Assembly (NCBI RefSeq): GCF_001592265.1 | Contig: NZ_BCWP01000028.1 | Coordinates: 1-48,490, forward strand | DNA length: 48,490 nucleotides | Direction of reading: 5' to 3' | DNA from: Curvibacter delicatus NBRC 14919 | Lineage (GTDB): Bacteria; Pseudomonadota; Gammaproteobacteria; Burkholderiales; Burkholderiaceae_C | In this document: positions 1 to 48,490 of the stretch, one piece after another | Layout: each line of letters begins with the position of its first letter | Numbering within the stretch: position 1 is the first letter of the stretch | The notes under the pieces: generated by a model | What the model saw: only the letters and a program-made list of their open reading frames with translations | The model's database searches: none | What the model was told of the DNA's origin: nothing | Made by a program: the position numbers and the translations under genes

Positions 1-15
1 TCAGCAAATCCTTAG

Positions 16-21
16 TATAAT
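16..21 (+). promoter_or_regulatory. Sigma-70 -10 box upstream of the atp operon
   Basis: A perfect TATAAT hexamer lies about 50 bases upstream of the first atp gene. The matching -35 element would fall at or beyond the left edge of the window, so only half of the promoter can be seen. Transcription would start near position 28, leaving a leader of about 40 nt. Assignment rests on the consensus match and position. Confidence 0.55.
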
Positions 22-69
22 CAGTGGCTTTGCAAAGGTTTACGGTTGTAACTTGGGGTGCCGTTGAGG

Positions 70-570
70 ATGTCTGAAACCACGCCGCAGCCCGTCAAAC
101 AGGCCTTTGCAGATGAAACAGATGAGGCGCTCGAGCCTGATTTCAAGCCGTTGACCGCCGAGCAGGCGCGGCAATGGCGAGAAAACAACCCTTTGCTTTC
201 GCCGTGGCGAATTGTGGGGTGGCAGGTGGTGGCGGGTGCTCTGGTGGCGGCCTTGGTCTGGATGCTGAGTGGTCGCGCCGAAGTGGCGTGGTCTGCGGGC
301 TACGGTGCGTTGGCGGTGGTGGTTCCGGCGGCCCTGATGGTGCGCGGGCTGTCACGGCAGGCGGGTGTGGCGGGTGCTGCGCTGGCAGGTTTTTTTGTGT
401 GGGAGCTGGTGAAGGTGGTGCTGACGGTGGCGATGCTGCTGGCGGCGCCGAAGCTGGTTCCCGGTCTGAGCTGGTTGGCCTTGCTGGCCGGTTTTGTGGT
501 GGCGATGAAGGTGTACTGGGTGGCCATGTGGCTGCATCCGGCGCGCCGCAAGTCGATCGTGAAGATTTGA
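70..570 (+). CDS. atpI: ATP synthase subunit I (AtpI)
   Basis: Small membrane protein of 166 residues, first gene of the F1Fo ATP synthase operon. The family assists c-ring assembly or Mg/Ca handling for the enzyme and is not part of the final complex. The N-terminal 45 residues are hydrophilic and acidic. About four hydrophobic segments follow, and the tail is basic (ARRKS). Position directly before atpB is the strongest evidence, because AtpI sequence is poorly conserved. The ATG at 70 gives a normal length; an in-frame GTG at 58 would add four residues, and neither has an ideal ribosome binding site. Confidence 0.85.
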   Translation: MSETTPQPVKQAFADETDEALEPDFKPLTAEQARQWRENNPLLSPWRIVGWQVVAGALVAALVWMLSGRAEVAWSAGYGALAVVVPAALMVRGLSRQAGVAGAALAGFFVWELVKVVLTVAMLLAAPKLVPGLSWLALLAGFVVAMKVYWVAMWLHPARRKSIVKI

Positions 571-589
571 ATTGACGAACTGGTGATTT

Positions 590-1468
590 ATGTCTGCTGA
601 AAACGCTGGTGCACACGCCCCGTCGGCTGGAGAATACATCCAGCACCATTTGCATCATCTGCAAAAGAACTTCAATTTCGAAAACGTCGAGCAGCACAGC
701 ATCGTCGATTTCAGTCTGTTCAATTTCGACTCGCTGGTCTTCTCGCTGCTGTTGGGCGTGATTGGCTGCTTTGTGCTCTGGAATGCAGCGCGCAAAGCCA
801 CCTCGGGTGTGCCAGGTCGCTTCCAGGCGGCGGTGGAGCTGCTGTCCGAAATGGTGGAAAACCAGGCCAAGGGCGTGATTCACAACGCCAAAAGCCGCAA
901 GCTGATTTCCCCGCTGGCCTTGACCGTGTTTGTCTGGATCTTCCTGATGAACGCGATGGACATGCTGCCGGTCGACCTGATCCCCTACTTCTGGCACAGC
1001 GCCGGTCCGGCGCTGGGTTTCAAGGACTACATGCGCGTGGTGCCGACGGCCGACCTGTCGACCACGCTGGGTCTGTCCTGCTCGGTTCTGCTGGTCTGCC
1101 TGGTCTACAACATCAAGATCAAGGGTCTGGGTGGCTGGGCGCATGAGCTGATTGCTGCGCCCTTTGGTGACCACTGGGCCCTGTATCCGGTGAATTTCCT
1201 GATGCAGATGATCGAGTACCTTGCCAAGACCGTGTCGCACGGCATGCGGTTGTTTGGCAACATGTTTGCAGGTGAGTTGGTGTTCATGCTGATTGCCCTC
1301 ATGGGTGGCGGCTGGGCACTGTCGGCAACCGGTGTTGGCTTGGCCATCGGCCATGTCATCGCCGGAACCGTGTGGACCTTGTTCCACATCCTGGTGATCA
1401 CTTTGCAAGCCTTCATCTTTATGATGTTGACGCTGATCTACACCGGTCAAGCGCACGACGCACATTGA
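590..1468 (+). CDS. atpB: F0F1 ATP synthase subunit a
   Basis: Subunit a of the membrane Fo sector forms the two proton half-channels against the c-ring. The 292-residue product has an N-terminal extension typical of beta-proteobacteria and then five to six hydrophobic segments. The essential arginine helix is visible as SHGMRLFGNMFAGE, with the catalytic Arg inside it. The C-terminal helix holds the QAFIFMMLTLIY motif. It starts 19 bases after atpI and precedes atpE, the canonical order. No anomaly is seen. Confidence 0.98.
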   Translation: MSAENAGAHAPSAGEYIQHHLHHLQKNFNFENVEQHSIVDFSLFNFDSLVFSLLLGVIGCFVLWNAARKATSGVPGRFQAAVELLSEMVENQAKGVIHNAKSRKLISPLALTVFVWIFLMNAMDMLPVDLIPYFWHSAGPALGFKDYMRVVPTADLSTTLGLSCSVLLVCLVYNIKIKGLGGWAHELIAAPFGDHWALYPVNFLMQMIEYLAKTVSHGMRLFGNMFAGELVFMLIALMGGGWALSATGVGLAIGHVIAGTVWTLFHILVITLQAFIFMMLTLIYTGQAHDAH

Positions 1469-1522
1469 TGTAACTCTCTTCCGTTCTCTTTCTTTTCACT
1501 TTTCTTTTCCGCAAACTTTTAG

Positions 1523-1780
<258 letters not shown>

Positions 1781-1817
1781 TCAACGGACCCCTTCACGCT
1801 AGAGAAGGAATCAAGCC

Positions 1818-2288
1818 GTGAACATTAATGCAACCCTGTTCCTGCAGGCGGTTGTCTTTGCGATCCTGGTGTGGTTCACGATGAAATTCGTGTGGCCCCC
1901 GATCACCAAGGCACTCGACGAGCGGGCCCAGAAAATCGCCGACGGTCTCGCCGCCGCCGACAAGGCCAAGGCTGAACTCGCCAACGCTAACAAGCGTGTC
2001 GAGGCCGAGCTGGCCACGTCGCGCAACGAGACGGCTGTGCGTCTGGCTGACGCGGAGCGCCGCGCCCAAGGCATCGTTGAAGAAGCCAAGGCCCGCGCCA
2101 CCGAAGAAGGCAACAAGATCATCGCCGCTGCCAAGGCTGAAGCCGAGCAGCAGACCGCCAAGGCACGTGAAGCCCTGCGTGAGCAGGTCGCCGTGCTGGC
2201 AGTCAAGGGCGCCGAGCAGATCCTGCGCAAGGAAGTCAACGCCGGTGTCCACGCTGATCTGCTAAATCGCCTGAAGACCGAGCTGTAA
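1818..2288 (+). CDS. atpF: F0F1 ATP synthase subunit b
   Basis: Peripheral stalk subunit b of 156 residues: one N-terminal transmembrane helix (about residues 5-27) followed by a long, Ala/Glu/Lys-rich coiled coil that dimerises and reaches the delta subunit. The start is GTG at 1818, preceded by the purine-rich AGAGAAGGA, and it gives the normal N-terminus [10 protein letters not shown]. Length matches the family. It lies between atpE and atpH as expected. Confidence 0.97.
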
Positions 2289-2296
2289 GGTGAACC

Positions 2297-2827
2297 ATGG
2301 CTGAACTTGCCACCATTGCCCGCCCTTACGCCGAAGCGTTGTTCAAGTCTGCCCGTGCCGACTTGAACGGCGCTGCCGCCTGGGTGGAAGAACTTGCTGT
2401 GATTGCCGGCGATGCCGGTCTGCAGCAATTTGCCGGCAACCCGAAGATCACGACGAACCAGGTGTTCGACTTGATCAGCGGCATTGCCAAGACCGCGCTG
2501 CCGGAGCAGGCCAAGAACTTCCTGCGCACCGTGATCGAAAACGGCCGCCTGAACGCCTTGCCTGAAATTGCGGCGCAGTTCCGTGCCCTCAAGAACGCAC
2601 AAGGTGGTTCGTCAGACGCGGTGGTCTACAGCGCGTTCCCGGTTGATGGCGCGGCCCTGGCCGACGTGTCCGCTGCGCTGGAAAAGCGCTTCGGTCGCAA
2701 GCTCAACGTCAAGGTCGAGCTCGATGCCGACCTGATTGGCGGCATTCGCGTGGTGGTGGGTGACGAGGTGCTCGACACTTCGGTCAAAGCCCGTCTGGAA
2801 CAAATGAAAGTGGCTCTCACGGCCTGA
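2297..2827 (+). CDS. atpH: F0F1 ATP synthase subunit delta
   Basis: Subunit delta (OSCP homologue), 176 residues, sits on top of F1 and links the alpha/beta hexamer to the b-dimer stalk. The N-terminal helical domain begins with the typical [11 protein letters not shown]. The C-terminal part contains the conserved [19 protein letters not shown] signature. It begins eight bases after atpF, so the two are probably translationally coupled. Confidence 0.97.
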
Positions 2828-2875
2828 AGGCGCAAGCCCGGCTGTTTGCCCAACTAACGAAAGAAGGAAAGAGTC

Positions 2876-4429
2876 ATGCAACTCAATCCCGCAGAAATCT
2901 CTGATCTGATCAAGAGCCGCATTGAGGGGCTGGCTTCCAGCGCCGACATTCGCAACCAGGGCACCGTGGTGTCCGTGACCGACGGCATCGTGCGCATCCA
3001 TGGCCTGTCCGACGTGATGCAGGGCGAAATGCTCGAATTCCCGGCCGGCAGCGATGGCCTGCCCACTTTCGGCCTGGCACTGAACCTCGAGCGCGACTCC
3101 GTCGGCGCCGTGATTCTGGGCGAATACGAGCACATTTCCGAAGGCGATACCGTCAAGTGCACCGGCCGCATTCTGGAAGTGCCGGTCGGCCCCGAGCTGA
3201 TTGGCCGTGTGGTGAACGCACTGGGTCAGCCGATCGACGGCAAGGGCCCGATCAACGCCAAGATGACCGACGTGATCGAGAAGGTCGCCCCGGGCGTGAT
3301 CGCCCGTAAGTCGGTGGACCAGCCGATGCAGTCCGGCCTGAAGTCGATCGACTCCATGGTGCCGGTCGGCCGCGGCCAGCGCGAGTTGATCATTGGTGAC
3401 CGTCAGACCGGCAAGACCGCCGTCGCGATCGACACCATCATCAACCAGAAGGGTCAGAACATGACCTGTATCTACGTGGCCATCGGTCAGAAGGCTTCGT
3501 CGATCAAGAACGTGGTGCGTGCCCTGGAACAGGCCGGCGCGATGGAGTACACCATCGTCGTGGCCGCCACGGCTTCCGAATCCGCTGCCATGCAGTACGT
3601 GTCGGCCTACTCCGGCTGCACGATGGGCGAGTACTTCCGCGATCGCGGTGAAGACGCCCTGATCGTGTACGACGACCTGTCCAAGCAGGCTGTGGCCTAC
3701 CGTCAGGTGTCACTGCTGCTGCGCCGTCCCCCGGGCCGCGAAGCCTACCCCGGCGACGTGTTCTATCTCCACAGCCGTCTGCTGGAGCGTGCCGCTCGCG
3801 TGAATGCCGACTACGTCGAAGCCTTCACCAAGGGCGCCGTCAAGGGCAAGACCGGTTCGCTGACCGCGCTGCCGATCATTGAAACCCAGGCTGGCGACGT
3901 CTCCGCTTTCGTGCCGACCAACGTGATCTCGATCACCGACGGCCAGATCTTCCTGGAGACCTCGCTGTTCAACGCCGGCATCCGTCCCGCCATCAACGCC
4001 GGTATCTCGGTGTCGCGCGTCGGTGGTGCTGCCCAGACCAAGCTGATCAAGAACCTGTCCGGTGGTATCCGTACCGACCTGGCCCAGTACCGTGAACTGG
4101 CTGCTTTCGCGCAGTTCGCTTCCGACCTGGACGAGGCCACCCGCAAGCAGCTCGACCGCGGTGCCCGCGTGACCGAACTGCTCAAGCAGCCCCAGTACAG
4201 CCCGCTGCCCATCAGCCTGATGGCATCTTCCCTGTACGCGGTGAACAAGGGTTACCTCGATGACCTCGACGTCAAGAAGGTTCTGCCGTTCGAGCACGGC
4301 CTGCACGGCTACCTGAAGGACAAGCACGCTGCGCTGCTGGCCAAGCTGGAAGCCGACAAGGCCATGGACAAGGATGCCGAAGCTGAACTGAATACCGCGA
4401 TCGCGGCATTCAAGAAGTCGTTCGCCTGA
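2876..4429 (+). CDS. atpA: F0F1 ATP synthase subunit alpha
   Basis: Non-catalytic nucleotide-binding subunit of F1, 517 residues, close to the family norm. The P-loop GDRQTGKT is present near residue 170, and the alpha/beta signature [13 protein letters not shown] near residue 370. A GAAGGAAAGAG ribosome binding site precedes the ATG. It lies between delta and gamma in the standard order and shows no anomaly. Confidence 0.99.
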
Positions 4430-4458
4430 TCCCGACCTGAAAGCTTAAGGAGCCAAGC

Positions 4459-5337
4459 ATGGCAGCAGGTAAGGAAATACGCGGCAAGATCAAATCGGTG
4501 GAAAACACCAAGAAGATCACCAAGGCCATGGAAATGGTGGCCGCGTCCAAGATGCGCAAGGCGCAGCAGCGGATGCATGCCGCCCGTCCATACAGCGAGA
4601 AGGTGCGCAACATTGCCGCCAACCTCGGCAAGGCCAATCCGGAGTATGTGCATCCGTTCATGCAAAAGAACGGTGCCAAGAGCGCCGGCATGATTGTCGT
4701 GACCACCGACAAGGGCCTGTGCGGCGGTCTGAACACCAACGTTCTGCGTGGTGTGACGACCAAGCTGCGCGAGCTGCAGAGTGCTGGCGTCTCCACACAG
4801 GCCGTGGCCATTGGCAACAAGGGTCTGGGCTTTCTGGGCCGTATCGGCGCCAAGGTGGTGTCGCATGTGACGCAACTCGGTGACACGCCGCATCTGGACA
4901 AGCTCATCGGCCCCGTCAAGGTGCTGCTGGATGCCTACACCCGTGGCGAGATCAGTGCCGTGTACCTGAGCTACACCAAGTTCATCAACACCATGAAGCA
5001 GGAACCCGTGGTGGAGCAGCTCTTGCCGCTGTCTGCAGCCAAGATGCAGGCCGAGGCGCAAGCCAGCGGCCCGCAGCACGACTGGGACTACATCTACGAA
5101 CCGGATGCGCAGTCTGTCATTGACGACCTGCTCGTGCGTTACGTGGAAGCCCTGGTGTACCAGGCTGTGGCCGAGAACATGGCATCGGAACAGTCAGCAC
5201 GGATGGTGGCCATGAAGGCCGCAACCGACAACGCTGGCAGCGTGATTGGCGAACTCAAGCTGGTTTACAACAAGACGCGTCAGGCCGCGATCACGAAAGA
5301 ACTGTCGGAAATTGTGGCGGGTGCGGCTGCTGTGTAA
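4459..5337 (+). CDS. atpG: F0F1 ATP synthase subunit gamma
   Basis: Central rotor shaft of F1, 292 residues. The N-terminal helix begins with [18 protein letters not shown], and the [11 protein letters not shown] motif follows at about residues 80-90. The C-terminal helix ends with [17 protein letters not shown], which inserts into the catalytic hexamer. A clear AAGGAG ribosome binding site lies just before the ATG. Order and length are normal. Confidence 0.98.
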
Positions 5338-5370
5338 GCGGCATCTCCAGTCTGACCTTTGTCAAGTTAA

Positions 5371-6813
<1,443 letters not shown>

Positions 6814-6878
6814 AGCTGAGTTGCCGGTTGCGCAAGTGACCGGCAGCCAGTTTTGAGCAACATCTTTCAGGAGAAATT

Positions 6879-7295
6879 ATGAACACCATCCACGTTGATG
6901 TTGTCAGTGCCGAAGAGTCCATCTTCTCGGGTGAAGCGCGTTTTGTCGCCCTGCCGGGCGAAGCGGGTGAGCTCGGTATCTATCCGCGCCACACTCCGCT
7001 GATCACCCGCATCAAGCCGGGCTCGGTGCGCATCGAGGCGGCCGACGGCAGCGAAGAGTTTGTCTTCGTGGCGGGTGGCATTCTCGAAGTGCAACCGGAC
7101 TGCGTGACCGTGCTGTCGGATACGGCTGTGCGCGGCAAGGACCTGGACGAAGAGAAGGCCAACGAGGCCAAGTTGGCTGCCGAGGAAGCCCTCAAGAACG
7201 CCAAGAGCGACATCGATCTGGCCAAGGCCCAGTCGGAACTGGCCATCATGGCAGCCCAGATCGCCGCACTGCGCAAGTACCGCCAGAAGAAGTAA
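6879..7295 (+). CDS. atpC: F0F1 ATP synthase subunit epsilon
   Basis: Epsilon subunit, 138 residues, joins gamma to the c-ring and inhibits ATP hydrolysis. The N-terminal beta-sandwich contains the typical [22 protein letters not shown] block (given here as family evidence in two parts: [12 protein letters not shown] and YPRHTPL). A C-terminal two-helix segment rich in Ala/Lys/Glu follows. The gene has an AGGAGA ribosome binding site and is the last of the operon, immediately before a strong terminator. Confidence 0.97.
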
Positions 7296-7334
7296 GCCAC
7301 GACTGCGCAGCGGGCCATCTGGCCTGCCGCATGA

Positions 7335-7367
7335 CAAAAGCCCCGTACGTGATCGTCGGGGCTTTTG
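7335..7367 (+). terminator. Rho-independent terminator of the atp operon
   Basis: An 11-bp perfect stem (CAAAAGCCCCG at 7335-7345 with CGGGGCTTTTG at 7357-7367) encloses an 11-base loop and ends in a T-rich run. The A-run on the left arm makes it potentially bidirectional, so it could also serve the minus-strand gene ending at 7396. Confidence 0.9.
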
Positions 7368-7395
7368 CTTTTGGGGTCGCCCCGCAGGCCGTTTT

Positions 7396-7917
7396 TCAAC
7401 CAATCAGGGGCGCGTCGGGCAATTCATTGGGGTTGGCTGCGTCGGCGGTCAAGGGGAAGTGCTGCACCAGCACGGCGGAGATTTCCTCCAGCGCCGAGGT
7501 CAGCCCCGCTTCAAACTGCTCATCGCGGAAGGCGGTACGCATGCGCGAGATCATGTCTTGCCATTGTTGTGGGCTGAGGTGGCGGTTGATGCCGCGATCG
7601 GCCACGATCTCGATAGCGCGCTCGGCCAGCAGCAGGTAGATCAGCACGCCATTGTTGTGTTCGGTATCCCAGACACGGAGCTTGCCGAACAAGGTGAGTG
7701 CCCGCTGTCGGATGATGGTCCGTGTCTCGGCTTGACGCCAGAGGTAACTCATTGGAAGGCCGGCTTCGATGAAGATACGGATCTCGCCGCTGTGACGTTG
7801 CTCGCTGGCGCGAACGCGCTGAAGCAGGCGCTCACGCACGTCAGCCGGGATGGCGCGACGGACGGTTCGCTCATCGAACCAGCGGTGGCGCAGCAAACGG
7901 AGGAGTCGTTTCATCAT
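7396..7917 (-). CDS. TPM-domain protein (UPF0603-like)
   Basis: Protein of 173 residues with a TPM (TLP18.3/Psb32/MOLO-1) domain. Visible blocks include SGEIRIFIEAG, TEHNNGVLIYLLLAERAIEIVADRGI and QWQDMISRM (each a short family segment). No signal peptide or membrane anchor is evident, so it is probably cytoplasmic or peripheral. The ATG at 7917 has a GGGAGA site six bases upstream and overlaps the stop of the upstream TPM gene as TGATG, showing coupling. The biochemical role of bacterial TPM proteins next to LemA is not settled; an envelope or stress role is inferred from context only. Confidence 0.85.
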   Translation of the reverse strand: MMKRLLRLLRHRWFDERTVRRAIPADVRERLLQRVRASEQRHSGEIRIFIEAGLPMSYLWRQAETRTIIRQRALTLFGKLRVWDTEHNNGVLIYLLLAERAIEIVADRGINRHLSPQQWQDMISRMRTAFRDEQFEAGLTSALEEISAVLVQHFPLTADAANPNELPDAPLIG

Positions 7918-8837
7918 CACCAATCTCCCGAGGCGCCACCACCGGCACCGTCGCCACCACCGCCTGAGCTGAAGCCGCCGCCTGAGCCAAATCCACCCCC
8001 GCCAAAGCCGCCGCCGAAATCACCGCCGCCCCAGCGGCCGCCATGGTTCTGACGCTGCTGGCTGGCAGCCAGCAAGGCACTGCCCAACGGGGTGCCGGCG
8101 ATAAAGGTCAGCAGGATGGCCAGGAGCGCCGCCATGCCAGCCAGCAGCAAGCTGGCCGTGAAGACAAACGTGAGGGCGGCCACGGCGCCGCCGGTGGCCA
8201 GTGTGCCCAGCTTGTGGCCCAGAATGCGGCGCAGCAGGGAGCCCAATACGGGAACCGCAATAAACAGCAGGATGGCCAGGTCCATCCACTCAATACCCGC
8301 ATCGGCACCACGGGGTGGGTTGGTGCTGGGCGTGGGCAGGCCTTCGCCACGAATCAAAGCAATCAGACGGTCAATGGCCTGGTCCAGTCCGCCCGCAAAA
8401 TCGTTCTGGCGGAAATGGGGTGTCAGCACCTCGTCAATCACCTGTTTGGCGGCCAGATCGGGGATGGCCCCCTCCAGAGCGCGAGCCACTTCAATGCGGA
8501 TCTTCCGGTCCTGCTTGGCAACCACCATCAGCAGCCCGTCGCCGAGGCCAGCACGGCCCGGCTTCCAGGTGTTGAAGACCCGGTTGGCGTAGGCGGCAAT
8601 GTCTTCAGGCTGCGTGGTGGGCACCAGCAGGATGACGATTTGCGAGCCCTGCGTCTGCTCAAAAGCAGCCAGTTTGTCTTCAAGGGCACCTAACTGCGGG
8701 GCAGTGAGCGTGCCGGTGTGGTCCATCACCCGGGCGGTCAAGGCCGGGACCGGCAGCACGCCCTGGGCCAGGGCGGTGCCTGCCCATGCCGCCAGGAACA
8801 AGACGAAGATGCCGCAACGGCGAGCCCAGTGCAGCAT
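7917..8837 (-). CDS. TPM-domain membrane protein with Gly-rich tail (YgcG family)
   Basis: Protein of 306 residues: signal peptide (cleavage near ALAQG, residue 25), TPM domain at about residues 30-165 with GLGDGLLMVVAKQDRKIRIE, then two or three hydrophobic segments (about 180-250). It closes with a Gly/Ser-rich tail ending in GASGDW. This is the classic YgcG/BA_1558-like architecture found with LemA. The Gly-rich end is typical of the family and not a sequencing artefact. It is the middle gene of a lemA-TPM-TPM operon with 24 bases to lemA and an overlapping downstream start. Confidence 0.9.
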   Translation of the reverse strand: MLHWARRCGIFVLFLAAWAGTALAQGVLPVPALTARVMDHTGTLTAPQLGALEDKLAAFEQTQGSQIVILLVPTTQPEDIAAYANRVFNTWKPGRAGLGDGLLMVVAKQDRKIRIEVARALEGAIPDLAAKQVIDEVLTPHFRQNDFAGGLDQAIDRLIALIRGEGLPTPSTNPPRGADAGIEWMDLAILLFIAVPVLGSLLRRILGHKLGTLATGGAVAALTFVFTASLLLAGMAALLAILLTFIAGTPLGSALLAASQQRQNHGGRWGGGDFGGGFGGGGFGSGGGFSSGGGGDGAGGGASGDW

Positions 8838-8861
8838 ACGCGTCAGAGAAAAAGGAAAGAC

Positions 8862-9449
8862 TTACTTTTTGCCAAAGTCGACCGCGGGCGGCGAGGAGAT
8901 GGCCGCCTCGTTCTGCGGGGCGAAATTCGGCTTGGTCTGGTAGCCAAACAGCATGGCGGTGAGGTTGCTGGGGAAACTGCGCGCCAGCACGTTGTATTCC
9001 TGCACTGCCTGGATGTAGCGGTTGCGTGCGATGGTGATGCGGTTTTCCGTCCCTTCGAGCTGCACGCGCAGGTCACGGAAGCCCTGGTTGGCCTGCAAGG
9101 TCGGGTAACGCTCGGACACGACCATCAGCCGGCTCAAGGCATTGCCGAGTTCGCCCTGGGCCGCCTGGAATTTCTGCAGCGACTGCGGGTTGCTGAGGGT
9201 GTCAGGCGTGACCTGGATGGCGGTGGCCTTGGCGCGTGCTTCGATCACGCGCGTGAGCGTTTCCTGCTCGAAGGCAGCTTCGCCCTTGACCGTAGCCACG
9301 ATGTTGGGCACCAGGTCGGCACGGCGCTGGTACTGGTTGAGCACTTCGCTCCAGGCCGATTGGGTCTGCTCGTCGAGCCGTTGAAAATCGTTGTAGCCGC
9401 ACCCGCTCAGGGCCAAAGCAGCGATCAAGGTGAAAAGCCAGCGCATCAT
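8862..9449 (-). CDS. lemA: LemA family lipoprotein
   Basis: LemA-family protein of 195 residues with an N-terminal lipoprotein signal (LIAALALSGCGYN) and a long helical body. Family hallmarks are YQRRADLVPNIVATVKG near residue 45 and ARNRYIQAVQEYNVLARSFPS toward the end. The ATG at 9449 has AGGAG six bases upstream; longer in-frame forms lack a site. First gene of a minus-strand operon with two TPM proteins, an association seen widely. Molecular function is unknown. Confidence 0.92.
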   Translation of the reverse strand: MMRWLFTLIAALALSGCGYNDFQRLDEQTQSAWSEVLNQYQRRADLVPNIVATVKGEAAFEQETLTRVIEARAKATAIQVTPDTLSNPQSLQKFQAAQGELGNALSRLMVVSERYPTLQANQGFRDLRVQLEGTENRITIARNRYIQAVQEYNVLARSFPSNLTAMLFGYQTKPNFAPQNEAAISSPPAVDFGKK

Positions 9450-9540
9450 GGAAAACTCCTGCAACAAGAAGCGGGGCTTAGCATACACCTGCGTCCCCGG
9501 CTTATGGCGGAAAATTGCGGCTGCGACTTTGAATATCCAC

Positions 9541-10521
9541 ATGAACTACTCGGCCCCTCAGTGGCTGCCTGGCGGCAACCTGCAAACCATCTGGCCTGCG
9601 CTTTATGCACGGCAGGTGCTGGGGCCGCGGCCGCAATTCCGGCGCGAGCGCTGGACCACCCCCGATGGCGACTTCATCGACGTGGATTGGCTGCAGCAGC
9701 AGACGCCGGGCAAAACGCTGCTGGTGCTGTTCCACGGTCTGGAAGGTTCGTCGCAGAGCCACTACGCGCAGGCCTTTGCCGATTTCGCGCGCGAGCAGCA
9801 CATGGCGTATGCCGTGCCGCACTTCCGCGGCTGCAGTGGCGAGATCAATCTGGCGCCCCGTGCCTACCACTCGGGCGATTTTGAGGAGGTGCACTGGATT
9901 TTGGCGCGTTGCCGCGCCGTGCACACGGGCCCGATCGTGGCAGTCGGGGTCTCACTGGGCGGCAATGCGTTGATGCGCTGGGCGGGCGAGATGGGTGGGG
10001 CGGCGGCGCAGATGGTGTCTGCGGTGGCCTCGGTCTGCGCGCCGCTGGATTTGGCGGCGGGCGGCCAGGCGATCGGCCGCGGTTTCAACCGCCTGGTCTA
10101 CACGCGCATGTTTCTGAACACCATGAAGCCGAAGGCCATGCAGAAGCTGGCGCAGCACCCGGACCTGTTCGATGCACAAGCCCTGCGTGCCGCACGCAAC
10201 CTGTACGAGTTCGACAATGTCTTCACCGCCCCCTTGCATGGCTTCAAGGACGTTGATGACTACTGGCGCCGCGCTTCTGCCAAGCCGCATCTGGCAGGCA
10301 TCCGCCTGCCGGCGCTGGCGGTCAATGCGCAGAACGATCCCTTCGTGCCCGCGTCCAGCCTGCCCCACGAAGGGGATGTGGGCGCGCATGTCACTCTGTG
10401 GCAGCCACGGCATGGCGGCCATGTCGGCTTTGCGGGCGGACGTTGGCCGGGTCATGTGCGTCCCATGCCGGATGCGGTCGGACAATGGCTGCTGCAGGCG
10501 GCGGGAGGCCGACATGGATGA
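9541..10521 (+). CDS. YheT-type alpha/beta-fold hydrolase
   Basis: Hydrolase of 326 residues of the AB-hydrolase YheT/EMB8 family. It starts with the family-typical APQWLPGGNLQTIWPAL. The oxyanion region is LFHGLEGSSQSHYA, the nucleophile Ser lies in VGVSLGGNALMRW, the acid in NAQNDPFVP and the His in HGGHVGF, so the catalytic triad looks intact. The substrate is unknown. It is divergent from lemA with about 90 bases between, and its stop overlaps the next gene by 8 bases. Confidence 0.9.
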   Translation: MNYSAPQWLPGGNLQTIWPALYARQVLGPRPQFRRERWTTPDGDFIDVDWLQQQTPGKTLLVLFHGLEGSSQSHYAQAFADFAREQHMAYAVPHFRGCSGEINLAPRAYHSGDFEEVHWILARCRAVHTGPIVAVGVSLGGNALMRWAGEMGGAAAQMVSAVASVCAPLDLAAGGQAIGRGFNRLVYTRMFLNTMKPKAMQKLAQHPDLFDAQALRAARNLYEFDNVFTAPLHGFKDVDDYWRRASAKPHLAGIRLPALAVNAQNDPFVPASSLPHEGDVGAHVTLWQPRHGGHVGFAGGRWPGHVRPMPDAVGQWLLQAAGGRHG

Positions 10522-11053
10522 CATCGTCAAACAGGCCATGGCCAAATGGCCGAATGTGCCGGACTGTTTTGGTTGGCTCGGACTGGACGCCCGCGGCAAC
10601 TGGTACATGCGCGATGACCGGGCGCAAGCCGCAGGGGCGTTTGCAGGCGGTGCCAAAAGCGCCAAAGGCTCACTGTTGCGGCACGACAAGTTGATCGACT
10701 TCATCCAGCGCAACTACGGCGCCGATGCGCAAGGGCGCTGGTTCTTCCAGAACGGGCCGCAACGGGTTTTTGTGGAGCTGGAGGCCACGCCCTGGATCTG
10801 GCGCATTCAGCCGGACTTGACGGTGCTGACCCATACCGGGCAGTCGGCACAGGTGCGGCAGTGCCTGATGGACGAGGAAGGCCGCGTCTATCTGCTCACC
10901 GATCTCGGTTTTGGCCTGGTGCACACGCAGGACGTCGCGTTGGCGGCGGACGCCGTGCAGGCCGGCTTGTGGACGCTGGAGGAAATGGCCGCACCACACA
11001 TGCCAGAGCGATTTGGTTATGTCATCAGCCCGGATTTGCTATCAAAAAAGTAG
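10514..11053 (+). CDS. Conserved hypothetical protein coupled to the YheT hydrolase
   Basis: Protein of 179 residues, no signal peptide or membrane segment. It has many Trp/Gly-Trp motifs (FGWLGLDARGNWYMRD, RWFFQNGPQRVFVELEATPW) that look like a DUF found in Comamonadaceae next to yheT; I remember it only as an uncharacterised family and assign no function. It overlaps the hydrolase by 8 bases, so both are likely co-translated. Its last codons and TAG stop lie inside a short interspersed repeat (11035-11095), so the C-terminus DLLSKK comes from the repeat. Confidence 0.8.
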   Translation: MDDIVKQAMAKWPNVPDCFGWLGLDARGNWYMRDDRAQAAGAFAGGAKSAKGSLLRHDKLIDFIQRNYGADAQGRWFFQNGPQRVFVELEATPWIWRIQPDLTVLTHTGQSAQVRQCLMDEEGRVYLLTDLGFGLVHTQDVALAADAVQAGLWTLEEMAAPHMPERFGYVISPDLLSKK

Positions 11054-11095
11054 CTTGATGCGCAGATTTAATAAGGCCTAGGGCGCGATTTGGCA
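11035..11095 (+). repeat. Comamonadaceae-type interspersed element, copy 1
   Basis: The segment begins with GCTATCAAAAAAGTAGC, a GCTA...TAGC inverted pair, and continues ATGCGCA...AATAAGGC...GATTTGGCA. It can be aligned by eye with reverse-complement segments in putA (40980-41037, 40054-40107) and with 36757-36808 in yggS. From memory, elements of this form are abundant in Comamonadaceae genomes. This copy supplies the stop codon of the upstream gene and abuts the terminator. Confidence 0.6.
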
Positions 11096-11096
11096 T

Positions 11097-11125
11097 AAAA
11101 AAACCGGTCGATGACCGGTTTTTTT
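11097..11125. terminator. Bidirectional rho-independent terminator
   Basis: A perfect 13-bp stem (seven A plus CCGGTC pairing with GACCGG plus seven T) with a GAT loop. The symmetric A-run/T-run makes it work in both directions. It sits between the convergent genes ending at 11053 (plus) and 11142 (minus). Confidence 0.93.
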
Positions 11126-11141
11126 GGAGGCGCTGAAAAGC

Positions 11142-11660
11142 TTATTTGGCTTCAGCGGCAGCAGCAGGTGCCTTGGGTTCTTCGAACTTGGCGCCAGCGG
11201 CATTGGCCATGTAAACGGCAGCGCGGGCAATCTCAACATCGGAGTGGTCGCCGCCGCCTTGCGGTGCCATGGCGCCCTTGCCCTTGAGGGCGGAGTTCAG
11301 CAGGGCATCCAGGCCGGTCTTGATGCGCGGGGCCCAAGCTGCAACGTCCTGGAATTTGGGCGCGCCGGCAGCGCCGGTGGCATGACAAGCCGCGCACTGG
11401 GCTTTGAAGACTTCCTCGCCGCTCTTCAGGGGGCGGTTGGCGTCACGGATCTCGACCGAGCCGATTTTCTGCAGGCGTTCGGCAACGGCTTTTTCTGTAT
11501 TCACGGCGCCGGCAGCAGGCTTGTTGGCCGAGGTGACATAACTCACCAGGCCGATGATGATGAACACCGGAACCACAAAGGCAAAGATGGATGCCCACAC
11601 CAATTGCTTGGGGGTCTTGATCGGGCCGGTGTGGGCTTCTTCGTGGCTGTTGTCGCTCAT
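11142..11660 (-). CDS. Membrane-anchored c-type cytochrome (cytochrome c5 family)
   Basis: Protein of 172 residues with a short cytoplasmic N-terminus, one transmembrane helix (about residues 22-43) and a periplasmic c-type domain. One haem-binding CAACH motif lies near residue 90 and the distal Met is probably in GAMAPQGG. The tail is Ala/Lys/Glu-rich. The organisation matches CycB-like cytochrome c5 proteins of beta-proteobacteria, which carry electrons between respiratory complexes. It is monocistronic, ending at the bidirectional terminator. Confidence 0.93.
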   Translation of the reverse strand: MSDNSHEEAHTGPIKTPKQLVWASIFAFVVPVFIIIGLVSYVTSANKPAAGAVNTEKAVAERLQKIGSVEIRDANRPLKSGEEVFKAQCAACHATGAAGAPKFQDVAAWAPRIKTGLDALLNSALKGKGAMAPQGGGDHSDVEIARAAVYMANAAGAKFEEPKAPAAAAEAK

Positions 11661-11757
11661 GGTGTCCTCAATAATTCTGGGGGCTTGATATGAATCAGCA
11701 AACGATTATAGCGGCCGCCCCGGCCGAAACCCCCTACAATGCGGGGTGCTCGGTTCA

Positions 11758-11833
11758 GCGGCTGTAGCTCAGTGGATAGAGTATTGGCCTCCGAAGCCAA
11801 GGGTCGTGGGTTCGATCCCCGCCAGCCGCACCA
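11758..11833 (+). tRNA. tRNA-Arg (anticodon CCG)
   Basis: A full cloverleaf of 76 bases: acceptor stem GCGGCTG/CAGCCGC, D-arm GCTC...GAGT, anticodon stem TTGGC/GCCAA with loop CTCCGAA (anticodon CCG at 11791-11793), T-loop TTCGATC, and encoded CCA at 11831-11833. It marks the left side of the peptide-export island, but I found no integrase and no second copy of its 3' end at the other side. Confidence 0.97.
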
Positions 11834-12171
11834 GATCAACATTCCCGGACGTCAGTGCTGTCACTTCGCGGGGACTCCGGGCCATCCATCCCGCTTTGAT
11901 CAACCTATGCCGCGGCGCCCATGCGCAGGCAGTTCACAGGTTTGATCGGCTGCGTCACCTATCCTGCGAACGCGCTTTTCACGGCCAAGACCCGCTTGGC
12001 AGCGGCTCCGGAAAAACGGCGCTTGTTCACGCGGCATGAAACGGCCAACGTGGCCGGTTCCAAAAAAATCACATTCCCGCGAACCATTTGCAATGAACCT
12101 GTTACTCAGTCTTGAAGAGGCTGTCGGGTCGGATTGTTTTGTCCGTGCCGTCCTCTTGTTCGATGGGTTTC
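11834..12171. other. Non-coding stretch between tRNA-Arg and the export operon
   Basis: About 340 bases with no convincing gene. Short open frames here have no ribosome binding sites or protein-like composition. A GGCCA-ACG-TGGCC inverted repeat at 12043-12055 is followed by an A-run rather than a T-run, so it is not a plus-strand terminator. The promoter of the TolC-led operon should lie here, but I see no clear consensus element. Confidence 0.5.
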
Positions 12172-13789
12172 ATGAAGACTGCGTTGTTTTCTGTGCCGGG
12201 GTGGGCGCAGGGTGTTGCGTGCGCTGTGCTGGCCGTGCTGCCGGGGCTTGCTGCTGCCCAGGCGCCGGCCGGGCCGGGCCGGTCGGTGGCACTGGATGAA
12301 GTCATCCGCCAGACGCTGGCAAGAAATCCGTCCATCCGTTTGCAGGAACGACAGGTTGAGCTGGCACGGGGTGTTTTGCAGCAGAGCTCGGGGGCGTTTG
12401 ACCCCGCCGTGCAGTTGTCTGCCAACCGCAAGCGTGACAACCAGCCTTTGAACGAGGCCAACCGGGCGACCTACACCGCCAACTATGGCCGGCTGGCCGG
12501 CGGTGCGGTCAGTGAGCTCCAGGCCGATTCCCGGTCGGCCGCCATTTCCCTCGACAAGAACCTTGCGCAATGGCGTGATCCTGTCCACGTCGGTTTCCTC
12601 CACCCGCAGTGAGGGGTCGACCAATACCTTCAACCGGTGGGAGCCGCAAAACCTCGGGCTGATCAGTTTCAGCCTGACCATTCCGTTGTTGCGCAATGCC
12701 GGTTTGGCTGCGGCCACCGGCGAGCGCGCCAACCAGATGGAGTGGCAGGCCAGCCAGCAGGACCTGCGGCAAGTGGTGGCCAAGAATGTATTGAGCGCGG
12801 CCAACGCCTACTGGAGCCTGCTGGCAGCCGGGAAAAACCTGGCCATCGCGCGTGAGGGCGAAGCCAGCATGCACAAGCTGCTGGAAGACACCCGCAAGCT
12901 GATCGCTGCCGATGAGTTGCCAGCGGCCGAGGTCAACCTGATTCAGGCGTCCTTGGCCGACCGGCGTTCGGCCAGGCTGGCGGCAGAGACGGGCCTGTTG
13001 CAGGCCCGTCAGGCCTTGGGCAACCTGATGGGCCTGACCTATTCGGAGATCGTCGAGCTGGAGGCAGCAGGTGATTTCCCGCCGCTGCCGCAAGACATCC
13101 CCTCGCAGGTCAGCGTCAGTGCCCGTGTTCAGGATCAGGTACTGGCGCAGCGCCCCGACCTGATGGCAGCCCGTCTGCGTCAGGAGATGGCGCAGGCCTT
13201 GATGGATGTTGCACGCAGCAATCTGCGCCCGCAGCTCAACCTCACCCTGGGTGGCGGGGTGGCGGGCATTTCGGAAGGGTCGGCGACAAGCAATTACTAC
13301 CGGGCGCTCAGCGAGAACACGGCAACGCCCAATGCGTCCGTGGCGCTGACCTACCAATGGGCGTTCGGCAACAACGCAGCGGAAGGCGCGCTGGCACAGC
13401 GCGCCGCTGCTTACGAGCAGTCCGTCATCAACTACAACAGCCTGGTCCGAACGGTTAGCCTGGCCGTGGAGGCCACTTTCTCCGGCCTGATTCGCAATGC
13501 CTGGCAGCTCAAGGCTTCCACCGAATCGGTTGCGATCTATCGCCTGAGCCTCGAAAACGAAAAAACCAAGAACCGGCTGGGGACATCCACCATCCTCAAT
13601 GTGCTCACCGTGAACGACAGCCTGCGCAATGCCCGCCTGGCCCAGGTCAGCAACCATCTCAACTACCTCACGTCCCTGGCCACGCTGGGTTACGAGATGG
13701 GGGTGCTCATCGGGGAGGCGGCAGGGGAGAACACGGTCGATCTGGCCCGGCTTTTCGACCTGTCGTGGGCTGCTGGCGTGGCCCGATAA
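12172..13789 (+). pseudogene. TolC-family outer membrane channel, frameshifted
   Basis: Outer membrane efflux channel that would complete the export machine. Signal peptide MKTALFSV...GLAAAQA is followed by two TolC repeats (ALDEVIRQTLARNPSI; QVLAQRPDLMAARLRQEMAQ). The reading frame breaks near 12563: the upstream frame runs on to a stop at 12612, and the downstream frame is open to 13789. Removing one T of the CCTT at 12561-12564 restores ...KNLRNGVILSTSV..., giving a continuous 538-residue protein. Thus one extra base is present, either a sequence error or a real inactivation. Everything else about the gene is intact, and it lies 15 bases before the HlyD gene. The start is uncertain (ATG 12163 or 12172, TTG 12112). 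Confidence 0.85.
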
Positions 13790-13804
13790 GAAGGAATTTA
13801 CAAC

Positions 13805-15070
13805 ATGCAGGAACGGCAAGGTATTTTTCGCAAGTCATCGTTGGACCGACTGGCATCACCCGAGCAGTTGGATTCCCTGATCCGGGTGACGTCACCGCGT
13901 GCCTGGTTGGCTCTGGCGGCCATCGGTGGCCTGTTGTTGACCGCCTTGTTATGGGGCATCTTCGGCAGCATCCCGAGCAAGGTGCGCGGCTCCTGCATCC
14001 TGATTCGTCCCGGCGGCGTGGATGAGATCGTTGCGCCGGGCAATGGTTGGGTCAGCGACATCTCTGTCGAGGCTGGCGACATGGTGCGGCACGGGCAGAT
14101 GATTGCCCGGGTGGAGCGCAGCACCAGCATGGACCAGATCAAGAGCGCCGAAGCCAAACTGCATGAACTCAGGGCGCGGCAGGAGCAGGTCAAGTTGATC
14201 AACAGCCGCAGCACGGCCGAACAGGGTGCCTACCTGGCCGATTCGGAGCGCGGGTTGCGGGCCAAGATCGCCACGGCTGAAGAGCAGGTCCGGACGCTGG
14301 AGGGCAAGATCAGGAATCAGGAGCTCCTGCTGGAACAGGGGCTGATCACGCGCCAGACGCTCTTGAACAGCCGCCTGGAGTGGTCAACGGCGCGCCAATC
14401 GATTGACGCGTTTCAAAATGAAATCCGCCAGATCGGCGTACGTCGTCTGGAGTCCCGCAAGCAAACAGACACCGAGCAGAGCACCCTGGCGATTCAGCTC
14501 AACGAAGCTGAGCGCAATCTGGCCAGCCTGATGCGCAGCAGTGATCAGTCCTCCCTGGTCTTCAGCCCGTTCAGTGGTCGTGTGCTGGAGATCAAGCTGG
14601 CGGAAGGCAGCCCCGTCAATGCCGGCACCTCCATTCTCACCCTTGAGCAAACCGGGGCCAGCGTCAGCGACCTGGAGGCCGTGGTCTACATCGCGCCGCT
14701 CGATGGCAAGAAGGTCAAGACCAACATGGATGTGCAGATCGCGCCCTCGACGGTCCGGCAGGAAGAGTTCGGGTTGATGGTCGGCAAGGTGAAGTCGGTG
14801 GCCGATTTCCCATCCTCGACCGAGGGCATGCAACGCGTCCTCAGGAACCCGCAGCTCGTGCAGCAACTGGCGGCGGGGGCGGCGCCGATCGCCGTCCAAG
14901 CGGATCTGACGCCGAGTGCCACAACTGTCAGCGGCTACAAATGGACTTCGCCGAAAGGCCCGGACACCCGCATCGAAAGCGGCACGCTTTGCTCGGCCAC
15001 CATCACGGTCAGCAACCGCCGCCCCATCAGTCTGGTCATTCCCATCCTGCGCGACAACCTGGGCATCTGA
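13805..15070 (+). CDS. HlyD-family membrane fusion protein, NHLM-type bacteriocin export
   Basis: Periplasmic adaptor of 421 residues. It has a short cytoplasmic N-terminus, one transmembrane helix (about residues 37-58, WLALAAIGGLLLTALLWGIF), a biotinyl-lipoyl-like half (GNGWVSDISVEAGDMVRHGQ), a long coiled-coil hairpin (about 105-240), then the second lipoyl half (FSPFSGRVLEIKLAEGSPV). This is the form annotated as NHLM bacteriocin system secretion protein (TIGR03794 by memory). It bridges the ABC exporters and the TolC channel. It lies three bases before the peptidase ABC gene. Confidence 0.9.
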   Translation: MQERQGIFRKSSLDRLASPEQLDSLIRVTSPRAWLALAAIGGLLLTALLWGIFGSIPSKVRGSCILIRPGGVDEIVAPGNGWVSDISVEAGDMVRHGQMIARVERSTSMDQIKSAEAKLHELRARQEQVKLINSRSTAEQGAYLADSERGLRAKIATAEEQVRTLEGKIRNQELLLEQGLITRQTLLNSRLEWSTARQSIDAFQNEIRQIGVRRLESRKQTDTEQSTLAIQLNEAERNLASLMRSSDQSSLVFSPFSGRVLEIKLAEGSPVNAGTSILTLEQTGASVSDLEAVVYIAPLDGKKVKTNMDVQIAPSTVRQEEFGLMVGKVKSVADFPSSTEGMQRVLRNPQLVQQLAAGAAPIAVQADLTPSATTVSGYKWTSPKGPDTRIESGTLCSATITVSNRRPISLVIPILRDNLGI

Positions 15071-15073
15071 TCC

Positions 15074-17275
15074 ATGACGAGCGACCTGCGCACCCCACCA
15101 TCAGCCTGTTGGCGTGAACGCACGCCAACGGTGCTGCAAATGGAAGCCGTCGAATGTGGGGCGGCGGCGCTGGCCATCGTCATGGGCTATCACCGCAAGT
15201 TTGTCCCGTTGGAGGAATTGCGCCAGGTGTGTGGCGTTTCCCGGGATGGCAGCAAGGCCAGCAATGTGGTCAAGGCGGCACGCACCTATGGCTTTGAAGC
15301 CAGGGGCTATCGTTACGAGCCGTCCGAAGTGCTGGCGTTGCGCCAGCCCGTGATTGTTTTCTGGAACTTCAACCACTTCCTGGTGGTGGAGGGGGTGAGC
15401 AAGGCTGGCGTTCATCTCAACGATCCCGCTACAGGTCCGCGCACCGTCTCGCCCGAGGAATTTGACCAGGGGTTTACCGGCGTCGCTCTGCAGATCACGC
15501 CGGGCCCGGACTTCAAGCCGGAAGGCCAGCCCGACAGCATTCTCTCCGGCCTGCGAAAGCGCCTGCCTTTGCGCGAGCCGGCCTTGCTGTACCTGGTCAT
15601 CGCCGGCTTGCTGCTGGTGCTGCCGGGCCTGGTGTTGCCGGTGTTTGCCAAGGTGTTCATCGACGAATACCTGATCGGTCGGATGGACAGCTGGATCAAG
15701 CCCTTGTTGGTGGGCATGGCGGTCACCATGGTCTTGCAAGGTGTCCTGACCTGGTTGCAGCGCTATTACCTGGCACGGTTTCACGCCAAGCTGGCGATGG
15801 CGACCTCCAGCCAGTTTCTCTGGCATGTGTTGCGCCTGCCGGTGGTCTTTTACGCCCAGCGTTCGGCGGGGGACATCAGTGGCCGGGTCGGCATCAACAA
15901 CCGAGTGGCCGAACTCATGACCGGCGAGTTGGCAACGACTTTGCTCAACCTCGTTGTGCTGATCTTCTATGCGGCCTTGATGCTGTCCTACGACGTGTTG
16001 CTGACGCTGGTCGGCGTGGGTGTCGCCGCCATCAACATCGTGGTGCTCCAGCGCATGGCGAGGCAGCGCAAGGATGTGAACCAGAAGCTCGCCAACGACC
16101 ACGGCAAGCTGTTGGGCACCTCCATGAACGGCCTGCAGATGATCGAGACCCTGAAGGCCTCGGGTACCGAGTCGGACTTCTTCGCGAAGTGGGCGGGCCA
16201 CCATGCCAAGGTGGTCAACGGCATGCAGGCCGCGGGGGGGCAAGGCGTGCTGCGGGTCGGCGTTCCGCTGCTGCTGAGCACGTTGAACAATGTGCTCATT
16301 CTCTCGTTGGGTGGTTTGCGCGTGATGGAGGGCGCGTTGACCATGGGGGCGCTGGTGGCGTTCCAGAGCCTGATGGCCAGTTTTCTGCAGCCAGTGAATC
16401 AGTTGGTGGCCCTGGGCGCCAGCATCCAGGAGATGGAAGGCGACATGAAGCGGCTTGATGATGTGCTCAAGTACGCGCCGGAGTCCGATGGCACGCAGAC
16501 CGGCGAGGCCGCATCCGGGGTTGCCGTGGACCGGCTCCAGGGCGCGGTGGAGCTGAGAAACATCAGTTTTGGCTACAGCAAACTGGAGCCGCCGCTGCTG
16601 GAGAACTTCAATCTGACCCTGCGCCCCGGTGCCCGCGTGGCTCTGGTGGGGGCATCGGGTTGCGGCAAGTCCACGGTATCGCGCTTGGTCATGGGGCTTT
16701 ACGAACCCTGGAGCGGAGAGATCCTCTTCGACGGCCGGCCACGGCACCAGTGGCCGCGCGCCACCCTGGTCAACTCCTTGTCGATGGTGAGCCAGGAGAT
16801 CGCGCTTTTTGAAGGCGGCGTGCGTGACAACCTGAGCCTCTGGGACGACACCCTGCCCGAGGCGGAGTTGATCCGCGCGGCCCAGGATGCCTGCATCCAT
16901 GATGTCCTGGTGACGCGCCCCGGCGGTTACGAAAGTCCCGTCCTGGAAGGTGGTGTCAATTTCAGCGGCGGGCAGCGCCAGCGTCTGGAAATTGCCCGGG
17001 CGCTGGCCATCAATCCCCGCATCCTGGTGCTGGACGAGGCGACCAGTGCCCTCGATCCGCTTACCGAACAGCAGATCGACGACAACCTGCGGCGGCGCGG
17101 CTGCACGTGCCTGATCGTCGCCCATCGTCTGAGCACGATCCGGGATTGCGACGAGATCATCGTGCTGGACCGCGGGCGGGTGGTGCAGCGCGGCACGCAC
17201 GAGGACATGCGTGCCGTGCCGGGTCCCTATGCCGAGCTGATGCAGGCAGGAGAGGAGGCAGGTCATGCCCTCTGA
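15074..17275 (+). CDS. NHLP-family export ABC transporter with C39 peptidase domain
   Basis: Peptidase/permease/ATPase of 733 residues. The N-terminal C39 domain has catalytic Cys28 (EAVECGAAAL), His101 (NFNHFLVVEG) and Asp117 (NDPATGPR), so it should cleave leader peptides after a double-glycine type site. Six transmembrane segments span about residues 175-440. The ATPase has Walker A GASGCGKST, signature FSGGQRQRLEIARAL and Walker B ILVLDEATSALD. All catalytic residues are present. This is the NHLM ABC1 type (TIGR03796 by memory), used for Nif11 and nitrile-hydratase-leader precursors. It overlaps the next gene by 11 bases. Confidence 0.93.
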   Translation: MTSDLRTPPSACWRERTPTVLQMEAVECGAAALAIVMGYHRKFVPLEELRQVCGVSRDGSKASNVVKAARTYGFEARGYRYEPSEVLALRQPVIVFWNFNHFLVVEGVSKAGVHLNDPATGPRTVSPEEFDQGFTGVALQITPGPDFKPEGQPDSILSGLRKRLPLREPALLYLVIAGLLLVLPGLVLPVFAKVFIDEYLIGRMDSWIKPLLVGMAVTMVLQGVLTWLQRYYLARFHAKLAMATSSQFLWHVLRLPVVFYAQRSAGDISGRVGINNRVAELMTGELATTLLNLVVLIFYAALMLSYDVLLTLVGVGVAAINIVVLQRMARQRKDVNQKLANDHGKLLGTSMNGLQMIETLKASGTESDFFAKWAGHHAKVVNGMQAAGGQGVLRVGVPLLLSTLNNVLILSLGGLRVMEGALTMGALVAFQSLMASFLQPVNQLVALGASIQEMEGDMKRLDDVLKYAPESDGTQTGEAASGVAVDRLQGAVELRNISFGYSKLEPPLLENFNLTLRPGARVALVGASGCGKSTVSRLVMGLYEPWSGEILFDGRPRHQWPRATLVNSLSMVSQEIALFEGGVRDNLSLWDDTLPEAELIRAAQDACIHDVLVTRPGGYESPVLEGGVNFSGGQRQRLEIARALAINPRILVLDEATSALDPLTEQQIDDNLRRRGCTCLIVAHRLSTIRDCDEIIVLDRGRVVQRGTHEDMRAVPGPYAELMQAGEEAGHAL

Positions 17276-20168
17276 AACAGGCGTGCCGGACATCCTGTTC
17301 GCGGTGCATGGCACAGCCGCGCGGGCGCGGGCCGGGCAGCCGCTGCAGCTGGAAGGCAGTGGCCATGTCTGGAAGGTCGAGGCCGGTGCCGTCGATCTGT
17401 TTTTGTCCCGGCTGGAAGACGGGCAGCCTGCTGGTGCCCTGTTCCCGCTGGGGCGTCGGGTGGCGGGCCAGTTGCTTTGGGGGCTGCCGGTGCGGCGCCG
17501 CTGTCAGGACTGGTGTCTCGTGGCCTTGGGCAATGGCGACAGTCGTTTGATCGCCGTGCCGGGCTCGGTGCTCGTGCTGCCGGAGGGTTCGGTACTCGAT
17601 GGCGCCTGGCTGGCGGCTGCCTTGGTGGACTGGTGCGACTTTCTGCGCGCGCCTTTGCCAGGAGGGCTGCCAGAAGGTCTCCCCTTGCCTGAGGCGGGTG
17701 GCAGTGCGCATGCCGACGCGGGGAGCACCTACTTGGGCCGAGCAGACACGGTCTGGGTGAAGCTGCTGGCAGGGGCGTGGGACTTTCTTGGCGCACCGGA
17801 GATGCCGCTGACGACAGGGCTGGTGCCGTTGTCACGCACCGGTTGGCTGGTCTGCAGGGAGGCCGGACAGTTGTGCACGGCAGAGGCCGAGGCGTTGACG
17901 CCAACGGCCTTGCTGGCAGGCGTGGATGCGTTGCAAGACGGTCTGTGGTCGGCCCTGGTTCGGCAGCAGCAAGTGCAGGCGCAAGAAGAGGTGTTGCGCC
18001 TGCAGCAGAAGGCGCATCGGGAAACGGACAAGCTGGGGCAGGCGCTGGGGCATCTGGCGGCGGTCCTGGCGCGTGGGGATCGCTGGGCTGTGGGCGAGGA
18101 TGGCGGCAAGGATGCGCTCTGGGCGGCCTGCTGCCGTCTGGGACGGGTGGCCGGTATCGAGTTCCGGCCGCCGCCACCTGGCCCGGCCGATGCCGCACGC
18201 GACGTGCTGGCTGAAATTGCCGAGGCCAGCCGCGTGCGCCGCCGCCGCGTGACCCTGGCGGGCTCTTGGTGGCAAGAGGACGGCCTGCCTTTGCTGTCTT
18301 TCCGCAAGCAGGATGGGCAGCCCGTGGTGCTGGCATTCTTCGCCGGCGCTTATCACCTGCTGCCTTCGTCCGGAGGGGCATCCGTTCGTGTGGATGCCGC
18401 CCTGGCGGCAGAGCTGGAGGATTTCGCCTGGGTCTTCTACCGGGGCCTGGGGGAGACCTGCCGCGGCCTGGTGGAGATGCTGCGCTTTGGCAGCCTGGGG
18501 TGCTGGCGGGATTACCTCATGGTGATCGCCATGGGAATTTCAATCGGCCTTATCGGCATGGTGACGCCCATGGCCACGGGCATGCTGTTCGATTCCGTGA
18601 TTCCCGGAGCTGATAAAAATCAGCTGCTGCAACTGACATTGGCCTTGCTGGCCGCAGCCTTCGCCACGAGCCTGTTCGATGCAGCGCGCGGCTTTGCCGT
18701 GTTGCGTGTCGAGGGGCGCCTGGACCTTGCCGTCCAGTCGGCCATCTGGGACCGGCTGATGCGCTTGCCCTCCACCTTCTTCCGCGATTATTCGGCAGGC
18801 GACCTGGCCATGCGCGCCAACGGCGTCCACAGCATCCTGCAACTGATTTCCGGCACGACACTGCAGACCCTGATGGGCGCCGTGTTCTCCTCTTTCAATC
18901 TGGCGCTGCTGTTCTATTACAACGTCAAGCTGGGGCTGCTGGCTTTGGGGCTGGTGGGCGTGGCCGTGTTCGTTACCGTACTTGCCGGTTTTCTGCGCTT
19001 GCGCCATGAGCGTCATCTGGCCTCCATGGAAGGCCGGATATCCGGGCAGGTGCTGCAGTTGCTCAGTGGCATCGCGAAGTTGCGTGCTGCGGGGGCAGAA
19101 ACACGGGCCTTCTTCAACTGGGCCATGAACTACGGGCAGCAGCAGGAACACACGTTCCGTGCGCGCATGGTCGGCAATGTGCTGGATGTCTTCAACAGCA
19201 TCTTTCCCACGCTGGCCAATCTGCTCATTTTTGGCTTGGTTGCTTTTTATCTCACCGACGACAAGAGCTTCAGCACCGGCCATTTCATGGCGTTCAATGC
19301 CGCGTTCGGAGGTTTTCTGGGCGCCATGCTGGCAGCGACCGGGGCCGTGATGGCGATTCTCAACGTGGTACCGATCTATGAGCGGGCGCGTCCCATCCTG
19401 CAGACACCGATGGAAATCACCGAGGCCAAGGCCCATCCGGGCGTGTTGAGCGGCGATATTGAGATCAGCCATCTTTCCTTCAGCTATACCGCCGACGGCC
19501 CTGTCATTCTCAAGGACATCAACCTTCATGTCCGGGCCGGTGAGTTCGTTGCCATCGTGGGGGCATCGGGTTCGGGCAAGTCCACCTTGCTGCGCCTGCT
19601 GTTGGGGTTCGAGCAGCCGACGTTGGGGGCGCTCTATTACGACAGCCAGGACATGTCCGGGCTCGATCTGGGTGCTTTGCGTCGCCAGCTGGGCGTGGTC
19701 CTGCAGAACGGTCAGCTCATCTCGGGTGATATTTTCGGCAACATCGTGGGCTCCGCACCGCTCACGCTGGACGATGCCTGGGCCGCCGCCGAGCAGGCCG
19801 GTCTGGCCGCCGACATCCGCGAAATGCCCATGGGCATGCACACCATGGTGAGCGACGGTGGTTCGACCCTCTCCGGTGGCCAACGTCAGCGCCTGATGAT
19901 CGCGCGTGCCATCGTGCATCGGCCGCGCATTCTTTTCTTTGACGAGGCGACCAGTGCCCTGGACAACCAGACGCAGGCGGTGGTGAGCGACAGCATGGCG
20001 CAGTTGCGGGCCACCCGGGTCGTCATTGCGCATCGCCTGAGCACGATTGTCCATGCCGACCGGATTCTGGTCATGGACGGGGGGCAGATTGTCCAGAGCG
20101 GCACGTATGCGGAGCTGCTGGCAACGGACGGACTGTTTGCCGATCTGGCCCGGCGGCAAATCATTTGA
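17265..20168 (+). CDS. NHLP-family export ABC transporter permease/ATPase, second subunit
   Basis: Protein of 967 residues with a large N-terminal region (about 1-410) without a C39 peptidase, then six transmembrane segments (from IAMGISIGLIGMVTPMATGM, near 425) and an ATPase with GASGSGKST, LSGGQRQRLMIARAI and ILFFDEATSALD. This is the NHLM ABC2 type (TIGR03797 by memory), thought to pair with the peptidase-bearing exporter. The role of the long N-terminal part is unknown. The start at 17265 overlaps the stop of ABC1, indicating coupled translation. Confidence 0.92.
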   Translation: MPSETGVPDILFAVHGTAARARAGQPLQLEGSGHVWKVEAGAVDLFLSRLEDGQPAGALFPLGRRVAGQLLWGLPVRRRCQDWCLVALGNGDSRLIAVPGSVLVLPEGSVLDGAWLAAALVDWCDFLRAPLPGGLPEGLPLPEAGGSAHADAGSTYLGRADTVWVKLLAGAWDFLGAPEMPLTTGLVPLSRTGWLVCREAGQLCTAEAEALTPTALLAGVDALQDGLWSALVRQQQVQAQEEVLRLQQKAHRETDKLGQALGHLAAVLARGDRWAVGEDGGKDALWAACCRLGRVAGIEFRPPPPGPADAARDVLAEIAEASRVRRRRVTLAGSWWQEDGLPLLSFRKQDGQPVVLAFFAGAYHLLPSSGGASVRVDAALAAELEDFAWVFYRGLGETCRGLVEMLRFGSLGCWRDYLMVIAMGISIGLIGMVTPMATGMLFDSVIPGADKNQLLQLTLALLAAAFATSLFDAARGFAVLRVEGRLDLAVQSAIWDRLMRLPSTFFRDYSAGDLAMRANGVHSILQLISGTTLQTLMGAVFSSFNLALLFYYNVKLGLLALGLVGVAVFVTVLAGFLRLRHERHLASMEGRISGQVLQLLSGIAKLRAAGAETRAFFNWAMNYGQQQEHTFRARMVGNVLDVFNSIFPTLANLLIFGLVAFYLTDDKSFSTGHFMAFNAAFGGFLGAMLAATGAVMAILNVVPIYERARPILQTPMEITEAKAHPGVLSGDIEISHLSFSYTADGPVILKDINLHVRAGEFVAIVGASGSGKSTLLRLLLGFEQPTLGALYYDSQDMSGLDLGALRRQLGVVLQNGQLISGDIFGNIVGSAPLTLDDAWAAAEQAGLAADIREMPMGMHTMVSDGGSTLSGGQRQRLMIARAIVHRPRILFFDEATSALDNQTQAVVSDSMAQLRATRVVIAHRLSTIVHADRILVMDGGQIVQSGTYAELLATDGLFADLARRQII

Positions 20169-20173
20169 GACGG

Positions 20174-20296
20174 ATGCCAACTATGCACCACAAAACATTC
20201 TTGCCGATGGCGACAACCTGGGGAGGCCGGCTTGCCGGGCAGGCGGTGTGGCACCGCATGACATCGATGTTGATGCAGGGAGGGGCGGCACCATGA
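20174..20296 (+). CDS. Possible 40-residue ORF filling the only gap of the export operon
   Basis: An open frame of 40 residues begins five bases after the stop of the second ABC gene and ends ATGA-overlapped with the start of the next gene. The product has no Cys, four Trp/His-rich stretches and ends MLMQGGAAP. The geometry at both ends is that of a translationally coupled gene, but the ribosome binding site (GAGACGG) is weak and GC-rich DNA gives open frames by chance. I assign no function. It may simply be spacer. Confidence 0.25.
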   Translation: MPTMHHKTFLPMATTWGGRLAGQAVWHRMTSMLMQGGAAP

Positions 20297-21429
20297 AGAT
20301 ATGGCCATGGCTTCTGGTCGTTGCCGGACTGCTCGGCGGCTGCGACAACTGGGGCGACCCGGCGACGGCGCGGGCCAGACGGGCTGCCTCCGCCGACGGT
20401 GAGATCGTGATCGGTGCGGTCTGGCCCTGGGGTGGGCACAAGGGGAGCTTGTGGCAGGGCATCGAGCTGGCTGCTGAAGAGATCAATGCGCAGGGCGGCA
20501 TTCTGGGGCGACCCGTGCGCATCATCAAGGAAGACGATGAGGCCTCGCTGGCCAAGGGGCGCCTGATCGCACAGCAGTTTGCCGAGAACCGCGACATGGT
20601 GGCGGTCATCGGTCACCTCAATTCCTACATCGCCTTGCCCGCCTCGTCCATGTACCAGGCGGCAGGCTTGCTGTACCTGACGCCCGGCGCCTCCGATTAC
20701 CAGATCAACCTGCAAGGCCACAAGCTGGTCTTCCGATCGTCGCCAAGCAACCGCAGTCTGGGTTCCCGCATGGCCGACTTCATGGCCGCGCGTGGTTATC
20801 GCCGGGTGGCCATCGCCTATGTCAAGGACAAGACCAGCCAGGGCATGGCGAACTATTTTGAGCAGCGTGCCCGGGAGCTGGGGATGACCATTGTCGATCG
20901 GCGCTCCTACGCCATCAGTGCCGAGGACTTCGGGCAGCTGACCCATACCTGGAAGGACCTCTATCAATTCGACGCCATCTTCCTCGCGGGCAACATGCCG
21001 GTGGCCGGCCAATTCATCAAGGCGGTGCGATCGTTCGGCATGACCATGCCCATCGTCGGTGGTGATGGCATGGACACGCCGCAGCTGCTGCAGCTGGGGG
21101 CGCTGGCGGAGGGTGTCGTCGTTCCGGAGATCTACGACGCAGATACCCGCCGCCCCGCGGTCAGCCACTTCGAGACCCTGTTCCAGAAAAAATATGGTCG
21201 CGCCGCCGACACCTTTGCGGCACAGGGGTATGACGCACTTCAGCTGGTGGCGCAAGCCATGCGGCAGGCGCGCGGGACAGTGCCCGACGATGTGGCACGT
21301 GCGTTGCATGCCACACGCACATGGCAAGGGGTCACCGGAGAAGTCTCTTTTGACGACTTGGGGGACATGCCCGAACGCAAGATCGGCCAGAAGATTGTCC
21401 GCGACGGTCGTTTCGTCAGCTTGCCATGA
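20293..21429 (+). CDS. ABC-type substrate-binding lipoprotein, LivK/Peripla_BP_6 type
   Basis: Periplasmic binding protein of 378 residues with a lipoprotein signal (LVVAGLLGGCDNW; Cys18 lipidated) and two lobes of the branched-chain amino-acid/amide receptor family. Blocks such as IGAVWPWGGHKGSLWQGIELA, AEEINAQGGILGRPV and VAVIGHLNSY are typical (each short). GGAGG precedes the ATG. No Liv permease or ATPase gene is in the cluster, so it may act as a sensor or ligand-presenting protein rather than in uptake; that is inference. Its stop overlaps the next gene region. Confidence 0.88.
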   Translation: MKIWPWLLVVAGLLGGCDNWGDPATARARRAASADGEIVIGAVWPWGGHKGSLWQGIELAAEEINAQGGILGRPVRIIKEDDEASLAKGRLIAQQFAENRDMVAVIGHLNSYIALPASSMYQAAGLLYLTPGASDYQINLQGHKLVFRSSPSNRSLGSRMADFMAARGYRRVAIAYVKDKTSQGMANYFEQRARELGMTIVDRRSYAISAEDFGQLTHTWKDLYQFDAIFLAGNMPVAGQFIKAVRSFGMTMPIVGGDGMDTPQLLQLGALAEGVVVPEIYDADTRRPAVSHFETLFQKKYGRAADTFAAQGYDALQLVAQAMRQARGTVPDDVARALHATRTWQGVTGEVSFDDLGDMPERKIGQKIVRDGRFVSLP

Positions 21430-21437
21430 GGTCCGCC

Positions 21438-22268
21438 ATGAAGATCAGATATGTCGTTCGAGCCGCCTGGGTGTGCGGTCTGGCACTGCTGATGAGCGCC
21501 GCAGCCGCGCAGGGCTTGCCCGCGAGTGCCCTGCCGGTCGATATCCAGCGCATCGTGACGCGGGGTGAGTTGCGTGTGGCGATGCCGTCTTTCGATTCTC
21601 CGCCCTTCTTCTACGAGGGGCCGACGGGCTTGGAAGGCATCGATGCCGAGATTGCGAACGGGGTGGCCCAGGTGCTGGGTGTTCGCCTGAAAGTGCTGCG
21701 CCAGGCCGGCAGTTTCAACGAGGTGGTCGAGTGTGTGGCGCGCGGCGAAGTGGACATGGCCGTCGGCAAGTTGTCGCGTACCCTGGCACGCGCGCGATAC
21801 GTACGCTTCTCCGATCCTTACTCCACGAGCCGGCATGCCGTTCTTCTGAACCGGGTGGCTTTTGCGCGTCTTGCCCGGGGACGGGAGTTTGGCGATGTCA
21901 TCCGCCATTTCGACGGGACGCTGGGTGTGATTCAGGGCTCCTCTTTTGCCGATCAGGCGCTCCGCAGCTTTCCCCAGGCGCGTCTGGTGGCCTACAGGCG
22001 CTGGGAAGAGCTGTTGGAGGCGCTGACGCGGGGGGAGGTGATCGCCGCCTATCGGGATGAGTCCGAGATGCAGCGACTCTTCCAGCAGAGCCCAGCCCTG
22101 TCGCTCAGTTTGCGGGTCGTGGCTTTCACGGATACCCAAGACAGCCTGAGCGTGGCGCTGCCCTATCAGTCGCAGCAGCTACTGGCGTTGGTGAATCTTT
22201 ATCTGGCGCAGCACCGGCCGTCGATGAACGCCAAACTTGAATCCCGAGAACTGAGGTCCCGGCCATGA
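21438..22268 (+). CDS. Extracellular solute-binding protein family 3 (amino-acid binding)
   Basis: Protein of 276 residues with a cleavable signal peptide (to about residue 24, MSAAAAQG) and a SBP_bac_3 fold: ELRVAMPSFDSPPFFYE near the start, IDAEIANGVAQVLGV, and the GEVDMAVGKLSRT hinge. The family binds polar amino acids such as Glu, Asp or Gln. GAGG lies seven bases before the ATG at 21438; an ATG at 21426 overlaps the previous stop but lacks a site. As with its neighbour, no permease partner is present. Its stop overlaps the symporter start as ATGA. Confidence 0.88.
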   Translation: MKIRYVVRAAWVCGLALLMSAAAAQGLPASALPVDIQRIVTRGELRVAMPSFDSPPFFYEGPTGLEGIDAEIANGVAQVLGVRLKVLRQAGSFNEVVECVARGEVDMAVGKLSRTLARARYVRFSDPYSTSRHAVLLNRVAFARLARGREFGDVIRHFDGTLGVIQGSSFADQALRSFPQARLVAYRRWEELLEALTRGEVIAAYRDESEMQRLFQQSPALSLSLRVVAFTDTQDSLSVALPYQSQQLLALVNLYLAQHRPSMNAKLESRELRSRP

Positions 22269-23589
22269 ATCTTGTCGCTTTGCGCAGTCAAGTCGCACGC
22301 CCCAGTGTCGTGATCGGGAGCCTGTTGCTGGGTATCGCCATGGGTTTGCTGTTCCCTGAACTGGCAAGCAGGCTGGCCTTGGTCAGCAACATCTATCTTG
22401 CCTTGCTGAAGATGATCGTGCTGCCCTTCATGGTGTCGGCCATCATTTTCAGCCTGTATCGGCTTTTCCAGGAAGGACATACGGGTCGGTTGCTGACCCG
22501 TATCGTCGGGTTCTCTCTCCTGGTCTTGATGATTGCGGCTGGGGTCGCGGCCGTCACAGCGCTGCTGGTGACGCCTGGCAAGAATCTGCCCGCAGAAACC
22601 ATGCTTCAGTTGGGGCAAGTCGTTGGCGGCGGTGCGGCCAGCGATGAGATGGCGCTTTTTTCCCAGGATCAGACCGTTTCGGGACCGTCGGTGCTGGGCA
22701 TGCTGACCCAGCTCATTCCTGACAATATCTTCTCCGCGCTGGCCCAGGGCGAAACCCTCAAGGCCTTTGTCTTTGCGCTCCTGTTCGGGTGTGCCCTTGC
22801 GAAGGTGCCGGCAGAGGTGGCCGACCCCTTGAGCCGCAGCATGGAAACCATCTTCCATGCGTGTCAGACCCTGACCCGCTGGTTCAACTACTTTCTTCCC
22901 ATCGTGCTGTTCAGCATGGTGGCCAGTCAGATTGCCCAGACCGGCGTGGAGCCTTTGCAGGCCATGCTCGGTTTCCTGGCGGCGTTGGGCATGGCGGGGG
23001 GCTGCTGATTCTGGCGGCTTTCTGGGTGCTGGTGCGAAGCAGTGGTCAATCATGGCGCGAGGTCATGCAAAGCCAACGTGAGCCGATGACCATGGCACTG
23101 GCCACGCGCAGCAGCCAGGCGTGCATGCCGGCCATGATCGAATCGCTGGTCGTTCGTCTGGGTTTCCCGCATTACCGCATCGAGCTGCTCATTCCTCTGG
23201 GCATTTCCCTGTTGCGTGTGGGGCAGGTGCTCTACTATGTCCTGGCCACCTTCTTCATCGCGCATCTTTACGACCGCGCCCTGGACATGCAAGCCGTGGC
23301 CATCATCCTGCTGGGCTCGATCCTGGCCGGTTTTGCGTCCACAGGCATGAGCGGCTTGCTGGTGCTGTCAATGATCAGCCTAGTCTGCAATTTCCTCGCC
23401 TTGCCTTTTGAGGCGGCATTGGCGTTGTTTGTGGCCGTCGAGCCGGTGAGCGATGTGGTGCGTACGCTGGTGAGTGTGGCGGTCAACAGTGCCTGGGCGG
23501 CGGCCGTGTGCGGCAGACCCGAGCCCATGCCCAATGATGTGCCGCATGCAGAGACGGCGCCAGTCCCCGCCGGAGAAGCGGCATGCTAG
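22265..23589 (+). pseudogene. SDF-family dicarboxylate/amino-acid:cation symporter, frameshifted
   Basis: Sodium/proton-coupled transporter of the DctA/GltP family with about eight hydrophobic segments. N-terminal LLLGIAMGLLFPELAS and LLKMIVLPFMVSAIIFS, and C-terminal ATRSSQACMPAMIESL (the serine-rich re-entrant loop region) are visible. The frame breaks in a run of six G at 22996-23001. One more G would join ...LGMAGG to LLILAAFW... and give 441 residues, the normal family length. This is either homopolymer miscounting or a phase-variable or dead gene. Overlaps with both neighbours show it belongs to the operon. Confidence 0.85.
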
Positions 23590-24260
23590 GCGTGTTGGGG
23601 GGCATGGGGCCTGCTGCCACGGTGGACTTTCTCGCCAAATTTGTGGCGTTGACACCGGCGCAGCGGGACCAGGAGCATCTGCCTGTGCTGACCACGATGG
23701 CGCCCCATATTCCGGACCGGAGTTCTGCCATCCTGGGGCAGGGGCCTTCGCCGCTGCCGGTACTGCTCCGTGAACTGGACAAGCTGGTGGCTGGCGGCGC
23801 ATCGGCCATCGCGATCCCGTGCAATGCCTGTCACCACTGGTACGAGGCGCTGCAGGCCGCCTGTCCGGTACCCATTCTTCATATTGCGACGGCAACCATG
23901 GCCGCCCTGGAGCCAGGGCCTGACCCGGTCGTGATCCTGGCGACGCGAGGTACGCTGCATTCCGGTTTTTATCAACGGCAACTGCATTCGGCCGGCCACG
24001 CATGGGGTGTTCCTGATGAGGCCGGGCAACAGCAGGTGGATCGTGTCATCGCGTTGGTCAAAGCCGGTGCGGTTGAAGAGGCCGGCCGCGTGTTGGCCAC
24101 CTTGTGGCAGCCGTGGGCCAGCCAGGCCGGCCAGTTGATCCTGGCCTGCACGGAGATTCCGCTGGCAGCGGCCGCACTGCCCGTGTCGGCCCTCAGGCTG
24201 GTCGACAGCACCCACGAACTGGCGCGTTACAGCGTGGCGCATTGCCTGGCGAAGCGGTAG
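23583..24260 (+). CDS. Aspartate/glutamate racemase-family protein
   Basis: Cofactor-independent racemase-type protein of 225 residues. N-terminal LGVLGGMGPAATVDF is the family hallmark. The two catalytic cysteines fit Cys80 (IPCNACHHWY) and Cys189 (LACTEIPL). It likely interconverts L- and D-forms of aspartate or glutamate in the cytoplasm; which amino acid is unknown. It overlaps the symporter stop by seven bases, which ties acidic-amino-acid transport and racemisation together inside the peptide export operon. No peptidoglycan genes are near, so a MurI role is less likely. Confidence 0.88.
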   Translation: MLGVLGGMGPAATVDFLAKFVALTPAQRDQEHLPVLTTMAPHIPDRSSAILGQGPSPLPVLLRELDKLVAGGASAIAIPCNACHHWYEALQAACPVPILHIATATMAALEPGPDPVVILATRGTLHSGFYQRQLHSAGHAWGVPDEAGQQQVDRVIALVKAGAVEEAGRVLATLWQPWASQAGQLILACTEIPLAAAALPVSALRLVDSTHELARYSVAHCLAKR

Positions 24261-24282
24261 CGCCCGTGCTGGAACCTTTCAC

Positions 24283-24338
24283 GGCAGGTAGTTACCCATC
24301 GAGGTGCCACGCGGAGCGTGGCAGTAACTTCTGATGCC
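24283..24338 (+). promoter_or_regulatory. Three-tier hairpin before the precursor peptide gene
   Basis: Nested inverted repeats: GGCA/TGCC (24283-24286, 24335-24338), AGTTAC/GTAACT (24290-24295, 24324-24329) and a perfect eight-bp inner stem TGCCACGC/GCGTGGCA (24305-24312, 24316-24323) with a GGA loop. No T-run follows, so it is not a simple terminator. It occupies the only large gap of the downstream operon and could be an mRNA processing or attenuation structure for the precursor. Confidence 0.5.
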
Positions 24339-24356
24339 CTTTCTTGGAGAAATGCC

Positions 24357-24713
24357 ATGCACCTCTCATCCGAAATCCTTCAAGCGCTGCGCAAGCTGCT
24401 TGAAGAGGACTCAGCCCTGCTGGAACTGCTGCGCCAGACTCCTGATGTCGTGCAGGGCGCGGCGTTGCTGTGTCAGGCCGCCCAGCAGGCCGGGCTGGAT
24501 GTCCGCCAGGACGATCTGCTCAAGTACTTTGCCGCGCAGGCCCCGACAGTGGCCAATCAGGCCCTGGATGACGGGCAATTGGACAAAGTGGCCGGCGGCA
24601 TGAGTTATGCCGAGCGGGAGATCGCCTCTCTTTTCTCCCTCGGGTTGATTCGCCTGCGTCCGGAGTCTGGTGCTGGCAAGAAAACGAAAGTGACCGTTGG
24701 GCGTCCGCTGTAA
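24357..24713 (+). CDS. Nif11-like precursor peptide (putative export substrate)
   Basis: Small protein of 118 residues. Residues 1-80 look like a Nif11-type leader: an amphipathic N-terminal helix (LRKLLEEDSALLELLRQ), an Ala/Gln-rich middle (AAQQAGLDVRQDDL) and a cleavage motif ALDDGQLDKVAGG with the double Gly at 80-81. The remaining 37 residues (82-118) form a basic, Cys-free core ending in KVTVGRPL. The gene is last of the export operon, with TTGGAGA six bases before ATG. Cleavage after GG by the C39 domain encoded upstream is inferred. No modification enzyme is present nearby, so the core may be exported unmodified. Confidence 0.85.
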   Translation: MHLSSEILQALRKLLEEDSALLELLRQTPDVVQGAALLCQAAQQAGLDVRQDDLLKYFAAQAPTVANQALDDGQLDKVAGGMSYAEREIASLFSLGLIRLRPESGAGKKTKVTVGRPL

Positions 24714-24826
24714 GCAGGTGCTCGGGAGAATCTGCGAGAACACACGGCGCCGTTGTATTGGGTGCCTTGGTACTGTCTTGCCGAATCAGGCGTACCACAG
24801 CACGTGCCAGGGCGGGATCCGGATGG

Positions 24827-25057
24827 CTACGGACCGACGGTGATCGTGCCGTCGAGATCGCCCGTATAGGGCTGCCCGGGTGGGATAACCACGCGCCCCT
24901 CCATCGGGTAGCGAGGCGGTTGCGCCGGGGGCCAGATGCTGCCACCTCCAGATACCTGTTCCAGCTGCGCATCAGGCAGTGCGGCAGACGGGCTGGCGTC
25001 GGTGTCGGTCATGGTGGGTGCCGGTGACGTTGGGGGACGATGATCAGAAGAGGTCAT
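24827..25057 (-). CDS. Candidate precursor peptide with GG leader and Pro-rich core
   Basis: Small protein of 76 residues, unusual composition. The first 38 residues end in ALPDAQLEQVSGG, matching the leader motif of the Nif11-like gene that faces it. The tail (39-76) is Pro/Gly-rich and Cys-free (SIWPPAQPPRYP, VIPPGQPYTGDLDG). The ribosome binding site is weak. It is convergent with the precursor gene at 24357 and downstream of the sigma-factor gene on the same strand. I know no family for the core. The motif match makes it a likely substrate of the same exporter. Confidence 0.65.
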   Translation of the reverse strand: MTSSDHRPPTSPAPTMTDTDASPSAALPDAQLEQVSGGGSIWPPAQPPRYPMEGRVVIPPGQPYTGDLDGTITVGP

Positions 25058-25259
25058 GGTGTGCTTTCATGTTTGCAGGGATGCCGAAAAAGCGGTTCCG
25101 CAGTCCATGAGTAACGTGGCATGAGGACAAGGTTCGCGCACGCTGCGGATGAGCACAGGCCTCGGGCGCTGTTCGTGCCAAGCCTGTCCAGATGAACTGT
25201 CCTGCCCGTTTGGCTGCCAATGGTCGACAGCCAGATGGCCCGCGCCCACGCCAGGCGCG

Positions 25260-25460
25260 TCAGTGAGGGTCCTGCGGTGGCGGAAAGCCCGGCCCGGCCG
25301 CGGCCAGCCACTCCAGATCGGCATCGTTCAGCATGCGGCTGCGGCCGGCCAAACGGGCCAGCACGCGCTCCACGGCGCCGGCCGGGGCTTGCTCGGATTG
25401 GTAATGCAAGGCCAGTTCGCTCAGGTGGCGATCCAGTTCATGCGCCTGCGGATGGGTCAT
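25260..25460 (-). CDS. Small protein downstream of the sigma factor; possible third precursor
   Basis: Protein of 66 residues, or 70 if the GTG at 25472 is used. Charged helical N-terminal part (HELDRHLSELALHYQSEQ), then MLNDADLEWLAAAG and a ten-residue Pro-rich tail PGFPPPQDPH. The segment before the tail aligns with the leader motifs of the other two small proteins, with AAAG in place of a double Gly. Alternatively it is a partner of the sigma factor encoded 97 bases upstream. It has no Cys/His zinc site as in zinc anti-sigma factors. No family is recognised. Confidence 0.6.
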   Translation of the reverse strand: MTHPQAHELDRHLSELALHYQSEQAPAGAVERVLARLAGRSRMLNDADLEWLAAAGPGFPPPQDPH

Positions 25461-25557
25461 TCCTGATTCCACGTTGCGGTTGGAGGTGGTGCCTTGTCAA
25501 ACCAAGGGCCTGCCCCATGAGTAACCCGAAAAGGGAAAAGGTTCCAATACAGTGCAT

Positions 25558-26124
25558 TCATGACATGTGCGTGAACATGTCTTCAGCCAATCTTTCCCGG
25601 GCGCGGCTCAAGCGGCTTTTGACCGTGCCCAGCGGGATTTTCAGGACGTTGGCAGCTTCCTCGAGGGCGAGATCTTCCAGCCTGACCAGGATCACGACTT
25701 CCCGCAGTTCCTCGGGCAGGCGGAAGATGGCGCGGTCCAGTTCCAGCAGCATTTGCTTGCTTCGGGCCAGCTCGGAGGGGTCCTCCGCCTGGGGCAGCAA
25801 GGATTCGAGGACGTTGTCTTCCGGCAACTCCACCTCCTTGCGGGACGCAGCGCGGTTGCAGTGGTTGCGGGCGATGTTGAGGGCGATGCCCAGGAGCCAG
25901 GTGGAAAACTTGGATTCACCGCGGAAGGTCTGAAGGCTGCGCCAGGCGCTGATGAAGGTTTCTTGCGTCAGCTCCTCCGCATCCTGAGGGTTGTGCACCG
26001 ATTTCAGGATGAAGCGCCAGACGTTGCTGTGAAACTCACGAACCAGGGCGGAAAAGGCGGCCTCGTCGCCAGCGCGGGCGCGCTCAACCCACTGTTTGAC
26101 GCGATACAACTGGATATCATTCAT
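25558..26124 (-). CDS. ECF-type RNA polymerase sigma factor
   Basis: RpoE-like sigma-70 factor of 188 residues. Region 2 is clear (FSALVREFHSNVWRFILKS, NPQDAEELTQETFISAWR), as is region 4 (LPEELREVVILVRLEDLALE, IPLGTVKSRLSRARERL). The ATG at 26124 gives a typical N-terminus; ATGs at 26151 and 26178 would add 9 or 18 residues. It heads a minus-strand unit containing the two small proteins at 25260 and 24827 and is divergent from the BTAD regulator, which suggests joint control of the export island. No classical anti-sigma gene is adjacent. Confidence 0.9.
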   Translation of the reverse strand: MNDIQLYRVKQWVERARAGDEAAFSALVREFHSNVWRFILKSVHNPQDAEELTQETFISAWRSLQTFRGESKFSTWLLGIALNIARNHCNRAASRKEVELPEDNVLESLLPQAEDPSELARSKQMLLELDRAIFRLPEELREVVILVRLEDLALEEAANVLKIPLGTVKSRLSRARERLAEDMFTHMS

Positions 26125-26247
26125 GGCAGCGACTACTTTCCCGTTAGACATGCGGCCGCAATTACCCGCACCGTTCATTGCCTGGTTAGATTTCTGGCCC
26201 CGCTCTGGCAGGGCTTCTCCCTTTGAAAATCCATCCTAAATTTCGAG

Positions 26248-26263
26248 CGTTCAGAAATCGTTC
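26248..26263 (+). promoter_or_regulatory. Direct repeat in the sigma/SARP divergent region
   Basis: CGTTC occurs at 26248-26252 and 26259-26263, an 11-base period, within GCGTTCA-GAAA-TCGTTCG. SARP-type regulators are known to bind heptamer direct repeats with an 11-bp period. The site lies 19 bases before the regulator start and about 125 bases upstream of the sigma-factor start. This is a short match and may be chance. Confidence 0.25.
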
Positions 26264-26281
26264 GCACTTCCTGGCCATCGG

Positions 26282-29200
26282 ATGAATTCCCTGTTTGAAC
26301 CGCCGCCCAACGGGTTGGTCATGCGTTTCCTGGGCGGCTTTGCTGTCTCGCGCGGTGGCCTTGCCTTGGACGGGTTCGGCTATGACAAGACACGTGCCTT
26401 GCTGGCCTATCTGGCGCTGGAGTCAGGGGCGGGGCCGCACCATCGGGAAAAACTGGCGGATCTGCTGTGGCCCGAGGCGCCGGCCGAGACGGCGCGCGGC
26501 AACCTGCGCCGCACCTTGCACGACTTGCGCAAGACGCTGATGGCCGGGGGAGCGGGCGAAGATTTCTTCGTCACGAGCAAGAATCAGCTCGGATTTGATG
26601 GCGCCAGCCCTCACTGGTTGGATGTCGAGGCCTTCAGCCAGCCGGGACCGGTTTCCGAGGGAGCTGCCGATGAGCTGGAGCGCCTGGAGCAGCAATGGGC
26701 GCTGTACCGCGGGGGGCTTTTGCACGGTTTGAGCCTGCCGGATGCGCCGGATTTCGAAAATTGGCTGGAGGCGCGCCGTGAGGCGGTGCAGCGGCAGGCT
26801 TTGCCGTTGCTCAAGAGGTTGATCCAATGCCATGAACAGCATGGCCAGATCGCGCGTGCCATTGTCCTGCTGCACAAGGAAATCGAGCTGGAGCCCTGGG
26901 CCGAGGATGCGCATCGCCGGCTCATGCAGTTGCAGGCGCGCAATGGTCAGACCGCCGCCGCGCTGGCCCAGTTCGAGGTCTGTCGTGCGCTGCTGCAACG
27001 CGAACTGGGTTTGGAGCCCGAGCCGCAGACCCTGGCCCTGGCGCAGGCCATCCGCCGCGGCGAGCTGACGGCGCCGTCCTGGGTGCCGGCCCCTGTGCCG
27101 AACGTTGAACGCCGCCAGGTCTGTGTGCTTGTTTGCGACATCCAGGCCGCCCACGCGCTGCCATCGGAAGCCGCAGCGAACGTTGTGGCCGACAGCCACG
27201 GCAGCTGCATGAACATCATCAGCACACACGGGGGGCATGGCATCGCCTTGCACGCCGGCAAGATCCTGGCTTATTTTGGTTATCCGCAGGCGCAGGAACA
27301 TGCGCCCGTGAAGGTGTTGGAAGCAGCGTTGGAGATGGTCCGCTACGCGGCCGGAACCTCTGGCCTGAACATCCGGCTGGGAGCGCATTGCGGCTGGGTG
27401 GTGAACGACCAGCGCTTCAACCTGCCCGATGCGACGGGGCTGATTACCCAGCGTGCCGGCGCCTTGGCAGAGCAGGCGCCGTGGGGGGGCATCGCCGTCA
27501 GTCCCGAAATCGCACAGTTGGTGGAGGGCTATTTCTTGTTGAGCGATTTGCGCGAGACGAGCGGCTCGCTCCATCACCTGATCGAGGGTCGCAGCACGGC
27601 GCGTCACCGGTTGCAGGCGGCGGCCCATCGACTCACGCCGTTTGTCGGACGTGCGACCGAACTGCGGCTGCTACGCGCCCTGTGGGAGCGTACCCGCCAA
27701 GGTGGCAGCCAGGCGCTGCTGATCCGTGCCGAGGCCGGGATGGGCAAGTCCCGCCTGATCCAGATGCTGGAGCCGCAGGTGGCAAGTACCGGCGGCGCCT
27801 GGTGCTTGCTGCGTTGTCTGCCGGAATTCCAGCACACGCCGTACTATCCCCTGGTCGATTTCCTGCAGCACCTGCTGGACCAGTACGGTGGCGCAGAGGC
27901 GGGTGGCGCCAGCCGTGGCCAGCGTTTGGCGCGCTGGCTGACGTCCTTGGACGATGCCTTGGCGGTTCATCTGCCGATGCTGGCCGAGCTGCTGCAGCTG
28001 CCCCAGGAAACGACGTCGTTGCCACTGTCGCCAAGCGACAAGAAACACCGCCTGGAAGGGGCTCTGCGGGATGTGTTCCTGTGTCTGGCGCAGCAACAGC
28101 CATTGTTGCTGCTGCTGGAAGACGTCCATTGGGCCGACGCCTCCACCCTGGAATGGGTTCAAGCCCTGTTGGCGCGGCCGGTGGCGCCTTGCCTGCTTTT
28201 GATGAGTGCCCGCCCCGAGTTCGAAGTCTTGCCTGGTCTCAAAACGCTGTCGTTGCCGGCCTTGTCGGACCGGCAGGCCGAGCGGCTGGTGCGCCAGACG
28301 GCCGGCGGCGCCGGCTGGGATGCCCGGGCCCTGAAAAGTATTTTGTTGCGGGCAGACGGCATCCCGCTCTACATCGAAGAGATGGCGCGCAGCCTGCAGG
28401 CCGATCTCCAGATGGAGATACCGGGCACGCTGTGGCACCTGTTGGCGGTGCGATTGGAGTCGGTTGGCGAAGCCCGGCGCCTGGCGCAACAGGCGGCCGC
28501 CATCGGCCGTGATTTCAGTCTTGAGCTGCTGGAGGCTCTATGGGATGGCCCCGGCGATCGGCTGCCGGTTTATCTGGACCGGCTTGGCAAGGCCGGTTTG
28601 ATCCAGCCGCAGGACCGGGGGCATTACCGCTTCAAGCATGCCTTGTTCCAGGATTCTGCGTACCAGACCTTGCCGCTGAATGAGCGCAAAAACATCCATG
28701 GCCGCTTGGCCCGGTTGTTCCAGGGGCCGTTCCAGCATCTGGCCAAAAACAGCCCTGAGCGTCTGGCTCAGCATCTCACCATTGCGGGCGAATCACTGCC
28801 GGCGGCGGCGGCCTGGCTGGCGGCGGGCCGCATGGCTGCCAGCCGGTCGGCCAACCAGGATGCCGTCTTCCATTTCGAATCCGGGCTGGCCCAGTTGCGG
28901 GGGCTGGAGGTGCCTGGCGCCGATGGGCTCGAACTCTCGCTTCAGGCCGCCTTGGGTACCACCTTGGTGGCGATGAAAGGCTACGGGGCGGAAGAGGCCA
29001 AGGTGTGTTTTGCCCGTTCTCTGGAGTTGAGCCGGACGACGGAAGATGACACCGAGTTGTTCCCGGTCACTTGGGGCTTGTGGCTGGGCGGCCGGTCGTG
29101 CACGCCGGAGGCCTTTCCGCTGGAGTTCGCCGAAAAGCTGGAGCGCATAGCCCAGGCTTCGGGCGAGCCGGCGCATGCCATGCAGGTCCACTACGCCTAT

Positions 29201-30070
29201 GGCAACAACCTGTTCTGGATGGCGCGCTATGCAGAAGCGTATGCGCACCTGGAGAAGGCCGTGGCGATTGGCCGTGGCCTGTCCTCCTTTGATCTTGTCC
29301 GCACCTATGGCGAGGACACCGGGATCTCTTCGCTTTCTTTCCAGGCCTGGATCCATTGGATACAGGGACGGCCTGATACGGCTGTCGCGACGGCGCAGGC
29401 CGCCATTGCGGCGGCGCGCCAATTGGGGCATGCCCATACCCTGGGGTTTGCGCTGACCTTTGCGGCGGTTCTTTACCGGTTCATGAACATGCCGCAGCAA
29501 ACCGCCACGCTGGGACAAGAGTTGCGGGAGCTTTCACTGCGGCATGGGCTGTCGTTATGGCAGGCCGCGGCGGGTGCCGTCTCGGGATGGGCGGCCGTCA
29601 TGCTCGGCCGGCCGGAGGGCATGGAGATCATTCAGCAGAGTGTCGAGGCCTCCCGCAAGGCCATGCTGGTGGTCGAGGGCACATTTCTGGCTTTTCAGGT
29701 GGATGCGTTGCATCACCTGGGCCAGCATGAGGCCTGTGCTGTCGCGGCAGAGGACGCCATCAGGCGTTGCGAGAGTCGTCTGGACATCTATTTCCTGCCT
29801 GAGTTCTTGCGTCTGCGCGGCGCGGCGCTTCTCGGTCTGGCGGGCGGGCATTGTGCCGAAGGAGAGCGCTGTCTGGAACAGGCGTTGGCGTTGGCCGGCC
29901 AGCAAGGTGCCAAAAGCCTGGAACTGCGTGCCGCCGTGACCCTGGGCCAATTTGCCACTCAGCCAACGGCAAGGCAGATGCTCCGGAATCGGATCACGGA
30001 AATTCTCACGAGCTGCCCGGAGCTGGCTTCAGGTGCCGAAGGTCGGCTTGCGCGCGAACGCTTCAGCTGA
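26282..30070 (+). CDS. BTAD/SARP-type regulator with cyclase-like, AAA and TPR regions
   Basis: Very large transcription regulator of 1262 residues. Order: OmpR/SARP winged helix (about 13-115, LLAYLALESG...REKLADLLWP), bacterial transcriptional activation domain (about 140-260, ending LQRELGLEPEPQT), a class III nucleotide-cyclase-like domain (about 278-440), an AAA ATPase with Walker A AEAGMGKSR (about 483-491) and Walker B LLLLLEDVHWAD (about 608-619), and a TPR-rich C-terminal half. In the cyclase-like part one metal Asp (CDIQAA) remains, but the usual Gly-Asp before the YFGYP block is replaced by HAGK, so it is probably inactive and a ligand or protein sensor. It is divergent from the sigma-factor gene and is likely the activator of the island. 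Confidence 0.88.
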   Translation: MNSLFEPPPNGLVMRFLGGFAVSRGGLALDGFGYDKTRALLAYLALESGAGPHHREKLADLLWPEAPAETARGNLRRTLHDLRKTLMAGGAGEDFFVTSKNQLGFDGASPHWLDVEAFSQPGPVSEGAADELERLEQQWALYRGGLLHGLSLPDAPDFENWLEARREAVQRQALPLLKRLIQCHEQHGQIARAIVLLHKEIELEPWAEDAHRRLMQLQARNGQTAAALAQFEVCRALLQRELGLEPEPQTLALAQAIRRGELTAPSWVPAPVPNVERRQVCVLVCDIQAAHALPSEAAANVVADSHGSCMNIISTHGGHGIALHAGKILAYFGYPQAQEHAPVKVLEAALEMVRYAAGTSGLNIRLGAHCGWVVNDQRFNLPDATGLITQRAGALAEQAPWGGIAVSPEIAQLVEGYFLLSDLRETSGSLHHLIEGRSTARHRLQAAAHRLTPFVGRATELRLLRALWERTRQGGSQALLIRAEAGMGKSRLIQMLEPQVASTGGAWCLLRCLPEFQHTPYYPLVDFLQHLLDQYGGAEAGGASRGQRLARWLTSLDDALAVHLPMLAELLQLPQETTSLPLSPSDKKHRLEGALRDVFLCLAQQQPLLLLLEDVHWADASTLEWVQALLARPVAPCLLLMSARPEFEVLPGLKTLSLPALSDRQAERLVRQTAGGAGWDARALKSILLRADGIPLYIEEMARSLQADLQMEIPGTLWHLLAVRLESVGEARRLAQQAAAIGRDFSLELLEALWDGPGDRLPVYLDRLGKAGLIQPQDRGHYRFKHALFQDSAYQTLPLNERKNIHGRLARLFQGPFQHLAKNSPERLAQHLTIAGESLPAAAAWLAAGRMAASRSANQDAVFHFESGLAQLRGLEVPGADGLELSLQAALGTTLVAMKGYGAEEAKVCFARSLELSRTTEDDTELFPVTWGLWLGGRSCTPEAFPLEFAEKLERIAQASGEPAHAMQVHYAYGNNLFWMARYAEAYAHLEKAVAIGRGLSSFDLVRTYGEDTGISSLSFQAWIHWIQGRPDTAVATAQAAIAAARQLGHAHTLGFALTFAAVLYRFMNMPQQTATLGQELRELSLRHGLSLWQAAAGAVSGWAAVMLGRPEGMEIIQQSVEASRKAMLVVEGTFLAFQVDALHHLGQHEACAVAAEDAIRRCESRLDIYFLPEFLRLRGAALLGLAGGHCAEGERCLEQALALAGQQGAKSLELRAAVTLGQFATQPTARQMLRNRITEILTSCPELASGAEGRLARERFS

Positions 30071-30312
30071 GCGCGGTGCGTTTGGCAGTGTCATCTGCCC
30101 AAGGCCATAAAATGCGCGGACGCTCGGCGCGCAAACGTTCCATCATCAAAAGGGATGCTGCTCCAGACGATGCGCCAACACTTCCTGCCTTTTGCTCATG
30201 TTGCCTTCCTTCCTGTCAGCCGATCTCTCGATGGATACCGTGGTCTATCTGGTTTACCGTCTGGCGAGTTACCTCACCTTGAACCTGGGCGAGGATGCGG
30301 CCGTGCTGGCCT

Positions 30313-31233
30313 TCATGTTTTGCTGAGCTGCTTCAGGGCCAGCGCGGCGTCGTAGAGCGTGTTGCGCGAGCTGCCGCTGATGTCGGCAGCCAGCTTCACG
30401 GCGGTCTTGAGCGGCAGTTCGGCCAGCAGGAGCCTCAAGATGCGCAGCCCTTCCGTATCGCCGGTCCCGTCTGCGACGGGCGCCGGGTGCAGCACCAGCA
30501 CGAATTCACCGCGGGTGCGGTTCGCTTCCGCTGTCAGCCAGGCGCTGAACTCGGCCGCCTTGACAGTGGCAATCTCCTCGAACTGCTTGGTCAGCTCGCG
30601 CCCGATCGTCAGCGGGCGATCACCCAGTGCCGCCAAGGCGGCTGCCAGCGGTTCGATGCGGTGCGGTGCTTCCAGCAGCACAACCGCACGCGGTTCGCCG
30701 GCCAGTGACTGGACGGCGGCACTGCGTTCGCTCGATTTGGCCGGCAGGAAGCCGGCAAACACAAAGCCGGTCACGTCATCGTTGACGATGCCGGCCACGC
30801 TCAATGCGGTCGTCACGCTGCTGGCACCGGGCAGCGGGACGACCGGCAGCCCTTCGGCGCGTACGGCAGCCACCAGGCGCGCACCCGGATCACTGATGGC
30901 AGGTGTGCCGGCATCGCTGACATAGGCGATGCGCTGGCCGGCACGCAGCCGTGCCAGCGCGCTCTGCGCTGCCTCGGCCTCATTGTGCTGGTGCAGCGCA
31001 AGAAGTTGCTGCGGGCTGCGATCGATGCCGTAGGCACGCAGCAGGCTCTGGGTGTGGCGTGTGTCCTCACAGGCAATGGTGTCGGCCAGCTGCAGCACAT
31101 GCAGAGCCCGCAAGGTGATGTCGGCCAGATTGCCGATGGGGGTGGCCACCACATACAGAGCCCCTTGGGGATAATGCTGTGAGGCAGCTGCCTCGTGGGA
31201 GGCAGTCAGGGCGGAGGCGAAAGAAGCGTTCAA
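30313..31233 (-). CDS. rsmI: 16S rRNA (cytidine1402-2'-O)-methyltransferase
   Basis: RsmI, 306 residues from a TTG start. The SAM-binding tetrapyrrole-methylase fold begins LYVVATPIGNLADITLRAL, followed by ACEDTRHTQSLL, VSDAGTPAISDPG and GFLPAKSSER motifs. It methylates C1402 of 16S rRNA. The TTG at 31233 has GGGGAA upstream and gives the usual length; the only upstream ATG (31311) would add a 26-residue non-homologous tail. The TTG and the ATG of divergent yraN share one base (CAATG). Confidence 0.93.
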   Translation of the reverse strand: MNASFASALTASHEAAASQHYPQGALYVVATPIGNLADITLRALHVLQLADTIACEDTRHTQSLLRAYGIDRSPQQLLALHQHNEAEAAQSALARLRAGQRIAYVSDAGTPAISDPGARLVAAVRAEGLPVVPLPGASSVTTALSVAGIVNDDVTGFVFAGFLPAKSSERSAAVQSLAGEPRAVVLLEAPHRIEPLAAALAALGDRPLTIGRELTKQFEEIATVKAAEFSAWLTAEANRTRGEFVLVLHPAPVADGTGDTEGLRILRLLLAELPLKTAVKLAADISGSSRNTLYDAALALKQLSKT

Positions 31234-31625
31234 TGGTGTTCCCCAAATGGCGGGCGGCAGGCAACAGCCCAACCACCAAGCAAACCGGCGACGCGGCCGA
31301 AGAGCAGGCATTGCGCCATCTGCAGCGTGCCGGGCTGCGCCTGCTGGAACGCAATTATCGGACGCCCGGGCGTGGCGGCGGTGAGATCGATCTCATCATG
31401 GGGGCACCGGACGGCACCCTGGTCTTTGTCGAAGTGCGACAACGTGCCAGTTCACACCATGGCGGTGCGGCGGCCAGCATCAGCGTGCAGAAGCAGCGGC
31501 GCATCATCTTTGCCGCGCGACACTACCTGTTGCGCTGGCGTGAGCCGCCGCCTTGCCGCTTTGACGTGGTGGCGCTGGAGGCGGATGGCGTGCAATGGCT
31601 GCAGTCGGCTTTCTTTACAGACTGA
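31233..31625 (+). CDS. yraN: YraN family (UPF0102) protein
   Basis: Protein of 130 residues with the restriction-endonuclease-like YraN fold: [25 protein letters not shown], then GGGEIDLIM and LVFVEVRQR, the nuclease-type E-x-D...E-V-R core (each block short). Function unknown; often placed next to rsmI, as here. The ATG at 31233 has GGAGG about 14 bases upstream within rsmI. It is head-to-head with rsmI with one base shared. Confidence 0.93.
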
Positions 31626-31675
31626 AACAAGCACCTGCCTCGGCGCGGACAAGGCTTCACAGTTATCATTGCCCC

Positions 31676-32275
31676 ATGCTTGAGCAACGCATTCAACAAC
31701 ACTTTATCGACAGCGCCGATCTGAAATACCAGTCGGCGCAGTCCTTGAGCAAGCCGATTGCCGACGCCGTGCAGGCGATGCTGGCCTGTGTGACAAGTGG
31801 CGGCAAGGTGCTGGCCTGCGGCAATGGCGGCTCGGCCGCCGATGCGCAGCACTTCGCAGCCGAATTTGTCGGCCGCTTCGAGCGTGAGCGCCCTGAACTG
31901 GGGGCGATTGCGCTGACGACCGACACCTCGATCCTGACAGCGATCGCCAACGACTACAACTTCAATGCCGTCTTCTCGCGCCAGGTGCGCGCGCTGGGCC
32001 AGCCCGGTGACGTGTTGCTGGCCATCACCACCAGCGGCAATTCGGCCAATGTGCTGGCGGCCATCGAGGCCGCGCACGAGCGCGAGATGGTGGTGATCGG
32101 CCTGACCGGCCGGGGCGGCGGCAAGATGAATCAGGCGCTGCGCGACACGGACGTGCACATCTGTGTGCCGCACGAGCGTACAGCACGTATCCAGGAGGTC
32201 CATATCCTGGCACTGCATTGCATCTGTGATGCGGTGGATGCCCAATTGCTTGGAGAACAGGAAACACCGACATGA
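31676..32275 (+). CDS. SIS-domain phosphoheptose isomerase-type protein (DiaA/GmhA family)
   Basis: Protein of 199 residues with a single SIS domain. [20 protein letters not shown] and [20 protein letters not shown] are family signatures. In the rsmI-yraN-x-dolP neighbourhood this is the DiaA (DnaA initiator-associating) position, but the sequence itself is also close to GmhA (sedoheptulose-7-phosphate isomerase), so the name is left open. The ATG at 31676 gives the typical N-terminus [10 protein letters not shown]. It overlaps the next gene by four bases. Confidence 0.9.
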
Positions 32276-32910
32276 AACTGATGGCCCGCAAACTTTGTCT
32301 GACGGCTGCACTGGCGGCTGGTCTGGTTGCAACCCTGAGCGCCTGTGCGCCGGTGATTGTCGGCGGCGCGGTGGCCGGCAGCTTGGTGGCGGTCGATCGC
32401 CGCACCTCGGGCGCCCAACTGGAGGATGAGGGCATTGAGTTGCGTGCCGCCAGCCGCATCCAGGAAAACCTGGGCGATCGCGTCCACATCAACATCACCA
32501 GCTACAACCGCCAGGTGCTGCTGACCGGCGAAGTGCCCAGCGCACAGGACAAGCAACTCGCGGAGCAGGTGGTGTCGCGCGTCGAGAACGTGCGTACCAT
32601 CGTCAATGAGCTGGGCGTCATGGGCAACTCGTCCTTCACGCAGCGTTCCAGCGACTCGCTGACCACAGGCAAGGTCAAGGCCGGCTTGGTGGATGCGCGT
32701 GACCTGTATGCGAGTGCCTACAAGGTCGTCACCGAGCGTGGGGTCACCTACCTGATGGGACGCGTGACCCAGCGCGAGGCCGACCGCGGCACCGAAATCG
32801 CACGCAGTACCAGCGGCGTCCAGAAAGTGGTGCGCATTTTTGAGATCATCAGCGAAGAAGAGTTGCAGGCTTTGTTGCCCAAGCCAGCCGCGAATGAAAA
32901 GAAGAAGTGA
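32272..32910 (+). CDS. BON-domain outer membrane lipoprotein (DolP/YraP-like)
   Basis: Protein of 212 residues: lipoprotein signal with lipobox VATLSAC (Cys near residue 24), then two BON domains ([40 protein letters not shown]). In relatives it helps outer membrane integrity. It is co-transcribed with the SIS gene through an ATGA overlap and ends just before a strong bidirectional terminator. Confidence 0.92.
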
Positions 32911-32926
32911 ATCTTCAGTGATCCAG

Positions 32927-32960
32927 AATAAACAAGGCGCCCTCGGGCGCCTTGTTTATT
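32927..32960. terminator. Bidirectional terminator with 15-bp perfect stem
   Basis: Arms AATAAACAAGGCGCC and GGCGCCTTGTTTATT with loop CTCG. It separates convergent genes, and the TAA stop of the minus-strand dehydrogenase (32956-32958) lies inside the right arm. Confidence 0.95.
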
Positions 32961-33858
32961 TCAGCCGCTTGATCAGGCTGGAGGTGTCCCAGCGCCGGCC
33001 ACCCATCTGCTGGATGTCCGCGTAGAACTGGTCCACCAGGGCCGTGACCGGCAGGCGCGAGCCGTTGCGCTTGGCCTCGTCCATGACCAGGCCGAGATCT
33101 TTGCGCATCCAGTCCACGGCAAAGCCGAAGTCGAACTGGTCAGCCACCATGGTCTTGCCACGGTTGTCGAGTTGCCAGCTTTGCGCGGCGCCCTTGCCGA
33201 TGACGTCGAGCACCTGCAACATGTCCAGGCCGGCGTTCTGGCCGAAGGCAATCGCTTCGCTCAGGCCCTGTACCAGCCCGGCAATGCAGATCTGGTTCAC
33301 CATCTTGGTCAGTTGGCCAGCGCCGCTGGCGCCCAACAGGGTGACGGCGCGCGAGAAGGCCATGGCCACCGGCTTGGCCGCATCAAACGCTTTCGGATCA
33401 CCGCCGCACATCACGGTGAGTGCGCCGTTCTGGGCGCCGGCCTGGCCGCCCGATACCGGTGCGTCGATGAACTGCAGGCCGATCTGACGTGCTGCCGTCG
33501 CCAGCTCGCGCGCCACCTCCGCCGAGGCGGTGGTGTGGTCGACGAAGATGGCGCCAGGGGCTATGCCGGCAAAGGCGCCGTCGGCCCCCAGTGTGATGCT
33601 GCGCAGGTCGTCGTCGTTGCCGACGCAGGCGAAGATGAAGTCGGCACCTGCTGCGGCCTCACGCGGCGTGGCTGCGAGCTTGCCGCCAAATTCTGCGACC
33701 CAGGCCTGCGCCTTGGCCGGTGTGCGGTTGTAGACCGTGACCGCATGGCCGGCCCGTGCCAAGTGCCCGGCCATCGGGTAGCCCATGACCCCAAGGCCGA
33801 GAAAGGCCACCTTGCGTGCCGGGGTGGGTTCGTAGGTTTTTGCGTTGATGTTTGCCAT
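32956..33858 (-). CDS. NAD(P)-dependent beta-hydroxyacid dehydrogenase
   Basis: Protein of 300 residues of the 3-hydroxyisobutyrate dehydrogenase / tartronate semialdehyde reductase (GarR, GLYR) family. Rossmann motif VAFLGLGVMGYPMAG at about 17-31, substrate motif FIDAPVSGGQAGAQNG near 130, and catalytic Lys in GQLTKMVNQICIAG. Exact substrate cannot be told from sequence. It starts nine bases after pilU ends, so is probably carried on the pilT/pilU transcript by position rather than function. Confidence 0.92.
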   Translation of the reverse strand: MANINAKTYEPTPARKVAFLGLGVMGYPMAGHLARAGHAVTVYNRTPAKAQAWVAEFGGKLAATPREAAAGADFIFACVGNDDDLRSITLGADGAFAGIAPGAIFVDHTTASAEVARELATAARQIGLQFIDAPVSGGQAGAQNGALTVMCGGDPKAFDAAKPVAMAFSRAVTLLGASGAGQLTKMVNQICIAGLVQGLSEAIAFGQNAGLDMLQVLDVIGKGAAQSWQLDNRGKTMVADQFDFGFAVDWMRKDLGLVMDEAKRNGSRLPVTALVDQFYADIQQMGGRRWDTSSLIKRLK

Positions 33859-33867
33859 AAGAGGGGA

Positions 33868-35004
33868 TTAGACGATAGCCAGGTTTTCCGTTCCCGCGCT
33901 CAGATCCTGCGACTTGCCGCGTTGGCTGTTGAGCTTGATCTGCAGCCGCAGGTCGTTGAGCGAGTCGGCGTTGCGCAAGGCGTCTTCGTAGCTGATGACG
34001 TTGGTCTCAAAGAGGTCGAACAGCGCCTGGTCGAAGGTCTGCATGCCGAGCTGGCGGCTCTTTTTCATGATCTCCTTGATCTCGGCGACTTCACCCTTGA
34101 AGATCAGGTCGGAGATCAGCGGCGTGTTGAGCATCACCTCCACGGCGGCGGCCCGGCCCTTGCCGTCCTGCTTCGGTACCAGCCGCTGCGAGATCAGCGC
34201 GCGCAGATTGAGCGAGAGGTCCATCAGCAGCTGCGGGCGGCGCTCTTCGGGGAAGAAGTTGATGATGCGGTCCAGCGCCTGGTTGGCGCTGTTGGCGTGC
34301 AGCGTGGCCAGGCACAGGTGGCCGGTTTCGGCAAAGGCCACTGCGTGCTCCATGGTCTCGCGGTCACGGATCTCGCCCATCAGGATCACATCAGGCGCCT
34401 GGCGCAGGGTGTTCTTGAGGGCGATGTCCCAGCTGTCGGTGTCCAGCCCCACTTCGCGCTGCGTCACCACGCAGTTCTTGTGCGGGTGCACGAACTCCAC
34501 CGGGTCTTCGATGGTGATGATGTGGCCAAAGGAGTTTTCGTTGCGCCAGTCCACCATCGCCGCCAAGGTGGTGGATTTGCCCGAGCCGGTGGCACCGACC
34601 AGGATGCACAGGCCGCGCTTGGCCAGTGACACTTCCTTGAGCACCTGAGGTACACCGAGTGTGTCAATGGTGGGCAGCAGCGAGGGAATGACACGCAGCA
34701 CCATGCCGACCTTGCCCTGCTGCACGAAAGCGTTGGCGCGGAAGCGGCCGATGCCCGGTGGCGAGATGGCGAAGTTGCACTCCTTGGTGCGCTCGAACTC
34801 CGCCACCTGCTTGTCGTTCATGATCGAACGTGCCAGCGCCAGGGTGTGCGCGCCGCTCAGCGGCTGCGGCGAGACCTTGGTCACCTTGCCGTCGACCTTG
34901 ATCGCCGGCGGGAAGTCGGCCGTGATGAACAGGTCGCTGCCATTGCGGCCGACCATCAGCTTGAGCAGGTCGTTGATGAATTTGGTGGCTTGATCGCGCT
35001 CCAT
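33868..35004 (-). CDS. pilU: Type IV pilus retraction ATPase PilU
   Basis: PilT-like ATPase of 378 residues. Walker A GATGSGKST, Walker B region LMGEIRDRETM and the His box (CLATLHANSANQALDRI) are present. It lacks the AIRNLIRE motif characteristic of PilT, and has the longer, Gln/Ser-rich C-terminal tail of PilU. It assists PilT in pilus retraction and twitching. GGGAGGTG precedes the ATG. It lies downstream of pilT with a 155-base spacer that holds a dispersed repeat. Confidence 0.96.
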   Translation of the reverse strand: MERDQATKFINDLLKLMVGRNGSDLFITADFPPAIKVDGKVTKVSPQPLSGAHTLALARSIMNDKQVAEFERTKECNFAISPPGIGRFRANAFVQQGKVGMVLRVIPSLLPTIDTLGVPQVLKEVSLAKRGLCILVGATGSGKSTTLAAMVDWRNENSFGHIITIEDPVEFVHPHKNCVVTQREVGLDTDSWDIALKNTLRQAPDVILMGEIRDRETMEHAVAFAETGHLCLATLHANSANQALDRIINFFPEERRPQLLMDLSLNLRALISQRLVPKQDGKGRAAAVEVMLNTPLISDLIFKGEVAEIKEIMKKSRQLGMQTFDQALFDLFETNVISYEDALRNADSLNDLRLQIKLNSQRGKSQDLSAGTENLAIV

Positions 35005-35058
35005 GAGAGCACCTCCCTTTTCTTAAGCCGATGACGAGGAATGAAGGGCCTTCAATAA

Positions 35059-35152
35059 CCAGGAACACCGCAGGACCGGCTTTGCCGGACTGCTGGTGTT
35101 GCCCCCTGCAAGGGGGGTGGCGGCTACGCGCAGCGAGCAAGCCTGGGGGTGT
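35059..35152 (-). repeat. Dispersed intergenic repeat, copy A (3' of pilT)
   Basis: Positions 35098-35152 are identical over 55 bases to 43109-43163. A further region to about 35059 is similar, including a small hairpin CCGG-CTTTG-CCGG. The unit contains CCCCCTGCAAGGGGGG, itself a hairpin. It begins seven bases after the pilT stop on the minus strand. Confidence 0.9.
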
Positions 35153-35159
35153 GCCATCT

Positions 35160-36203
35160 CTACCCAGGGAAATTTTCAGGAATCTTGGCCTTGCCGCGTG
35201 CCTCGGCCGGACTGATCAGGTTGCGCTTGACCAGCTCGGTCAGGTTCTGGTCCAGCGTCTGCATGCCCACGCTGTTGCCGGTCTGGATGCTGGAGTACAT
35301 CTGCGCCACCTTGGCCTCGCGGATCAGGTTGCGGATGGCGGGCGTGCCGATCATGATCTCGTGCGCCGCCACGCGGCCGTTGCCGTCCTTGGTCTTGAGC
35401 AGCGTCTGCGAGATCACCGCCTGCAGTGACTCCGACAGCATGGCACGCACCATTTCCTTTTCTTCCGAGGGGAACACGTCAATGATGCGGTCGATGGTCT
35501 TGGCGGCGCTCGAGGTGTGCAGCGTGCCAAACACCAGGTGGCCGGTCTCGGCCGCCGTCATGGCCAGACGGATGGTTTCCAGATCGCGCATTTCGCCCAC
35601 CAGGATGGCGTCCGGGTCCTCGCGCAGGGCGGACTTCAGGGCGGCAGCGAAGCTCAGCGTATGCGGCCCGACTTCCCGCTGGTTGATCAGGCATTTCTTG
35701 GATTCATGGACGAACTCGATCGGATCTTCCACCGTCAGGATGTGGCCGTATTCGGTCTCGTTCAGGTGATTGACCATGGCCGCCAGCGTGGTGGACTTGC
35801 CCGAGCCGGTGGGACCGGTGACCAGCACCAGGCCGCGCGGCCGCAGGGCGAGGTCGGCAAAGATCTTGGGCGCGTTGAGCTGCTCCAGCGTCAGGATCTT
35901 GCTTGGAATGGTACGGAACACCGCCCCCGAGCCGCGCTGGTGGTTGAAGGCATTGACACGAAAGCGCGCCAGGCCGTCGATCTCGAAGGAGAAGTCGACT
36001 TCCAGGAACTCCTCGTAGTTCTTGCGCTGGGTGTCGTTCATGATGTCGTACACCATGGCGTGGACCTGCTTGTGGTCCAGCGGCTCGACGTTGATGCGGC
36101 GCACGTCGCCATGCACCCGGATCATGGGCGGCAGGCCGGCGGAGAGGTGCAGGTCAGAGGCCTTGTTCTTGACGCTGAAGGCCAGCAGTTGGGTAATGTC
36201 CAC
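35160..36203 (-). CDS. pilT: Type IV pilus retraction ATPase PilT
   Basis: Hexameric motor of 347 residues that depolymerises type IV pili. N-terminal PAS-like part starts VDITQLLAFSVKNKASDLHL; Walker A is GPTGSGKST; Asp box and Walker B in LVGEMRDLETI; His box FGTLHTSSAAKTIDRI; and the diagnostic AIRNLIRE motif is intact. The start is GTG at 36203 with GAGGGA six to eleven bases upstream; an open frame extends further but is not family sequence. Divergent from yggS, a common arrangement. Confidence 0.96.
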   Translation of the reverse strand: MDITQLLAFSVKNKASDLHLSAGLPPMIRVHGDVRRINVEPLDHKQVHAMVYDIMNDTQRKNYEEFLEVDFSFEIDGLARFRVNAFNHQRGSGAVFRTIPSKILTLEQLNAPKIFADLALRPRGLVLVTGPTGSGKSTTLAAMVNHLNETEYGHILTVEDPIEFVHESKKCLINQREVGPHTLSFAAALKSALREDPDAILVGEMRDLETIRLAMTAAETGHLVFGTLHTSSAAKTIDRIIDVFPSEEKEMVRAMLSESLQAVISQTLLKTKDGNGRVAAHEIMIGTPAIRNLIREAKVAQMYSSIQTGNSVGMQTLDQNLTELVKRNLISPAEARGKAKIPENFPG

Positions 36204-36251
36204 GAGTCCCTCGATCTTTGAAAGAACGTCTTTTGATACGCTTGGGCCATT

Positions 36252-36950
36252 ATGACCACGATTGCCGCCAACCTCGAAACCGTTCGTAAGCGCATCGCCG
36301 CCGCGTGTCTTGCGGCCGGGCGTGAGCCGGGGGACGTCCGCCTGCTGGCCGTCTCCAAGACCTTCGGCCCCGAAGCCGTGATCGAGGCGCATGCGGCGGG
36401 GCAGACCGCCTTTGGCGAGAACTACATCCAGGAGGCGGTGGAGAAGATGGCGGTCCTGAGCCATCTGCCGCTGGAGTGGCACTGCATCGGCCCGATCCAG
36501 AGCAACAAGACGCGGCTGGTGGCGCAGCACTTCGCCTGGGCCCACACGGTGGACCGGCTGAAAATCGCCCAGCGTTTGAGCGAGCAGCGCCCGCCTGAAC
36601 TGCCGCCGCTGCAGGTCTGCATCCAGGTCAATGTCGATGGTGGCCCCACCAAGTCCGGCGTGGCGCCGGCCGAGGCACTGGCGCTGGCACGCGAGCTTGC
36701 CGCGTTGCCGCGGCTGCGCTTGCGCGGCCTGATGTGCATCCCCGAGCCCGCTCCTGATTTTGTAGCGGCTCGCGCCGTATTCATGAGGGCTAAAGCCTTG
36801 TTTGATCAAATAAATTCAGAAGGCCTGGCGCTCGACACCCTGTCCATGGGCATGACGGCCGATCTGGAGGCGGCCATTGATGCCGGCAGCACGCTGGTGC
36901 GCGTGGGCACCGCCATCTTCGGTGGCCGCAGTTACGCCTCGGCGATCTGA
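36252..36950 (+). CDS. YggS family PLP homeostasis protein
   Basis: PLP-binding, single TIM-barrel protein of 232 residues. The Schiff-base Lys lies in LLAVSKTFG (about residue 36), followed by FGENYIQEA, WHCIGPIQSNK, and LDTLSMGMTADLEAAI with the C-terminal VRVGTAIFGGR. It buffers intracellular pyridoxal phosphate. Divergent from pilT with 48 bases between. A Comamonadaceae-type interspersed element (36757-36808) lies inside the frame and codes for about 17 residues (FVAARAVFMRAKALF). Confidence 0.94.
   Translation: MTTIAANLETVRKRIAAACLAAGREPGDVRLLAVSKTFGPEAVIEAHAAGQTAFGENYIQEAVEKMAVLSHLPLEWHCIGPIQSNKTRLVAQHFAWAHTVDRLKIAQRLSEQRPPELPPLQVCIQVNVDGGPTKSGVAPAEALALARELAALPRLRLRGLMCIPEPAPDFVAARAVFMRAKALFDQINSEGLALDTLSMGMTADLEAAIDAGSTLVRVGTAIFGGRSYASAI
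36757..36808 (+). repeat. Comamonadaceae-type interspersed element inside yggS, copy 2
   Basis: ATTTTGTAGCGGCTCGCGCC continues into TATTCATGAGGGCTAAAGCC. It aligns by eye with the reverse complements of 40054-40107 and 40980-41037 (shared TAGC, GCGC, ATTCAT.AG and AAGCC steps). The copy is in frame and its base use is AT-richer than the surrounding gene. Confidence 0.6.
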
Positions 36951-36966
36951 CGGACAAGTGATCGCC

Positions 36967-37869
36967 ATGACCTTGCTTGCCGTGCTGCGCGCTACCGCGC
37001 GCCTGCCGTTTCTGCTGCTGACGCTGTCTTGCCTGTTGCTGGGCCTGGCCACGGTCTGGCACATCGGCATGCCACTGGACGGCGTCTTGCTGGCCAAGGT
37101 GGTGGCCGGTGCGCTGTGTGCCCACATCAGCGTCAACATGCTCAACGAATACGCCGACTTCCGAAGTGGGCTGGACGCGACCACACGGCGCACGCCGTTC
37201 TCTGGCGGCAGTGGGGCCTTGCCGGCGCAGCCGCAGTGGGCCGGTGCCGTGCTGGCGGTGGGCTTGCTGGCACTGGGCCTGACGCTGGCCGTGGGGTGGG
37301 CGGTGCTGCGCCTGCGCGGCTGGGCCATCCTGCCCATCGGGCTGGCGGGTGTGCTGCTGGTGCTGCTGTACACCCCCTGGCTCACGCGCCACCCGCTGCT
37401 GTGTCTGCTGGCACCGGGGCTGGGCGTGGGGCCGCTGATGGTGGTGGGCACGCATGTGGCCCTGGGGGGCCACAACCTGGGCGCGGCGCTGGCCGCTTCC
37501 TGGGTGCCTGGCTGCCTGGCCAGCGCCTTGTTGCTGCTCAACCAGTTTCCCGATCGCGAAGCCGACCGCGTGGTGGGTCGGCGCAACCTGGTCATCGTGC
37601 GTGGCCGGCCGTGGGCGGCGCGGCTGGTGCTGGTGCTGCATGGCCTGGCGGCCGCCGGGCTGCTGGTTGCGGTCCTGCTGCGCTGGCTGCCGACGCCCAC
37701 GCTGTGGGGGTTGGCGCCGATGGCGCTGGCCGTGCCCATGGGCCGCTGGCTGCTGCGTTACGGCGACGAGCCCGAGCGTCTGCTGCCGGCCATGACGCTC
37801 AATGTCGTGGTGGCACTGGCCACGCCGCTGTTCATGGCCGTAGCGGCCATGTCCTGGCAACTGCCCTGA
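36967..37869 (+). CDS. UbiA/MenA-family prenyltransferase
   Basis: Integral membrane protein of 300 residues with about eight or nine hydrophobic segments. The first Asp-rich motif is NMLNEYADFRSGLD (about residues 60-73) and the second is NQFPDREADRVVGRRNLV (about 196-213), both as in MenA-like 1,4-dihydroxy-2-naphthoate prenyltransferases. No men genes are near, and beta-proteobacteria normally use ubiquinone, so the acceptor is uncertain. It starts 16 bases after yggS. Confidence 0.85.
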   Translation: MTLLAVLRATARLPFLLLTLSCLLLGLATVWHIGMPLDGVLLAKVVAGALCAHISVNMLNEYADFRSGLDATTRRTPFSGGSGALPAQPQWAGAVLAVGLLALGLTLAVGWAVLRLRGWAILPIGLAGVLLVLLYTPWLTRHPLLCLLAPGLGVGPLMVVGTHVALGGHNLGAALAASWVPGCLASALLLLNQFPDREADRVVGRRNLVIVRGRPWAARLVLVLHGLAAAGLLVAVLLRWLPTPTLWGLAPMALAVPMGRWLLRYGDEPERLLPAMTLNVVVALATPLFMAVAAMSWQLP

Positions 37870-37876
37870 TACCTCG

Positions 37877-38353
37877 TCACGGCAAGGCGAGCTGGGTGGT
37901 GTTCTTGACCTCTTCCATCACCGCATAGGTGCGCGTTTCGCGCACGCCGGGCAGTTGCCACAGCACGGTGCCGGCAAAGTCGCGGTAGGCCGCCATGTCG
38001 GCCATGCGGGTCTTGAGCAGGTAGTCAAAGCCGCCGGCCACCATGTGGCACTCCATGATCTCCGGCCGCACCTGCACCGCCGCCTTGAACTGCTCGAACA
38101 CATTGGGTGTGGTGCGGTCGAGCAGCACCTCGACGAAGACCAGCATGCCGCGCCCGAGCTTGAGCGGGTTCAGGCGCGCCTCGTACCCCAGGATGTAGCC
38201 CTCGCGCGTGAGCCGCTGCACACGCGCCAGCACCGCGGTGGGCGACAGGCTCACCGCCTCGGCCAGCTTGAGGTTGGCCAGCCGGCCGTCCTGCTGCAGG
38301 AGCTTGAGGAGCTTCAGGTCGGTGAGGTCGAGTTCCGGCGCAATGTCGTGCAT
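37877..38353 (-). CDS. Lrp/AsnC-family regulator, probable regulator of putA
   Basis: Protein of 158 residues: N-terminal helix-turn-helix (LLKLLQQDGRLANLKLAEAV, SPTAVLARVQRL) and C-terminal RAM domain (AAVQVRPEIMECHMVAGGFD). It is divergent from putA with a palindromic AT-rich site between them. In proteobacteria whose PutA has no DNA-binding domain, an Lrp-type protein (PutR) activates proline catabolism, which is the likely role. Confidence 0.9.
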   Translation of the reverse strand: MHDIAPELDLTDLKLLKLLQQDGRLANLKLAEAVSLSPTAVLARVQRLTREGYILGYEARLNPLKLGRGMLVFVEVLLDRTTPNVFEQFKAAVQVRPEIMECHMVAGGFDYLLKTRMADMAAYRDFAGTVLWQLPGVRETRTYAVMEEVKNTTQLALP

Positions 38354-38376
38354 GACTGGATTAAATTTTGCAGAAC

Positions 38377-38401
38377 ATGAAAATTTCAGTCAGAAATTCA
38401 T
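38377..38401. promoter_or_regulatory. Putative Lrp-type operator between regulator and putA
   Basis: ATGAAAATTTC (38377-38387) and GAAATTCAT (38393-38401) form an imperfect inverted repeat with five bases between, in the 95-base divergent region. The AT-rich dyad has the form of Lrp/AsnC operators. Confidence 0.5.
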
Positions 38402-38448
38402 CTTGATTCTAGACACCATGGCGCTATTCACCAAACGGAGCGCCAACC

Positions 38449-41436
38449 ATGTCGACCACCGCCCGCCTGCCTAACCCCTACAGGCCCGAGGCCGAGATCG
38501 TCGCCCAGTGTCTCGCGGTCCTGGACCCGCAGCTGGACTGGCCGGCCGTCGTCCGCACCGCCCAGCCCTGGGTGCAGGCGGTGCGCGACCGGCCGCCGCC
38601 GTTCTGGGCCATGGAGCGCCTGCTGCAGGAATACCCGATCTCCAGCGCCGAGGGGCTGGCGCTGATGCGGCTGGCTGAGGCCCTGCTGCGCGTGCCCGAC
38701 CGGGAGACCGCGCTGGCGCTGACCGCCGACCAGCTGGGCCGGGCCGATTTCGCCAACGCCGCCGACCCTGAGGGCGGCCTGCCGGCCCGCCTGTCTTCGG
38801 CCGTCATCCGGCGCGCCAAGCAACTGCTGCCGGGCGGCGAGGCGAGCGGCCTGCTGGCCCGCCTAGGGGGGCACACCGCGGTGGCGGCCACGCTGCGCGC
38901 GGTGCAGCTGCTGGGGCGCCAGTTCGTACTCGGGCAGGACATGGGGCAGGCCTTGCAACGCGCCGAAGCCCTGCGCGCTACGGGGCGCCAGCTGCGCTTC
39001 AGCTTCGACATGCTGGGCGAGGGCGCGCGCACCGAGGCTGATGCGCAGCGTTATCTGGCGCGCTACGCCGCCGCGATCGACGCCATCGCCGCGCACCGCC
39101 TCGCTGCTGCGGCCAGCTGCGCCGAGCGTGACGGCATCTCGGTCAAGCTCAGTGCGCTGCATCCGCGCTACGAGGCCGCACAACATGCGCGCGTCATGGC
39201 TGAGCTGGTGCCGCGTGTCTGGTCGTTGTGTCAGCGCGCCGCCGCTGCCGATCTCAACCTGACGCTGGACGCCGAGGAGGTGGAGCGGCTGGAGCTCTCG
39301 CTCGATGTCTTCGAGGCGCTGGCTGCGCGGGTGGCGCAACACTGCCCGCAGTGGCCAGGCCTGGGGCTGGCCCTGCAGGCCTACCAGACGCGCGCGCTGG
39401 CGTTGGTGCAGCAGGTGGTGGCCATCGCGCGCCGCCACCAGGTGCGCATCATGTGCCGCCTGGTCAAGGGTGCCTACTGGGATGCCGAGATCAAGCGCGC
39501 CCAGGAACTCGGCCTGCCGCACTACCCGGTGTTCACCCACAAGTCGCACACCGATGTCTCGTACCTGGCCTGTGCACAGGCCTTGCTGCAGGCCGGCGAC
39601 GCGGTCTACCCGCAGTTCGCCAGCCACAACGCCGGCACCCTCGCCGCCGTGCTGCAACTCGCTGGGCGCCAAGGGACGGCGTTCGAACTGCAAAGGCTGC
39701 ACGGCATGGGCGAGGGTCTGTACCGCGAGGTGCTCCAAGACCGGCGCATCGCCTGCCGCGTCTATGCGCCGGTCGGCACGCAGCGCGATTTGCTGGCCTA
39801 CCTGGTGCGCCGCCTGCTGGAGAACGGGGCGAACTCGTCGTTTGTGCACCAGCTCGTCGATGACGCGCTGAGCCTGCAGGCGCTGCTGGCCTCACCCTTG
39901 CGCTTGCATGCTGCGCCGGCCCTGCCATTGCCGTCCGACCTCTTTGGCGCGGCACGTGCCAACAGTCTGGGCGTGGACCTGACGGTGGCCGCCATGCGCG
40001 CGCCGCTGCTGGCCGCGCATGCCGCGCTGGTGTTGCCGCAGGTGCCGGTGTTTGATGCCAAATCAGCCTCCAGGGCTTATGAAATCAGTGCCGACAGCTA
40101 TGAAAACTGGAGCGCTTTGCCGGCGGCCGAGCGCGCCGCTGTGTTGCGCCGCGCCGCCGAGACGCTGCAGGCCCGGTTGCCGCAGTTCTGCGCACTGCTG
40201 GTGCAGGAAGCGTTCAAGACCTGGGGTGACGCGGTGGCCGAGGTGCGCGAGGCGGTGGACTTCCTGCGCTACTACGCGGGCGAGGCCGAGCGCATCCTGC
40301 AGCCGGTGCCGCTGCCCGGCCCGACCGGCGAACACAACGAGTTGCGCCTGAGGGGCCGCGGTGTCTGGGTCTGCATCAGCCCGTGGAATTTCCCGCTTGC
40401 CATCTTCACCGGCCAGGTGGCAGCGGCACTCGTTACCGGCAACACCGTGCTGGCCAAGCCGGCCGAGCAGACGCCGGTCGTGGCGCAGGCCATGGTCGAT
40501 GTGCTGCACGGCGCCGGCGTACCGGCCGGCGCCTTGCAACTGTTGCCCGGCCCGGGCGAGACGGTCGGCGCCGCACTGGTGGCGCTGCCCGGCATTGCCG
40601 GCGTGGTGTTCACCGGTTCGACGCCGGTGGCCAAGACCATCCAGCGCGCCCTGGCCGCGAAAGAGGGTGCCATCGTGCCGCTGATTGCCGAGACCGGCGG
40701 CATCAACGCCATGCTGGTCGACTCCTCCGCACTGCCCGAGCAGGTGGTGGATGCGGTGGTGCAGAGCGCCTTCCGCTCCGCCGGCCAGCGTTGTTCGGCG
40801 CTGCGCCTGCTGTGTCTGCACGAGGCGATTGCCGATGGCGTGATCGACATGCTTCGCGGCGCAGCGCAGGCCTTGGTGCTGGGCGAGCCGTCCGATCTGG
40901 CCACCGATGTCGGACCGGTGATCGATCGCGCGGCCTGCGACACCCTGCAGCGCCAGCTGCAGCGTCTCGATGCCGAGGCAAAAGTGCTACTGCGCCTTGA
41001 TGATGTTGCGCAAGCAGCTATCAATTCAGTAGCAAATTGGGTGCCGCCGGCGATCTACGAAGTTGATGCGATCGAACGGGTGCAGACCGAAATCTTCGGC
41101 CCGGTGCTGCAGGTGGTGCGCTGGCGCGGCGATCCGGCGGCGGTGATCGGGCAGATCAACGCACTCGGCTACGGGCTCACGCTTGGCCTGCAGACCCGCA
41201 TCGACACGCGGGCGCAAAGCTTGGCGGCGGCGGCGCACATCGGCAACGTCTACGTCAACCGCAACATGATCGGCGCCGTGGTCGGCGTGCAGCCTTTCGG
41301 CGGCGAGGGCTTGAGCGGCACCGGACCGAAGGCCGGCGGGCCGCACTACCTGGTGCGCTTCTGCGCCGAGCAGACCGTGACGGTCAACACGGCAGCCGCC
41401 GGCGGCAATGCGGCGCTGCTGGCCGCCCTCTCATGA
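38449..41436 (+). CDS. putA: Bifunctional proline dehydrogenase / P5C dehydrogenase PutA
   Basis: Protein of 995 residues that oxidises proline to glutamate in two steps. FAD-dependent PRODH domain at about 165-470 (RLVKGAYWDAEIK, FASHNAGTLAAVL, YAPVGTQRDLLAYLVRRLLE), aldehyde dehydrogenase at about 530-985 with NFPLAIFTGQVAAAL, the ETGGINAM Glu and catalytic Cys782 (SAGQRCSALR). The N-terminus lacks the ribbon-helix-helix of trifunctional PutA, in agreement with the separate Lrp-type regulator. Two interspersed repeats lie in frame within the gene (40054-40107, 40980-41037). The stop overlaps the stop of arginase in TCATGA. Confidence 0.97.
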   Translation: MSTTARLPNPYRPEAEIVAQCLAVLDPQLDWPAVVRTAQPWVQAVRDRPPPFWAMERLLQEYPISSAEGLALMRLAEALLRVPDRETALALTADQLGRADFANAADPEGGLPARLSSAVIRRAKQLLPGGEASGLLARLGGHTAVAATLRAVQLLGRQFVLGQDMGQALQRAEALRATGRQLRFSFDMLGEGARTEADAQRYLARYAAAIDAIAAHRLAAAASCAERDGISVKLSALHPRYEAAQHARVMAELVPRVWSLCQRAAAADLNLTLDAEEVERLELSLDVFEALAARVAQHCPQWPGLGLALQAYQTRALALVQQVVAIARRHQVRIMCRLVKGAYWDAEIKRAQELGLPHYPVFTHKSHTDVSYLACAQALLQAGDAVYPQFASHNAGTLAAVLQLAGRQGTAFELQRLHGMGEGLYREVLQDRRIACRVYAPVGTQRDLLAYLVRRLLENGANSSFVHQLVDDALSLQALLASPLRLHAAPALPLPSDLFGAARANSLGVDLTVAAMRAPLLAAHAALVLPQVPVFDAKSASRAYEISADSYENWSALPAAERAAVLRRAAETLQARLPQFCALLVQEAFKTWGDAVAEVREAVDFLRYYAGEAERILQPVPLPGPTGEHNELRLRGRGVWVCISPWNFPLAIFTGQVAAALVTGNTVLAKPAEQTPVVAQAMVDVLHGAGVPAGALQLLPGPGETVGAALVALPGIAGVVFTGSTPVAKTIQRALAAKEGAIVPLIAETGGINAMLVDSSALPEQVVDAVVQSAFRSAGQRCSALRLLCLHEAIADGVIDMLRGAAQALVLGEPSDLATDVGPVIDRAACDTLQRQLQRLDAEAKVLLRLDDVAQAAINSVANWVPPAIYEVDAIERVQTEIFGPVLQVVRWRGDPAAVIGQINALGYGLTLGLQTRIDTRAQSLAAAAHIGNVYVNRNMIGAVVGVQPFGGEGLSGTGPKAGGPHYLVRFCAEQTVTVNTAAAGGNAALLAALS
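40054..40107 (-). repeat. Comamonadaceae-type interspersed element in putA, copy 3
   Basis: On the minus strand it reads TTTTCATAGCTGTCGGCACT, then ATTTCATAAGCCCTGGAGGC, aligning with the yggS copy. It lies in the linker between the two enzyme domains and stays in frame. Confidence 0.6.
40980..41037 (-). repeat. Comamonadaceae-type interspersed element in putA, copy 4
   Basis: On the minus strand it begins TTTGCTACTGAATTGATAGC and continues TGCTTGCGCAACATCATCAA. It has the GCTA...TAGC pair at 41017-41033, as in copy 1. It codes for part of an exposed section of the aldehyde dehydrogenase domain (about residues 845-863), in frame. Confidence 0.6.
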
Positions 41437-42342
41437 GGTGCCCAGCGCGGTGGCCAGCAGTTCCACCGCCAGCACCGCCGTGCGCTGGTGCTGGTCCAGC
41501 AGCGGGTTGAGTTCCACCACCTCGAGCGAACCGAGCCGGCCGCTGGCGGCGACCAGCTGCATGCACAGCCGCGCTTCCTGCAGACTGGCGCCGTTGCGTA
41601 CCGTGGTGGCCACGCCGGGCGCCAGGCCAGGGTCGAGGAAATCGACGTCAAAGCTCAGGTGCAAGTGGGTATGTTTATCCAGGCCGGCCAGTGCGCGCGC
41701 CATGACCTCGCGCATGCCGAGTGTGTGCAGCGCTGGCATGTCGAACACCGTCAAGCCGAGCTCGTGCACCAGCGCCACTTCACCGGGGTCCACGCTGCGC
41801 ACGCCAATCTGCCGCACGGCATCGGCCGCCAGGGCCGGCACGGTGCCGCTCAGTTGCGTGAGCGCCGCCGGCCCGACACCGCGCAGACAGGCCAGCGGCA
41901 TGCCGTGCAGGTTGGCACTCGGGCTGGTGCGCCGGCTGTTGCAGTCGGCATGGGCATCGAGCCAGAGCACGCGCAAGCGTTTGCCGACGGCGCGGCAATG
42001 GCGTGCTGCTGCGCTGATGGAGCCGATCGCCAGGCTGTGGTCGCCGCCCAGCAGCAGCGGCAGGCGGCCCTGCAAGAGTTCGGCCAGCACCGCATCGTGC
42101 ACCGCGTGATTCCAGGCAATCACTTCGTCCAGGTGGCGGTAGCCGTCGTGCGGTGGTTGCTGCGGGTTGGGCGGGCCGCGAAGGTCGCCGGCGTCATGCA
42201 CCTGCCGGCCAAGCGTCTGCAAGGCGGCCGCCAGTCCGGCTGCGCGCAGCGCCTGCGGCCCCTGGCTGGTGCCCGGTCGGCCGGCGCCCACATCTGTCGG
42301 GGCGCCGATGAGGGTGATGTCGTGCTTCAATGTGGCTACCAT
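41431..42342 (-). CDS. rocF: Arginase
   Basis: Manganese-dependent arginase of 303 residues that makes ornithine and urea. Metal-binding motifs GGDHSLAIGS, DAHADCNS and SFDVDFLDP are intact; substrate motif around NLHGMPLA. The ATG at 42342 gives the typical start (HDITLIGAPTDVG). It is convergent with putA, their TGA stops overlapping, and divergent from the phosphoribosyltransferase gene with 28 bases between. Its neighbourhood suggests amino-acid (Arg/Pro) catabolism. Confidence 0.94.
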   Translation of the reverse strand: MVATLKHDITLIGAPTDVGAGRPGTSQGPQALRAAGLAAALQTLGRQVHDAGDLRGPPNPQQPPHDGYRHLDEVIAWNHAVHDAVLAELLQGRLPLLLGGDHSLAIGSISAAARHCRAVGKRLRVLWLDAHADCNSRRTSPSANLHGMPLACLRGVGPAALTQLSGTVPALAADAVRQIGVRSVDPGEVALVHELGLTVFDMPALHTLGMREVMARALAGLDKHTHLHLSFDVDFLDPGLAPGVATTVRNGASLQEARLCMQLVAASGRLGSLEVVELNPLLDQHQRTAVLAVELLATALGTS

Positions 42343-42370
42343 TGTGGCAAGCTTTTGCGGGAGAGACAGC

Positions 42371-42994
42371 ATGTTTCGAGACCGACAGGAGGCCGCTGAC
42401 CAGTTGGCCGGCAGCTTGAAGGCCTACCAGGGCAAGAAGCCTCTGGTGCTGGCCATTCCGCGCGGCGCGGTACCGATGGCCAAGCTGATTGCCGAGCGGC
42501 TCGGCGGCGACTTCGATGTGGTGCTGGTGCGTAAGCTGCGTGCCCCCTGGCAGCCCGAGCTGGCCGTCGGTTCGGTCGATGAAAGCGGTTGGACCTACAT
42601 CGCACCGTTTGCGGAGTCCATGGGGGCCGACGACAAGCACCTGGCCGAGGAAAAACGCAAGCAGCTGGAGACCATTCGTCAGCGGCGCGCCCAGTACACG
42701 CCGCTGCGGCCGCACATCGACCCGGCCGGGCGCACGGTGATCGTCGTCGACGACGGCCTGGCTACCGGCGCCACCATGATCGCGGCGCTGCACGGCCTGC
42801 GCCAGCAAAACCCGGCCAAGCTGGTGTGCGCCGTGCCGGTGGCACCGCCCGACACGCTGGCAAAAGTGCGCGAGCTGGCCGACGAGGTGGTGTGCCTGCA
42901 AGCGCCGGAATTCTTCCAGGCCGTCGGCCAGTTCTACCGCCACTTTCCGCAAGTGGAGGACGAGGAAGTCATTGCCTTGCTCAAGGCGAAATAG
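42371..42994 (+). CDS. Phosphoribosyltransferase-domain protein
   Basis: Type I PRTase fold of 207 residues. PRPP loop is VIVVDDGLATGATM (about 126-139); preceding blocks LVLAIPRGAVPMAKLIAE and DVVLVRKLRAP are typical of the group that is fused to a dienelactone hydrolase in some actinobacteria (for example Rv0571c). In this window the hydrolase homologue is the next gene, on the other strand. Substrate unknown. Confidence 0.9.
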   Translation: MFRDRQEAADQLAGSLKAYQGKKPLVLAIPRGAVPMAKLIAERLGGDFDVVLVRKLRAPWQPELAVGSVDESGWTYIAPFAESMGADDKHLAEEKRKQLETIRQRRAQYTPLRPHIDPAGRTVIVVDDGLATGATMIAALHGLRQQNPAKLVCAVPVAPPDTLAKVRELADEVVCLQAPEFFQAVGQFYRHFPQVEDEEVIALLKAK

Positions 42995-43070
42995 CCTTCA
43001 GCGAACCGGGTGGCGTGCGGTAATCCAACCCAGGAACGCCGTGCGACTTCGCACACCAAATGCCCCAACC

Positions 43071-43163
43071 GGGAAACGCCGTGGAACCGGCTCCGCCGGT
43101 CCACTGGCGTTGCCCCCTGCAAGGGGGGTGGCGGCTACGCGCAGCGAGCAAGCCTGGGGGTGT
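43071..43163 (-). repeat. Dispersed intergenic repeat, copy B (3' of the hydrolase gene)
   Basis: 43109-43163 is identical to 35098-35152; similarity continues to about 43071 with one indel, including CCGG-CTCCG-CCGG. It begins three bases after the stop of the minus-strand hydrolase gene, the same placement and orientation as copy A at pilT. Confidence 0.9.
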
Positions 43164-43166
43164 TCG

Positions 43167-43820
43167 TCAGAGTCCGCGCAAGTGGCGGCTGAACCAGGCG
43201 GCCGCCTGGCGTGCCACCTCTTCCAGCGTGCCGGCCTCTTCGAACAGGTGGGTGGCGCCGGGAATGACCGACAGTTCCTTCTCGCAGTGCAGCCGGGCAT
43301 GGGCCTCGCGGTTGAGTTCCAGCACTTCGGGGTCGTGCCCGCCGACCAGCAGCAGGGTGGGTGCGGCCACGCGGGCCAGGTCGTGGTGGCCGGCCAGATC
43401 GGGTCGGCCGCCGCGCGAGACCACCGCCTTGATGGTGTCGCTGACGGCGGCTGCCGCCTGCAATGCGGCTGCGGCGCCGGTGCTGGCGCCAAAGTAGCCG
43501 ATTGGCAGGCGCTGCGTTGCCGGATGTTGCAAGACCCAGCGCGTGGCCACCAGCAGGCGGTGCGTCAGCAGCGGAATGTCGAAACGCGTCTGGTAGTCCA
43601 GATCCTCGGCAACGGTCAGCAGGTCCAGCAGCAGTGTGCCCAGATGCTGGGCGTGCAGCTCCTTGGCGACGAAGTTGTTGCGCGGGCTGTGGCGGCTGCT
43701 GCCGCTGCCGTGCGCGAACAGCACGATGCCCTGGGCGTTGGCGGGCAACTCCAGCATGCCTTCGATCTGCACGCCATCCACCGGGATGTGGACGAGCTGT
43801 TCGAGCGCCGGCTTCATCAT
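43167..43820 (-). CDS. Dienelactone-hydrolase-like alpha/beta hydrolase
   Basis: Protein of 217 residues. The oxyanion region is LFAHGSGSSRHSPRN, the nucleophile elbow GYFGASTGAAAAL (Ser), acid in LLVGGHDPEV and His in IPGATHLFEEAG. This subtype is often fused or adjacent to a PRTase, as here. AGGAGG precedes the ATG at 43820. It begins just downstream of the AmmeMemoRadiSam genes and may form one operon with them. Confidence 0.9.
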   Translation of the reverse strand: MMKPALEQLVHIPVDGVQIEGMLELPANAQGIVLFAHGSGSSRHSPRNNFVAKELHAQHLGTLLLDLLTVAEDLDYQTRFDIPLLTHRLLVATRWVLQHPATQRLPIGYFGASTGAAAALQAAAAVSDTIKAVVSRGGRPDLAGHHDLARVAAPTLLLVGGHDPEVLELNREAHARLHCEKELSVIPGATHLFEEAGTLEEVARQAAAWFSRHLRGL

Positions 43821-43849
43821 GGTCTGGCCTCCTGCGTGTCAGGCACCTA

Positions 43850-44944
43850 TCAGATACCAATGGCGATCGGAATGCGGCGACGGCCGAAATTGCCGGCCTG
43901 TTCGGCAAAACGGCCTGCCACTGCCGTGCCGCAGTCAGGGCAGTGGCCCGCGGGCGTGAGGCGGTACTGCACGATCTGGTGCCAGTCGCGTTCGATCAGC
44001 GCGGCCTGGCAGTGCGGGCAGTACGTGGTGTCGCCCTCGCGGTGGCGCACGTTGCCAGTGTAGACGTAGTGCAGGCCGTGCTGCAAGGCGATCTGCCGCG
44101 CGCGCACCAGCGTGGCGGCCGGCGTGGCCGGCACGTCGGGCATCTTGTGGTCGGGGTGGAAGGCCGAGAAATGCAGCGGCACGTCGGGGCCGAGTTCGCG
44201 CATGATCCAGCGGCACATGGCCGTGATTTCCTCGTCCGAGTCGTTGTGGCCTGGGATCAGCAGCGTGGTGATCTCGAACCAGATTGAGGTCTCATGCTTG
44301 AGGTAGACCAAGGTGTCGAGCACCGGCTGCAGGTGCGAGCCGGTGAGCTTGAAGTAGAAGTCGTCGCTGAAGGCCTTCAGGTCCACGTTGGCGGCGTCCA
44401 TCTTGGCGTAGAACTCGCGCCGCGCGGGGGCGTGCATGTAGCCGGCGGTGACGGCCACCGTCTGCACGCCGCGCGCATGGCAGGCATCGGCCACGTCCAT
44501 GGCGTACTCGGCAAAGATCACCGGGTCGTTGTAGGTGAAGGCTACGCTCTTGCAGCCCGACTCGGCGGCCGCCTGCGCGATGGCTTCGGGCGAGGCCTGG
44601 TCCATCAGCCGGTCCATGTCGCGCGACTTGCTGATGTCCCAGTTCTGGCAGAACTTGCAGGCCAGGTTGCAGCCGGCGGTGCCGAAAGACAGCACGCTGC
44701 TGCCGGGGTAGAAATGGTTGAGCGGCTTCTTCTCGATCGGATCGATGCAGAAGCCGGACGAGCGCCCGTAGGTGGTCAGGATCATCTGCGCGCCTTCGCG
44801 CATGCGCACGAAGCAGGCGCCGCGCTGGCCGTCGTGCAGCTTGCAGTCGCGCGGGCACAGGTCGCACTGCAGGCGGCCGTCGTCGATGGCGTGCCACCAG
44901 CGCGCCGGGTAGCGGTCGATATCGGTCGGTGTCAGGCTGTTCAT
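43850..44944 (-). CDS. amrS: AmmeMemoRadiSam system radical SAM enzyme
   Basis: Radical SAM protein of 364 residues. The 4Fe-4S motif is Cys92-x3-Cys96-x2-Cys99 (CNLACKFCQNW). An N-terminal Cys-rich segment (CDLCPRDC, CFVR) and a C-terminal zinc-ribbon-like pair (CPHCQA, CPDCGTA) are also present. Similar to pyruvate formate-lyase activating enzymes, but found with Memo and AMMECR1 homologues. The substrate is not known. It overlaps the AMMECR1 gene by four bases. Confidence 0.93.
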   Translation of the reverse strand: MNSLTPTDIDRYPARWWHAIDDGRLQCDLCPRDCKLHDGQRGACFVRMREGAQMILTTYGRSSGFCIDPIEKKPLNHFYPGSSVLSFGTAGCNLACKFCQNWDISKSRDMDRLMDQASPEAIAQAAAESGCKSVAFTYNDPVIFAEYAMDVADACHARGVQTVAVTAGYMHAPARREFYAKMDAANVDLKAFSDDFYFKLTGSHLQPVLDTLVYLKHETSIWFEITTLLIPGHNDSDEEITAMCRWIMRELGPDVPLHFSAFHPDHKMPDVPATPAATLVRARQIALQHGLHYVYTGNVRHREGDTTYCPHCQAALIERDWHQIVQYRLTPAGHCPDCGTAVAGRFAEQAGNFGRRRIPIAIGI

Positions 44945-45525
44945 GCGGCATCGGCGAGCCGCAGCTCGCTTTCCTTCCACTTGGCGACCGTGTAGCGCTG
45001 CAGGCGCACCTCGCCGTGCCAGAAGCTCGCCGGCAGGCCGGCCTTGCGCTTGAGCTGGGCCATGAAATCCTGCACCTCGGGCAGCTGTTCCCACACCTGC
45101 GGCAGGAAGGTGCTGCGCCGCGCGCCGAATGCGAACACCAGGCCGTCGATGCCGGGACGCAACTGCGCCAGTGCTTCGGCTTCGCTGTCGAAGCTCAGCG
45201 CCTGCATGGGCGACAGCAGCGAGATTTCGACCTCGGTGTGGTCGAGCTCGTGCGCGGCCAGAGGTGCAAAACGCGGATCGCGGAAGGCGGCGGCCAGCGC
45301 ATTGGCTTTGACATCAGCCAGCAGGGCGCGATGCGCCTCCAGCGAGCCGATGCAACCGCGCAGTTCGCCGTGCTGCGTCAGCGTGACGAAGCAGGCGCCG
45401 GGGGCCTCCAGCCAGGGTGCCGATTCATCTACGTTCTGCGGCCGCCCCAGCTCCCGCGCAATCGTGGCGCGGGCCAGCGGCAGCAAGGTGGCCCCGGCTT
45501 TGGGGTGCAGCTCAGTGGGTGCCAT
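44941..45525 (-). CDS. amrA: AmmeMemoRadiSam system protein A (AMMECR1 homologue)
   Basis: Protein of 194 residues with the AMMECR1 fold; the hallmark LRGCIGSLE is at residues 55-63, with a Cys that may be catalytic. C-terminal VRLQRYTVAKWKE is typical. Function unknown. The gene overlaps both neighbours, so A, B and the radical SAM gene are translated together. Confidence 0.93.
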   Translation of the reverse strand: MAPTELHPKAGATLLPLARATIARELGRPQNVDESAPWLEAPGACFVTLTQHGELRGCIGSLEAHRALLADVKANALAAAFRDPRFAPLAAHELDHTEVEISLLSPMQALSFDSEAEALAQLRPGIDGLVFAFGARRSTFLPQVWEQLPEVQDFMAQLKRKAGLPASFWHGEVRLQRYTVAKWKESELRLADAA

Positions 45526-46333
45526 GGTGCGGCTCCGTGAAGGCGATGGCGGCATAGCCCACCACGCGTTGTTTGTCGCCGGCGGTATCGCCGGAATTGC
45601 ACAGGCCCAGCAGTTGGGGCTGCAGGTGGTGCTGGCGCGCGGCCAGCAGCAGGCCATTGATGGGGGTGCCGCCGCAGGCCTGCTCGTGCGTGAGCGGGCC
45701 GCGCAGCGCCAGGATGCGCTCCACCGTGTCCTGATCGGTGGCTTGGGCGCTGCGGTAGGGCAGGTAGTGCGAGAGGTCGGAGCTGATCACGATCAGCGTT
45801 TCCGGTCCGCCCCACAGGACTTCGAGCACCTGCGCCACTTCGGTCGGGGTGGCATCGCCCACGGCCAGCGGCAACAGCTGGAAGTCGTCCAGCACGGTTT
45901 GCAAAAAGGGCAGTTGCACTTCCAGCGAGTGCTCCAGCGCATGAGCGGCGGGGCTGAGCACCACCTGAGGTAGCGGGGCGAGTTGGGCCACGGCCGCCTG
46001 ATCGACTTCAACCTCGCCCAGCGGCGTGGCAAAAGCACTTGCGCCCGGCAGCGCCAAGCCGCGCACCGGCACGCGGTGCACCGGGCCGAGCAGCACGACA
46101 CGCCGGATCGTGGCGCGAACGCCGGCGAGCCGGGCATAGGCCCGCGCGGCCATGGGGCCGGAGTAGATGTAACCCGCGTGCGGCACGATCAGCACCTTTG
46201 GCGCAGCGCCAGTGGCATCGACCGGCGTCTCGGCGTGGGCCGCAGCCAGCAGGCTGGCGACAGAGCCGGCCAGGGGCTGCTCCTGCCCGGGGTAAAAGGT
46301 GCCGGCGACGGCGGGTTGGCGGACAGCTGGCAT
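45512..46333 (-). CDS. amrB: AmmeMemoRadiSam system protein B (Memo-like)
   Basis: Memo-family protein of 273 residues, structurally like extradiol dioxygenases. Conserved features: REPAVAGTFYPG-like start (RQPAVAGTFYPG), PHAGYIYSGP with His52, LLGPVHRV, EHSLEVQLPFLQ, SSDLSHYL and CGGTPINGLL. These supply the presumed metal and Cys ligands, all intact. First gene of the three-gene minus-strand set; its stop region overlaps protein A by 14 bases. Confidence 0.94.
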   Translation of the reverse strand: MPAVRQPAVAGTFYPGQEQPLAGSVASLLAAAHAETPVDATGAAPKVLIVPHAGYIYSGPMAARAYARLAGVRATIRRVVLLGPVHRVPVRGLALPGASAFATPLGEVEVDQAAVAQLAPLPQVVLSPAAHALEHSLEVQLPFLQTVLDDFQLLPLAVGDATPTEVAQVLEVLWGGPETLIVISSDLSHYLPYRSAQATDQDTVERILALRGPLTHEQACGGTPINGLLLAARQHHLQPQLLGLCNSGDTAGDKQRVVGYAAIAFTEPHHGTH

Positions 46334-46562
46334 GCGTGGCTCCCTTGAGAATTTCCTGTGTGGGACGTGAGGCCGGCCGGCTCGTAATCAAGCGCCGCAA
46401 GGCCCGTGGGCGATGAACGGTACTGCGCCAGCGGCCAGTTTGACAAGCCCTTGATGCGTGTCAGGCAGCCGTCATGACTGCTGCCAACTGCTACCATCCG
46501 GCGACCCATGGCTGGGGCACGGCGTTCTGGCTGGGCCAGCCAGGCAATGCAAGGAGTGACCG

Positions 46563-47126
46563 ATGACATCACCCGCAGGACAGCAGACGACGATCTACGA
46601 CACCGCCGCACTGGAACGCGTGCTCGACGCCATGGCCGTGGCGCTGATGCCCCGGCTGCATGGTGCGGCCGGCGTCACGTTGGTGGGGGTGCGCCGTCGT
46701 GGCGCCCCGTTGTCAGACGGTTTGTTGGTGCGGCTGCAGACTTTGCTGCCCGGTGCCGACATTGCGCGGCTCGACCTGCTGATCAAGCGTTACGCCGACG
46801 ACCTGACGTTGCTGCATCCCGAGACCCGGCTCACCGAGCAGCCCGAGCACGCCGACATTGACCTGACAGGTCGCGTCATCGTGGTGGTGGATGACGTCCT
46901 GTACAAGGGCTTTTCCCTGAACAAGGCGGTGCAGTACTTGCTGGCCAAAGGCGGTAGTCAGATCCTGACGGCGGTGCTGGTGGATCGCGTCTGCACCACG
47001 TTGCCCATTCATGCCGATGTGGCCGGCCTCAAGCTACAGGTCGCGCCGAACCATATCGTGGAATGCCATGTGCCACCCTTCGAGCCGGTATTCCAGATCG
47101 TGCTGGTACAGCCAGAGGCCGGCTGA
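46563..47126 (+). CDS. PyrR-like phosphoribosyltransferase
   Basis: Protein of 187 residues of the PyrR/uracil PRTase type. The PRPP loop reads VIVVVDDVLYKGFSLNKAV, with Lys-Gly-Phe where PyrR usually has Thr-Gly-Arg, so catalytic activity is doubtful. LVGVRRRGAPLSDGLLVRL matches the family N-terminal part. AAGGAG lies before ATG. It is divergent from the Memo-like gene (229 bases between). It is not near pyr genes. Confidence 0.88.
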   Translation: MTSPAGQQTTIYDTAALERVLDAMAVALMPRLHGAAGVTLVGVRRRGAPLSDGLLVRLQTLLPGADIARLDLLIKRYADDLTLLHPETRLTEQPEHADIDLTGRVIVVVDDVLYKGFSLNKAVQYLLAKGGSQILTAVLVDRVCTTLPIHADVAGLKLQVAPNHIVECHVPPFEPVFQIVLVQPEAG

Positions 47127-47460
47127 GTGGAAAAGTAGAACCCACAAAGGTTGACCAAAATCGGCAGAACACCTAAAATTTGATCAAATTGATATTTTTG
47201 AATCAAGTGGGTGAGCTGATCATGGACAAGATCAGCGTGGCTAACGGGTGCGGTATGAGTTTGGGTTTCAAGCTGCCATGACGCATTTCCATTTGTCAGT
47301 CTCTGTTTCCTTTCAAAGAGAGTCGAAGACAGTGGCTGTGCTGATGGGGCCGAGAAGATCAAGCTGATCCTGCTGGACATCAAGACACTCACGGGCAGCG
47401 CCGACTTGGGGCTGCCACGCCGGGATTGTTGGCAAAAGCGATTAACACGAGGTAGGAAAC
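47127..47460. other. Intergenic region before the chemotaxis gene, with palindromes
   Basis: 334 bases without a convincing gene and visibly AT-richer than the surroundings in its first part. It holds the perfect palindrome AATTTGATCAAATT (47177-47190) and an inverted repeat GCTGATC/GATCAGC (47215-47221, 47230-47236). No clear flagellar sigma-28 promoter (TAAA-N15-GCCGATAA) was seen. The AGG-rich ribosome binding site of the next gene is at its end. Confidence 0.5.
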
Positions 47461-48490
47461 ATGTCGAACACAAAGAAGATCAAAGTTGGTCAGCGCTTGG
47501 CGCTGGGATTTGGTGTCGTGATCGCGTTGGGCGTGGTCATCGCCTTGGCGGCCACTTTTAAGATGAACAGCCTGGCCTCCGATCTGAAGATCATGTCCAG
47601 CGAGCAGATGACGCAGATGCGTCAGTTCATGCAACTCAAGGACAGCCTGAACGTGGCAGCGTTGAATTTGCGCAACATCATGATCAGCACCAACCCCGAG
47701 CTCAAGACCCGGTTCCGCGGCATGGTCGAGAAGAACAAGGCTGACAACGAGAAGTTGATTGCCGAGATCGACAAGGTGACCAACACACAGGAAGGCAAGA
47801 CTTTGCTCGCAGCCATCAAGGAGCACAGCAATGCCTACGAACAAATCGCGGCGCAGGTCATGGAGTTGGCCATGCAAGGTGACACGGCAGGTGCTGACAA
47901 GGCCTTGTTCACCGCGCGCGATAAGCGTATTGCACTGTTCAAGGCGGTGGAGGATTCAATCCAGCTGCGCTTTGACACTGCGCAGAAGCTGGCCGAGGAA
48001 GGCGCTTCGACGGCGGCCGCCAGCGCCTGGTTCGCACTGGGTTTGGCATTGACGATGGCTGTGGTGGGCGCCTTGATTGCCTGGCAGATCACGCGTCAGA
48101 TCGGTCGCGAACTGGGGGCGGAGCCGCACGACGTTTCACGTGTCGTGAATCGAATTGCCGACGGCGATCTCACAGAGACCATTGCCGTGCGATCGGGTGA
48201 TCAGGACAGCGTGATGGCGGGCGTAAAACGCATGCAGGAAGCGTTGGTTCGCACGGTGTCAGTTGTGCGTCAAGGTTCCGAATCCGTCGCCACCGCGTCA
48301 AGCGAAATCGCCCAAGGCAACAACGATCTGTCGGCCCGCACCGAGTCTCAGGCCAGTGCACTGGAAGAAACCGCCGCTTCGATGGAGGAGCTGAGTTCCA
48401 CCGTCAAGCAGAACGCCGACAACGCCCGCCAGGCCAACCAACTGGCGCAAAGCGCCAGCACGGTGGCCGTGCAAGGCGGCGAGGTGGTGG
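47461..48490 (+). CDS. Methyl-accepting chemotaxis protein (cut by window end)
   Basis: First 343 residues of a chemoreceptor. A short cytoplasmic N-terminus is followed by TM1 (about 13-32), a periplasmic four-helix-bundle sensor with [12 protein letters not shown]-type helices, TM2 (about 187-208), HAMP ([19 protein letters not shown]) and the start of the signalling domain ([20 protein letters not shown]), a methylation-helix type common in beta-proteobacteria. The ligand is unknown. The 3' end lies outside the window. Confidence 0.95.

Follow-up and report, generated by a model that had tools for sequence, protein, structure and literature searches.

A C39 leader-like motif on the putative anti-sigma partner of an ECF sigma factor beside an NHLM export cluster of Curvibacter delicatus

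The stretch of Curvibacter delicatus NBRC 14919 DNA analysed here (48,490 nucleotides, hereafter the window) carries the genes listed in Table 1. On the plus strand these run from the TolC-like gene through HlyD, ABC1, ABC2, two substrate-binding proteins, a symporter and an amino acid racemase to a small Nif11-like gene, while the genes for an ECF sigma factor, p66 and p76 converge on this cluster from the minus strand, p76 being the last of that series. The p66 gene lies 97 bp downstream of the sigma gene; an alternative GTG start at 25472 would give a product of 70 aa. The NHLM export system is complete, with HlyD, ABC1 with its C39 domain, and ABC2 all above the NCBIfam cut-offs, and the sequence of ABC1 retains the predicted C39 catalytic residues C28, H101 and D117 (in ECGA, NHFL and NDPA), which bears out the C39 exporter that a first-pass annotation of this DNA had placed in the cluster; neither of the two C39 matches falls in ABC2. 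The racemase scored 220 bits against the cut-off of 190 of the cysteate racemase model. No peptide-modifying enzyme was found among the cluster genes covered by the family scans, which left aside the TolC-like gene, the regulator gene (26282) and the remainder of the window. The symporter gene is read in two frames (22265-23589; ORFs 22265-23008 and 22789-23589), which denotes either a frameshift or a sequencing error, and the combination of two substrate-binding proteins with a dicarboxylate/glutamate-type symporter (20134-24260 in the window) recurs in other NHLM loci (L012, L020, L214 and L215).

Table 1. Features of the export cluster and of the genes converging on it, with positions in the window
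Feature	Position	Strand	Basis or remark
TolC-like outer membrane factor (presumed label)	12485..13789	+	48% to protein at equivalent place in the Rugamonas rubra locus (L007)
NHLM HlyD adaptor	13805..15070	+	TIGR03794 369.1 bits vs cut-off 156.2
NHLM ABC1: C39 peptidase / permease / ATPase	15074..17275	+	PF03412 121.6 bits; TIGR03796 1102.9 vs 853.3
NHLM ABC2 permease / ATPase	17265..20168	+	TIGR03797 911.9 bits vs 709.4
Lone substrate-binding protein, Peripla_BP_6 type	20134..21429	+	family match; true start further in
Second substrate-binding protein, SBP_bac_3 type	21426..22268	+	family match
Nif11-like precursor, 118 aa	24357..24713	+	leader end LDDGQLDKVAGG, basic 37-residue tail
p76, putative 76-aa precursor	24827..25057	-	38-residue tail rich in Pro and Gly after motif LPDAQLEQVSGG
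p66, putative sigma partner; LNDADLEWLAAA-G close to C-terminus as leader-like motif	25260..25460	-	ORF, homologues
ECF sigma factor	25558..26178	-	Sigma70_r2 59.4 bits, Sigma70_r4_2 49.9 bits
Large gene, presumably regulator-like, divergent from sigma gene	26282..30070	+	ORF

The first-pass annotation had drawn attention to three small proteins sharing one leader and cleavage motif. The open reading frames for the 118-, 76- and 66-residue proteins are indeed there, and the three motif strings align without gaps, with GG, GG and AAAG followed by cysteine-free tails that are, respectively, 37, 38 and 10 residues long. The strength of the motif is nonetheless unequal. Scored with a 12-position PSSM built from 61 leaders of other NHLM loci, the Nif11-like protein, p76 and p66 reached 24.1, 27.3 and 6.4 bits. 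Among 2517 ORFs between 40 and 150 aa long, spurious ones included, which were drawn from 400 kb (20 stretches) of the 3.76-Mb genome, these scores were attained by 1, 1 and 2, and with longer ORFs added by 1, 1 and 12 of 3296. The sole small ORF to outscore the 118- and 76-residue proteins, L180, also encodes a leader peptide, one of the NHLP precursor type. The motifs of the Nif11-like protein and p76 are thus far beyond chance, whereas that of p66 taken alone is unusual yet within chance; its retention in the two homologues described below adds to its weight. L180 itself lies elsewhere in the genome, unlinked to the window (19374-19706 on C3, minus strand; TIGR03793 76.7 bits vs 50.9); its cut site is VAAGAGG, also with Ala at -2, and this peptide is likely a further substrate of the window's exporter.

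Both the Nif11-like protein and p76 possess L-12, L-7, V-4 and GG, features which support their reading as ordinary double-glycine substrates of the NHLM C39 exporter of the cluster. The former shows 28% identity to a Nif11-like protein of the Rugamonas rubra locus (E 1e-4). It has no Pfam match (PF07862), and in the comparison with leader families proposed in the first-pass annotation it remained at 18.1 bits with TIGR03798, under the cut-off of 32.3; because the Nif11 family cut-offs were not reached we call it Nif11-like only. In the same comparison the 43 residues that precede the motif in p66 matched no leader family. For p76 no homologue was found in 99 relatives, nor in a search of 6 genomes (best E 0.045, rejected), and its codon positions show no bias (GC 0.68/0.63/0.68), so that the case for p76 as a real gene rests on its motif. 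The trio was not found in related genomes, each of its members being found in 0/99 other relatives, and therefore the comparison was made through the exporter.

Scanning with ABC2 left 80 loci, many of them ending at contig ends, 16 of which contain an ECF sigma gene according to the sigma profile. The gene following sigma encodes a p66 homologue in two of these, from Rugamonas rubra (L007, 36% identity) and Noviherbaspirillum suwonense (L043, 47%). In the window and in both of these loci p66 lies directly 3' of the ECF sigma gene, and all three are NHLM loci. A p66 profile run on 369 genomes of the class recovered its own genome alone, with no match at E<0.001 among the first-look candidates (up to 16 per genome) scored in the 368 others, and in a set of 11 genomes it rose above chance only in those of L007 and L043. 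No p66 was found in the Azonexus genome with the closest exporter match (L006; best E 0.03), where the stretch ends 146 bases after ABC2, nor in G415. In G044 and G221, the only other genomes above the ABC2 cut-off among 399, no p66 was seen, and no sigma gene was matched in the vicinity of the exporter. Proteins matching the p66 profile through the helix string alone were rejected as homologues. In another NHLM locus (L123) the gene after sigma encodes a Nif11 precursor and not p66. The product of 3600-4145 in L123, 181 aa long, bears a Nif11 leader (TIGR03798 33.7 bits vs 32.3) after about 90 residues, and an alignment of its N-terminus with that of p66 was equalled by 8 of 2000 shuffles, which is suggestive only; it is possibly, by its sequence, a fusion of sigma partner and leader, and it has no homologue in 10 other genomes of its family.

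The homologues place the conservation of p66 in the motif. The first-pass annotation had named, as evidence that would speak against it, homologues in which the motif had been lost and the rest retained; the opposite was observed, 8 of the 13 positions 44-56 (L44, D46, L49, W51, L52, A54, A55 and G56) being invariant in the three sequences as against 9 of the 43 before them. Leucines thus occupy -12, -7 and -4 relative to a site after A55. In the LahT150 co-crystal a hydrophobic groove of the C39 domain holds the corresponding leader residues Leu-12, Leu-7 and Val-4 (PMC6363468); L44, L49 and L52 match them, which supports the reading of this segment as a C39 tag. The residues at -2/-1 are AA in p66 and both homologues, not GG, GA or GS, the usual cut-site motifs in that account, where Ala at -2 is not listed (PMC6363468), and the three proteins score 6.2-7.5 with the PSSM. 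The motif ends 11-15 residues ahead of the C-terminus, as in the short-tailed tagged proteins described below, and the tails of the three sequences are short and variable. Three helices are predicted for p66, the last over the motif (pLDDT 70, three sequences), the 43 residues ahead of it being predicted as mostly helical. The NCBIfam model 'putative anti-sigmaE' matches p66 far below its cut-off (E 0.007 in the window, 0.029 in L043 and none in L007) over residues 5-46, mostly ahead of the motif. No FlgM domain was found in p66 (Pfam, E <= 1), in its two homologues and three Bacillota proteins (E <= 5) or in five further ones (E <= 1).

Most of the sigma-bearing loci of the ABC2 scan present a more canonical picture. 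In 10/16 (L015, L016, L017, L018, L019, L023, L025, L027, L030 and L035) the gene after sigma encodes a protein of 80-113 residues with a canonical motif, e.g. LEDDELDLVAGG, and a short charged tail, whereas L048, L067, L071 and L083 have no such partner after sigma. A profile of the ten partners matched 22/113 genomes of one class, and one of 20 members matched 19/398 genomes of the phylum. After removal of duplicates, identical by their first 60 residues, and of L166, an NHLP precursor matched by its motif, 41 distinct proteins were found to share the N-terminal anti-sigma domain; L241, untagged and of the membrane type, fell below the E cut-off and stands outside this count. As many as 33 of the 41 lie directly after an ECF sigma gene, with gaps of -11 to +147 bases if counted up to where the domain match begins, and 25 of these 33 have a C39 leader motif at their end, which is of the GG type in 18 and has Ala at -2 in 7 (L156, whose upstream sigma is a 45-residue fragment only, is counted in both figures). 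Defined as a 19-residue hydropathy over 1.8, a membrane span is found in none of the 25 tagged sigma-adjacent proteins and in 7 of the 8 untagged ones, L230 being the exception. Tagged proteins amount overall to 33/41 (26 GG and 7 with Ala at -2), eight of them without an ECF sigma gene directly upstream. In Bacillota, a tagged partner after an ECF sigma gene is a canonical arrangement.

The nature of the shared domain is indicated by the untagged L163/L213, which follows an ECF sigma gene and in which the anti-sigma domain is combined with DUF4367 and a membrane span. A profile of the domain from which both the motif and L163 had been left out gave 52.2 bits with the L163 N-terminus against 8.3 for the best of 2000 shuffles, and the L163/L213 sigma falls within the clade of the tagged proteins' sigmas (support 98/95 and 95/83). 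Membrane proteins of this kind beside ECF sigma genes are anti-sigma factors, an established arrangement. These comparisons support the presence of an anti-sigma domain in the Bacillota tagged proteins, 25 of the 33 both sharing the domain with a membrane anti-sigma protein and lying beside an ECF sigma gene. As expected of a leader motif, theirs can be aligned with Nif11 precursors over 20 columns (92%); the fold predicted for the family (mean pLDDT 69) has no PDB match at E 0.001, and the best PDB match by sequence is a Nif11 protein (E 0.011).

L158, L159, L162, L164, L165, L167, L168, L223 and L224 are tagged and have tails of 31-40 residues with Cys pairs resembling a zinc ribbon, partly lost in L165, and in group A2 an Asn occupies +2 in 10/10 tails. 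In L230 (1084-1710, minus strand) the anti-sigma domain is joined to another stretch, with neither tag nor clear membrane span. L235-L238 (E 6e-5 to 5e-4) were not counted as partners, as no ECF sigma was found in the fetched flanks; these small proteins end in a motif like LSWDELDNLAAAG and a short tail containing Pro in 4/4, and an HlyD-like match lies near L236 and L237.

Tag and exporter tend to occur together. Among the 113 genomes of the class 27 have an NHLM ABC1 at E 1e-200 (26 above the cut-off) and 20 have tagged proteins, a set from which G885 and G887 were left out; 17 of the 20 belong to the 27 (Fisher p 1.1e-10, kinship not corrected). The three tagged genomes outside the 27 are G886, with ABC2 beside the tagged gene, G860, where the tagged gene ends a 6.9-kb contig, and G864, in which no ABC1 was seen; conversely, 10 of the 27 NHLM genomes gave no tagged protein. 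HlyD and ABC1 lie in the stretch in 13/20 extended loci, L201 and L211 end at contig ends, and L203, L205, L212 and L216 have no HlyD/ABC1 within about 10 kb, the genomes of the last three carrying ABC1 elsewhere. No exporter occurs in the untagged locus L213, nor does its genome, G885, have an NHLM ABC1 at E 1e-200. Close to the gene set of the window are L214 and L215, which read sigma, tagged protein (VAAG), two substrate-binding proteins, symporter, HlyD, ABC1 and ABC2, with a tag of the AA type. As a control, the next genes after sigma were scored for eight other ECF sigmas (L016 second copy, L129, L189, L205 second copy, L203, L192, L186 and L083) together with L071, L048, L067 and untagged L213, and their best PSSM score was <0 in 12/12; by comparison, sixteen partners of the GG type reached 15.6-28.8 and three Bacillota proteins of the AA type 11.5-21.9, above the 6.2-7.5 of p66 and its homologues. 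In this test L212 had no gene within reach, and the tagged genes of L208 and L217 lay beyond the range looked at.

How p66 relates to this family was approached by profile alignment. It aligned over 33 columns with the seven AA-type tagged proteins (82%, P 1.1e-5) and with all 33 tagged proteins (42%, P 2.6e-4), and over 14 columns with seven Nif11 precursors (15%, P 1.8e-3), i.e. better to AA-type tagged proteins than to Nif11 precursors; once the motif was removed, p66 showed no significant homology to the Bacillota anti-sigma domain. In the sigma tree, whose bootstrap had not settled, the window groups with L007, L043 and L123 in a separate clade (99/88), distinct from that of Bacillota, so that the link between exporter and sigma probably arose twice. 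By sequence comparison, p66 would be either a very diverged cousin of the Bacillota proteins or the same design arisen a second time, and an independent double origin, if true, would be the stronger evidence for function.

We lean, cautiously, towards the reading of p66 as a leader-tagged anti-sigma factor through which the C39 exporter would report its free capacity to sigma, with the Nif11-like protein and p76 as its cargo. Starting from the position after sigma, the tag, the Bacillota anti-sigma domain and the co-occurrence with the exporter, all read from the sequences, we infer sigma binding, recognition by C39, cleavage or docking and an effect on transcription. p66 is most likely the anti-sigma partner of the adjoining ECF sigma; it would hold sigma off, and its C-terminal helix would imitate a C39 leader. 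Once an exporter is assembled and free of cargo leaders, its C39 domain could take the tail helix of the partner by Leu -12, Leu -7 and Leu/Val -4, cutting off the last 8-40 residues in the GG type of Bacillota, and only docking or cutting slowly in the AA type represented by p66. Capture of the tail would loosen the partner from sigma, and the freed sigma would turn on more cargo or exporter genes, until cargo leaders competing for C39 damp the response. Cargo leaders and anti-sigma factor would thereby compete for one protease groove, a means for the cell to measure free export capacity by its export protease. Against this reading weigh the lack of significant homology ahead of the motif in p66, the low score and the AA at its cut site, the separate clade of the sigmas, the genomes with related exporters in which no p66 was seen, the Nif11 precursor after sigma in L123, the 10 NHLM genomes that gave no tagged protein, the eight tagged proteins with no sigma directly upstream and the Nif11 protein as best PDB match of the tagged family. 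It also counts against it that what a C39 exporter normally transports is the portion behind GG; the anti-sigma domain would thus stay in the cytoplasm with sigma, whose release would then need a further step, degradation or a conformational change. C-termini of the LAA kind are recognised by cell proteases, and it is tempting to speculate that a cut after AAA in p66 would leave one of these. More tentatively, and as a generalisation that we consider quite possible though somewhat less likely than not, the C39 peptidase may act as the signal receiver of an ECF sigma pathway. Its anti-sigma factors would bear a leader tag in two sigma lineages, those of Bacillota and betaproteobacteria, a tag that could be cleaved if of the GG type and would dock or be cut slowly if of the AA type, and that in Bacillota would take the place of the membrane anchor of related factors.

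An ordinary sigma partner or anti-sigma factor whose L-x-D-x-x-L-x-W-L is a helix cap for sigma binding, unrelated to the exporter, could account for several of these observations. p66 has no GG, its 6.4 bits are reached by 12/3296 ORFs, the weak anti-sigmaE matches cover residues 5-46, mostly before the motif, and other proteins encoded next to NHLM loci have an L-S-D-x-D-x-E-W-L string close to their start, so that the motif of p66 could be convergent for another reason. This explanation is nevertheless unlikely, if deserving serious weight, in view of the three C39 anchors invariant in 3/3 homologues, the distance of the motif from the C-terminus (11-15 residues, as in short-tailed tagged proteins), the alignment to AA-type tagged proteins and the confinement of p66 to three NHLM loci, none other appearing at E<0.001 among the first-look candidates (up to 16 per genome) scored in the 368 other class genomes.

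The first-pass annotation had proposed three export substrates, with the third as a possible sigma partner instead. Two of the three stand as precursors. For p66, a motif followed by a short tail, a gene series common with p76 and the small LAAAG proteins with Pro-containing tails and no sigma found adjoining (L236-L238) are what a third substrate would predict, its product being a Pro-rich peptide of 10-11 residues and its adjacency to sigma only operon history. Ala-Ala at the cut site, a place directly after sigma kept in 3/3 genomes and 43 pre-motif residues that match no leader family and are predicted as mostly helical (pLDDT 70, three sequences) make this improbable; as stated, we rejected it because p66 follows sigma in 3/3, lacks GG and aligns better to tagged proteins. 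Sigma partner was accordingly the better half of the alternative, but not as an either/or, for sigma partners in Bacillota themselves carry the full C39 leader motif. Still less probable, to the point of being far-fetched, is the release of a tail peptide as an outside pheromone or sensor ligand, the anti-sigma domain then serving as leader and the tail as signal: tails are conserved within groups (Asn +2 in 10/10 of A2, Cys-bearing tails of 31-40 residues elsewhere) and lone substrate-binding proteins are frequent in NHLM loci, but the tails of p66 are short and variable, with no receptor identified.

Parts of the leader-tagged anti-sigma reading have precedents, in that both export-coupled anti-sigma control (FlgM, PMC6337784) and an ECF sigma with a membrane-associated anti-sigma factor in a lantibiotic cluster (MibX/MibW, PMC6001450) are already known from these accounts. 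FlgM, the anti-sigma factor of flagellar FliA, is likewise a small protein whose level depends on the state of an export machine; there the flagellar type III machine secretes FlgM as such (PMC6337784), whereas in the present case a C39 ABC exporter would recognise a leader motif and would transport the tail at most. MibX and PspX of lantibiotic clusters resemble the present case as ECF sigmas in feed-forward control of a ribosomal peptide cluster, and MibX has an anti-sigma factor, MibW; as described there, MibW is membrane-associated and sigma is released after precursor export, whereas the tagged proteins have no membrane span and do have a C39 leader motif (PMC6001450). Nif11-like/NHLP leaders and their NHLM exporters share with our proteins the leader helix and the double-glycine site (Haft et al. 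2010, PMC2887384; PMC6363468), the word 'sigma' being absent from the main text of the former; those leaders carry peptide products, whereas the bearer of the motif in the present case is a probable transcription regulator. The DUF4367 membrane anti-sigma factor L163/L213 shares the N-terminal domain of the tagged proteins, is encoded immediately downstream of an ECF sigma gene from the clade of theirs, and differs by a membrane span and outer domain where the tagged proteins have the leader motif. No description of a leader-tagged anti-sigma factor was found in the open-access literature, judged by titles and abstracts.

If true, the leader-tagged anti-sigma reading would describe a new mode of sensing export capacity, one that needs no membrane-bound anti-sigma factor. 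Many peptide clusters are silent in the laboratory, and the link between exporter and sigma would offer a handle for activating them. Nor is a small protein a peptide precursor on the strength of its leader motif alone: in 25 loci the motif-bearing gene comes directly after that of an ECF sigma, and its product has a domain in common with a membrane anti-sigma protein.

Finally, proteins encoded in eleven NHLM loci (L032, L040, L041, L044, L055, L084, L116, L118, L120, L121 and L122) start with MRKVL followed by L-[STD]-D-x-D-x-[EDQ]-W-L. Labelled by eye, they look like cyclic-nucleotide-binding-domain proteins, and they are perhaps a second kind of exporter-linked regulator, or a case of plain helix capping.
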